Assembly (NCBI GenBank): GCA_013399875.1
Contig: VXAZ01002106.1
Coordinates: forward strand, 362,244-426,243
Length of the DNA: 64,000 bases
Source of the DNA: Gymnorhina tibicen
Taxonomy: Eukaryota > Chordata > Aves > Passeriformes > Artamidae
Direction: 5' to 3'
Shown: positions 1 through 64,000 of the stretch, piece by piece
Position numbering within the stretch: the first letter of the stretch is position 1
Layout: each line of letters opens with the position of its first letter
The notes under the pieces: generated by a model
The model's database searches: none
Seen by the model: the letters and a program-made list of their open reading frames with translations, nothing else
What the model was told of the DNA's origin: nothing
Translations under genes and position numbers: made by a program

Positions 1-593
1 TATCTGAATTCCCAGCCACTGATGTGAGATAGTGGTTCGCACAGTTTAACAGAAACAGTGAGAAAGCAAATACTTGGGCAGTTTATGTAGTCAATAATGG
101 TACCAAGAGATCATATTATTTTCCCTTAATTATTACATCTAATAAAAAAAAATATGTTGAGGAAGTGGTATCATCAGTAGAATTTACAAGATTTTTTCTT
201 GGAAAAAATGTTCTTAAAACAATTTTTATTAAATATTAATGAAGTACTGATCTTCCTCAGTATTAAAAATTATTTAGAAAAAGATGTCTGATGTTATGGT
301 ATCTGGATTAACATGCAACACCTGTAAGATGGCCAAACTACAAGCACTCCTCATCTAAAGAAAGTCTCACAATCTCATCCTCTTTCTGTTTCAGAATAAG
401 AAAAGCCTGAGGTGAGGGAACCACACAGATTTAAGAACCAGTGGAAGGAATTGTCTCAGCTATCAGAAACTTGGCAGTCACGTCCTCAGGTCCTGCTTAC
501 ACGAACTAGAATTCTTATACTAAATTCTCCTTGACATTGAGAAAATCTTTTAAATTACAGTGACACATCAGTAGATTTAAGAGTAGTTCTTAC
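1..593. other. UNC13 intron, left edge
   Basis: Intronic sequence downstream of the calmodulin-site exon. No further family exon was recognised before the window edge. Confidence 0.7.
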
Positions 594-660
594 CTTCTGA
601 ATAGCCCTGGCCCATCTTGCTTTTGCAAAATTACCTCCATTACCTTGGTCTGTATTTCTC
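594..660 (-). CDS. UNC13C: UNC13-family gene, coding exon 7 (calmodulin-binding-type helix)
   Basis: The acceptor is ttcccctccttttctccag and the donor CAGAAG|gtaaga; phase 2 to phase 0. It encodes residues 177-199, ending NFAKARWARAIQK. This basic amphipathic segment with Trp193 resembles the calmodulin-recognition helices of Munc13-1 (RAKANWLRAFNK) and ubMunc13-2 (ARAHWIRAVTK). In this family calmodulin binding here tunes short-term plasticity. The next exon, expected to lead to the C1 domain, lies left of the window, so the gene is cut by the window edge. Confidence 0.83.
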
Positions 661-2944
661 CTGGAGAAAAGGAGGGGAAAAAAAAGAAGTACTCAGAACA
701 GAAAAGTGTGAAAATAAATAATTAAAAGAAATCTGATAAATTTATGGATAAGTGCATTAAAGTCAGATAGATCCATCACTAACTCACAATAACACCTTTG
801 GATTACGGGGGGTTCTGGTTAAGCTAAGAGTTTACAGGCTTGAAAAGACAGGATCCCTGTTCCTCATAAAATCAAGGTATAAAAGAACATTAGCAAAGGA
901 ATACATTTCCCAGTTATAGTGGCTCATAAATCAGGATTACAAAGTCTTTAACATCAAATGGCAGGAGGAGAGGCAGAAAAATAACAGAAAACAACAACAA
1001 AATCCAAACCACCAAGAAAGGGAAAAAAGAGGAAACCTTTGAATTTCCTCAGTAAAGGCATATCCTTGTGAGACAGAGACACTGTCACCAAGTCTTTGCC
1101 AACTGCACTAAAGGAGTTACTGAGAAGCCACATTACATAAAAATAATACTTCCTCCCCCTCAAAAAAGTACCACCAAACAAAAACTAATGTTTACTCCAA
1201 CCAATCTTTGAAATACAATCTGTTGCACATTTGGTTGCCCTCACACAGAAGTTGCACACTTGCGCAGGCCAGTTATAATTAGGACTCATTATTCAGCTAC
1301 TGCACCACACCTGTGAAGAATGTTGGTTTAAACTGAAAAATGCTAATTCCATTCATGGCTGTTAAGCACAGGTTAAAATAATTAGTGTAGACTCCAGCAC
1401 ACTGAATTGCAAGTCTAAGTAATTCAAACGACACTGCCTTGTACAATACCAGTTAAGTTGCAAAATAAGAAGTATACAGTGAAATTCTACACATATAATT
1501 TACAGAGGACAGTAGAAGCCTGTTTACTAAGCGAAGTTTTTGCAGTATATTTATATTATACTTCAGTGCCATCCCTTGGTCTACACACTACTATTTAATT
1601 ATCTTGGACTTCTGGAACAGTGCTCTTTAATTTGAGGAGAAAAATGTTCCCTCTGATATGCACAGCTGAGTGCACATGATGCAAACTAAGTATGAAGAGG
1701 CTTGTCTTCCCCCTGCCCTCATCTCTGAGGCTGCAAGTTTGCAGGTTCAGCCTTTTTTCTGTTCACAACTGGGTTTTTGTTTTAAGGTAAATCAACCAAG
1801 TGATGCTAGTAATTGGTCCACCTCATCCTGCAGTTGTTAACTAGACTGGAAATACTGGGTAATAATTAACTTTATGAATTATCAGGGTAATTAACCTCAA
1901 GGTCAGACGGAGATTAGGTTGTCAGTGTTGATTCAGAGGGAAGCGAGAAACAGCTTTCTCTGCCTTAACTAAAAGTAAGTAGGGAAAAGAGTATTCTTAA
2001 GTTTTGAGGCCTCATGCACAGAAGGAGACAAACTGGTTTGACTGGTTTGCAGTACTTTTAGGAAGTCACCAATCTGTGATCAGACTGCTGAGCAGTCCGA
2101 CACGGCAGTTGAGTACACTTCTTATGCCACTTAGAAGCTCAGCACAGACAGACACAGCAAGGAGCTGCTTTCTACCTATCCACTTCCTGCTGACACAGTG
2201 ATGGGTCCAGTTTGGACAAATGGTTGTTAATTTTCTATTCAGATCTAGTAAAACTTATCAGTTACCTGGCAGAAAACACTTTATCAATACTGAACGAAGC
2301 CTCTGATGGCACGCGATTTACAGGAAACACATGTAACAAAGACCACCAGAAACTGCTGGGTACGATCAGTCCTGCTAACTGAACTGAGCACAAGGAACGT
2401 GTGCCAGGCAAATGCATTACTATAATTTTTTGAAACAAAGAATATAAACAACAGCACATTAGGGAACTTCACACAAGCATTAAACCAGAAAATAAGGGAA
2501 TCGCATCTGATAATTAGAAGAGCATTAATTGTCAGTGGTTGAACAACGAAGAGTTTGAAAACAAATGACAAAAGCCTTAAGAGTGCCTGAAAATCACACT
2601 GATTCACCACCCCTACAATACACAGCCCAGCTGTGGTCTCTGATGCAGTGCAGACCACAAGAACAACAAGAGGGGGAAAACTACAAGAGACACCTCAGGA
2701 GAAGTGGAGCAATATTCAGATCAGGTGAGTTCAACAAGCAGCCCAGGTAAAAGTTTTGATGTACGATGCATCAAACTCAGCAGGCTTTCACATCTCTAAG
2801 CCAGAAGGATCAAAATATTCAATCTTGCTGCAGTGATTTACCAACAGAGGACACGTTAGGAATGCAAAGGAATTGCATAGGCTAGATAAACACGGCGGCT
2901 CTTCAATCTGGTTTATCTAAAGCTAAGGATTTCTAATAGAAAAC

Positions 2945-3247
2945 AAAAGCTAAATTGACACTTTTATTTAATAGATGCTTCCCCTCTTAATTTTCCTGGC
3001 CAAATACATTAAAATTGCTCTAGCATTGCAATGATGATTTGCATTTTCACAGCACCTCCTGTAAAATTAATCTCACTACAGACTTCATTGTAATGCAGTT
3101 CATTATATAGCAGTTGCAGTGTGGCCACATACAGACAAAAAATGACGTCTTCTGGATGCTTATTTGTTTGTAATAGGCAATCCTGAATATCTGCATTAAT
3201 TTCTAAGTATTCATCAGGAATGTCAATTTTGTCAGCTTTGAACGTAA
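2945..3247 (-). other. Candidate terminal exon with poly(A) signal (segment D)
   Basis: A good acceptor (cttccacaatttgtttccag) leads into about 78 open codons, including FKADKIDIPDEYLEINADI and YVATLQLLYNEL, ending in TAA at 3009-3011. An AATAAA signal follows at 2963-2968. The residue composition (helical, charged, few low-complexity runs) looks more protein-like than other open frames in this intron. It enters in phase 1, so it cannot follow the UNC13 exon at 11213-11348 directly. No family is recognised. Confidence 0.33.
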
Positions 3248-5042
3248 CTGGAAACAAATTGTGGAAGAAAAATCGAAATAATTACACTCTAATATGACAT
3301 TTTTTATTTGGCAATTTCCACTCCCCACTGGCAACAGTCAGGCTGAAACTAACATCGTGTGCTTAAATCAATCTCCAATGGACATATCAAGCAGACGTAC
3401 TTGGATAGTACACCACCACAAAACTCTTCGGTTTTTCTTCCTTTAAATGTGCTTTTCAGACTATTCCAGTAATGCTCATTCTTGTACAAATATGCGATGA
3501 GGCTGATGACAATTTTGAGTTTTATTCTGCATTCTTTTATAGTTCAGGAAGGGGATAGGTAAGAATAAAGAAATATGAATGACAGCTTCTCCATTGGCTA
3601 GAAATACCAAGAACGGTACTTTCAAGTGTCTCACTTCCAGTCCTGTAACTTTTGAAACATGCACAATTTAATGTGCATTGGAAGTAAGCTTGTAACATAT
3701 CCCAAACTTTTTTGTGAGGATTTATACACTTGTTACTCATTTGGACTGCAGCAGCACAAGTCCTTTTGGAATATCCCCGTTGGTGCAGTTGCTACCAGAG
3801 TCTTGCACGCCAGGCCAAGGCAACATTAGCAATATTAGATGCACCTGGGCTACAAAAACATGTCCTTGTTACAGCACCAGAGATTGGCTGAAGCTGATAG
3901 CACTGAAATAGTTTTCAGCTGAAAACAAGGTGCCTTTCATCACTAGCTTTCAAGCCAACTCATGCACTTGGTAGAAGGAAACACTATTCTTACTGGAAAA
4001 TATGTCTGGGACGTGGAACTATGGAAATGGTATCCCATCAAGGATTATTGGACTATAAAGCTATAACTCAATTACAAATTTTTCATGGGCCTCAATTATA
4101 CAGTACAGATAAAAGAATCACTATAACATTAAAAAGCTGTGCAATAAGTAGCAGTTTAGTAAAACACTAAGACAGATAGGCAGTACTCATCCATCTTAGC
4201 TAAAATGGCATTTAAAGGAAATTAATGATGTGGTAAAATTGCAAAGGAAAACTAAGTGATCTAGGTTTTCCACAGTTAACTATATAACAGTAAGACCTAC
4301 GTTTTTAAAGCCTTGCATAGATTAATAAAATTTAGCATTACCCAACTGCCTCATATAGATATTTTTGTGCCTTAGTGACAAAAGAAGGTGGACTTTTCTC
4401 CAAGATAATTTTCTGGTAGTACTAAATCTATATCCCTATACAGGTTCCCTCTTACAGATGTTCAAGTTGCTCTTGAAAATTCAGTTTTCAAACACCAGAG
4501 CAGAGAACAAAACTTACTTATAGGTAATAAGCACTCAGTTACCCATCCTTACAGTAAAATTTTAGTTTTAAATCTGAGTATACGTTTTTCTTTTCCATTT
4601 GCTTTCTTATTGTCTAAAATAGTAAGTTTCAGTACCTATATTATTATCTTCAATCATATGTTTATATTACAGCTAGCTTTCACTTCAAATAGTTTACAGT
4701 TCTGAGTTCTTGGTGGTTTTTAAAACTAAAATTCCAAGTTCCCAGTTTCTTTGGGACAAGGTACTAAATTTTATCTGTATTTTGAGAGCAACATTACTAC
4801 AGTAATGAAATAACAGTTTCTGATTTCTTTGGGATCACCTTAAGTGCCTAAAACACACAGTACAGCAATAACATCTGTTTTCTATCCATTCAGAGTCAAA
4901 AATTTAGCAACACATAAACAGAAACTAAAATATGCTTACATATTTGCTTTAAGTTCAGTTTTTCCTCCAGCACTCTTTTACAAGTTACTTATCTAATCAT
5001 TAAGAACTTAAATCTTATACAAAACCTACACCTTTAACTCAC

Positions 5043-5180
5043 CTATAGAGCAAATGAATAAAGTTTGAAGGTACTCATTTATCCTCATAACAAAACTCGT
5101 ATTTTTTTCAAATTTTTCCCCCAGTTCTTCACAAGATTGTCATAGGCATAATTCACATTGATGTTGATCTTCATGTCTTC
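5043..5180 (-). pseudogene. Candidate exon with an internal frame break (segment C)
   Basis: The acceptor is cctctctcttcag and the donor CTATAG|gtgagt. The first half is open in one frame (EDMKININVNYAYDN) and the second half in another (SCEELGEKFEKNTSFV, then MRINEYLQTLF). The switch falls between roughly 5085 and 5125, where an A7 run also occurs. The second frame joins in phase to segment D. Either the unit is decayed, or the assembly has an indel, or this is chance. The family is not recognised. Confidence 0.27.
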
Positions 5181-5489
5181 CTGAAGAGAGAGGTCTGTCC
5201 CTGCTCACTTTTAGAAATACCCCACAGCCAAGTCTGCACAGCTGCTAAAGATAACCCATCAATTACTGCACCTGACCACCACTCCCCTTCCTGGACACAA
5301 TTAACTGCGTGGTGCTAGGGAAGTACCTTCCTCTCCCTTTGGTCTTTTCACTCCTCAGATGAGTCTAAAGTCTGATCACAGTGTGACTTATTTATGGGAT
5401 GTTGCTGTCTCTGTTAAAACTGATTCAGAAAATCATGGCTTGCTTTAACAATTACTTTCCAGTGATGTTGTTTTAGTGTTCTGACTTAC

Positions 5490-5568
5490 AATATGACCCA
5501 AAAAATTCTGGTTTTTTTCATGACAGATAGAGAAATAGCAAACTCTTCTGTGTAGCTGAGAATGAGTA
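5490..5568 (-). other. Candidate internal exon of an unrecognised nested unit (segment B)
   Basis: Very good splice sites bound this segment (acceptor ttatttctttttcccag, donor CATATT|gtaagt). One frame is open as phase 2 to 0 (26 residues beginning THSQLHRRVCYF). A second frame, phase 1 to 2, is also open, so coding is not certain. It could follow segment A, or follow the UNC13 exon at 11213-11348 in phase, giving a short alternative UNC13 transcript. Confidence 0.28.
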
Positions 5569-5897
5569 CTGGGAAAAAGAAATAATAACTGCTTAAACTT
5601 CCGTATTTTTGGCCACTTCAAAAGTTTAGACTTCAAAATATATAGAGGCATTTTGGATTCAACACTGTGTGACTTCCTTGTTATTTGATGAACCATTATT
5701 CTCAAACATTAATATGTCCCTTTCTTGAAAGGTTTGGTTTGCAAGATTGGATAGCATCTTGTTTTCATCATGATGGAGGAATTTATTCAATTATATTAAA
5801 CCTTGCTCTAAAGAACCACCACAACTGCAAGTGCTAAAAGGTGTGCAAACAGATATTCAGTAATCCATACCTAAACTATTTAAATTGCAATTCTTAC

Positions 5898-5932
5898 CAC
5901 TCAGAGCTATGAACTGGATTGTAAACTGCCAT
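5898..5932 (-). other. Candidate start exon of an unrecognised nested unit (segment A)
   Basis: An ATG on the minus strand opens MAVYNPVHSSE and runs into a consensus-like donor (GAGTG|gtaaga), ending in phase 2, which matches the start phase of the next segment at 5490-5568. An in-frame TGA directly precedes the ATG. No family is recognised. This may be a chance open segment; it is listed because it chains to three further splice-bounded segments. Confidence 0.2.
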
Positions 5933-8900
5933 TCAGATGTACCAAAACCACAGCTTGTGATACTGATCTCGTATACTTAATACAGTGCCAGTAAGCAATA
6001 GCTGATATTTCCCCCTACATTGCCATGGAACAGCAGCTTTGAAGAAAGAGTCTATTTTTTTAAGGCCTGCCAAGACAGTAAATCAACATTTTACAAAGGA
6101 ACTTCCAAGCTTTTCTGATGGATATAAAGATATTATAAGGCAATATTGCTACCTGAGAAACCCCCAGGAGATACAGTATCTCCTCAGTGCTGCAGTAGCT
6201 ACATTAATTATTTCCAAACTGCACCATGTTTATGTGAACAGAAGAACATGCAATTAGGACAGAAGCTGATTGACGAGACCAAAGGCTGTGGCAGGAGACA
6301 GGTGACACAAGGAAACACATGTTGATGTGAATAAGACATTATCAAGACATTGTTCTGCTGTCCAGTGAAGTTGCAGCTTTTAATCAATCTTGAATCTGTC
6401 AAAGTGTCATCTTGGATTGTTCCCAGAAAGCAAACAATGTCTAGCTGACACTTAAGGAAACTTTATGAATTTCTCCAGATTTTTTGCCTGGGTTTGCCAC
6501 TATGCAGCTATCTGTTAGTCCCCAGTTTCTCATCTATTTCAATGCTATATCATTAAAACAATTTTTTTTTTCTTCTAATACACCCAGCTCAAAAAATAAC
6601 AATGTGGGTATTTTTTTTCCCAAATATATACTGGAAAGACATATTTCTTCAATCCACTAAACTCAATTTTCTCTTACAGAATCTCTCTATCCATAACCAA
6701 TGCCTAATTTTTCAATTTTATTAAAAAGCCATCAAAATCAGTATTATAAAAGTATTTCAGTATGCATGCAATAAACAAACAAAATAAATTGCTGTGCAAG
6801 TATAGTAAACTAATTCCAGTGAAGTTTACCCTGCATCTGAGTATAATGGTATCTTCAGGCTAGTAGCTTAAGGACGAAATATGACACAGCACTAGGAGCC
6901 CAATCAAACCTTTCATAAACATTTGCTGCTCTTCCCATGGCAACTCTCTTTTCTCCCATTGTGTAGCTCTTTATGTAGAGTTCTCATACCCCCACCTGAA
7001 ATGGCTGTTGTTTTTAGAGATCAAGTCATACAGAGGAAGGGAATTTCTCTTCAGAAGAACTGATACCTGATGACTACTTCAGCTTTTCTGTAAATGAACA
7101 ACTTTTCTAGTAGTTTCAAGGGAATACTTGCACAGAGATTGAATCTTTTCAATCTTTTACACACAGCTATAAGTATTAATTAGATAAACTAGTTCCCAGA
7201 AGCCAACAAAGTTATCTAAAAAATTTACTATTATGTAAGGTCTAAGTAAAATCTGTTAACCTTTATAGCAAGTAAACCTTTTGGGAGCCAAAGATAAAAT
7301 AACCGCATACCAGTAATAGAGTTAATACAGTTACACGGTATTAGAAACCTCTAAGAAGGCATAGAACTTAATTAACCTAGGTAAGAGAAAGTTTCAAAAG
7401 CCTTTCCAATTCCTTTCAAACCTAAAGAATTTATCATGAATTATTTTATATTACAAAGAATCTCAGGGAAAGTCATAATGATTTCTCTTTTATTATGAAA
7501 AGTTGTCACCATAACAAACAATATAAAACTATGAATATTAATAAGGGAGTCAATTAAAGATCATTATCAGTTCATATCAGGATGCAAAAACAATCATCAG
7601 AACACTCCCAATAACCACAAACAAAACTTGTGAAAAGATTTAAGGAAAAGAAACTCATAACACCTGGCTACTGGGAGAAGTGAAAGAGTTTGGACTGGTG
7701 GGGATAGATACTGGAAGAAGGCAAGAGTAATCTCTGCTATGTGAAAAGATATTTGCATTTTATTTTAATGTGTAATCTATTTTATAACTGGGTTTTGTAG
7801 GTTATGTCATATATACAGCAGGATATAAAACTTGGCTGTATCTTTTGTGCTAGAGCCAGACACTGTGCCTCTTCCACCCAAAGTTTTTCCAAGATTGTCT
7901 CATTCCTAGATTGGAATACTGGCTCAAGCACAGCTCTGCCTATGTACCCACTGATGGAGACCCCCAGTCCTGGACTCACTGCCAGGCTTGAGTGTGCCTA
8001 TAATTTTTTCTATTAGCTAGGCATGAATAATGAAACAGATTACTGGAAAAATGGCTGTAAACTGATCACTTCAAAGGAATTTAGACCTCAGCAATTGTTT
8101 GCTTCTCTCTGTATGGAAAACCAGGGAAGATTAATTACATTTTTAAGAGGCCAGTTAATGCTCATGATATTCAAGAACTAAGAAACTTCTAAGACTACCA
8201 CAATGAAGCTTTCTTTTCAGTTTTCATCCATTTTAAAATAAATATGCATTTTACTGTCACAAATCACTAATTAATATCAGTTTAATGAATATTACATTAA
8301 AATCAGCATTGCTAGCGGCTGCAGGTCATGAAGTCCAATTTTAATAATATATCTCCTTTTAACACAGCACGTATGGTCACCCAAACCATTAGAAAAGAGG
8401 AAGCACTGTTAAAGCCAAACATTTTAGAACACGATTATCAACCCCAAATTTGTCAATACGATGTAGGTCTAGCAGAGTTTTGTGGGCAGCACATCCCTCC
8501 TTCTTTTCCCATGTATGTATCTATGACATCTACTCATCTGGCCTATGTAGGTAGAAAGAAATAAACATATATGGTTTATAATCCATTTAAATAATGGATT
8601 TTTAGTTGGTTTTTTTTTAAGGTAATAAATTTTTTTTCCTCCTGGTTCAATGATTTATTTACAGTTCTATAGTGAAAACAAGTATCACAGGACAAATTAA
8701 TAGTCTTTTTAAAAGAAAGATTCTTGTCCCTGCTGCTGTACTTCCTTAGGTTCTGGGGCTAGTTGGTTGTTTTTTAAAAGAAATATTTGTTCCCCTTTGC
8801 TTTTTTTGGAAATGCCCCTAATTAATTTTATGCTGTTCACTTTAGTTTATGATTGACAGGCATACCTGTACATTTCTGGCTATTCTGGATATACAGCAAC

Positions 8901-11212
8901 ATTATTTCTACCTCAGTGGTACCACAGAGATTAACCATGAAATCATTATTCCTGCGAGTAGTAGTATTCAGCACTGGACGCTAATAATGCATAAAGAGTG
9001 AACCAACTGATTTATTCTATGGCTACTATGGAGAAGTGGAATGAAGTATATAATAAATAATTGATTGCAAATTTTAAAAGTTCACAGTGATTTCTTCATT
9101 AATTACATTATTTGAAGAACAACTCAAATGATTTGTGGGTTTGGGGGGTTTTTTACCAGTATTTTCCCCTTCTCTGTCTGTCTGGTTTTGTTGTGTTTTT
9201 TTAAGCCTCTAGGAGAAAATATCTTGCTCTAACAAGAAGTCACTAAATAATTTACCACATCCGTCAAATGCTGATTTAGTGAGGTTTTGCTTTATGGAAA
9301 AAGTTAATCAGTTACACTTAATTAGTCATCAGTCTACACCTAAAATCAGCAGCCATAAACACCACTTATCTATATAACCAAAGAATTGGTAAATAAATAT
9401 CAGTGGAAAGAAAAACCTAAGGAAGAAATTCTGTTCACATTAATACTTATATATTTACAGGACAATTAAATCTGGTGTTTAATACAGCTATTCAAAACAA
9501 ATAGTCTCATCTACTTCCCTGCCTTCTCAGATTTTTAGTACAAAAGCAGTTATTTGGAATAAATACACATCTCTATTTATAATTAAGCTTTAAAACAATG
9601 ACCATCTTTCTGCTCAGAATCTTTGAAAATACCTATTATTCAATAGAAGAACTTTTCATTTAAAAACAGTATCTTGTAGTTCAGTGCTGACCCTCAATTT
9701 AGTACTGTAAAACCTCATTTAATTTCAATAAAATTATCTGGTACAGGGATAAAGGAAAGAATTCCATAGTCAGATTGGATTAACTTCTTTCAGTTTAGCT
9801 TAGCCTGCTCAGAGGCCCAGATCTCTGTTGAAAATGACACGTCAGCACAGATGATATGCTAATGACTGGACATGTGCTGAGAAAAGTACAGAGAAACAGC
9901 TCTTGAATGCTGCCATTACTGACAGCTCTCACCCTAAGGAAGCACTTGTACTTCTCTGTAAATATCCTGCAAGGACTGACCAGTAAATGTGAACAGGCTG
10001 AGGCTGACAGGCACCCAAGCGATGCTGTGGCACCTTGTCCATGTGCAGTCTCCGACTAGCTGCGCCCCTGAGCTGGAGTTTTTTCCAGACTCGTTTATTT
10101 CCTAATTTTGTGTTGAAGTTACATGCACCAGGATCCTGCTTTTTTAGAGTACATGAAAAGATCATTTAAGTGCATCAAGATGTTATTGCCTCAGAGAATA
10201 CATAACTTAATAATGTAATAGTTTTTATCATATTTTCTCTTGTGTTTGAGCTAATTTTCTAGTACCACTGCTGTTAAGACATGATTTAAACATGAGCCAA
10301 GTGCCTGACACACCAAACATCTTGCTGCCTTTCCCAAGAGCCTGTTCTACCCCTCATCAAGACCTTTTGGAGTGTCAGCTGCTCAGTGTCTTTCCTGCAC
10401 AGCTATAGATAAAGGACACCATGAATGAAAAGTAATACAGTCTGTGACAGCTGATACGACAGCCAAAATGAACAGTAGAGGGAATATTTTTTTTCCCATG
10501 TGCCTTTCAAAAGAAGGGAAGTGATTAATCCAACACATAGAAAGTTCTCTCTGCTCAGAGACCACTGCTGAGTGGTGTTCTTAGAGGCTGAATGGGCTCC
10601 CTCCTGAACATTCAACTCCACTCAGCAGGAGGTGATGGTAGAGACATAATACAGTTGTTGCCACCTTATTTCCTTGCTTCTCCCACCATTATGCATCATC
10701 ATTTCCCACACTCAGGTAAGCAGAAAGACAGCAATTATCTTTCCCTTATTTTTTTTTTCCCACTGCATTCTTGTTTGTTCAAAACAAACAGACAGAAAAT
10801 ATTCATTCTCTTCTGGAAAATTTCCAGAAATGGAGGCAGCCCATCTAGGTAAACATATTAGCTTCAAAAATGGAATCAAATGTCTTTCCTGCTTTGCAGA
10901 TGAAATCAAATAGTCACAACACCCAAATCATGTAAGGAGTTGCTTCCCTTCCTTTCTAAGCTTTCAGAAAGTCAGTGTGGAATAGCTGGACCCTATGTAG
11001 ACACATGCCCAAGGATGAGAACAGGACAGGTGCACATGTAGTTGCCATAAAAGAACATAGAAAAGCTAATAAATACCTGGATTTTCTTTATAAGTTTAAG
11101 AAACTTTCAGTCAAATTCTTGCTTAAAATAATTTTATATGCATCATGCTGACATTCACACATCTAAAAAAAATTAAAAATCAACAAATGGTATCACACGT
11201 CGGATAAAATAC
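5933..11212. other. UNC13 intron, no feature recognised
   Basis: AT-rich intron sequence. Only short chance open frames were seen; no repeat family or exon of either gene was recognised. Confidence 0.6.
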
Positions 11213-11348
11213 CTTAGTTTGCTTTCTTGTATGCTGAGCCCACTTTCCACAGATGACTGACTATCATTTGTATCTTGATGTAAATGTCTTGTACGTTGGA
11301 GAGGTGTCCCTGTGAGCCAACCTCTGCAATCTAAATCTGTGTGGGTAT
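11213..11348 (-). CDS. UNC13C: UNC13-family gene, coding exon 6 (linker after C2A)
   Basis: The acceptor is ctttttccttctctgcag and the donor CTAAG|gtattt; phase 1 to phase 2. The frame needed to continue from exon 5 is the open one: it completes Asp132 (LPFD) and then reads 44 residues, with the Ser/Gln/Asn-rich patch DTNDSQSSVESGLSIQES. Munc13-1 and ubMunc13-2 have a much longer low-complexity linker of some 200-300 residues here. Additional phase 2-to-2 exons between this one and 660 cannot be excluded, so the linker may be longer in some transcripts. Confidence 0.85.
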
Positions 11349-14300
11349 CTGCAGAGAAGGAAAAAGCTGCTAGAAATCTTTCAGTCCATTTTACTTCTAA
11401 AAGAGGAAGTACACGTAAAACTAATTAACTTAATTCATTAGATCTATCTAGGAAATTATCAAATCAATTGAAAACATTATCATGATTAAATCTCTTATTA
11501 CAAGAATGGCAGAAAGAGTTCCAAGATGATCTTCTGATCGTTACTCTGAAACTTTGAGAGGCCTAAACCAGTTACCTTCTTGTTTTACAAAGTTCATTTT
11601 ACAGTTTAAAAAATGACCTATTGCTGGATTGGGAAGAAAACTGATCTTTTAAGTTTTCCAGTCCAACTTGCCATGCATTTCTTATGGGTCCATGTACAGC
11701 ATTCTGAGATTTGGGTTTTTTTGTTGGATTGGATTTTGGTTCTGTGAGGGTTTTTGCGCATGTGCTTTATGTAAGGAATCAGGCTCTACTTTAATTCCAC
11801 ATGCTATTGGCCTACAACTGACTTTTTTTTTTTTTCCAAGTTCTAGGCTCTTGGGAGAAACATGGCAAGTCTCATCTGCAACTGGAGGTACAAACTGATT
11901 TCCTGAAGAATATTTTGCTCTATAAATCATTCTATTAGCTTTAGTGAGGGAGAGGGTTCATGATCTGACCCTGATTGTGAGGGAGTTTTCTTCCATGATG
12001 ATAAGAATCTGTGTGCTCATCTCTTTTTTCCATTTTTAAAGTTTTGGTTACATATTGGGAACGATGCTTCGATTTATTTTCCATCACACTGTTTACCAAC
12101 ACCAGGTAAGCTGCCAAAAATTTATGTCATATTTTTAGCTCAAAGTGAATGTAACACTGTTGTGGAACATACAGAAGATAAAGGTAATACTTCGGAAAAG
12201 AGGATCTTTTGCTTTTCTTACTGCATATGTTAATGCAAACTTTTAGGTTGTGAGTATTTGATGCATGAGTCTTCCCAATCAGTCTATTATGATTTTTCAG
12301 GACCTTGGTTTATGCTGATCAAAGTTGTATCAGAACAATTAATTTTCTCATTTGCTAATCCCTTGGCGTATCAGTGCATTAGTATGGTGACTAATGCAGA
12401 AACAGGGATTAAACTCATCATTGCTAATTAATGTGTATGAAAAATGTGATAATGAGTTGAACTTCAGCTAAGCCTAAGACATGAGTTCTGCACGGTATTT
12501 TCCAAAATTGTTAATGAGGGAAAAATATTTTTGACTTTCTTGGCAAAATGACATCTTAGCTTCCAAGACACACAAATGATTTCCCAAATTACAGCTATTA
12601 CCAATTACTTCAGTAAAATTATCTTTAATTTCTTTAGCTTATACTCTGTATGTAAGGTATAATAATGTTAAGGAGCAAGCTACATATCTGCAATGCTGAA
12701 TTCAAGGAAAAAATAAGACGTCATTTAACTTTTCTTCTGTTGGCTCTCACAAGACAGACTTAATAAATTTGAAGGAAAAGTACTGTATTTCATAAACCCC
12801 TGATTACGCTTTAAAAACCTTGACTTTAAGAAACATTAAAAATGTTTGCAATCCAACTGTAGTGTTTATCTAAATTCGCTATTTTATTTGTGACTTTGCT
12901 TGCAGAACTTTGAGTATAGTAGGTCCTCATTTTACTTAGCAGCCTCTTAATGGAGCTCAGTCTAGCTGGCAATGGTGAAATGGCAACTTTATTGCTACCA
13001 CAACTGATATTCGATGATACTTCTAGAAAAGGCACTGAACTACTGATGAGAACACATTTCCATGTCGCTACATGCAGGATTTCAAATCCAAATGAAGTCA
13101 TACGATTAAAGCAGCATGGAAGGATCTTGTATTTCTGCCCATTGGCTGGCATTCTCAAACTAACATCTTTCAGGAATTGTCAAAAGTAACTGCAGTCTTC
13201 CACCTTTCCAGTGTAATTTGTCATAATAAAGAGGCTGTACTGATTCCAATAGTCAAGGACAGATTCTCAGGTGCTCACAGCTGAGCTGAGCCATTCAATA
13301 GGATAAGCAATGAAAATGCCCTCGTCAAACCCCAGGTAGATGATAAACCTGGCTGTCTCAATAACTGACATAATGCTTTTGAATTCTTTCCTCAGTGAAG
13401 AAAACTACAGTGTAAGAGTGACCTCTACAGGATTTCCACAGTGCTCTGTGACTACAGTCCCAGGGACTGTCTTTGGAACATTTTCAAATCTATTTGTTTG
13501 AAAACAGAATACAAGCTTCAGCTTACAAACCAACAATCTCCAAGAAGCACCCTGAAATCACCAACAATCTGAACTTATATCTTGTAAATACACGGAGTTC
13601 CTATACCAGATTTACAGTAGGTTTCTAGGTATGAGAACTATGTAAAGACGTACTTAAAACATCCTGCTAATTCAACGTACCAAAAGACCAAAGCAAACAA
13701 AAACCAGAATGCAACTAGGGCAGAGGTTATCTTTTGAAATTTTATTGGCCAAGTAGTAAAGAAGAAGTAATTTTTGTTAAAAAACCAAAACAACAAAACA
13801 AACAAACAAACAAAAGTAGGCCCTGTTGTAAGTAAAATAGTCTACAGTCACTCTGTGGAAAGACACGCATTCCACTTCATGTATTAACAGGAGTTTAGTC
13901 ATGCAGACTACACCCAAAGACAATTTATCAAGGTTAATCAAAGACAATGTATTTTAAAAAGAACATTAGACAGACAAAGACCGTATTTGTGGTATAACTT
14001 CTAGTCCTCTTTTCAAATAGTTTGTTATTCACATTTGTTCACTTTTTTTTTTTACTTTATTCTTGCATAAGTTTTAGGATGAATCTCTTTAGACACAGTT
14101 CATTAGACTATTTAAAGAGTAAAATATTAAGATAAATTATGTTTGTGAACTTATTTGAGATAGACCATGTCATATAGATTGATTGATAATCTCAGTAAAG
14201 TCAATCTCCGTATTATATCTGGAGATAATGCGTGGTGATGTATTATTTGAAGTTCAGTTTCCATTTCTAACTTCATATACCCTACATTCATATTCATATA

Positions 14301-14742
14301 CATATAAATAGTTTCCATCTTCAGATGCACTAAAAATAAAGGTAGACAACCTTTTCTAGGAAGTTAAAAAATGCTGTGAAGGCCTGGATTTTACTAAAAC
14401 TTACATTGTGCAAAGAGCTGGTCAAGCTGATGCGCTGCAGAGCTGTGTGTGTAACACAGGCTCTAGTACTGACCCTTAAGGAGGTACTTCCTTCTTCAGC
14501 GCTGCAATCCACATATGGATGAACACTAACTACTGAAACTGCTCATCCAGCTCCTTGTGGAATGTGATTTTTGCTTAACAGTAACAATTACCAGCATCAA
14601 TTGCGAAAATGTGATGAAAAGGCGTTTAGGATTCCATAGAAAAACTGCTATTTGTTGTTGTATTTCAGGAACTTAGGTGCAATTTCAGGAACTTAGAGAG
14701 AAATAGAATGGCTGGAATGCTGGACCTTCATCTGTAACTCAC
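11349..14742. other. UNC13 intron between C2A end and linker exon
   Basis: Intronic. It contains a CAAA-type simple repeat near 13780. An open minus-strand stretch at 12826-13158 has no convincing splice sites and was not called. Confidence 0.6.
13780..13814. repeat. (CAAA)n-type simple repeat
   Basis: An A-rich run of CAAA/CAA units, the most regular part being four CAAA copies near 13799-13813. Confidence 0.9.
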
Positions 14743-14866
14743 CAAATGGTAATGCAAAGTAGATATCTAGTAAGATCTCATGAGAAGTTGGTGTTTTTGT
14801 GCCTTGAATTTCACTTCCATTTTTTATTACTTCAGAATGCAATCTCCACCAGGAACCTGGGCCTTC
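14743..14866 (-). CDS. UNC13C: UNC13-family gene, coding exon 5 (end of C2A)
   Basis: The acceptor is cctgtttttcctag and the donor TTTG|gtgagt; phase 0 to phase 1. It encodes residues 91-131. It opens EGPGSWW, matching EGPGEWL of Munc13-1, and continues through [19 protein letters not shown] and ALPF, matching EICGTKDPTFHRILLDTRF and ELPL. This closes the C2A domain, with all strands present over about 130 residues without an insertion or deletion relative to Munc13-1. Confidence 0.93.
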
Positions 14867-16559
14867 CTAGGAAAAACAGGTTATGGAAATTACCTGGGCA
14901 GGATTTATAGCATTATCTACTTTTTACTGAATGAAGCTTCCCCTAAGTCAATAGGAGTTCCTTTATAACACCATTACAGTATTTTCCAGTTTTTGTTTAT
15001 GTATTAGTTAGGACTTCATCAAGTTTTCTCAGTCATCAAATTCAAAATATAACATTTTCACTACAATATAGACAAATAGACATTAAGGTTGTCAGATGAT
15101 TATGACACAACAAATATGAATATTGAAAATTATTCCTATCCAGTGAGATTTTCCAGTTCGCCTTTGAACCGGTACCAAACAAGAACACTCTAGCAAGACT
15201 GAAACAATCCATCTAAGTTAATAACCAAGCCAAAAAAGAGCTCCTAAAGTAATGCTCCCTTGTAAGTAATCTCTGAGTTATAAAGCCCAGAACAGAACTG
15301 CAGGGTTAAGACCAGGAGGATAAATAACTAGGAAAGTTCCACTAATCATAAATGAAGGTTTAGAGAATCTGAAGAAATTAAGAAACAATCTCTTATCTTG
15401 CATCTTTGTTTGTTTAAAGTTTCAGTATTTACAAGTAAGCCACAACCTCTGTGTCAGCAAGTTGTAACTCAGCAACAGCTTGGGCAGCAGAGCAGAACAA
15501 CTTGCCCTGGGGCTTGAAATGGCACTTGGCAGCTGTAATACAGAGCAACTTCTAATTTAAGCAGGAATTACTTTCTTCCCCTGCTTCCATTTTCTGAGAA
15601 GAATCATTGAAATGTCAGTTCAATGTAGATATTAATATTTATTAGTTCCTGTAAAGAAATGGCTACAGAGTCTGATGAGAGATACTGCAGGAAGTTATTC
15701 TCTGATTTTCCTACCTTTACCCCATCTTCAATTGCCTTTTTTATGTTTTACAGATATTAAAGAAGTCAAACAATTTTTATTTGCAAAGACTGAATTAATC
15801 TTCTCTAATTCACAGTTACTTCTTTGAAAATAGCCTCCATGGACTATGCATAGGAAAGCATATTTATGACTGGGAGAATCATGGATTATTAGAATAAGGT
15901 ACCTCTTACCTTTTCAGAATTTAGAAAATTTTGCAGCAATTGCAGTTTGCTTCAGTATTTTCACACTCCCAGAAACCCTTTTTCTTTATTTTATACCGTA
16001 CTGAGAGCAAGTACGGTCATTCTGGTGGCCAAGTGACTTTTGCATTGACTCAATTTGCCCACTCATCCTTCTCTATGCCCTCACTGTACTATTAATTTCT
16101 TCTGTAATACTACAGGGCACATTTCTGTTTTCCTCTTTGAGACAATGGTGGATTCCCATAAGAAAGAGAACAACAGTATTCTGCCCATTTTAATAGAGAT
16201 TTACCCAAGGTCACAAAATGAAGACCATGGAACTTGATCTAAAATGCTTTCACTCTAATCATATAAACCAAAGCATCCCTGCCTCCCTAATCGTTCCTGA
16301 GTGCTGATGAACCCTAATTCACTTTCTGTATTATACCTGGCCCAGTATCTGAGCCATTTCTCCAGGGTATATGGCTAATGCCTATCAGTTGCCACTTTGA
16401 GAGCCACATGTACATCATGCCTTAGTACTACACACTGAAGCAATGGAGTTAGAAATATACATTGATCGCACATGTTGTTACAGTATTTAAGGAGTCCAAG
16501 ACCAGAAAATTTATTCAATTTTACTCAGTGTTTTATATTTCCACAGAAAGTCAACTTAC

Positions 16560-16677
16560 ATCTGTTGCATATTCCACAGTGGCAAGGGGAATCCATAAAA
16601 CTCCCAGAATGCTATCCCAGAGCAAGCCTTTCTTCCACAGCTCTATAATGAAGCCCTTTCCATCAGCACAGATTTCA
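16560..16677 (-). CDS. UNC13C: UNC13-family gene, coding exon 4 (C2A core)
   Basis: The acceptor is ctgtattcattcttttag and the donor ACAGAT|gtaagt; phase 2 to phase 0. It encodes residues 51-90. The stretches ELWKKGLLWDSILG and LWIPLATV match EVWNKGLIWDTMVG and VWIPLRTI of Munc13-1 at the same spacing. The first base completes the Phe codon of DFMF from the previous exon, as in the paralogues. Several third-position differences from mammalian paralogues and an intact frame argue for a conserved coding exon, not a recent copy. Confidence 0.94.
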
Positions 16678-19600
16678 CTAAAAAGAATGAATACAGAAAT
16701 CATTAAACTGAAAATGCAACCTGAACTGCTCAGCAATCTATAATAACCCATTATTAGGTTATTATCTTCTTACAGCAGATACAGAGGTGGGGGTTTTTCA
16801 GTATACTTGTAAAATACAAACTAGCAGGACAAACACAAATGTTTGACTGAACAAGCCAAACCTCAAGTCTTACTGTTCAGGACTGCCCTTACAAAATGAT
16901 GAGGACAGTTCTGCTGGAACAATGGGAAAACAACTCCCAACTTCAAAAGTTTCAGATCCAGACTCTATTTTAGTTCTAATTACAGTATACATGCATTTTA
17001 TTACTATCTGGTTTTGACCAAAAAAAAAACCATCTCACAACCTTATTTTGCAAGAATTTAAAATCAAATTTTACCAGGCCATATGAATCCCCCATGACAC
17101 TGAATTAATATTAAAAGATAGGTTATTTTCTCAGGGTATGTTCCCCATTACAGACCAGTTCTGTAAATATGAAAAATATAATAAAGTAGGTATTGGTGTT
17201 TCTGCTGTGACTCATTGTATGTAATCTCCATTAATTTTAAGCAGTAAAACTCATCTTCAACTTATTTGTGTGGGGTACCACAGAGCATTACTGTGTACTG
17301 AAAGTCATCAGGAAAAGAACAAGTGAAATCAGAGAATGGCAAAGAGTGCCACCTCCAAAACAGCTACTTAACTCATCACCTTCCTCTCAAAAACCATCCT
17401 GCATCAATGTCTAATTTTCTGCTATACTTGCTTTACGCAATTGAATAGATACATTGAATTTTTGTTTTATTCAGCTTTTCTCTTTAAAAATATGTTATGG
17501 AAGACCAATGGCAAATTTTTATCTTCTAGTATTTTTGGACCCCAATTTCAAAACTGACAACTGAACAGTGAAACTGCAGATTGAAAGGTTAGGCAATATC
17601 TGCGTGTAATGGAACACAGTTTTTACTGGCAGAGATGCAGTGAGAGCCCTTAAGATAATGAACTGTAATATACTTCTTAAAATCTAGATAAATATATTTG
17701 TAAATGCTTGTTTATTATCCTTTTTCAAAGTCTGCTGTGTTGTATAGATGAGTAGGCAGCAGATGGAGCTACAGCAACCTCATAATGCAATTGCTACAAA
17801 AGTGGTTTAGCATTCTTTGGTAACTAGTACACAGCAAATGAAGAAAATAATCCTATTAAATTGGTAATTTTTAATGATGGCATAGAACACTCATTTACAT
17901 ATAATATGGTCAAAACCATTTAAACAACAGCAAATCAAATGTATTAAATAATAGTATAACACATTCCTCAGGAAAATTTAGAGGTTAGGTTACACACACT
18001 CACTTTAAAATAATTTTTAATTGCCTCCTGCCTAAAAGTTAACAGACAGGGCAAGGGCTGAAGTTTAATTATCTACTTCCTGACATATTTTAACACTGTC
18101 ATCCAATCCATGCCCAGTGGTTTATAGAACTATTATGTCTAAATCAGTCAAGTTCTGAAATAATTATGATAACAGAGTATTATCATAGAGCAATGATTCC
18201 TCTACACTGAATCGTGACTCTCTTTTCTACAAGAGAGAGCTGCAGTATAAGAATGGTGTTTAAAAAGGCCAGCTATTCATAATAACTTTCCTTAGCTTTT
18301 TCAAAGTTATGATCAGATATGATCCTCCTCTTTGGATAATTTAGGCTGGGGCTCTGAACAGTCTGTTGGAGAAGCCTGGTGACCAGGGAATTGGGGGAGG
18401 AATTAGTCCCAGAATAAGATTAGACTGATGTGGTCAGAAGTCAGAATTTTTGATGAGTTCTATATGTCATTACATCTATGCAGAAAATGGCATGTAAAGA
18501 AGGTACATAAGTTGACCTAATCTAAGAGGCTCTTTAGCTACTCAGAGTCTCCAGCTAAGCAAGACAGCAGTTTGCTATAGTTGTCAGGAAATCAGTTGCA
18601 TGAAACCAAAAGAATATTTCAAAATCACTTAACTTCAGAAAAAACCTGTGATGAAGATAAGGCCCTAAAGTGAGATTAAGAACATTGTGTACTATGTGAA
18701 ATAACCAGGAAGGAAAAACGGAGAAGCTTTTAGAAATTCCATTTTTAATATAAAATAAAATGAAATGAGGAAGGAGTGAGTTATTTCAATCAAAGTGTCA
18801 ATTTCAGCATACAATCAAAATCTATTTACATGTTTTGATAACCAGAAAGTATGGAAAAATGTTGCAAACTAACTCATTCTTTCAACAAAATATTAAAATA
18901 CTTGGACTAGAAAAAAAAAAATTCTGAAAAGGACATTTTTCATAAAAAAAACTAAAGCAAATTAAATGCTTAATTTTGTAGACCTCAGGAATAAAGTTTA
19001 CATTTCGACGACAAGGATGTGATGACAGAGGAAGATTTGTGCGGGGAAAAAGAAAGGACCAAAAATGATGGAGATTGATGTATTAACTCAGAATCTAATG
19101 GGATTATATTAATTGGGTTTAACTGCTTTGGAAGTGAGAGCTGAAAGCAGTTTTCCTCAGAATGTCAGTCAGTGTAAAAGTGTTTGGACCCTCCTGGCCA
19201 GTGAGGTATACATAAGGCTCTGCAGAAAAGAGAACGATAACAACTGAATAACAAGATGGAGAGTGGAGTGAAGTGGACAAAGATCTGCAGAGAGAAGTGA
19301 CAATCAGTATGGGTCAATGACAAAGAAAGTACCTAAACTGCAGTTAAGTAGATAAATTAATGCATAAAATATGAGTCATTCATAATGAAGTTGATAGAAC
19401 AAAAATCAGGTTGTGTGAGGATCAGTTTGAATTCTTTATTGTCTCATTCCTGTATTCCTAAAACATCATATAAAACTAAATTGGAGACAAATTCTTCCCC
19501 TTGTTGACTGCTGACCTTGATCTGACATGTGGCTTGCAAAATTAACTTTAGTTCCGTTCCCCAGAGCTAGTCTGGCACCTTTTCTCTGAGCTGGATATTT

Positions 19601-19713
19601 CTTCCTTGCTTTTGTGGACTGTACATGACCTCACACGCACCAAATTTTGCTACACTGTACAAATACAGCAAAGATACAACAAAATCAATTGATAAGAATT
19701 CCCTTTCACTTAC

Positions 19714-19813
19714 AACATGAAGTCTTGTTCCCAGCAAGGCTCACTTCCTCTTCTGTCTATTGTAGTGCTTTTTAAATTTTGGACTTTTAAAACAACATAG
19801 GTTTTGTATGTGT
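19714..19813 (-). CDS. UNC13C: UNC13-family gene, coding exon 3 (C2A core)
   Basis: The acceptor is ggttatttctttttcag and the donor ATGTT|gtaagt; phase 1 to phase 2. It encodes residues 18-51 of the joined protein, including [15 protein letters not shown] and WEQDFMF. These are near-identical to TYVTLKVQNVKSTTI and WEQDFMF of Munc13-1 and ubMunc13-2. Lys32, which in Munc13-1 lies at the C2A homodimer/RIM interface, is kept (NLKSTT). As in other Munc13 C2A domains, the calcium-binding aspartates of a classical C2 domain are not evident, so a protein-interaction role rather than calcium sensing is expected. Confidence 0.93.
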
Positions 19814-22800
19814 CTGAAAAAGAAATAACCAGCACATTAAACCCCACTTCAGCTCTTCCCAGAAGCTGAAACATTCACCCATATGGCAGCAAGGGTTTAA
19901 CTCATACTTCATACGCACCTCCACTAAAAGCTGTGAGCCAAATATGTGGATTTCAACAAGGAAATTTTTACTAATTTTAGTAGGATTATGACAGAAAAAT
20001 CTCTGCCCATGACAGGTGGGAGAGAGCATAATCCTAAATGCGAGTATTTTAAAGATGAGGTTCCAGACACAGCTTTTTACTGCTTATCAATCTCTCTGGC
20101 AGCTCTTGCAAGAAACCAGTACACACTCCTTTTCTGCAAATTAGGATTTCTTTTTTTGCCTTTTAATTGATATGATAATATTGGGGACTGGCTAATGGGC
20201 TTTTATGTCCAATTAAGGCAAAGCCATAGACTTGTAATATGTAATTCAGTCTTTTTGCATGAATCTAGTTCTGTGTATAGATGCAGCAGGAAAATAGGTT
20301 TCAGATGCAGTCCCAAATGAACTCATAGATTTTTGAAAATGCCTCTGAAAAAGGTACAGTATGAGTATTCATAAAATCGGACCTTATCAGCAAAAAGAAT
20401 AAAATTTTTAAAATTTCAAAGTGCTCGAAAATATCAATGACAGAAAAAAGCAAAAGAACTGAGGGAAAGCTCTGTCCTGTAGGGCCTGACACAGCAATCT
20501 AAGGCTTCAAAGGCATATTCTATCATCTCAATGAACATGGGTTTTTAGCTTGCATGCATGGAACACATCCTTCTCTACCCTCCAGCATCCTAGATAAGGA
20601 TCAACATTGATGTATGACTGAAAAAAAGACTTCTTCTTTTAATAGAACTACTGCCAAAATATATATATACAAAACGGAGTCAAGAACAGAATTCTTGAAC
20701 TGTCTGTATTACCACAGGTCAATCAAACACTCTGAGCTGGAGGAAAGCTGTCACTGTCAACAACAGATTACTGAACAGGTTGTATCAAATTACACTGCAC
20801 TCAACAGAAGGTGTGAAGCAGAAGTGTTGGCTGTGTACATCCTGTCTGTAGATCTTATTCATTAGGACCAATTATAATATTTGACCAAAGGACTAAAGAT
20901 ATCATGTAACGGAAATTATTTTTTTAATAAAAAAAGTTAATAATGGCCAATGTTATCTATTTATTTTCTATCACTCAGTGCACCAGTCTTCTCAAACATG
21001 ACTTTGTTTTTATACAAAACAATGTGACAAAGTCAATATAAATGTAGAAATCTGCTGACTTATTTGTGAGAAATGGCATCAACAATGCATGGTTCACACA
21101 CTACCATTCTGTGTAACTGAGGTAAACAAAACACAAAATTTGCAAAATCTTTTGTATTTGCAAAACTTTTTTATAGCTGGGAGAACTTGCAACTCAAGGT
21201 CTGAGAAATTTTCAAAAGAATTCTAAATTACGTGGCTGAAAAATAGCAACCTACAATGTTTAACTTCAGCCATTTAGAGCACCCATGTAAATTAAAACTA
21301 CAATACTGACCTCCCTCATAACTAAGAGGTATCTCCTTTAAATGAAGCCATAAATGACAAGGTAGAAACTTAAAAACACAATTTTAATGGTAGTCTGTTT
21401 CATGGTTCTATTATTTCATATTCAACCCGAATTTATTTCCCATTTGAAAATCTCATGTTACTATGTGGACACCAGATGATCAAACCTAATCACTTGGTGT
21501 CTTTCTGCAGCTCCTTTTCTAACGTGAAAAATAAAAAAATATCTTGGACTGCCTGCATTATAGTCTTGCCTGAAACCTTGTCATCTGCTTTTTAAAATAG
21601 CTATTTCTCCACTACTTCCTTGGCCTCTTTGGCTCTTCTCTGGATCTAAACCTTACCCTTTGGTGCTTTTTGACTAATTCACTCTCTTTAAATGTCATGA
21701 GTTGTGTCAAATAAGACAATGTGTATACTCTACCTTTTAAATAACTGAATATGTAACCTCCTTGAAGGATAACACTGTCAAGGGTGAATATTATTACAAT
21801 ACCGTGGCAATGGAAAGGAGCTGTCAGTTTTGCTAAATGATAAGAAGTTTTGTTTCCACAAAGCCATTATTGCAGCTTCCAACCCTTTAGCTGTCAACAA
21901 CTGGAGGCATGTAAGGCAATTTTCGTGAAAAGAAAAAGGGCAGGTTATCCACCTGCTCATACCTTCAGCTTTCAACCCAAAAGAGGGCAGAGCAGCTTAC
22001 ACCAAGGAGTAAATAAACTACAGAAGAATCACACAGTTTTGAGAAATGTGGGTATTTCAAGACTACTCTCGTTCACCACCTACAGAATTGTTCTGCCCAA
22101 GGAAACATGACCAGTTATCAGAGAATACACCATTCAAACTTTATTGCTATTACTTATGGCATTAACAAGAGTTCAATAGCATTTAAAGGAAAATTAGAGT
22201 TACTTATTTTTATCAAATTATTCTGTTTGATAATCATGTTCTGTAAATTATCACCTCTTGAGTACTAAGAAAATATAAGATAACACTATAACATTTTTCT
22301 GATTGCATTAGGATTTCAATAAAAGAGAAAATATTTTTCACTCTGTACACATATTTCATAGCCTTTTGTTAGAAGAACTAGCAGTTCTACCCATGTCCAT
22401 TTGGGTAACCTTCCTTTAATCCAGAAAACTTTGAACAATTTGAATTTGCTTGCATTTATTAGCCAGACATCTACTGGCAAATTTTGCTACACTGATTAAG
22501 TCATATATCAGCTTCTCCTGAGAACTAGTAATTACAAAGGTCTTGAAGGCCTGAAATTTACAGTCTGTGTGTGAGAAACCTCTGGCTGTGCTCGGACTTT
22601 CTCTTCCACCATGGCTGAATTTTGGTCCTGGAGATAGACTTGGGTAGTCCCGGGTCATGTTTATTGCTCCTTTGCTCATATATACCTGGTCTCTATAGCT
22701 GTCTACCAGTGTCTCCTGTCTGGATTTCCTCACCGGGAAAATTCAGACATCATCTTCTCCCCACCCTGGCTAAGCTAAAATACTGTACTCTCCTTATCCA

Positions 22801-23126
22801 AAAAAAGTTTCTGTTGACTGATGACACATTTAGGTCACCAAATTATGTAAAAATTTGCTTTAGTGGAAATATATTTTAAATATCACTGTTTGCGAGACAA
22901 TAACACTTCATAACTTAAAATTACAAACTGTCTCAGCTCACAACTTTGGTTGATAATTTGATCTTTAAAATATAGGTGTAATTCTGTCCACATTTATTTT
23001 GTACTGTACTGTTGATTCAACGTGTCAAAGGAGTCCCAAGTTTAACTGATTCTTCAGTGTGATACAGAACCCCATGCCTAAGAAAGAAAAATGTAAAGCA
23101 GAAATTGAAGGGGGAACCAGACTTAC

Positions 23127-23156
23127 CAGTTGTTTTATCCAACCTTCCTTTTTTCA
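23127..23156 (-). CDS. UNC13C: UNC13-family gene, coding exon 2 (C2A first beta strand)
   Basis: This 30-base micro-exon sits between a T-rich acceptor (gtttttttaacacag) and a consensus donor (CTG|gtaagt). It is phase 1 to phase 1 and reads V-KKGRLDKTT-D once joined to its neighbours. This aligns position for position with VKKAKFDGAQE of the Munc13-1 C2A domain, residues 8-18. It is too short to be found by open-frame length alone; the call depends on the splice sites, the phase match on both sides and the family alignment. Confidence 0.85.
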
Positions 23157-24466
23157 CTGTGTTAAAAAAACCCAAACATATTATTAGTTTCAGATAATAC
23201 CTTAACACTGTTTTCCAATAAGTTTTATGAAAATAATATCTAAGGGATTTAGGTGGCATAAAAAAAAATCAACCAAAAAAACCCCCAAGTAATCTTTTAA
23301 AAGTATCACTATGGGAAGATAATATGATTGCTTGGAATTCTTTTTGGAGACAAAACATGTGGAAACTCTTTGTACTTTACAGGAACTTAAATACAGAGGG
23401 CAGAATGGAGATCAGGTGTTCAGGAAGGGTATTATACTTATTATTCATCACCTCATAATGCCAGTTCTAAATTCTTCCCAGTAATAGTCCCAGCAGACTG
23501 ACTGACTGTATATAATCTAAAATAACTTCTATCATTTTACAAAGAATCCTTTATTACAGTGTACTTATTCTGCCTGTTAGGAAGGACATACTTCAGTAAA
23601 CACCTTACCAAATAAAAAGGTCAAATTTGAAATTTGAACATTTCAAATGCTGGTTTTTCTCAACAACCTAAAGTTCCACACCATGCTATCTCTTCCATTA
23701 ATGAAAAATGCTCTGAAGCTAACAGAATTGTGATTCAGATATTCATAGTTATGAAAATTTAACCTGGTCATAATTTTTTATCAAGTGTCTGACTAATAAA
23801 GTTCAGTAAATTTAGACTTTTAAACAACATTAAATGTACTTTAAATTTCCCTGCCATGTCAATACATGTAAGACAGTCCAGTTTAATTTGAATGAAACAT
23901 CACTGCAGTCCTACAATAATTAAACCTGCTCTATGAATATATTCATGAATACATCATATATTTTACTGCTATTCTTAGGACCTAGTAATTGCCAATAAAA
24001 CAAAATGATGAATCCACAACTTTACAGTGTAAAGGTTCCCTAGAGACTGCCATTGTTTTCCAATATCCTTTCCATTTGCTTAATCTCCTGTACCTTCCTA
24101 TTACTTATTCTTGCTTTCATCTCTCCCTAAATATCCCTAAGAATTCTATGGAGTTGCACCAGATTTGCAGAATGTCTGTCACTCCAAATAATTCCATCAT
24201 GTCTCACACCCAGGAAACTTTCACTTTCAACACAAATGGTGAGGGGCCTAAATGTTGCTGAGCTACGAACGGAGTCTGAACGCGGCAGCAATTCAACTGC
24301 ACTACAAGAGGGCACAATTTACATACTTCCCTTAAGGAAGTACTGCCAGAAATATTCTCATCAACATAAATGAGCAATGCACAACTCCAGTCTCTGAAGT
24401 TACTTTTTATAGCTACCTACTAAATACTTGTCACATGGATGAAGGAGCTTGATAAGAACAACCTAC

Positions 24467-24711
24467 CTTTTACAGAGAGAAGTTCCATTCCAGTAGAAAA
24501 ATGTTTTAAAGATCACACATTGAAATTCAGTAGGTTTTTTTATACGAAAGGAAAAGAAATAGATTGGCTTGAATTAAATTACTCCTCTGCTGCTGCTCCC
24601 TCACTGCATGTGTGTTTCACTTTTGCAGCACGCTCCTCCCATGGCTCACATGGAGGGAAGCCAACCAATTCATGGAGCAGAAATGACAAATTCCTTCTCC
24701 CTCCTTACACA
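24467..24711 (-). CDS. UNC13C: UNC13-family gene, start-codon exon (5' UTR plus first 22 coding bases)
   Basis: The coding part is 24467-24488 on the minus strand and reads MELLSVK, ending in phase 1 (G) at a good donor (AAAAG|gtaggt). Munc13-1 starts MSLLCVG and has its first coding intron at the same place, inside the following Val codon. The ATG has G at -3 and +4, and an in-frame TGA lies eight to nine codons upstream. The 5' UTR part is inferred to reach a strong acceptor (cctcttccatctcag) just above 24711; it holds several upstream ATGs. The protein family primes synaptic vesicles and anchors at the presynaptic active zone. The UNC13C symbol rests on divergent synteny with WDR72; the family call rests on the joined C2A sequence. 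A long unrelated plus-strand frame crosses this exon and is judged chance. Confidence 0.78.
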
Positions 24712-25143
24712 CTGAGATGGAAGAGGAGAGGCAGGATATTACAACTGTTTCCTTACCCTCATTTCCTCAACTTCTATCTGCTGTATGCAGCTGTCTCTAG
24801 TCTAAACACATTTCTGAATGCCATCTTTTCCAGAAATAACAAACTCAGTGCAACTATTTTATTAAGAATGTACTTTTGTAACTCTTAAACTTTGATTTTG
24901 ATACTTGCAAAGCAACTGAATTGGAATACAGAAAGTTTACAACTTTAAAATTTTTTTTAAAATGTAGAGCCTCAGAGAACACTTCTTTATGCTATAGTTA
25001 AGCGTAAGTAATTTTACAAAATAGTGTAAATAAATATTGCACAAAAATTTAAATTTTATTTTACTTCATGAATTTCTAATTCTGTTGCAGAACTTCCACT
25101 TCATAAGATAATAAATATTCTCATGAAATGTTAAAATATTTTA

Positions 25144-25186
25144 TACCAATATTTTATTGGTATATATTTAGTGGTATATATACCAC
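25144..25186. repeat. Two adjacent AT-rich palindromes
   Basis: 25144-25162 is a 7-base-arm hairpin (TACCAAT, 5-base loop, ATTGGTA). 25171-25186 is a perfect 16-base palindrome, GTGGTATATATACCAC. Both lie about 0.5 kb upstream of the UNC13 start exon in its transcription direction. Confidence 0.85.
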
Positions 25187-25549
25187 TGAAATTATTATAA
25201 TGGTGTTTATGACTACTTGTTCAGATTATATTGGGATTTTTTTTTTTGGTTTCTAGTTGTGGTTAACAGTATATATATTTCCACAGACACGGAATATTTC
25301 ACGTCGTAAATTTTTCAGTCTCCATCATATAATTGAAGGTTGAGGTCTTAAATTCACAGAGGGGAGCACCCTTGGATCAGAGGGGAGATCAGGAGTGGCT
25401 GTCTGCAGTTCCAAGAAACTAGGTGTGGAAGATAGCCCACCTCAAAATACAAGTATGAGCTGAGATTGTTTAGCCAGGCTGTGGGAAAGCTTGGGGAGGT
25501 GGGGTGGCTTTAATCAATGCTTATAAAACCCTGATGAGAGGTGTAAACA

Positions 25550-25838
25550 AGACTGACTCTTCTGATTGTTGTCCAATAACAGGTGAAGAGGCAAAGGGCA
25601 CAGGAAGCTCACAGGTTCACTTGAATATAAGAAAACTTTTTTTTTTTACTGTGAGAGTAGTTTAACACTGAAATAGGTTGTCCAGAAAGGATGTGGAGGT
25701 TTTTTCTCCTTGGAGATACCCCAAATCTGACTGAACCCAATCTGGGCAACCTGCTCTTGCCAGCCCTGTTTTAAGCAGGGATGTCAGACTAGATGGTATT
25801 GAGGGTTTCCTTCCTTGTGATTCCGTGACAGTCCACAA
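25550..25838 (+). mobile_element. CR1 LINE 3' fragment, old
   Basis: The segment matches the typical avian CR1 tail: a GACTCTTCT and TTGTCC-like start, then CACTGTGAGAGTAG, AATAGGTTGTCCAGA, TCTCCTTGGAGATACCC, GGGCAACCTGCTCT and a final ACTAGATGG...TTCCTTCC...GATTCCGTG. Several small deletions and substitutions suggest age. It is 5'-truncated, as most CR1 copies are. The call comes from recalled consensus features. Confidence 0.8.
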
Positions 25839-26389
25839 GGTCAAACTGTTAAGTGTGACACTGATGTAAATTTAGTTCAGGAGGTCATGAAAGCCTACAG
25901 TCACTATACATAATGTGTGTAGATTTTTCCCTCCATAGAAGTGTCATAAGAAGTACTTATGTTGTTTCAGGGTCATACTACTACTCCATAATGTGAAGTT
26001 GTTAACATATTATATTTTGGTCTTGTGTTTTAGATTAATATATTTGCATATCTCTCTTCCGAGTTCTGTTCTGAACAAGTCTCCCACAGCAGTCTGATAG
26101 TCTTAGAGACAGGTTTCCTCCTTATGCAAACAATGGCGCTCTAGTGAAGTTAACAAAGCTAGTCTGGTACACACTGGATGAGACACTGTTCCCAAGGGTG
26201 CATTTGGAGCACATGAAAAAAAAAATTTGCTTGGAACAAAAACCTAATCACTGCTGACTTAAGGTTTAGCAAGTAGATTTCACAGTAAGCCTTAGCATGA
26301 ACCAAAGTTACACAGCTGCATCTCTGCATCTGTCTGGAACTGTGCAAACTTGGCTCCTCTTCTTTTCTTCCATGCCCACTCTCAGATAC

Positions 26390-26438
26390 CAGGGCCCGTC
26401 ATACGGAATGCTGACTTCCTTGAATCCTTGGATTGCAG
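26390..26438 (-). other. Possible alternative upstream exon of the UNC13 gene
   Basis: A phase 0-to-1 open segment of 16 codons bounded by ttgcag and CCTG|gtatct. It would join in frame to the exon at 23127-23156 and to the segment at 27895-27985. The acceptor has a weak pyrimidine tract. It may be chance; the start exon at 24467 is the better supported first coding exon. Confidence 0.2.
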
Positions 26439-27894
26439 CTGCAACAGTGGCCGTTGTTGTTCGTTTACTTTACTGTGATGTCACGATTGTTTTTTACATA
26501 AGCAATTAGGAAATATGCTATGGTTTTATGGTAAGAAATATGCAGAAAATACCTGAACATAGGCAGAAGGTCACTGTGGACTGAGAACAGGGCATGTGCA
26601 AATGCTCTTTCATTTGGAAAAAGCATTTATTATATTTAAGAAAAGAGCAGTGAAAGGCACTGAGCTGGAACAAGCTGTCAAGATGGTGTTTGGCTAAAGG
26701 GCATAAGAGTAGAAGCTGCAGTACAAAATCCATGTTTCACCAACTGAGAGCTTCAGTACCTCATGTATTTACCCTGTTACTCTGCCATGCTTTCCCCAAT
26801 GTTTTTCCCCTTCCATATTATAATTATTATTTAATGCCTGATATATCACTTCAGTCCTGCATGTTGACTTCAGTTAAAAGGTCCCAACACCACAGACCTT
26901 TATGCAGAATAAGAATTTAGAAAGAAATTTGAAAAAAAAAGAAGCAAAATTAATTGTTTACCTTGCCTTTTTTATCTAAACTGTTTCAAAACCACCTATA
27001 GTTTCATTTCACTCTATTCCATAGAAGAGAATAATTAGGTAAAATGCTGTTATTAAGGATGTATCACCTGATACCTGACACTGTTGAGTGATCTGCTTCC
27101 ATGAGAGCTATGTAGTTATTTTTCAATTCAAATTTTCAGCCGATATAAGGAGAATATAATTCTTTCCATTTGTGAGCTGACTATTTTTTAGTGAGAATCT
27201 GCCTTTTTAAAACTTCTTCCTTTATATGAATCCTACAGCACATATTAGCAAATAAAAGCTTGCCACCATCTTTCAGTTAATTCATCAAAAGTAAGGAGAT
27301 TTCACTCTGATGATTCACCTTCTTGGCATTGAAACTACATATTGTTCTTTTCAGGAAGTTTCTCCTCTACAGGATACTTGTAATGCAGTAACTAAGGTCA
27401 TGAACGCATAGATTTTGATATCATATTTTGCAAAAGGAAAACAGAGCACATTTGAATATTGATTGCAAAAAAATGTGGAAGACAACATCCCAACTTTCAC
27501 AGGAAAATGAAAACACAGCTTATTGTTTTTTAAAGATACGTCAGTTATAAAAGAGAATATTTAAAAAAAAAAACTGTGAGAAAAAAAAAATCCAAATTTC
27601 AATTGTTATTACAAATACAGAGTGTAGGAATAATCTCCGTGCATCCCCTACATTTTTATCTGAGACCATCATGAAGCCATCTTTTCTCAGCTACTTTTAT
27701 GCTGACCCATGTTTATTTTTAAGGAACTTATGGCCTTGGAACACAAATATTTTGACTATCTTTTTTCTGAAGTTCTTCCCTTGAGGAGAAAGCAAATTTG
27801 CTCCTTTGCAAATTAATTCAGAGAGAATTTTTCAGCTGATCAACATTCATCAGAATTTCCTTAACACCTGCACATGAAGAAGTATTCCAGTCAC

Positions 27895-27985
27895 CTGAGA
27901 AGAGTTGGTCATGAAGTGGGTTTTTGCATTCCCCTTGAAGTCAGTCATTGGTTTAAAATGAGAACTAGTGGGAGAAGATTTTTGT
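27895..27985 (-). other. Possible alternative upstream exon of the UNC13 gene
   Basis: The acceptor is cgttattttttcctcgtactag and the donor TCTCAG|gtgact. The phase 2-to-0 frame is open for 30 codons (Ser/Thr/Lys-rich, no recognised domain). It chains in phase with 29004-29072 upstream and 26390-26438 downstream. It could be an alternative N-terminal or a 5' UTR exon; open length alone is not significant. Confidence 0.28.
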
Positions 27986-29003
27986 CTAGTACGAGGAAAA
28001 AATAACGCACTCATCTGATCAAATTCAAAGATAAATAGCTATATTATCATTCTGTGATCATTATGGCACAGAAACCTGAAACCCATGAACAGGAATTCAA
28101 CCAGCAAAGCAAGAAAAAAAAAATCACTTTTTCCAGGCAGTTCATTTCTACCTTTCAGAAATATAGATTCTGCATTCCCAGGTGCATACTATAATTTTCA
28201 GCAGACTTCATAAGTGATAAAAGATAGAAATAATGAACTCTGTAACAAAATATGCTATCAAGAGATACATCATCAAAACGACAGGATAAGCAGAAAATCA
28301 ATCAGTTGATTTCTGACCCTGAAATACTATGAGCAGTATTGAAGATAGGAACTACAAATTAGATCAGTTTTGTCCTTGCCTCCAAAAGATAGGCACAACT
28401 ACGGTTAGGGATAATAGGGGATGTGTTCCAGGCTTCACAAGAATCACCTCGATAAACGAGTTCAAAGCACTCCACTGACCCTTTTCCAACAGGAAACAAA
28501 TGAAGGGCCCTCCTTCAAAACGTTATGTGTTATTAGACACCAAGAATATAGATATACATTTTATTGAAGTATCTATTTGTTATTAATCTCCAAAACTGTA
28601 GTGAAGTCAAGCGACAGCAATAAAAAATCCTAGTTTTAACACAAACAAAAATACAAGAACTTGTCATAGATTCATATTCCACCTGTCATATTTGTGATAG
28701 TCACAGGAGCTAGCAGATCGTTAGACTAAAAATAGACTTATCTCACAGGTTTGTTATTATATTACAGAAGAGTGATATTCAAACTACAAATAAGTGCCCC
28801 AAATCTAAAATTTTGCATAATTGAATAGTTAGAGGCATTGAGAAGACCATATGTTTTTTTTATTTTGGTCCTGAACTTTAGAAATAAATAGATTATTCAT
28901 TTTACATTAACCTTAGAGGCCTTGTGTACAAATTTTGCATGTCACTTCACATCTCTCCTTCCTTGACTTCAATTTCATAAAGACTCAGAAAACTACCACT
29001 TAC

Positions 29004-29072
29004 CTGTCTTCTGAAAATAGTGTTGGAATTAGCATCTGTACAGTGGTTTTGGATCTTCTAATCAAGAACGCA
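29004..29072 (-). other. Probable upstream (5' UTR or alternative) exon of the UNC13 gene
   Basis: Both splice sites are close to consensus: acceptor aatgtttatctttcttttcag and donor GAAGACAG|gtaagt, 69 bases apart. One frame (phase 2 to 2) is open and includes AFLIRRSKTTVQML. No domain is recognised. The position between the GC-rich promoter and the start exon fits a 5' leader exon. No transcript evidence is available. Confidence 0.4.
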
Positions 29073-32000
29073 CTGAAAAGAAAGATAAACATTTTTAGTA
29101 TTTTGCATAAATAGAAACTGAGTATGTACAACCCAGTCACTGCACCACGACACTAACTGGGCAGAGGATCACATACTACTGATTACAGTCCTTAAATCTG
29201 GGTACAGTTCTGCCCCCTCTGCAACCTCTGTCTCTTCAGTGATGCAGTCACTTGGACCACTGACCTCACATGGCCCAGAAAGCATTGCCCTCTTTGTGCA
29301 GCTCAGAAAAAGTGACCTTAAATAATGCAAGGAAATATAAATATTGTAAAAATAGGTGTTTTCTTTTTTACAATCTATTTTAAGTTAACCAAGATGTTCT
29401 AAAGTTTTTATTTTGTTGTTAGCATTGCTACTCATTGGTATGATTTATGTGAAATTGCTTGCTGTCACAAAAAAATTAAACTGTGCTTGTATTAAGAAGG
29501 AATAAGTTTCAAAAGAAACTTAGCTCATCAGAGGCCAAATCAAACATTAGAGCTCAGTAACTGAGTGCCAGAAACACCAGTTTGTTCTCTATGAAAGGAA
29601 ATGTTTTGCAGTCTCTTTCATTGCTGTTCCAAGTGTTCTTATGTAGCCTTAGCTACCTTCTTAGCTACCTTAGCTACTTTTATTTTACATTTAGGGACAC
29701 CTAGTGGCTCACATCTGATTTGCTCTGGAAAGCAGCAATGATTTCACATTTCCAAATGAACTTCAGGGGTTTCCAGCTCTTACTTATCTCTTAAACCATA
29801 GCATAGAAAACATTTCACTTCACAAAAGAAACTACAAAAATACAGAACTGTATTTCATAATACAAATGAAAAGTCTGAGACAACAACAAAAAAACTTGTC
29901 CGTTTTTTCATTCTTTTTGAAATTCACACCCAGGGAGTAAACATATCTATTTTTTTTAATACCATAGAAAATGTACCTTAACTATTTTTCCCCAGAAAGT
30001 TCTCTTTTATTCATATTGTGCACTAGATTTATTACTTTGGCCTCTGTATCTTGTCCTACATACACATCTCAAACAGATGCCATTTTTCACTGTTTCATGT
30101 ATGTTTGTATGCATACAATCATTCCTTTGAGCTTTTGATTTCATGGAGTGCTTGAACCTAACCAGCTCTCCTGGTGTCAGTAGTATTGCTCTACATGTAA
30201 AAAAAAAGGTGGCAGAACAAAGCTCCTACCAAAAATTAGGTAAGGCTCGGTAATTCCTTCATCTCCACTCTTAAATGAAAAACAAGTTCCTAAGCAAACA
30301 AACAGTTTGACTTTGACTACTCTGCTATTCAGCAGAATTTTTTCTAACCCAGTTAACCCACATAATCTTATGAGCCTACTATTAGTTGCATATGCTGCAA
30401 ATTTAACATACCTGTTCTTAACGCCCTCAAAAATCCTCCATTCCTGGAACACTCAATGATTGCTTTTAATTTACATCAGCTCTGTACCCATATTTTTAAG
30501 ATCGTAATCCTTACCTCCCTCCCTGTTTGCATTTTGCTCCCTCTCGTGGCTAAAATTGAGTATGACAGCCCTTGGTAATACAATAAATAAGCAAAAACGT
30601 ACTTATTACTCATATTTTAAAATTAATAACGTTGTGAAACTACCCCTTTGTTGGATCTATTTTCTACAGTTATATTATTTTCAGGGAAAAACTCAAACGA
30701 AAACTACAATTTGTACATACAATAAGAAAATAAGTAAGAGGTTGAATTCTGTATTACCAAGCACTGCCTGGCTTTATTTCCACAATATAAAAAGTACAGG
30801 CTTATCTCACCCTTTCATCTGACAGCAATTTGTGAAATTACATTTATTCTCATAAAGGTTTGTTGATTTAATCAACAGCATTCTCAAGTCTCCAGAAATC
30901 TAGCCAATGGTGAACATATCCATATCTTATCTTTGCAAAACAATAGCTCCATTGACGTGAAATGTGACATTTTTTCATCAATATTTCATCACATTATACA
31001 TAAGATAATACAATAAACTCTCACAACTTGACAACTATCCCGTAATGCAATCTAAGCTAATGCTGTTACATATTTCAATATGTAACATCTGTCAACAATG
31101 TTGTTAACCACTAATTGCTCTTATTCATCTCAAAAACATGCCTTGATTGCCAATTGAGGCCAGATAAATATGTTAGTTTATTGAAATTGCTTTGCTGCCC
31201 ATTCAGATAAAGAGGAAAAATCTTTAAAAGAAGATGAAGAGAAGAAAACTAGTGAAATTAATTATTGGATGATGATGACAATAAAAACAGAGACCAAAAT
31301 TATCATATGGTCTGAATGACTAATTAAATAGTGAGCCAACATTATTTTTTTGTGACAAGTATGAATGTACAGGTACGTATACAATCTCAGATCATAAGAA
31401 ACAGGCCCATTTTTTCACATTCTTAGAGGATTTTTTCAAAGTTTTTAAGTGCTTTTCAGTATTAGTTGTCAAAGCCTTCCACAATGGAAATAAATATAAT
31501 TTATTAAATTAGAGATGGGAAAAGTAAACCACCGATGGGCAAATTGGCTGCACAGTGTCTCCAAGCAGATGAACACTCAAGTCTGCAATGCAACACTGAA
31601 TTTCTGAATCTAGCAGTAGTTCACCAAGCCAAAATGAAACTTCTTCAACAAAAGAAACTGAAAAATACTTTAGAAAACAAAACTACATTTTACGCATTCT
31701 GTTACAAAGAATTATGTTTGGATAAAATGAGATGAAGTAGTGTGCAGACCAAAAATTAAGAAAAGAACTCGAATTAGAATGCAAGCTTTCTGTAACAGCC
31801 TATGAAAGCAATGCCCAAGGAATACAACTAGCAACTGATGCCTGTAGCTGTGATTCAGAAAATTCACTTTAGGAAAGAAGACTGACTTCTTTCAGAAGAG
31901 ATTTTCCCCATGCCTACATTGTTCCCTGTCTCCACTTTGTGTACGTATTCATCACTGAACTGCCCCTGCCTAATGCTGATTCATTACGGATTTCAATTCA

Positions 32001-32877
32001 AGAATATTCTGTAAACATCACAAGTTACTCATGAAAGTTGAGCCAAGGTAATTCGTATAGTTTGTTCTCATATGCAAACCCAGCTGATACCACAGCAGAT
32101 ATGAGTTTGATGAGTCTGTACATACTGTCTTCCCCATAATGCATAATTGGGCTCTTCCCAAGAACCACTGCCACAAAACAGGGAAATACAGAAGAATACC
32201 TAATCTTTGCAATTTTATCTTCCTCTCTGAATCTTGTCTTTGCCTCATTTTTAACTTAATGTGTGTATTTTTACTCATGTAAAAAATATTAAAGTGTTTA
32301 CATGAAAAAAAATATTGAACACCATAAAAGAATTAAAGGATCAAATCTTTGGCCTCATTACTTTTCAATCAAATTACTTTTCAAAGATCAAATCTAATTA
32401 TTTTTCCTACTACTGCTATGGCCTATGGGGGATTTCTCAGTGGCATAACAGCACCATTCAGTGATTCTCTCTGCTCAAGGAAATAATGAGATGGCTAAAC
32501 CAGGGACAGTGAGAAAGGGACACAGCAAGGCAGAGGAAAAAAATAATGATAAACCAGAGCTCTGTGAACTTGATCATCATATCAACACTTTCAGAAATAA
32601 CATGCAAAAGTTACAGTAATGATTCCAATAACTGGTTCACCCTCATACTCAACACAAGTCCATTTTTTGGCATTATAACTAAGATCCTTGATTCTGTTCT
32701 TGAAATATGCTTCAAAATCTCCCTTTCTTAAAGAGAAATTACAATAGAGTTCCCAAACCTTCAACAATGTCATGTTAAAAATCTTGTGGCATCTGTAAGT
32801 TATACAATATGCCTTCAGAACTACTATTTTTAGAAGAACAGTGGAATGTGAACAGTACAATTTTCAGCAGAAGTTTT

Positions 32878-33198
32878 CTATTGGTTGCCTGAAGGGGGCC
32901 TACAAGGAAGCTGGAGAGGGACTTCTGACAAGGGTATGTAGTGACAGGACAAGGGGGAACGAGGGAAGGCTTAGATTGGACGTTAGAGAGAAACTCTCTT
33001 CTATGAGGGCGGCGAAGCACTGGAAGAGGCTGCCCAGAGAAGCTGTGGATGCCCCATCCCTGCAAGGACTCCAGGTCCAGTTGAAAGGGGCTCTGAGCAG
33101 CCTGGTCTAGTGGAGGGCATCCTTGCCCATGGCAGGGGTTTGGAACTAGATGGTCTTTAGGGTCCCTTCCAACCCAAACCATTCTAGGATTCTATGAA
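32878..33198 (+). mobile_element. CR1 LINE 3' fragment, well preserved
   Basis: It begins around GGGGGCCTACAAGGAAGCTG, runs through AGTGACAGGACAAGGGGGAA and GAAGCACTGGAAGAGGCTGC, and ends GGGTCCCTTCCAACCCAAAC followed by ATTCTAGGATTCTATG. This is the characteristic CR1 end with its short ATTCTATG-type terminus. Translated pieces (RLDVREK, KHWKRLPREAVD) are the C-terminus of CR1 reverse transcriptase ORF2. It is younger-looking than the copy at 25.5 kb. Confidence 0.93.
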
Positions 33199-34048
33199 AT
33201 ATATTTATATGGTACTAATGTGTACTACTTTTATGGAGTGATTTGCTTTCCTGAGGCAACAAACACGATGTTGAAAGACAAAATAGAAATCACACAGTTT
33301 TGTGACCCTGTCTGAGCATAAGATGCAATTAAGGCCTTTGGTGTGACCTTCCCTTTGTGTCAAATTGTGCTAAAATATATGTGACAGTTTTTGTTATGGA
33401 AACTTCCATGTATCGATGATTAAGGAGAAGCTGTCAAAATAATTTATTTAGGTTCAGAGGCAGAATTCGCAACTCACATGAAGTGTCAAAAAGCACAAGC
33501 AATATCTAGTTTATCCATTACGTTACTTGGTCTCATACAATTATATCATTTTCTTGATAGCATTTTTTGACTACAGAAACTTTAGCTGAGGTTCCAGTTA
33601 TCACTATTGACTTTAAAGGGCCAGTGTTCCCCTTTTCTGAGAAAATAGTATTAAGGTTCTTAAAGTAAGTTGACTTCTGTTGTCTCATTTTGCTTTCAAT
33701 ATGATTTTTACTAAAATCTCCATAAGCAAGCCCAGAAAAGATGTACCTTTATAAGTTTTCACCTGAGATACCATGTTTCAGTGTTCTACACTTGGCCTGA
33801 TGAAGTCTAATCAAACACCATGCTTTACATTAAAGCTCTATTTTCAGGATTTATAACTTGTCTACATAAAATGATTCATATGGTGAAGTGATTTAAGAAG
33901 TCTCATCTTCAAAGCTTTTTGTTTTATTGTATGAAAAATTTTTTGAAATCTAAACTACAGAAGTGCTAGGACAAAAGTTTGCAAGAAATATGTTTCAACA
34001 AGTTACAAACTTTACATGCTTTTGTCTTTATTTATAGCATTCACTTAC

Positions 34049-34129
34049 CTATAAAATGCAGCCTATTGATGCAGACTGTAATTACATTAGCACATTTGAG
34101 AACATTACTGTTCATATCAAGGCAGGTAT
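34049..34129 (-). other. Possible 5' leader exon, leftward transcript
   Basis: The acceptor is ccaaaactatttccccaag and the donor TTTTATAG|gtaagt, 81 bases apart. It lies about 0.9 kb from the GC-rich promoter on the minus strand. One frame is open but matches nothing known. It is proposed only as a candidate 5' UTR exon of the UNC13 transcript. Confidence 0.25.
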
Positions 34130-34579
34130 CTTGGGGAAATAGTTTTGGTGTAAATCTGAATTCAATAATACTAAAATAAAAACACTGCATACTTTAGTTA
34201 CTACGTTTATTATATTAAAATAGGAAAACCATAGACAATAAAAATATAGTTCAATATCTTGACATCCTTCCAACTCCCTGTGGATTTTAGGCAAACAAAT
34301 GTTGGAACACATGATTTTAGAGAACAGAATTTTTTTAATATAATGAGTCTCATTATTTTGTTTGCAGCCCTAGATGTGACTAAGTATTTCTGCAGTTAAG
34401 ATGAGCTCACCTGTGCATTGCACAGCCCATTCAGCTTTGCTCCTCACAAGAATCTCCTGCAGACCTGAGCTTCTCTGGGACTGACCTTTGAACAAAGAAG
34501 AAAAAGACTGAACATAAATGGCGTTTCACGTTCTTACGGTATTCATTCAGTGCAGTTTGTTGTTTTCAAACAGAAACAC

Positions 34580-35290
34580 CTGAACTCACAAGACGCGTTC
34601 TCGCCGCTGCACAGCCCTCATGCCACCAGGTGCGCACGCAGCTCGCTGCGTGAGGGCCCTCGAGCCCCCACAGCTGCTGCTGTTCCCACGCCTGTGGGGA
34701 ATCACGCTCCGTCCGCCTCCCGCCAGAGCACATGTTTTCACCGTACTTAAGGCAGGGCGGGCAGGTGAGAGGCTTCTTCATCGCCCCACGGGGCAGCCTT
34801 TAGGGGCGGGCTGTGCCTCTCTGCCCGTCCTGCGGCAGGTGAGGTGCGGCCCCGCGAGGGGAGCGCTCTGGGGCAGGCGGGGCAGCGGAGAGACTGCAGC
34901 CCGGCTGCTCCCTACGCGCTTTTTCTCCAGCCCGTGCTTGCCCCTCACCGTTTCGCCCCGAGCAGCCGGGGCAGGGAGCAGCCGCCGTACCTTGTTCGCT
35001 CACCGGGAGCTCGCCGGGCTGAGGGCGGCGCTGCCGCTGGGGAGCGCCGGCTGGATCCGGCCCGCGCCGCCCGTGCCGGGTGTTGCCGCTCCCGAGCGGG
35101 ATAAAACCCGTCCCGGCTGCCCCCCCTCCCCTTCCCTTCAGCGCCCTCGCTGCCCCCGCGCGCGGTCCTGGGAGCCGCTGGAGGTAAGGGCAGCTCCCCT
35201 CTTCCCCCCTCTTTCCTGCCGGGGCAGCTGCCCCTGAGCCCCTCATCCCGCTGGGAATGCCCTGGGCGGCCGTAAGGCTCCTCTTCCTCA
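34580..35290. promoter_or_regulatory. CpG-rich divergent promoter of WDR72 and the UNC13 gene
   Basis: GC content and CpG density jump here against an AT-rich background. The plus-strand direction is shown by a TATA-like ATAAAA at 35101-35106 and a strong donor after 35183. On the minus strand there are donor-like sites AAG|gtacgg (exon edge about 34991) and CCG|gtgagc (exon edge about 35004). This is consistent with a head-to-head first exon for the leftward gene. Long open frames on both strands here are expected from GC richness and are not called as genes. Confidence 0.75.
35130..35183 (+). other. WDR72: WDR72 exon 1 (non-coding, approximate 5' end)
   Basis: The 3' edge is a consensus donor, CTGGAG|gtaagg. 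The 5' end is estimated about 25-30 bases after the TATA-like box at 35101. No in-frame ATG is needed here because the WDR72 start codon lies in the next exon. The true start site is not visible from sequence. Confidence 0.55.
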
Positions 35291-38200
35291 GATCAGGTTT
35301 GGCAGTAGTGGGTTCCCCAGAGCTGTTTTTGGGGGTGCGAAGCCTTTTTAGCTGGGCCGTGTTTATTCTTTCTTACTTGGGTAAATTTCATCCGTTTCTG
35401 GGAGGTTTTGTTGGGCCGCTGCTTGTTTAGCATCAACTTTGTAACTTTGAGCTCTGACGCGTGATGTTAGATGTCTGGTATTTCTGTTTTCAGGGTAGTT
35501 TAGTCAATTACACAGACTCCGTCAATTGCCTTGGCATGTATCTGTTCACTGGATTTACTGGAGAAAACTACTAATGTGAGAACACTTAGAGCGCAGAATA
35601 TTGGCTCCTTGAAGTGTGCAAGTGCTTTTTGTGCTATTTTGATGATTTGTTATTCAGTATTCCTTTTTGAGTAGGTACAAAGCTTTAGAGTACAAATAAT
35701 TTTTTTTTTTACAGCAGTCCCATTTTCTCTTGCAAATACCACTGGTTAGAGGGTGGGGTTCTTTTGAGACTTGCTCAATTAAAAATAGGATGGCCCATTT
35801 AGAGTCTTGGGGCATTTCTGTCATGATTACTTTTCTAGTTGGTGCTAGGAATAGTAGTAGTTGTCCTAATATATCATGAGATTTTTAACATGTCAGTGAT
35901 GTCCCTGGTACAGAACTATGGTCTTTTGGGAATTACTCATTGCAAAAATGGCTGTTGTGGTGAGGTAGGTCTGTTCAAAAGATTTGTCAGTAGGACTCAT
36001 TATATGACAATACCAGGTTTTTCTCATTTAAAAACATTTCAGTGCTAGAATTTGAAGTTCACTGTAAGGAAAACTGCAATCCGTGCATTGCAATGCATTG
36101 AATAAGTTTTGGACTTGGATCCTGCTTCAGAATAAACAGTGTCTTTTTACTTAAGCAGGTTAGACTGTGTCTATAACAAATCATTGAGTTGTTTACTCTA
36201 AACAGCTGCATGCCCTGTAGCAAAGAACACTGCAGAGATGTCTTATTTGAGAGTATTCAAAGAGTAAATTTGAAAAATAAGTAGCTCCTCTTGTCAGAAT
36301 TTAGAAATCCTCATCATGATGCAATTGCCTACGCCACTGATTAATGATTATTACATGACAACTGAAAAAACAAGGGTGGTGAAATGTCCTAGATTTTTTA
36401 TTTTCACCATCTGATTTTAATTTTGTTTGTTGTTTAAACATCGCAGAGTACGGTGCAGCTGAACCAAAAACATCACCTTTCTATGATCAACAGGTTTTTT
36501 TGTCTTAAATGAATTCAAGGTCACTTAAGGAAGACAAAATTATTGACTTAAAACTTTGATTCATATTCCCTGCCTGTCAGTTTGAGATCCTTGTAAGTTT
36601 TGGTTTTAGCTTTCATGTGTCTTGACTTTACCAGATCATGTTTTTATGCTAAAACAGTGTAAGTAAAAATGAATTCTGTAATTATGGCTAGTTCATTACA
36701 GAATTTGTGGTGTTTCATAAAAATGAAAGTCAATTAAAGCTCTCGTTGTTTACAGGTGAATTTGCTTACATCTGTGGGATGTTTTGACACAGACTCAAGG
36801 TTTATTACTCTCTACACTTTCCAAGTTCTGAAGGCCATAAACTTGGAGATGACATTACCTTAGTAGGTCCTTTGATTTGTATGGGATTGTGTTGGGATCA
36901 TTGATTCTTTGAAGGGTATAAATGTGTTTCTGCTCGAAAAACAATTTATAATTAAGAAAATTTAAGGAGCTGTGCCTTTACTAGTGTAAGGATGGAGCAC
37001 TTTCTTGCATGGAAAGCTGTTGCTTTCAATAAACATATTCAGGCATGATTGAATATGTATAAAACTGAGGGTAAAATCTCTGAGTAAGATGCAATTTCAT
37101 AGCAATCATAGCTTAGACTTTGCAGAAACTGTTGGCCCTTTCTGTCACATGGACTTTCCTGTAAGAATTGATGTGTGAATGTCCTAAAACCTGATGGAAA
37201 CTCTGCAGCAAATCATTTTACCATTTAGATGTGAGTAACTCCACTGGAGATGACTTAAGGTGATACTTTTTCTATGCTTGTTGCTTTGGGAGTGACAAAT
37301 AACTCGCATGCATGTAGTTCTGTGTAGTGCCCTAAGCAGGGCTTCATTGCCTGGACGTACCCCTTCTTGTAGTTGATAGGACATTCAGACACCATATTTC
37401 AGGCAGTAAAAGTAAATGTGGGTTGGATTCTTTTTCCTTAAGAGAAGACATCTTTTATGGCTCCACACACGCACTTGCAGAATATATTGATTAAACTTGG
37501 CTTATATCCTTGACATATGATTTAAAACCAAGTTTGCTAGCTCAAGTGCATTAATTGTTGTCTAACATGTTTAAACAGCTACTATGTTGTTGAAGCCTTT
37601 AATGACAGTTGAATAAAGTGAAAACTTATATTTTTGGACACATTTTTGATTTATCTACTTAGCAAACAATCATGTTGGGGTATTTTTCTAGGGAGCTTAA
37701 TTTAACGTAACAGTTTATGAGGTAAAACAGGAACTTCAGGGAAGTGAAGATTGTTTTACTGTACCTTATGACAGTGTGAAAAGCACAAATGTTGAGTTGC
37801 TATGTTTTCACGGCCCCATTTTCCAGCTTAGGTGCAACATAAACTATCTTAATTAATATTGTGTCACCAAAAGGTTTTGAGACGGCCAATTGAATTCTGC
37901 CAAGATAGAGTCTTTTGATGAAAACATATCTTTATTGATTGTAGAAGAAGAAAATCATTCTTAAAATGAAATCCAGAGAAAAAAAATCATATCCCTCAGA
38001 GAAAATTTCTGAGTGGCAGGTTGAGATTAACATCATAAAATTGAATTTGTGCTGCAAACCTTTGATGTAATCAGCAGCTGGGAGATGGTGTTGCCCTTAC
38101 TGTGCTCCTTCTGATTGTGGTGAATTATTGTGTGGAATGAAATAAGTGTTTCTTGTGTCACTCGTTCAAGAAATACAAACAAGGTATTACCAGGTGCTTC

Positions 38201-41200
38201 TTGCCAGTTAAAATGGGTTGTATCGATTCCTGGTCCCAGTGCCTTGCTCGCTGGGACTGCAGGAGCAGGACATCCCCATCCCGGGGGAGGTGTGGGTGTC
38301 ACTCAGCAGGGACTCCAGCCCTTTAGGGTGTAGCCCAACAGGTCTTGAGGGAAGTCCCATCACATCTTAAACTGGATTACCAGAGATAGTATGCAACATC
38401 CTTAAGGAGAGTGCACCATTTACATCATTGAAATAAAGGAATTCGAAGGCTGAGATTTCAGCGGTATAATACTGAACATTTATTAGTCAAACAAAGACAA
38501 AAGACAGCGCTGGGCGCTTAGCTCATTGCTAGAGGCACACCTTCATTCATTCTATTGAGAACTTAAGTACCTTCTCAAACTGTTACATATTCATTAAGCT
38601 CAGAAAGAAATTTACACTTCACTTAGCTTCCCCCTTTCCTGCTCTCTGTCCCCTCCCGCCCGCACGGCGCCTTCTCAGGTCCTCTGGGTTCTCTCAGAGT
38701 TGAGGGCAGAGATGCTCCTCCGGTGTAGCTGACAGTTTCTCTGGGGAGGTGTGAATTTTGCAAGATAACACAGTTCCCGGGATGCTTGTGGCTTATCTCC
38801 TTTATCTCTTTAACATGCCTTGTTCTTCGGCTCTGTGGTTTATCAACTTAAAGACATTTATTATCATGTACTTATTACTACGTTTGCTAACATATTATGA
38901 CTACTTCGAGGTTACAATACATTCCAACCTTATTTCTACTTAACTATATTTTACTTTAACGCTATTTTTGCATAATACATGATCACTAGTGAAGGTTAAA
39001 TCCATATTTGTGAAAGCCAACATTTATCATTCGCTCATTTATCACAACCATAAAGTTGAGAAAGTTGTGAAAGCTGTACAGAATGGACCAGTAGACTGGT
39101 AGAAAAGTAGACTGCAAAGCTACTTTTAAGAAAAATAATTAGTTTTTTACTTAGAGTAAAACCAGTATTGATAGAACTTTATTTTCTCATGCAGAAACTA
39201 AGAGAGTATGTCAGATAAAAGCAAAGAACAGACAGGAACAGGAGAATGGGATATATTAGAAACACAAAAACCGTAGGAACTGGTCATGAAAAAATTTAGG
39301 CTCTGCCCAAATTTTACTTCCTAAGGCTTCGTTTACTACAAGGATGAATATAAAGGGGTGTGCATGGGGGGGAACTTACTGAATCCAATGCAAACAGCTA
39401 AATTCTGCTAATATCTTAGTATTTTCAGGACTATAAGCAAATTCCTGCACGATTTTGTTTTCTTTCGGGCCTGCATTGATTTGAAGACATTTAACTGGAA
39501 TTTTTAAGAAAGTGACCTTCTATTGACAGCTTGGAATGTGTAGGAAACATGAAATAAGTATGGCTATAAATTTACAAATGTTTTGGCAGGTTGACTGTTA
39601 CCTGTAAAGTGATACTTTGTTGTAAGAAGTCATTCTCCTTCTATAAATAAACTATAAATTCGTATTTTGTAGGTTTTTTAATGGGTTGTAGTGATGAGAA
39701 AGAAGTTCGTTGCAACCAGAATTTCATAAAGTGAACTGTTATAAGCGGGGAGTCCAGCTCCTAATTTTAAGGACCTTGATGTATATGATGTGCTATTTCT
39801 GAATTCATTGAAAGATCAGGGTATGTATTTTCTTTATCAAGAAACGTCATTCTTACAACTGTAGTAGTTTAACATGTTGAGGATCCAGTAAAGCTTCCTC
39901 TAGGCTTTTGAGCAAACACTGGGAATGCAAGGACCAATAGGGAATGTGTGCAGCAGTCTTCAGTGGTGGCAAAACAGAACCCAGATCTCTGTGAGTGCGT
40001 GGGTGTGCATGCTCCTGAGACCTAAGCCACTCTGCCATTCTAACCCTTTATGTTCCCAGGCCGGTGGCTTTAAGGTTATTTTTATTATGGGAAAACACAG
40101 CCCAGGGAAGGGATGTGTGCCTGAGGTTAAGCAGTAATTATGTAGCAGTGTTTGGAAGGACTGAGATGAGCCTAACAGAGAAGCTAAGAGTTTTTTCATT
40201 TTGTTTTAAGGTCAGTAGAGGAGGTAAAGTCAAGATATACCTAGTATATATGGGGAAAACATATGTTAAGTTATGATGGCAGTGTTGCTTTGTGGCATAA
40301 TCTGACCTTTCTCATTCTCCTCGGTTCGTGACCAGTCCTAGTCAAAAAAGCTGAGTGATGAGGAAAAGACCTTGCGTAAATATGTGCTTAGTAAGGCATT
40401 CAAGGTCAGACCTTCAGCTTTCTGGCCTCTTAAAGCTTTTGATTAGATTTTTAAATATGTCATGGCTCCTGTAGAATAAGAGGTGGTGTATTTAGCTTTC
40501 CAAATTAAGCTTTAATACTACACAAATGGTCCAAAGTTACTAAAGCAGTACAACCAAAGTCCTTGAAGCTGTGAAAATTTGGATAATTTTCACAAACCAC
40601 TGTTAACTTGGAAAAGTGAACACTTTTTCGGTGTGAAAAGTATTCAGGGAACTAGAGACGGAATGGTAGAGATGTAACAAGTTGGTGGTGACATGGGCTG
40701 GTATGGTTTTACCTAAAACCAGGGAACTTCTCAGTAATGAAAGAGCACTCTTTGGCAGTATGGTTATAAGGGCAGGACAAATAAGGTTACTAGGCTGTAA
40801 GCAGGGAGAGATGGGCAGTAGGACTGAGAAACGTGATTTCAAGTTGAATTATGGGTTAACACTGCAAATCAGACATGCTTGAGTGGGCAGAGCTGGAGGA
40901 ATTTGACAAGTGCTGATAAGCTACATGCAGCTCAGATATGCCTTGGGCAATATTTGACTTTGTGAAAACAGTTTTTACCTTTTTAAAAGGAACAGTCTGA
41001 TAAATATCTGTTGATTTTTATTTCAAAAAAGTTTGCTTTAGGTGGCATCAGTATCACTAAAAAATTTGATAAAGCTCAGTATTGTTAGACAAAATGTGTG
41101 CATGTGGATATGCTGTATTTCTAGTGAAGTCGTGCTACACTAAGAAGCAAAGGTTTCATTCGAATTCTTGTGCATCAAAATATCTTAATCCAAAAGAAAA

Positions 41201-43591
41201 GTTAACCAAGAAGCAAGTGAAGAAAAATGTTAAGAACTGTTGTATTAATAGGAAAATTCATATACCTTCTGCTTTCCTTCTCTTGGGCTTCAGTCATAAT
41301 GCAAAGGAACATATACAAAATATTCTTGTAACATTTCAGTCTAAGTTAATTCTCTTACAACTAGTGAGAGTTAGTAGTAATAGTATTTTATTCATGTTAC
41401 TCATGAGTAAATAAAAGGTCTGCAGATCATCTACACGTTAGCAAATTCTATCAGTTTGTTTTCTTTTTAACATCTGTTGATTTGAGTTCTCTATTACTCA
41501 TGACTTGCTCAGCAGTAGGTGTTTGGGTAAGAATATTGATCTTGATTCTATGCTTCCCTTGTAAGAAAATATAACTTATGACTTAATATTCAATATTCAA
41601 TGCAGTACAAACCTGAATTATGCTTCCTTATGGTGTTTTACAGTAATTGAACACTCCCATGGTAGAAGTATAAATGACTACATGATATGCAAGCAAATGC
41701 ATTTTAAAGATGCAGGATTTGGCTTATCAAACCCTTTTGGCAGCCATCTCTTTATAAGCCCTATGAAAATGACAACCTTTTTTAGCTTACCTGATAACTA
41801 AAAGCATGTCATTAAAGATTGTCCAGAACAACTTTTTTTTTCAGAACATAAATTGCAAGAGGAAAGGATTTCAGTGTTTACCAGTAACTTTGTATGACTA
41901 CAGATCTGAAAAAAAGTTCTAGAAAAGTCAGATTCTAATGCTGGGAACGATAACATATCTCACTATTTTTATATATCCACAAAGAGCTTTTAAATAAAAC
42001 TAAGTGGGATTTAGCCTAATAAACTCAGAACCTCAGTTTTTTCTTAGATTCTTCTTCCTCTGCCCTCAGCATTCTGAGGTTGTATGGTAGGACCTTGATA
42101 GTCTGCCATATGAGTCTTTTCAGCCTTTTTTCTCAGTAGCTGAGCCCTTTATCTCATTTTCTTGTCAGGAAGCAAGACCATTCCTTTAGTTCTGTGTCAC
42201 TTTAGGCTTTTAGTAGTAGTCATGAAGATACCTCTTGTCTGTGTCCCTGCTTTCAGGTGCTGTTGTGCTGGGTTACAGTTTCTTTAAGCATAACTTAAAA
42301 GGCTGCTTCTGTGCTCCATTTCTGTCCTGTGGTCTTTTCTGAATTATCACAGGAACTGCTCTTCATGTCACTTCTTATCATTCCTGTATTACTTCCTTTG
42401 ACTCACTGTTACTGGCTGCCATGCATTTTGTTTTGCCCAGTTCCTGTGTCTCCTCACAAAATTTCAGATTTACTGTCATGTTTTTTGACTGACTCCTCCC
42501 AGCTGCACTACTGTAGCATCTTGTTTCATTCTGAACATCTTTCCTGAGGATGTGCAAGGGGCTGTCTCTTCTTTCTCCGGGACAAATAGGAGCACACCTT
42601 CTCCGAAACGTGAGTTTTGCTTAGTGGCTGCAAAACGGTTGCTCTGAAGTATGTCTCCAATCATATTATTGCTGTCTGGATTTGAAAAAAAGTGACATAC
42701 AATACTTTTGAAAAGAACAATTAAAATATTTGTTTACTTAAATGACCTTAGAAAATGGTGAATCTGAAACAACGTAAAATGTGTTTCTTCTTGTTCGCTG
42801 ATGCTTGGGAATAACATGTTGACATATACAAACATTTTTGACATTGCTCAATCTGTCAGCTGTCTGTCCATTGCCCAGCTGGTGGGAGTTAAAACTGCCC
42901 TCAGTCAAATGGACACCTCCATTAAATCAGTTTTCTGCAGGAACAAATCTATTAGATTATAAATTTTTTTGGACAAGGGACTCATGTCTTGAGCAACAGA
43001 GAGAGTCTGTTCATTCTGTGTTTCTCAGATTGCAACTCTGCAGCCACCTTTATTCTGGTTCTTGTATCTAGGAGATGCCACAGAATGGTTGTGTATATAC
43101 TGCTTTGCCATCTTGGGCCTCATGTTTCTCTTCCTCCCTGACCCACCACCAGTTCTCCCCTTTTGGCCATAGTATCTTTCTCTTGCCTTACCCTCCTAGA
43201 AATCATAGAGTCTTTATTGACACCCTGCTACTGTGCTGTCTCTGCTCCAGCACTTGGCTACTGTGAGTAGCCAACTGCTGGTTGGAGGGAACAGGGGAGG
43301 CATTGTGTACTCCACCAGCCAAATTTTAGGGAGAACAAGTGGGCCCATCAGAGCTAAGCCAGGCTGTGTGGGGCACCACACAAATCTTGTTGCTGATGTT
43401 TCAGTATTCTGATAGTACTGGTCCCTGGAAGTGTTAGTGTGATGTTTGCAGCAGCAAGAAAATGCCTCATCGTCTTCTTAGAGCAATATTTTATGGCTTC
43501 CCTTTTCAGATGTTGATTAAATTCCCCCTTTTTTAGGTTATTTTTTCTTATGTTTAATCTTAGGATCATCATGACTTGTTTCTGTTTTCAG
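35184..43591. other. WDR72 intron 1
   Basis: AT-rich intron of 8.4 kb. It contains the LTR-type element at 38.3-39.0 kb. No other exon of WDR72 or recognisable gene was found. Confidence 0.7.
38329..39022 (-). mobile_element. Probable solo LTR of an endogenous retrovirus-type element, reversed
   Basis: Read on the minus strand it has LTR-like order: TGTTGG start, AT-rich left part, GC-rich promoter-like middle (38640-38720), a U/R boundary with an AATAAA signal at 38479-38484 followed by a GT-rich stretch, and an end ...GGGCTACA. No internal coding region or second LTR is seen. Boundaries are provisional, since a clean target-site duplication was not found. Confidence 0.5.
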
Positions 43592-43753
43592 GTGTTGACC
43601 ATGAAGTCATTGGTACCGGCTGTGGCTGTGTGGGGGAAAACAGCTCCCTCTCACAGCATCACTGCTGTCATGATTACAGATGACCAGCAGACAATAGTTA
43701 CAGGAAGCCAAGAAGGACAAATATGTCTCTGGGATCTTTCATCAGACTTAAAG
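43592..43753 (+). CDS. WDR72: WDR72 exon 2, start codon at 43601
   Basis: The acceptor is tgtttctgttttcag. The ATG at 43601 opens [16 protein letters not shown] and continues [28 protein letters not shown]. This is WD40 repeat 1 of WDR72; human WDR72 reads [22 protein letters not shown] at this point, and the GQICLWDL pattern separates it little from WDR7, but later exons favour WDR72. Phase 0 at the end, residues 1-51. The donor AAG|gtttgt is atypical at +3/+4. WDR72 is a rabconnectin-3-beta-like protein linked to V-ATPase regulation, enamel formation and renal acid secretion. Confidence 0.95.
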
Positions 43754-44756
43754 GTTTGTGTCCACTGTGCTGCAGTTTGCCAAATAGACAGATTGGAGTT
43801 TTATCTTTTATTATTGGCAATAGAATTATCCAGCCTTGCACCTATTTAGATGAATTTTTAAAGATAGTGTGATATTTGTTATAGGAAGCTAAGGAAGCAG
43901 AAAGTGAATTGCCTATATGAGCAACCTGTTATTTGCAGACTTTGGAGAATTTTTCATTTATTAGCATGCCCTGTGGATTATAATTTGAGGCTGTGTGCTC
44001 TGAGTAATGACAGCAAGTAAATATATACAATTATCATGATTCCTATCTTGGAAAGGTTTTTTTCTTTTGTAAATCAATTGCTGAGCATGACCTATCTATT
44101 CATAAAACCAAATCTGTCTACCAAGATGGAAGCAGCAAGATGAAACTTCTATTTTTGATGTAATTAAGATGCAAATTATAGCTTTGATTATTTCACATTT
44201 ATTTTCCTGAGAATGCAGCAGAGTCAAAACAGTTCCTGGTTTTTTTATTCTGTGTTTCTAGAACTATGGTTCTGTTCTTTTTGTTATATTTAGTTGCCCC
44301 ATTTGTACTCAAACACAGCCTGAAAGTTCGCATTTTTATGAGGCTGCCTTTTCCGATTAAGATCTTTGCATACAGTGATGATAATCAGAGAGGTTATTTA
44401 GACATGTGGTATGAAACACATGCTTAAGAGGTTTGCTTTATTAGTTTCTACTTCACTCTGCCACTTTTGGTGTATGTTGTAGGGTGAAGGCCAGAGATAT
44501 TCTGCACATTGCCTGTTTTATATCATTTGAGGTTCCGTACATTCTTCAGAAGATGATTGCAGTGAATACAAAAACTAAACTTAATGCAGACTGCATAATT
44601 CATCCACATCTTTCTGCATTCCAGAAACATGACTGAAGAACATAAGAATATAAAGCAGGTTGACAATTATATATATCTACAAGTAATATTCTCTTGGTTT
44701 TAGATATCCTTAGTTTATACAGAAATTGTTTAAGATAAATCATATTATTCTCCCAG

Positions 44757-44863
44757 GTTTCATCTAAAGAAATTCTCTTTGGCCATACTGCTTCTGTAAC
44801 TTGTTTGGCAAAAGCAAGAGAGTTTGAGAAACAGCCATATGTAGTAAGTGCTACTGAAAATGG
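44757..44863 (+). CDS. WDR72: WDR72 exon 3
   Basis: The acceptor is ttattctcccag and the donor AATGG|gtaggt; phase 0 to 2, residues 52-87. It carries [18 protein letters not shown] and [13 protein letters not shown] repeat 2, aligning with human KELLFGHSASVTCLARAR and SAAENG. Confidence 0.95.
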
Positions 44864-47838
44864 GTAGGTAACTGAATATTCAATTGTTCATTTCTTAAAT
44901 CATGAAATGTATGTCAAGTGTAGGTCAGATTGTGTTTGCAGAAATGTTTCAATCCACTTCCATGATATTAAAATGATAGCAGCTACTTAGGATAGTGACT
45001 ACCATGTTAATATACAATAGTCCAACTAAGAGCTAGTCCCACGGACAACAGAAACGTTTGGCAGATTCACATATCCACTTAGTAGACAGAAAAAAGAAAT
45101 TGTTCAAAGGGGTTGGCTAGACCCTATTCAAAGCAAAATTCATGGATTACTGGAGGTCATCAGCAAGTTCAACAGCATTTAAATATCATGGTGTTTTTCT
45201 CTGTTTCTTTCTGAACTCAGTCTTAAAAACTGAACCAGTAAAAGAGACTAATGTACTCTGATCTCGTTTATGGTTCCTCTGTCAGTACGTATGGAAACAC
45301 AGCCTGCCCTTGAATTAAAGGTATATGTGTTCCTTGTCTGTCTTGAAATCTAATGTGCTGTTTTGGAGAATATCCTTTCAGAGGGTCCTGATCTTGCAGC
45401 TTTTCTGCTGTGTGTTTTTTATGACATTGCCTGTCACTCGAGTCAAACTAATTTCTGCATTTCTGCTAGGTTACACTTAATATTTGATAATCTTTTCAAC
45501 TGGGGTCTGAAGTCCTTCTGTTAAGGATTTCATCTGTTGAAAATAGGGCTAGCTGCTTACTTCCTTGAGGGCTTTCTTAAGCAATTTTGTCTCACTGCTT
45601 AATTATATTCCCCTCTTATTTTTGGGTTCATTTTATCTAATTAACAGGACAGCCCTTTTAAATTGGCTTTCCATAGGAATTCCTGTCAATTGTTCTTCAA
45701 GCTATACCTTCCAGCACCTTAAGGCTACTGCTCTCTCTCTGAGGCTTATTTATCCTTTTCAGCTGCTATGATCCCTGTCTGATTCTCTCATTCAATCATG
45801 AGTAGACAAGAAGGGGATAACCTGCAAAAAAACTATTTCAGGCTTCTTAATCTTGAAAGATTAGACTGCCTCACTGGACAGGCAGTGGTAAACAGTACTG
45901 TTTATGTCCAGAGAGAGTGAGAAATCTACACAACCCGTTTTATATTGCCTTTCTACAGTTCTACTCAAGGGTCCTGAGCTGAAGCTGTTTTTCGTCCCAT
46001 TTCTGAAGTTCTTTTAGTGCAGTACTGCTTCCAGATCATACTGGGAGCAAAGACATTTTATTTCCAAAAAAACTGGGGTGGAAAGTGTTAAGAAACAGAT
46101 GAGGATATTGCTATAGAGATACCATACAGAGATGTTTGCATCCGTAAGATTCTAGCTCTGAAGGGATCATTAGACTTGTTTGGAATGTGTATAGGTAGGA
46201 TTGAATTGTTTTCTGGCCCCTTTAAGTGTTCACTTTTACCAAATTACTGCTGACTTCTCATCTGTTTTACATAAGGACAAAGCATCCATTGCTGATCCCT
46301 GGAATGTTGCAACATGAAGTTGAGATAATTACAAATAGGAAGCTTTGTCTTCAGGAGATGGAGGATTTGCCAAACTGCATTTTCTGGATTGTGAATAATT
46401 CACTTCTGCCATTTTCAAGCTTCCATCTCCTTTTAGTGAGGATGGAAGAAATCATATGGAAGATGATTCTATGATACTCTTCCCTGTTCCACTTCAGATT
46501 ATCTTCAGAGTTCCTATAACTAACTAATCCCAGAAGAATGGGCATTGAACGTTGTTTTTGTACTTCTAATATGGAAGTCTATAAATGAATCTCTAATGAT
46601 TCATAAGTTCTCATTGATGTCCTAAGAGTGATAAACCTGTCCTACAGCATATGCTATATGTAGTGTCTGATATTGCTCACTCCTTATTAGTACACACAGT
46701 AAATTGAATACATCATCCAGAAGCTGAAGTTACATTCTGACATTCTGGCCTCACTTGTGCATGTTTGTATGTATCACAGTAGTGTAGCTAAAGCAGTAAA
46801 GTTCTGACATAAACAAGGAGAAAATCCTTGCCCTGAAATGTTTAAGAAATAGCGTAAAGCTTCCACTTAAGTTCTGACTTTAGATCTACCAGCTTTGATG
46901 CTGCTGTTGCTCAGCTGAAAAATAGTAAGTAGTAATATTTTGAGATTAGCAAAAATTGGGAAAGTAGGTAGATTAAAATGTAAATCACTAAATCGTATTC
47001 CTGATATAATAAAATACTCTCCCCGATGTGTTCTTTAAGTCTTCATACAGAAAACGTCTTACAGTGTAATGTCAGAAATGATGAAATGAATGTTTCAATT
47101 GTGGAAGTAATGTTTGTTTTTTACTAAAATCTAAAAGCATCAAAGTTTACCATTCAGTTGCTGAACCATGCTAACGTATCTCATACAACCTCATTTACAA
47201 CATTTAATTTGATTGTGTCTCTTGTACTCCAGTCCCACTGCATGTTGAGTAATGGGTAGATAAGGAAGGTGTCTAAAGTGTCTTTCTCAAACAACAACCT
47301 TAAATGTACCCGAGTGTGGCTGTAGTGTTGCACAGGTACTCGGATGGTTGAGTGTATTGAGAGCAGATTTCGGGAACAGCCTCATGATGGCACTGTTTCT
47401 TCTTAACAAAAGTTATTCCTCTCAAGAACTGAAGTCTGATGTGGGAGAAGATGCATAATGCTTTTTGAGACGTGTGGTTTAAGTTCAGTGAAATGAATCA
47501 TTTTCAGGAGGATGTAGTTCCAGTGACAGATAGTTACAGTGACATGTTGACGAGCTATAATGGCAGTACACCCGCAATTTGTTGTAGACCAGAGTTGGTC
47601 TTAAAGTCAGGTTGGTTGCAAGACAGCAGGGTGTAATTACCAAAACAAAAAGAACAGGTACTGTATGTCATCCCCTGCTAATGACTACGTTTTCGTACCC
47701 AGCAATCTGTAACAAAAAAGCTTTATAAATGACCAGACTGCACTTAAATACAGCACTAAAGAAAAACTTGGTGGCACAAAATTATTCCAGCCAATTGAGT
47801 GGAAATGACAGAGAATAATATGAAGTTATCTTTGGCAG

Positions 47839-47917
47839 GGAGATGTGTGTTTGGAATGTCACTAGTGGACAGTGCATTGAGAATGCAAAGCTTCCTTATA
47901 GGCATACAGCAATCCAT
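47839..47917 (+). CDS. WDR72: WDR72 exon 4
   Basis: The acceptor is gttatctttggcag and the donor CCAT|gtaagt; phase 2 to 0, residues 87-113. It reads [12 protein letters not shown] and ends LPYRHTAIH, completing WD repeat 2 and starting repeat 3. Its shortness (79 bases) keeps it out of open-frame lists. Confidence 0.93.
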
Positions 47918-50657
47918 GTAAGTATAGCAACTTTTCATGGGATCTCTGTTTGTTACAAGAGTTTTGCTTTATTAACATGATATTTTTCAGAAACAATTTT
48001 AAATGTGTAGCTTGTTACATAGGAGGAAAAACCCTGTCATAATATAAGTAGTTTTTACATCTTTTTTCAGTTTTTTCTTTCTTCTAAGAAAAGAATTGAG
48101 ACTTTAATGTTCCTCTGAATTCCTTAATCAAATCAGCCTGACTACTTGTAAGCTGCAAATATTTGAAATGCAGTATTGATTAACTTGCTGTTTGTGCATC
48201 AGGGAGCCAAGTGAAATGGTCTTAATCTTTGCTCTTGTCTTCTGTTAAAATTTGCATGGAAGCTTCAAGTTTAATGTTGGCTTTTTCATGACATTTTAAA
48301 AGTACAAGTAATCTAGCCAAACATTGTGAGACAATCTGCTGAAAGACTTATTTTTAAACTTCTGAACGGTTTTGGTGCTCAACTCCAAAAGACTGCTCTT
48401 CATCCCATTTTGAAAAATATGTTTTCATTCATTGCAGAACTTTAGGACAAATCCCTTATTTTCAGATACTTTCAATATAGCTTCAGATAATTTCAGGTAT
48501 CTGGTTGAAACTGTAACCAGGTAGAATAAGTATCTAGATTTTGGAGTGTGGGAGTGTTTGAAATACACACGTGAGTAAGACTGAGGGGCCCAACATGTAT
48601 GGGTTTGATTGTGGGATGTGGCTTATTTCTGGGTGTATTAGTAGAAAAGAAGCCCAGGGCTCCTGTGTTAAGATGCTGTTTTTCTTCAGTGGGAAAGTCC
48701 CACCCTTGACTAAGTTTCCAAATGATGGAAATCTGAGCCTTCATGTAACTCCAAAGTACAGCCAATTTGGAATCCTAAATTTTTGAAGCTTCCAGAAGAA
48801 AATGTTTTTCTTGACACTGCTTGAGTTGATATGAGGAGTTCAAACACAGTTGTTAATTGTCAAGGGGAGAAGAAAAAGCTTGGATATATTGCCAACAAAA
48901 ATTTAGAAGATTAACTAAATTTTTCTTATGTGTGTATAAAAACAGAAATTAAGAATTATTCTTCACTTTGTGCATATGTTTAAAGCATATCTGTTCCTTA
49001 AATGATGTATATTCAGAAACAAAACAATACTTAAATTATAGTTTATTAGAGTCGCAGTATGACCTGCTATGTTCTAGTGCTTAATTAGATTTTAATAGAT
49101 GATATTACAGACAAGTTCGGCAGGGAAATAGGCAAATCCGGCCTAGCTAATTAGCTGACAATCTGCACATTTTTTTGTGGAGATCAGAGGTGGAGTATTC
49201 ATTCTTACCCTTCAAGCAGGTGTAGCAAATACTTGTAGAAAATAGGTGCTTCGTCTCTATTAGAAGTGAGCAATTGTGGCAAATAATTATTTTTCTTTAA
49301 TACCTTGGGCAAGATAGCTGAAGGAAAATAGGAACATTTAACAGGAAAACTTTCTCAGGAAAAAGAGTAGATATTGCTAGGACGGGAAACTATTAAAATG
49401 CAGCCTTCAGATAGTTGTAATAAATTGTGTTTTTCTCTGTGTGTGTTTTGTTGTAGATTTTTTCTTGTTGTTCCATGGGGAATAGCTGCTTGTGCTGTAG
49501 TTAATGTTTGGTTTTAATTGAACTACTAACCTATCTGCTCTAGTAGGTTCCTTTTGTTCAGTGTGGATGATTTAGCTATGAATGGCAGATGTCAAGTAGT
49601 GCAAACTGAATATTTGCCATTTGAAATGAAATTTAACACCAGGGTCAACACTTAAACATTTGTGGATCTTGACCAGTGTGGAATTTTCTCAGAGGAATAA
49701 CTGACTATAACAATCCTCTATTTCCTCAAGTCTAAGTTAATGGTAACAGTAATCACAAATTCTAAACATTTCTGCCTCTGTTGATTCATAATATCTGTAG
49801 TACTATTTATTGTATTTCCAGTTATTTATATTTTTTGTGTTCACACTTCAGTTAGTTGACTGAAAAAATGAGAATTACTGTATAAGCAAAACTGTACAGA
49901 AAATTTGTAAATGAGGTGCAGTTTTTTTGAGTTGTCTGATATTTTTGTCCAACTACATGATTGTTCCCTTTATTTTAAGGTTAGTATTAAATGTATATCC
50001 CATTTGAGGTGGCTGCTTATGCATTTATAGAAATTGTATGCAATTACAGTTAGAGATGCAATACAGATGTCCTTGCACATATAAAAGACCTAGCAAAAAA
50101 GAAATCCTCATTGTCTCTCTGCACCACTGTCATGTCTGTTTTTTTCTTTATGTGACTGCTGAGAAAGCATCTTCTGAGCATTAAGGCATTTAATGTCAGA
50201 ATGAAGAATATCTCATGGAGTAGAAGTCCTTCCTGGAAAGTAATCAGAAATTCATAATGAAAAATTTAATTACGAATGTTCTGCATCTTCACCTGACTTT
50301 TTCCTTTTTGTATGCCTCTTGATGACTAGAGCTTTATAAAATGTTCGGAGAGGGGTGTCTCAGAGAAACAAGTCTCAAACTCCTTAGTGATTTATAGGGA
50401 AAATTAACACCTGAATTTCTTCCAAAAATTACCAAAATCCTAACATTTAGGAAGGACAGGGGCTGCTTTCAGTATGAAGCACCTTTTACTAAAGCTGTGT
50501 GCCTCGCTAGTGTCGCTAGCAATATTGTGTGTGGTTTCACATATGCCTTAGATTTTTAGTGATGCTACAAACATTGATTATGACAAGTTCAGTGTGAAAA
50601 ATCTGCATGCCATTTGTGTAGCTCTGTGTGCTGACTCTCTGCTTTCCACTTGGACAG

Positions 50658-50832
50658 TATTACCATTGCTCATTCCGAATGACAGGTGAAGGCTGGCTTC
50701 TTTGTTGTGGAGAATATCAAGATGTTCTTATTATTGATGCTAAAACTTTGGGTGTTCTTCACACTTTATCATCATCTCAGTCTTCTGATTGGATAAATTG
50801 TATGTGTATTGTACACTCAGCAAGAATTCAAG
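50658..50832 (+). CDS. WDR72: WDR72 exon 5
   Basis: The acceptor is tccacttggacag and the donor CAAG|gtatat; phase 0 to 1, residues 114-172. [31 protein letters not shown] and [11 protein letters not shown] are nearly identical to human WDR72, and this stretch is diagnostic against WDR7. Confidence 0.97.
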
Positions 50833-51337
50833 GTATATGTTTTAAATGTATTTATGTAGGCAAATTAAATTGTGAGAAAATATTTCTGTATAGATGGTAT
50901 GATTCTACCTGATTTAATATCCAATCATGTTTCACAGAGCTGTTAATGTAGAAGATGTTAATGTTTCATTGATAGCACAAGAGGTGTTTTTAAGGCTCCT
51001 GATATTGGTCGTGCTTTATTAAATATATTTTTTAGAGAAAAACAAGCATCTTCTGTATTGGATGTAAGCAGCTCCTTTCTTGGATTTAAGTATAAATAAG
51101 TTGTGTACTATCAGAGAAATTAAAGGCACAATACCACAGTTCTGTGCCTTCTGATAATACATTACTCACTGTTTGCTTACATGTTTTGCATTTCTGTATA
51201 TCATTTACTTATTTTTTTGTGTAAAACTGAGATTTCATTTAAGCAGTGTCCTGCAGAATCCTTGTTTTAGTGCTGAATAAGTAGGTGCTGTTTGAACTTG
51301 GCTTCAAGTTGACTATCTCACTGTTAACTTTACACAG

Positions 51338-51414
51338 AAGACTCTTTGGTTGCAGTCTCTGTAACTGGAGTTCTCAAAGTGTGGGACCTATCTTCATCTC
51401 TGAATAGCATCCAG
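51338..51414 (+). CDS. WDR72: WDR72 exon 6
   Basis: The acceptor is aactttacacag and the donor ATCCAG|gtcagt; phase 1 to 0, residues 172-197. It reads [20 protein letters not shown], a WD repeat ending with the KVWDL signature. Confidence 0.95.
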
Positions 51415-51549
51415 GTCAGTGATAACGTGAATGTTCTCAAGTAAAGGCTACGTTGAAGCAGAATATGAATAAATTTAAAGCTTTTGGATGTGTATTAAAT
51501 AGATTTTATTACTTTTGTTACAAAATTCTGAAAACACCTCTTCATAGCA

Positions 51550-51960
51550 TTATTTAAAATTGGGCTGTTGGACAGTCCTTGCCTTGACAACTGTACTACC
51601 TTTCGGCCGGGCTTCTTGTCTTTTCATATCCGGGATGCTGAAGCTGCAATGCTTTCCTGCTATCCTGATAGTGTCTTTGAACTCCTTCACTCTGTCCTTA
51701 AACTCAAAGCTCTTCAATATTGGCCTTTGTACTCCCTCTTCACCCTTGTTACTCTCTTCAAAATGGTCCTTTAGTTTTGTTTTCCTCAGTCTGCTTTTCA
51801 CAATGCTGTCTTCACTTGGAAAAGACTCTTGCTGTGTCAAGTATCCTATTTTTCTCTCTTCAAGCTCACTAACTCTTTTTTTGTGTTAACGTTCTCAGCA
51901 GCTGTCGCCTTTTGTGAACAAGTGCTAGAATTGGGATGCAATTTTTGTATTTTAATTAAA
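51550..51960 (-). pseudogene. Antisense coding remnant, unrecognised, one frame break
   Basis: In WDR72 intron 6 the minus strand carries about 135 codons of Lys/Glu/Ser-rich, protein-like sequence. An upstream part (SSTCSQKATAAENVNTKK) and a downstream part (RVSELEERKIGYLTQQ, then KSFEFKDRVKEFKD and SIPDMKRQEARPKGS, ending in TAA... at about 51550) lie in different frames that meet at an A7 run near 51870-51880. An AATAAA lies just past the stop near 51510. No intron or start codon is clear. It may be a processed pseudogene of a coiled-coil or spindle-type protein; the parent is not recognised. Confidence 0.5.
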
Positions 51961-53175
51961 CTCTAAAAACTAGATTCACAAAGGGACTTCAGCAGTACAG
52001 CTAAGTGTACTATGAGACAGAAATGGCAAAATATCAACAGACTTCTCTGAACGCTGGTAACTCATCACTGCCTGGCTCAACAAACTGCAGGGCGTGGGCA
52101 GCACTACTTGTTCAAAGGTGGAATCAGGCCCCTGAGGAGAGTCTGTCGAGTTTCATACCATCACGGTGTTTTTGATTTATCTGCAGTGTTTTGGGGTGGG
52201 TGCATCTTTTCAACATTCCTAGAGTAAACCCTGCTGCCATGTTGTAAAAATTCTGAGGACTCTAACAACTGATTACAGATGTCAGAGGAACATCTGGTGT
52301 GGTGCAGTCTTTTTACTACCTGGGGCCACCTTTTGTGGAGGAACTGACGCAGAGTTACTAACAATCCAGCTAAATTCTAAAGAAGAGTATTTTAATAAAT
52401 ATTGTTGGATTTACTTGGAATTAACTGAAGCTGTTCAAATGGCTTTCAGTTTTACAGCCGTGATTGCAAGCATATGTACCCCTTCTCTCAGGTTTTGACA
52501 CTGTTGATATCTTTCAAAACAGAAAACATCTGTTTTATGTGATTTAATCAATAATTAATAAATATAACTCCAATAGAATAATTTTGAGCATGATGACTTT
52601 AAGTCTGATATTTACACAGAAAGTGTGAAAATACGTACATTGTTTTTAACAATCTTTACATTTAGCAATACAAAGCTAAGCAAATGAATTACTTTTACAC
52701 TACCTTTAAAGGTGTTAAGAGCAAGCAAGACGTATGGCAACACCAACATCTCACTATCCTGGTTGCAACAAGAATGAGTGGGAAGGTATTATATTCATCA
52801 GCTTTTCTGAATCTGATGCTCTCTTTATACTCTGTTATTTTTTGACTGAAGAATACTTAGCAGATACTCATTACAGCAGATGCTATTTATGGCCTGCCTT
52901 TAGTCCTTCTCCATGTTCATTATCATTTCTTTAAGTGAGATCAAGGTCTGAGCCACACTGAATGTTTACATTCTTGTTTACATGTTAATTGTGAACCCTG
53001 TTGTCTTTCTATGTCATTTTTAATTAACAATCTTATGTTGCTTTGGATTTTGAAAGTCTCTTAACAGAGTTTAAAGTTATTTTCAGTAGGTTGTTTCTAT
53101 CCTAAAAGCTCAGATACCTGAAACAAACAGAATCCCACAAAACTTCATAGCCTTTTTTTCCTCTGTGCTGTAAAG

Positions 53176-53295
53176 GAGAGACGAAGTGTGTGTGAGAAGG
53201 AATCAAAATCTCTGGACTGTATAAATTGTCAAGCAGTAAGATTTTGTACTTACACGGAAAGGCTCCTTCTAGTAGTGTCCTCCACGTGCTGGCAG
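53176..53295 (+). CDS. WDR72: WDR72 exon 7
   Basis: The acceptor is ttcctctgtgctgtaaag and the donor TGGCAG|gtacat; phase 0 to 0, residues 198-237. It carries [20 protein letters not shown] and TERLLLVV, aligning with human [20 protein letters not shown] and TERLLLVV. No start or long open frame marks it on this strand, so it is easily missed. Confidence 0.94.
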
Positions 53296-54337
53296 GTACA
53301 TTATTGAGCATTACACTTTCTTTTTAATGTTGCTAATTTTGGAAAGCTATTATGATTTTTACATGCAGATACTTGTTTTTCTCCTTAGGTTAAAGAAAAT
53401 GTTCACAAATTGTCAGATATAATTATGCCTGCAACACTTCTAGGCTTATCTTAACTGTGTGAAAGAGATGAAGCTTTTATTTTTTACGAATGTATTTCTG
53501 CTTTAAAAGTTTAACACTAAATTGGCTAGAAAGGGGGATTTAAGTATTAGGCAGTTTTAGAGCACTGGGTGCATTATAGTCCCCTCCACAGTGCATTTGA
53601 AAGGGAGACAAAGATTAAAAAAACCTGTTTGACAGAAATACTCACAGTTGGCAAGTCCTCAGTAGCCAGGGACCTTTGTTTTTTGATAGAAGCCAGCAAA
53701 ACTAAGGACCCCAGGCTGTATTGCTTTTTTGTGTAGCTGTAATAAAATAACTAAAACTTTAAAAAAAATTAGTAGCAGTTGTAGAGAATACACTATGTAT
53801 TTAAACTGCAATTTATTGTAAAAATTCTGTATTTCTCTTTCCCAGTGCTACAAAATTTCTCTTGCACTGATCACTCAGGATTATTTTAACATGTATACCT
53901 GACTCAAACATCTCTGTGGGGACAGGTGTGGGTTAATTTCACACATGCCTGGGTCAATTTTGAATAATGTAGTTTCAGACTATCCTTGAGAAGTCTCTTG
54001 GGCTACTTAAATTCTGTACAAAAGCATTTATAGAGAAATTTCATGTGTAGAATGGATAGGCTTTTCATGGAAAAATCTCTAACATGCGTTGTTTTCTATT
54101 AATTTCTGTAATGAGACTATAAGACCCTAATGCTACTTTTTGGTTGGTTTTTAACTGTTAGTGTCTTTAACTTCAAACTGTATGGTTTGACTCTGACTTT
54201 GCAATAGTTTGTTAGTATCAAAACATGTTTGGCTCTACAAAGAATTGAACTCATGTTCTACTTATCCACTGCCCAAACCCAGTTTAGATTAAAATGAATT
54301 TCCCAATACTGTTTATATTTTGCTTTTCTGAACTTAG

Positions 54338-54483
54338 GTCTATGATTATTGTGATTTCTCCTTGCTTTGTACTGAGTTCTGTAAGACTGGTCAGTGCTTT
54401 GCTGGTGGGGAAGTGCTGGCAGCTTACAGACTTATCATCTGGACAGAAGATGGCCACAGTTACATCTACCAGCTGCTAAACAG
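54338..54483 (+). CDS. WDR72: WDR72 exon 8
   Basis: The acceptor is tttgcttttctgaacttag and the donor AACAG|gtgggc; phase 0 to 2, residues 238-286. [26 protein letters not shown] and [16 protein letters not shown] match WDR72 closely. Confidence 0.97.
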
Positions 54484-54847
54484 GTGGGCTCAGATGGGAA
54501 ATTCACAAAAAAAGTTCAGGTACAAGATGAACTTTGGGAGGGTTACTATGGAAAATCTCTGCATGTTGCAAATGATCAAAAACCAGAACAAAACCTCTTT
54601 GGCATTCAAAGATTTACCCTGAGTTTGACAGCCCTCAGTCTTTGTCTGACACAGCAGGGGACATAGGAATAAGATTAGCCATGTAGAACTTGGGCAGCTG
54701 GTGCTATGATTTCAAAAAAAGTCTCCTGTAATTACTTATTTGGTTACTTTTAATTGACCTTGTGAATCTTGGATGTTACTGTTCTGCTTTCTAAAAAAAT
54801 GACTTTCTAAAGCTTCTATGTTTAAATTTTTTTTTCTATTTGTGCAG

Positions 54848-54944
54848 TGGCCTTTCTAAAAGCATGTACCCTGCTGATGGAAAGGTGCTGAAAGAAACAG
54901 TTTATCCTCATTTACTCAGCTTTACTTGTATGAAGGAAAATAAG
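54848..54944 (+). CDS. WDR72: WDR72 exon 9
   Basis: The acceptor is ttttctatttgtgcag and the donor AATAAG|gtaaat; phase 2 to 0, residues 286-318. It reads [20 protein letters not shown], aligning with human [20 protein letters not shown]. Confidence 0.96.
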
Positions 54945-56663
54945 GTAAATTCATAAGGGTTTGGAAGTTTATTTATTGTCTGTTTGCAGTTACCTGAAGA
55001 ATGCAAAAAAAATGATGAATTCGTCAACAGTTTTAATTGTTCTATAAAAACAATGAATAATATTTATTGCTTCATTTAAAAATAGTTACTTACAAACTTG
55101 AAGATGTTCATAGCATATTTTGTCTGATTTTGGCTATATTTAGGTTTTTTTTAACAGTGGAAAAATGCCTTTATCTTCAAATACATATAGACTGGTTGTT
55201 GAAGTCATTGGCGTTTCTTTTTTCTAATTTTTGCAAAAAGAAAAATATTTTTCTAACATGAAGATGTGGTCTAAAGTATTTTTAGAAACTTTACTTTCAA
55301 ATCTGTAAAAATCAATAAAAATAAATGATAAAAACTCGCAACAAATAAAACCCTGCCATAAAACCAAAATCAAAAAAGGCAACCCAGGAGCAAAATGAAA
55401 GCAAGTTACTTAGTTCTTGTTTTATTAAGGAATGTATGCCTGTTTCAATGCAACTACATAAATAGGTTGCTTCCCATGTGTATCCACCCTAAATTGAAGG
55501 GGTCTGAATCTGTGGCATCTTATCTGGAATACTGCTGGCTTGAGCCTTCAGAGGCATAATCACATGCAGAACTTTCTTGCACTGTGAGCAGACTGATGTA
55601 CCCACAGTGCATAAAATTAGACACATGACTCTCTTCAGAACCATGGTCTTGGCTTAAAGAAGCCCCTAATGTTAAGAAAAGAGGAAGCTGAAAAAGTAGG
55701 GGATCTTTATACTTTTGTTTGAGAATTCATGTTTAGCAGAGCATGTCACACCGATTTCAAATTTGAAGTTACTGTGTAGACAGGTATCTCAAATGGACTC
55801 AGCTGTGTTGGAAAACCTATATCTTCACTGACTTACGGAGTGCTTTGTGTGACCACAAAAAGTAAATAAGGAAACCCACTTGATTTGAAAAGTAGAAAAT
55901 TAATTTATAATTAGGAATCTGGGGAATGGGGGGCAGGAAGGATATGTGGTAGGCCTTCTTACTTGGGCAAAAAGTGAACCAAAACAAATAGAACAGATTA
56001 TTCTGTGTAGCTTTGGTTCTGGGTTTTTTTTTTGCTAAGTCTGATTGCTAATGCTATTCATGAAGTTGTAATTGTTGGAAGATAAGGATTTAATTCCTGC
56101 CTGAAATTGCATTAGTTTGAGTGTTTGTGTGACAACTCAACCAGCTCATTAAGCAGTTTTATGAAGATACGCAGCAGAAACATTTTTATTTGTAGCTGAC
56201 TAGATATATATACCTGTGTGAGGTTTTGTAGTGTTCTTTCTCTCTGTTGACAAATGTAGGCCCTTAGAAAGCATGTTTGTTGCATAATCCTGTGAAGCCT
56301 GACAGATTTAATTTTCAGTTGAAGGGAAATAGCATAAGCCATTCAGCTTTTCCCCAAATGCTGTGATCTAAAATCAGATGGGATAACTGCTGAAGGATGC
56401 CAAAAGGTCAGGAAAGGTGAGGGAAAAGAAATAGCCAAAACACATGGCTTAGCAAATAATAGGGTTTTACAGTGGTGGTACAAAATTTGTATATGCTTTT
56501 TACAAAATAATGACCTGCTCTTTTTTTAATATTTCTGCTTTAATATTTACCTTACTGCCTGAATAATTTTTATAGCAGATTTGTGAGAGAACCAAATCGC
56601 CTGTGTGATGATCCATTTTGAACTCCATTTTGAGGTTATAAACTGAACCATTTTACAGGACAG

Positions 56664-56875
56664 TTAATTATTCTGGAATGGACTCTCAAACTTCAGTGTT
56701 GTAAATAGGTATATCCAACATATGAGGTAGTTGTAGAGAGTAATGAGGTTTCTCCTGAGCCTCCTTTTTTCCAGAGTAAACAACCCCAGCTCCCCCAGCT
56801 GCTCCTCATCAGAACTGTGCTCCAGACCCTTCAGCAACTTCATTGCTCTTTTGAAATGCTCCACCACCGCATGAC
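56664..56875 (-). mobile_element. CR1 LINE ORF2 fragment, reversed
   Basis: Read on the minus strand it encodes [39 protein letters not shown] and LYNYL. This is the well-known C-terminal segment of CR1 reverse-transcriptase ORF2. On the plus strand it shows the familiar CCTGAGCCTCC...AACAACCCCAGCTCCC...GTGCTCCAGACCC order. It is a short internal remnant in WDR72 intron 9. Confidence 0.92.
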
Positions 56876-57319
56876 TGAATGATGGTGTTATAGACTATTA
56901 CCTGTGTAAAAGCATAATTCTTACCTGTTGTTATTGGGAGTCATGCAAGCTGTGATGACTGACGCTTTACTCAATTTGTTTTGATGCAAGGATTATCAAT
57001 ATTTCACTGCGTTATTTTTTCCAGCCTGACCTCGGTGCTTATGCTGGTGAAACAGTAAACCTGAGGAGATGTCCCAGTCCACTTTTCCATTTGGGATGTA
57101 GGTTTAGCCAAGGATACTTGAAACCAGAGGTGACCTTTGAGAGGCTTGTACCAGGCAGAGTAGACTTGGTCAGGATATAGTGGCAGATGAGGAATCAACT
57201 ATGGTTTGTTTTGTATTTTTACAGCTTTTGGTGAAAAATAGCCTTCACATTTACAATTAATTATTACATTATTTTATCAGTTTTCTTTCAGAATATTCAT
57301 TTACTGTTCTTTTTCACAG

Positions 57320-57461
57320 AGTCTTCCTTTTGTCATGGGCTTCATGAATGAAAGAAAGGAGCCGTTCTACAAGGTTCTTTTTTCTGGTGAAGCTTCAGGA
57401 CGGATCACTTTGTGGCATGTTCCTGATGTTCCTGTGTCAACATTTGATGGTTCTCCAAAAG
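57320..57461 (+). CDS. WDR72: WDR72 exon 10
   Basis: The acceptor is tgttctttttcacag and the donor AAAAG|gtttgg (atypical +3/+4); phase 0 to 1, residues 319-366. [20 protein letters not shown] and [15 protein letters not shown] match human WDR72 almost exactly, including the WD signature ITLWH. Confidence 0.97.
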
Positions 57462-57754
57462 GTTTGGCACTTTTGGCACCTTGTTACCGTCTTTTTCATT
57501 GTGTCTTGGGGTCAATTTTCATGAAAATCAAGATTCTCATTTAAAACTTTCCACACTAAAAAGTGATGCTCATTTATTCATTGTGTGATGATTGCCTGTA
57601 GTAAGAAGGAGTAGCAACTACTGACTTCCCAATCCTAGACTGAAGAAAGGATAAATTAAGGGATCAAGAGATGAAAATGCGTATTTTGTTTAGTTTGACT
57701 TTTTATATTTTGTTTTGCATAAACAAAAAAATCCTCTCTTGCCCCACCCTCCAG

Positions 57755-57994
57755 AGATCCCAATTACAGCCATGTGGACTCTTCAGGATAATTTTGATAA
57801 ACATCATTCCATGTCAGAGAGCATTATTGATCAACTTTGTGGAGCTGAAGATGGAAGTGCAGTTGTCAGTTCCTCTGTGTACATACCTGGTCTTGATAAG
57901 CTGGTGTGTGGATGTGAAAATGGGAAAATTTTTGTAACATTAGGTTTAAAAAGTGCAAGAGCAAGACTTTTAGAAAACATATCTTTTCTTAAAG
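57755..57994 (+). CDS. WDR72: WDR72 exon 11
   Basis: The acceptor is cttgccccaccctccag and the donor CTTAAAG|gtaagt; phase 1 to 1, residues 366-446. It reads [43 protein letters not shown] and SARARLLE, as in human WDR72. Confidence 0.96.
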
Positions 57995-58533
57995 GTAAGT
58001 TTTAACAATTTGTTTGGATTCATCTCAGTCAAGCACAGAAGACTTCATATTTCTGGCATCCCTTCCAGTGATCCCTGTAAAAATTCTGTGAAAAAGTAGG
58101 GCTGGTGGTCAGGTAGGAAATGAGAAAATGGAAGATTATGATGATCTTTTTCCTTCTGTAGCTGATCTATTGGATCACAGCTTAGTACTACCGAGGTGCT
58201 TTCAGGTATTAGGAATCTGGGCATGGCTGTGGGATTGGATATCCACTAGAAGTGAGATATGTGGCATGTCACTATATTGGCAGTTTTCTTTTCTATTTGC
58301 TCTCTAAAAGATCATTCCACTGAAGGGAACATAAAGGGTACATCTCAGTAGATGAAGCTCAGAGTGCAGACCTGTGTTCTCCCTTTTAGGAACAGGTCCA
58401 AAATTCTGTGATCCCATGTAAAGGTTGGTTATATTTAGTCCTTTGAATATCCTGACTTTTACGAAATATACTGTAGAATATGGAACTCTTATTTTTAAAG
58501 AGCAAAAATAATTTATGTACCATCTTGTTTCAG

Positions 58534-58754
58534 ATAATCTACCTTATAAGGTTCTGAATGGTCACAGTAGCAGAGTCACTTGCTTACTTTATCCACATGA
58601 CAAATCAGTAAGATTTGATCCAAGCTGGCTGTTATCAGGGGGCCAGGATTCTGTTGTGATCTGCTGGGATATATTTACTGGAGGCATCCTACACCAATTT
58701 AATCTGCAGTCTGGTCCAGTGACAGAGCTCTTGCGATCCCCAGAACACTACAGA
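58534..58754 (+). CDS. WDR72: WDR72 exon 12
   Basis: The acceptor is ccatcttgtttcag and the donor TACAGA|gtaagt; phase 1 to 0, residues 446-519. It includes KVLNGHSSRVTCLLYPHDKS, SWLLSGGQDSVVICWDIFTG and GPVTELLRSPEHY, a complete GH-WD repeat. Confidence 0.96.
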
Positions 58755-60064
58755 GTAAGTAAAAGCATAGTAAATGATGTCCCAAGAAAAATTCTCTATA
58801 TACCCATCTGTGTGTGTATATATATTTATATACAAAAGAAAAGAAAAAGAAAACATTGTCTGGCAATACTTTTGCCCACACTGCTTTATGCTTAATTTAC
58901 ATTCATTTAATTGTCTTGTTTGAAAATTGCTTTTAATTTCAGGGAGTTGAGTTCTTGAGTTTGTGACATTAAATTGAAGCTCTTATTCTCTCATTCCATT
59001 CAACACTTTTAATATCATTATTATCAACTTACATGTCAATCTGATTAACACCTCTTTCTGAAATGTAAAAAGTATGCTCAATAAGGCTAGGAGCTTGAAC
59101 ATAGTATTTTAATCTAATCTTTTCTGTTGGTCCAAACTATATATACTTCATTTTGGTTCCTGACACATCATTGTGGTCCTTTGCATGTATGTTTTGCGTT
59201 TTATGATATTTAGAATTAATTTAAAGCTGTATTGTAATTAATTGATTTTTGAACTTAAATTTAGGTGAGGATTTACTGTACTGAATGTTCTGTGTAACTT
59301 TGAACATTGTATTCCATGGGGCTGGGATTTCCATTTTTGCTCTTAGCCTGCAAAGACGTATTTGGTGCCTATGAATGACTCACAGTTCACTTACATGCCA
59401 AAGTTAAGTAGTCAGGAAAATGGTTTGCAGTAACAAAGTTTTTAATGTTTGTAAGGCTCCTTTTCATCTTTATTCTGAAAACTGAGTGGGATTTAATGCC
59501 TGCCTGGCCAGTGTTTCAGCCTTGTTTAAAGAGCTGAATTTTTTTGTAGGGGAATTCCTCTGTGTGTCACCAAAAATTATTGCAGGAAGGGAAGGCTTTG
59601 CAGTATCAGATCCATAGAGTAGGAAATGAATTTGAAACTTACTTAGTTTTTTTGTTAGAAATACCTTGCCCTTGGCTTTTGTTTTTAGACCTGACATAAT
59701 TTTATATCACATGAACACCAGTTCGATTTAAGATAATTTTTTTACTACCTTCTAGGACAACTGCTACTATGTAGTTGGTTATATAATCACTGCTTTGATA
59801 TGCTAAACATTGTTAATACATGGAATTTCAATTATTTTGTCTAAAATATCATAAAGATGATGGTATGTTTTCTTGTCAGGGAATGAGTTGTCTAGCCAGC
59901 CTGTTGAAAATAAGTTGAAGATGTTGGCTGAAATAAAATATAATTTTCTAAAATGAGTATGTTCTGGGAAAGAAATCACTGGAATACTTTTACTAGGCCT
60001 GTTAAAATGATGTGGTTATGAATGTGTGGTTACAGTGTTGAAACTGGAGTTTCCTGTTTTGCAG

Positions 60065-60260
60065 TTAAAAGACCAGAGTATAGTGTGCTGTGTGTGCAGT
60101 GACCACTCAGTAGCAATTCTACACCTTCAGAAGAGAGTATGTCTCTTACATGCCAGAAAGCATCTGTTTCCTGTGAAGAAGATAAAATTTGACCCTCTTG
60201 AGAATGTGCTAATTGTTGGATGTGAAGACAATTCAGTTTATATTTGGGAAATTGAAACAG
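60065..60260 (+). CDS. WDR72: WDR72 exon 13
   Basis: The acceptor is ggagtttcctgttttgcag and the donor GAAACAG|gtaata; phase 0 to 1, residues 520-585. [37 protein letters not shown] and VYIWEIETG match human WDR72. This is the last exon seen; about half of the protein (human WDR72 is about 1,100 residues) must lie to the right of the window. Confidence 0.96.
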
Positions 60261-63200
60261 GTAATAACACAGAGGGATGTTCTGTTCACTTTCCTGAAGG
60301 TTTGTCTTGTCACATGGTGTTATATAAGCATAATTTATAGAAGACCAAAACATTAGTAGAAATACTAACACATTGATTGTATTAATTGGAGAGTTTCAAT
60401 GTTTATATAAACAAGCAAGCAAGAGAATTTTCTTACAGTTCAAGGTGTGCACCTAGTAAAATAGAATAGCTTAAGTCAGATCCTGATAATCAGAAGTTTA
60501 GCTGACATGGCAGTGAATTGAGTAGAATATTCCTGGGAGCTACAAATAAAAAATCAAACTTATTAAAAAGACTGATGTTTTCAGTCTAAACAGTCACAAG
60601 TTGGAGAACAAAGTTATGCTTTCTTCCAAAAATTCATAATCTGAGATCTTTTGATTTAATTGATAACCAGTTAATAGTGGAAGGTAATTGTAAAGCTCAC
60701 AACTGTGTAGTCAGCAAAACTAAAGCGGCGTGTTTTCAGGTTAAACTGCAGATTTCCCAGATGATTTGAGAACATAATGCTGATTCATATGGGTAATAAG
60801 TCTAGTTATTTAAACTTGGACAGATGGAACTATTAGAAGTTTTAATGGTACTAGATGCTACAATGTGAGTATCCAGGCGATTCAGAGCTGTGTATCCTGA
60901 GAAGAGGAAGGTGCATTGAGTCCAGAGCCGCTGAAATGCACAGCATGTTAAAACTGTATCAAAACACCATTTTACTAACTGAGCACTGAGATCACAATTT
61001 ACTTTACAGGTCATTACAACACACTATCTATACTGTTTGCTTTAGACAAAACAGAAAAAATCAGTATATTTGAGCTCTCTCCTTTACTCATAATGTCTAT
61101 TTCAAGATCAACGAGGAAGTAAAACTGATGTCACTGCTCACGCGTATTACATATTCAGACAGGGTACAGATGGTTAAAAGTGTGTATCTTTTGCTATGAC
61201 TACCACTGTCTCTTTAAGAATAGCTGGTACACAAGAAAAGATGCTGTTATTTGCTATACAGTAGCAATTAACAAATCTTTTTTTTTTTGTTCCTTTTAGG
61301 CATTGCTGACTAAAAGGTGCCATCTAGGGTCAATACCTGAGAAAGCCTAGTAGGATATACTGTAGTTGCTTTAATGTTGAATTACATCTGTATTGCAGGA
61401 GAACACAAGAGGTCACGGCGTTGATCCTTGAAATTGGCCTGACCTAGATCAAGAGCTATGTAGATACTTCAGTGGCACTCAGGCAGACAAAGCATTGTTC
61501 AGATGCATGACAGAGATGTACACAGCATCACTGAGGCAGCTCTGCAGGAGCACAGCACCTTTCATTAGTATTTCATCTGTTGGCAAGTGAATGGGCAACC
61601 ACACATGGTACCACTTGCCTACACAGTTACCTCTGAACATGTTCCCTGACTAAGTTAAATAGAATAAAATCTAAGGGGTAGCCTTGTGCTTGAATTCTGT
61701 TACGGAAAGGGACATTAGATAGCTTTTATTGCTTCTACAGTCAAAAAGTGTTTATATTTCTTCTGGCTTTGCAGTTAGCTTCATGACTGAGGCTTTGCTG
61801 CTAAGTTAAAGTCATTGGAGTATTGTGTCAGACTCATATGTCACTGTTTGCAGTTAAAAAACTGAATCTGAACAGTGCTCCTGTGCAAAAGTTAATGGAT
61901 GACTGGGAAACAGCCGGTCTGTTTATAATGTCAGGCTGTGGATTAAGAAGTTTCTATGAATATTTCAATGTTTACACCGTTGTAGAGTCAGCAATAATTC
62001 TGTCAAATTTGACAGACAACTTTTCTAAAGTTTAAAGGCCTAGTACCACTTTAAAACTGTTCTTCCATCAGGTAATTAGTAGGATGGCCCCTAAAGCAGA
62101 TGGAAGATTTCATTATGCATAACAGTTCATTGTCCTGTTTCCTGTGACAGAGGTTGACACACTTGTAGAGAAAGCATTCCAAAGGACTTAGAAATGTTTG
62201 TCTCAGCAGGCTTTCATAACCATCACTTTATGGGGCAGAAGAAGCTTTGCATCCTAGATTAAAATCTAAGCCAGTGCCACTTCATGTCCAACTTGTTGTG
62301 CTCTCTTTTTATGAGATTTCCAAAGATAACTTTATTTTACATATTCACTGGGAAGTTTTGTGAGTACATTCATCTGCATATATTCTAAATAAATAGGATT
62401 TTCAGCATAATTTATGCTGAAATGTTAAATACCAGGAGTATAGTTGACTTGAAGTGTAATTTAAGTCTGTATCTCTTCCCCGCTGACTACAAGCAAGACT
62501 AAAAAAAGGTGGGGGGAAAAAAAAGGCAAAAGATAATTGCCTGCTGCTCTTACAGGTCTAGAATAAGATAAATTTAATTATATCCTTTTATTCCCTTGAT
62601 TTAGAGAGCAAAGTAAAATTACTTGGAGTTTAAAGGTTGATAATGCACCTGCATGTGGGTAGTGATACAGGAAACAATACAGAAGCCATGAAATGGTATG
62701 TGTGTAGTGTAATGTATTTTACCTAAATTTTAATACACGTATACGGCAACTTTCCATTACAGTGGAATATCTTTCCATGACAATGAATATTGATCTAATC
62801 ATACATTTGGAATATTAATATAGTATGTGTACAGGATATGCTCCAAACTTGTGTGCTAGGAGACAAATGTGAAAATCAATAACAAATTTTACCCTAATTA
62901 AAGTGCAGAATATTTCTTCCAATAGTCACTACTTGAAATCCCCTTCAGTAAGGAAATTAGCTGTTATCTGTATTGGTTTTACATTTTCCTAACCAGTTAG
63001 TATCTTTGTTTTTTTTAGAAAAGTAAATACCAGTACAGTAAGATATAGTAATAAAAGGATCAAAGGATTTTTCCTTGCTGTGAACAGCATCTGGCAACAT
63101 GTCTACCAAGCCACCTTTATATCTAATATGTATTAGGAGTGAGGAATGCATGCGTAGACTTTAAATAGCAATCTTCCTTGCTCAGAGTTAATAATCTTCA

Positions 63201-64000
63201 TTTATCAGCAATAAATTGTTTTTCAATTAGTACGAGTTCAAAATGAATTTATTCCTTGAAGTTCATAATACTTGCAGAATGAATCATCTACTGATTTCCT
63301 GTTACTTTCTTTTGCCTTGGAAGTCTTGCTCTGTTTTTTTGTTTTACAATATGTTTAGTTTGGGTTTAAAGATAGAATAGCATCACTTAATAACACTTCA
63401 ATTTATTGTTAATTTATCATACTACATATTTAGCTTTACACTGGCTATATTGTATTTTTTTCATACTCCCCCAGAGAGTGCAAATTTTAGGAACTGTCTT
63501 ACATGTTGCTAGCTCCAGCATGGAAAAAAAATTGAAACATGCCTAAAGAGTATTTTTATGAGGTCAGATCTCCTGAATAGTCAAAACTAACTCTATGCTT
63601 AAAATCCTTTCTAGGAAAGGTCCAAATCATCAATAAATAATAGACAATTACTAAATAAACATCTATATAGTATTTTGTTTTATCCACACTTTGTGTATTG
63701 CTTTCCCTATTTGTGCTCTACCTGAATCCTTTCATGAATAGCTTTTTCTTGTATTTTGACATGTTGAATATCACATTATCTGAGTGCTTAGTAACAATAG
63801 TTCTGCAATTTTCTTCTTAAGTGCAGAAGGATTACAGTTGTCTTGGCTTCTAACTTCTGCATCTAAACAAAGCAGAAATCCTGAGAATGAGAGTTTCTTC
63901 TATAGAATTATTCTTAGAACACCCTAGGTGGTATGTAATTTTAAACCCCCCATGTTTTGATGTATTGAATATACCAGAGATTTACATAGAAGTACCTGCT
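60261..64000. other. WDR72 intron 13, right edge
   Basis: No segment encoding the residues that follow WEIETG in WDR72 was found. A splice-like ttgcag at 61399 leads quickly to a stop and was not called. The intron continues past the window. Confidence 0.65.

Follow-up and report, generated by a model that had tools for sequence, protein, structure and literature searches.

The switch between a C2A homodimer and a C2A/RIM heterodimer is a standing model of how synaptic vesicle priming turns on. Among the Munc13 proteins, ubMunc13-2, the long isoform of UNC13B, carries a C2A domain and a tryptophan helix on a shared C1-C2B-MUN-C2C body, and it arises from alternative first exons, next to a form with a longer N-terminus. 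According to PMC5436228, the K32E exchange disrupts C2A homodimerisation and leaves RIM binding intact; E128K and E137K together abolish RIM binding and do not affect homodimerisation. Mammalian Munc13-3 (UNC13C) and bMunc13-2 are described there as proteins without C2A (PMC5436228). Herein, C2A exons at the UNC13C locus of a bird are described.

The DNA examined comes from Gymnorhina tibicen (VXAZ01002106.1, positions 362,244-426,243, forward strand), and this whole stretch of 64,000 nucleotides is referred to as the window. Seven exons, all on the minus strand, were rebuilt from the window DNA, and their coordinates are exactly those of the initial annotation. The coding part of exon 1 (ATG GAA CTT CTC TCT GTA AAA G, 24467..24488) encodes MELLSVK and is followed by the donor gtaggt; its start is common to models P0001-P0006 and P0055-P0058. 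Exon 2 (23127..23156) holds the VKKGRLDKTT region, part of C2A strand 1, and was aligned to 2cjt. The C2A core is encoded by exon 3 (19714..19813), which includes Lys32, and by exon 4 (16560..16677). Exon 5 (14743..14866) ends the domain, with Ala at the Glu128 position (YFALPF). Exon 6 (11213..11348) encodes a linker of 45 residues where Munc13-1 has the helix with Glu137. Exon 7 (594..660) encodes the NFAKARWARAIQK helix, which presumably resembles the start of the calmodulin site of Munc13-1 and ubMunc13-2, and it ends in phase 0. The splice borders are canonical, with AG at all six acceptors (exons 2-7) and GT at all seven donors. The out phases are 1,1,2,0,1,2,0. Joined, the exons give an uninterrupted reading frame of 597 bases (199 codons), which confirms the earlier reading of seven phase-matched exons encoding a full C2A. 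A TATAAAAAAA stretch, read from the sequence at 24535..24544 on the minus strand, some 47 bases before the ATG, is a possible core promoter element.

The 199-residue product was compared with the PDB by phmmer. The C2A of rat Munc13-1 was matched at E 1.8e-44 (2cjs) and E 1.8e-42 (2cjt), and the 2cjt alignment is free of gaps across residues 1-127. The sole other matches up to E 1 were two aminoglycoside phosphotransferases (E 0.58-0.59), which were taken as chance. Over the ungapped residues 1-131, 72/131 are identical to rat Munc13-1, so the proposed gap-free alignment of about 130 residues holds. The window C2A shares the gap-free alignment and Lys32 with Munc13-1 (UNC13A), and differs from it in the remaining positions and in the RIM-contact residues Glu128 and Glu137, which are not retained. 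For Pfam C2, the score of 34.5 bits exceeds the cut-off of 22. Relatives spanning all 199 residues comprise 13 named bird rows, with identities of 72-96%, and one further row at 92%. Chance is excluded as the source of the exons and of the C2A homology. No Rfam match was found anywhere in the window.

On the plus strand, WD-repeat exons lie at 43517-60340, in a gene that we take to be WDR72 rather than WDR7. Compared with solved structures, it matched only designed or generic beta-propellers, so this comparison does not separate the two. A GC-rich block at 34001-36000 (49.5% versus about 36% around it), some 10 kb away from exon 1 of UNC13C, is likely the promoter region of this plus-strand gene.

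Two phylogenetic trees were used to determine the gene identity. In the C2A tree, built without P0056, the window, birds, two turtles, a frog, two sturgeons and elephant shark form one clade with support 100/99; the frog row is long-branched and its exact placement is unsure. The body tree, from C1 to the C-terminus, was set up with 16 rows, one of which was dropped, and did not include the P0055 body. Here P0056-P0059 group with elephant-shark UNC13C at support 100/100, and UNC13A and UNC13B stand apart. Together, the trees support the assignment of the exons to UNC13C. The downstream C1/MUN exons, looked at in joined models of relatives, are likewise those of UNC13C and not of UNC13A or UNC13B, as the initial annotation had expected. 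Several short models carry the NCBI names 'unc-13 homolog A-like' or 'B-like', but it is extremely improbable that the exons are part of UNC13A or UNC13B, given the C2A clade, the UNC13C body joined to this C2A, and the identity to rat Munc13-1, which is 72/131 here but as high as 90% in fish UNC13A rows. Both the body clade and the database names make mammalian Munc13-3 the product of the same gene as the bird protein; PMC5436228 describes the mammalian protein without C2A, whereas bird UNC13C has one. The top entry of the best 120 of 565 matches, P0138 (Fundulus heteroclitus LOC110368697), was rejected as UNC13B-like with an internal C2A-region repeat, and not UNC13C. This 1,270-aa protein has a second, partial copy of C2A and the following region, and its Pfam list contains neither C1 nor MUN.

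Five models with the full seven-exon head (P0055-P0059) run directly into a C1-C2B-MUN-C2C body. They were found among the 83 matches listed in a protein search admitting long proteins. Four are from Corvus moneduloides (NCBI UNC13C isoform X2; 865 aa, incomplete), Prinia subflava (P0057, NCBI UNC13C isoform X2, with a 90% cluster of 132 sequences), Rissa tridactyla (NCBI UNC13C isoform X3) and Ara ararauna (NCBI UNC13C isoform 2-T2); the fifth, P0056, has 1,403 aa and comes from a contig of 5,241 bases. At the junction, ...WARAIQK is followed by ARIVS... (P0055, P0056, P0058, P0059) or AQLVS... (P0057), and then by ...GLYGIDSMPDLRRKK... A contig of this length that encodes all 1,403 residues in one run must be cDNA, because the exons of the head alone are distributed across 23.9 kb in the window. 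Similarly, the 1,048-base contig of P0029 is spliced: across exons 2-6, it matches the chicken model P0017 at every one of 163 consecutive residues. The join of exon 7 to the C1/MUN part was seen in relatives only. The shared downstream exon is absent from the window, in a search that found both of two known exons used as positive controls.

Several Ensembl bird models (P0061-P0072 among others) have the C2A exons fused to SHTMPVRRNRK... and SDKDLESDINKN... pieces, followed by the shared body. These pieces presumably correspond to the extended N-terminus of mammalian Munc13-3. The fusion models look chimeric, but in them the C2A exons precede this extended N-terminus on the same strand, which indicates two alternative heads at the locus, as in UNC13B. 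The long head is skipped in all five joined models. From the gene anatomy and the transcript-like models, we infer a promoter upstream of the C2A exons. These results support the view that the exons contribute to a long isoform with the layout of ubMunc13-2: C2A, tryptophan helix and shared body. Bird UNC13C differs from ubMunc13-2 in being the third paralogue, in its much shorter linker between C2A and helix, and in lacking Glu128 and the Glu137 helix.

The initial annotation had proposed this long UNC13C isoform for birds. The isoform itself is upheld by the joined models and both trees; the restriction to birds is not, since turtle, frog, sturgeon and elephant-shark sequences fall in the UNC13C C2A clade. 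No turtle or frog long model with a C2A of this clade was found among the 83 matches listed or the best 120 of 565. The proposed ancestral origin of the layout is supported by the elephant-shark and sturgeon members of the clade. The elephant-shark UNC13C proteins P0097 and P0104 (Ensembl via UniRef) carry the same-clade C2A on a UNC13C body and keep Glu128, which is lost in birds; the sturgeon members, unlike birds, keep Glu137 as well. No mammalian, lizard or crocodile C2A at UNC13C was found among the 54 or the 83 matches listed, nor in the best 120 of 565; the searches were seeded from bird or turtle sequence and are weak evidence of absence.

In the first protein search (54 matches listed), bird and turtle entries of the product appeared; most of them are short models, and one chicken model is named UNC13C. 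Bird UNC13C models with C2A are already present in NCBI and Ensembl, and other records are short 'unc-13 homolog A-like' proteins. Existing UNC13C annotations with this C2A were among the refuting observations named in the initial annotation, and this one is partly borne out; novelty is lowered by automatic annotation that already lists the isoform. No description of C2A in UNC13C was found in the open-licence PubMed Central literature.

Sequence conservation was measured as mean pairwise identity among the window and 15 bird sequences. Identity was 88% in the C2A core, 80% in exons 1-2 and 66% in the exon 6 linker, which is the fastest-evolving of the long segments. The 13-residue helix (187-199) reached 94%, and the nine residues before it 56%. 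The C2A module is constrained at the protein level as judged from these sequences. Calmodulin binding by the helix, whose tryptophan is conserved, is a putative function. The protein-level contrast between the C2A core and helix on one side and the linker on the other argues against the view that the exons are a decaying relic, annotated yet functionless. Such a relic would fit the description of mammalian Munc13-3 without C2A in PMC5436228, and several annotated models have odd start or end points; however, the frame is open and the splice sites are intact in the window, the C2A core and helix are much more conserved than the linker, and spliced contigs exist (P0056, P0029). A relic is therefore very unlikely.

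Early-ending models outnumber the long ones among those listed. A common TLQEAM...SGFGF tail with a stop was found in 10 of the 23 short models that reach exon 7 (P0001, P0004-P0006, P0011, P0014, P0015, P0017, P0018 and P0030), from ostrich and chicken to passerines, and on this basis a C2A-only product may exist. The exons might then chiefly yield a separate C2A-helix protein of about 216-240 residues, whose free C2A would cap other Munc13 C2As and act as a natural competitor of homodimerisation. The conserved tail, its presence in the chicken Ensembl model P0017, and a frog short model that stops after the same helix with the arginine-rich end RRPEVMRRRRFLVRP are consistent with such a protein. 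However, the remaining 13 of the 23 models end in dissimilar sequences resembling intron read-through, the tail exon is absent from the window (both positive-control exons were found), and P0056 is a long product on a cDNA-like contig. The mean pairwise identity of the tail, 73% over 24 residues, is close to that of the variable linker and does not demonstrate selection on it. The tail may be a genuine short isoform or a recurring gene-prediction result of a conserved stretch, and we regard a mainly short product as quite unlikely. The structure model of the short form had a mean pLDDT of 46.6, too poor for use.

The residues at positions 32, 128 and 137 were read in 203 proteins, which include many same-species isoforms and are not independent rows. 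The window has Lys32, Ala128, and at position 137 Leu (ungapped) or Asp (gapped). Lys32 had been taken as a sign of the dimer/RIM interface. The Lys is indeed present, but it is a homodimer residue and not a RIM residue, as the K32E result in PMC5436228 indicates. It does not imply RIM binding, and the proposed RIM-binding C2A is not borne out, as the RIM-binding residues are not retained. Lys32 is found in 76/80 readable bird, turtle and frog UNC13C rows. The other rows (P0041, P0042, P0019 and P0044) have Thr (tinamou), Arg (wood-quail and pigeon) or Gln (frog); the clade is thus not invariant at this homodimer position.

Position 128 is Ala or Val in 85/85 readable bird, turtle and frog rows, with Glu in none of them. 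Glu is present in 2/2 elephant-shark rows, 4/4 readable sturgeon rows and 109/109 readable UNC13A/B-type rows. Beyond it, where Munc13-1 has the helix of residues 133-150, the window and its bird kin carry a linker of unrelated sequence. Position 137 is hard to align in tetrapod rows because this entire helix is replaced; it is unreadable in 29/41 short bird, 33/40 long bird, 3/4 turtle and 1/1 frog rows (about 64/85 overall). Where it is readable, Asp occurs in 12 short bird rows, four long bird rows and one turtle row, and the long bird rows also include one Lys, one Asn and one Glu, the last in P0067, a chimeric model entering other sequence. Glu137 is found in 3/3 readable sturgeon rows and 108/108 readable UNC13A/B-type rows; the elephant-shark rows are unreadable there.

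These residue changes predict that the tetrapod UNC13C C2A can dimerise but not bind RIM. The prediction draws on charge-reversal mutants of another paralogue, and Glu to Ala is milder than Glu to Lys. A real long isoform could still bind RIM via other contacts, as a plain ubMunc13-2-like, RIM-recruited protein of the kind proposed in the initial annotation. The retained fold and the many C2A residues kept are compatible with this, and the mutants in PMC5436228 reverse charge at two residues simultaneously. The missing E128 in every readable tetrapod row and the swapped 133-150 helix stand against it, and retained RIM binding is an unlikely alternative.

The reading that we consider probable as a whole is that the exons are upstream alternative first exons of bird UNC13C, giving a ubMunc13-2-like isoform with a dimerising C2A and no RIM switch. 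A promoter upstream of 24488 would drive a transcript coding for C2A, the short linker and the tryptophan helix, and exon 7 (594) would be spliced to the first shared UNC13C exon. The product, some 1,400 residues long, would contain C2A, helix, C1, C2B, MUN and C2C, parallel to ubMunc13-2 of UNC13B. This layout would date back to the ancestor of jawed vertebrates; on the tetrapod branch, the C2A fold and Lys32 were kept, and Glu128 and the Glu137 helix were lost. With this combination, the protein most likely dimerises and lacks the switch by the RIM zinc finger to an active monomer. The dimer partner may be the UNC13C C2A itself or that of Munc13-1/ubMunc13-2.

Tentatively, UNC13C in non-mammal tetrapods may be a RIM-independent, dimer-biased priming factor that ties up Munc13-1/ubMunc13-2 C2As, aided by the short product; in this scenario, the coupling to RIM would have disappeared after the sturgeon split, and the whole module later in mammals. 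Of these points, it is the missing RIM residues that merit a test. A natural Munc13 with the homodimer residue but without the RIM residues would offer a ready test of RIM binding versus monomerisation. The statement that Munc13-3 lacks C2A would also be corrected, as it appears to be true of mammals and not of the gene.
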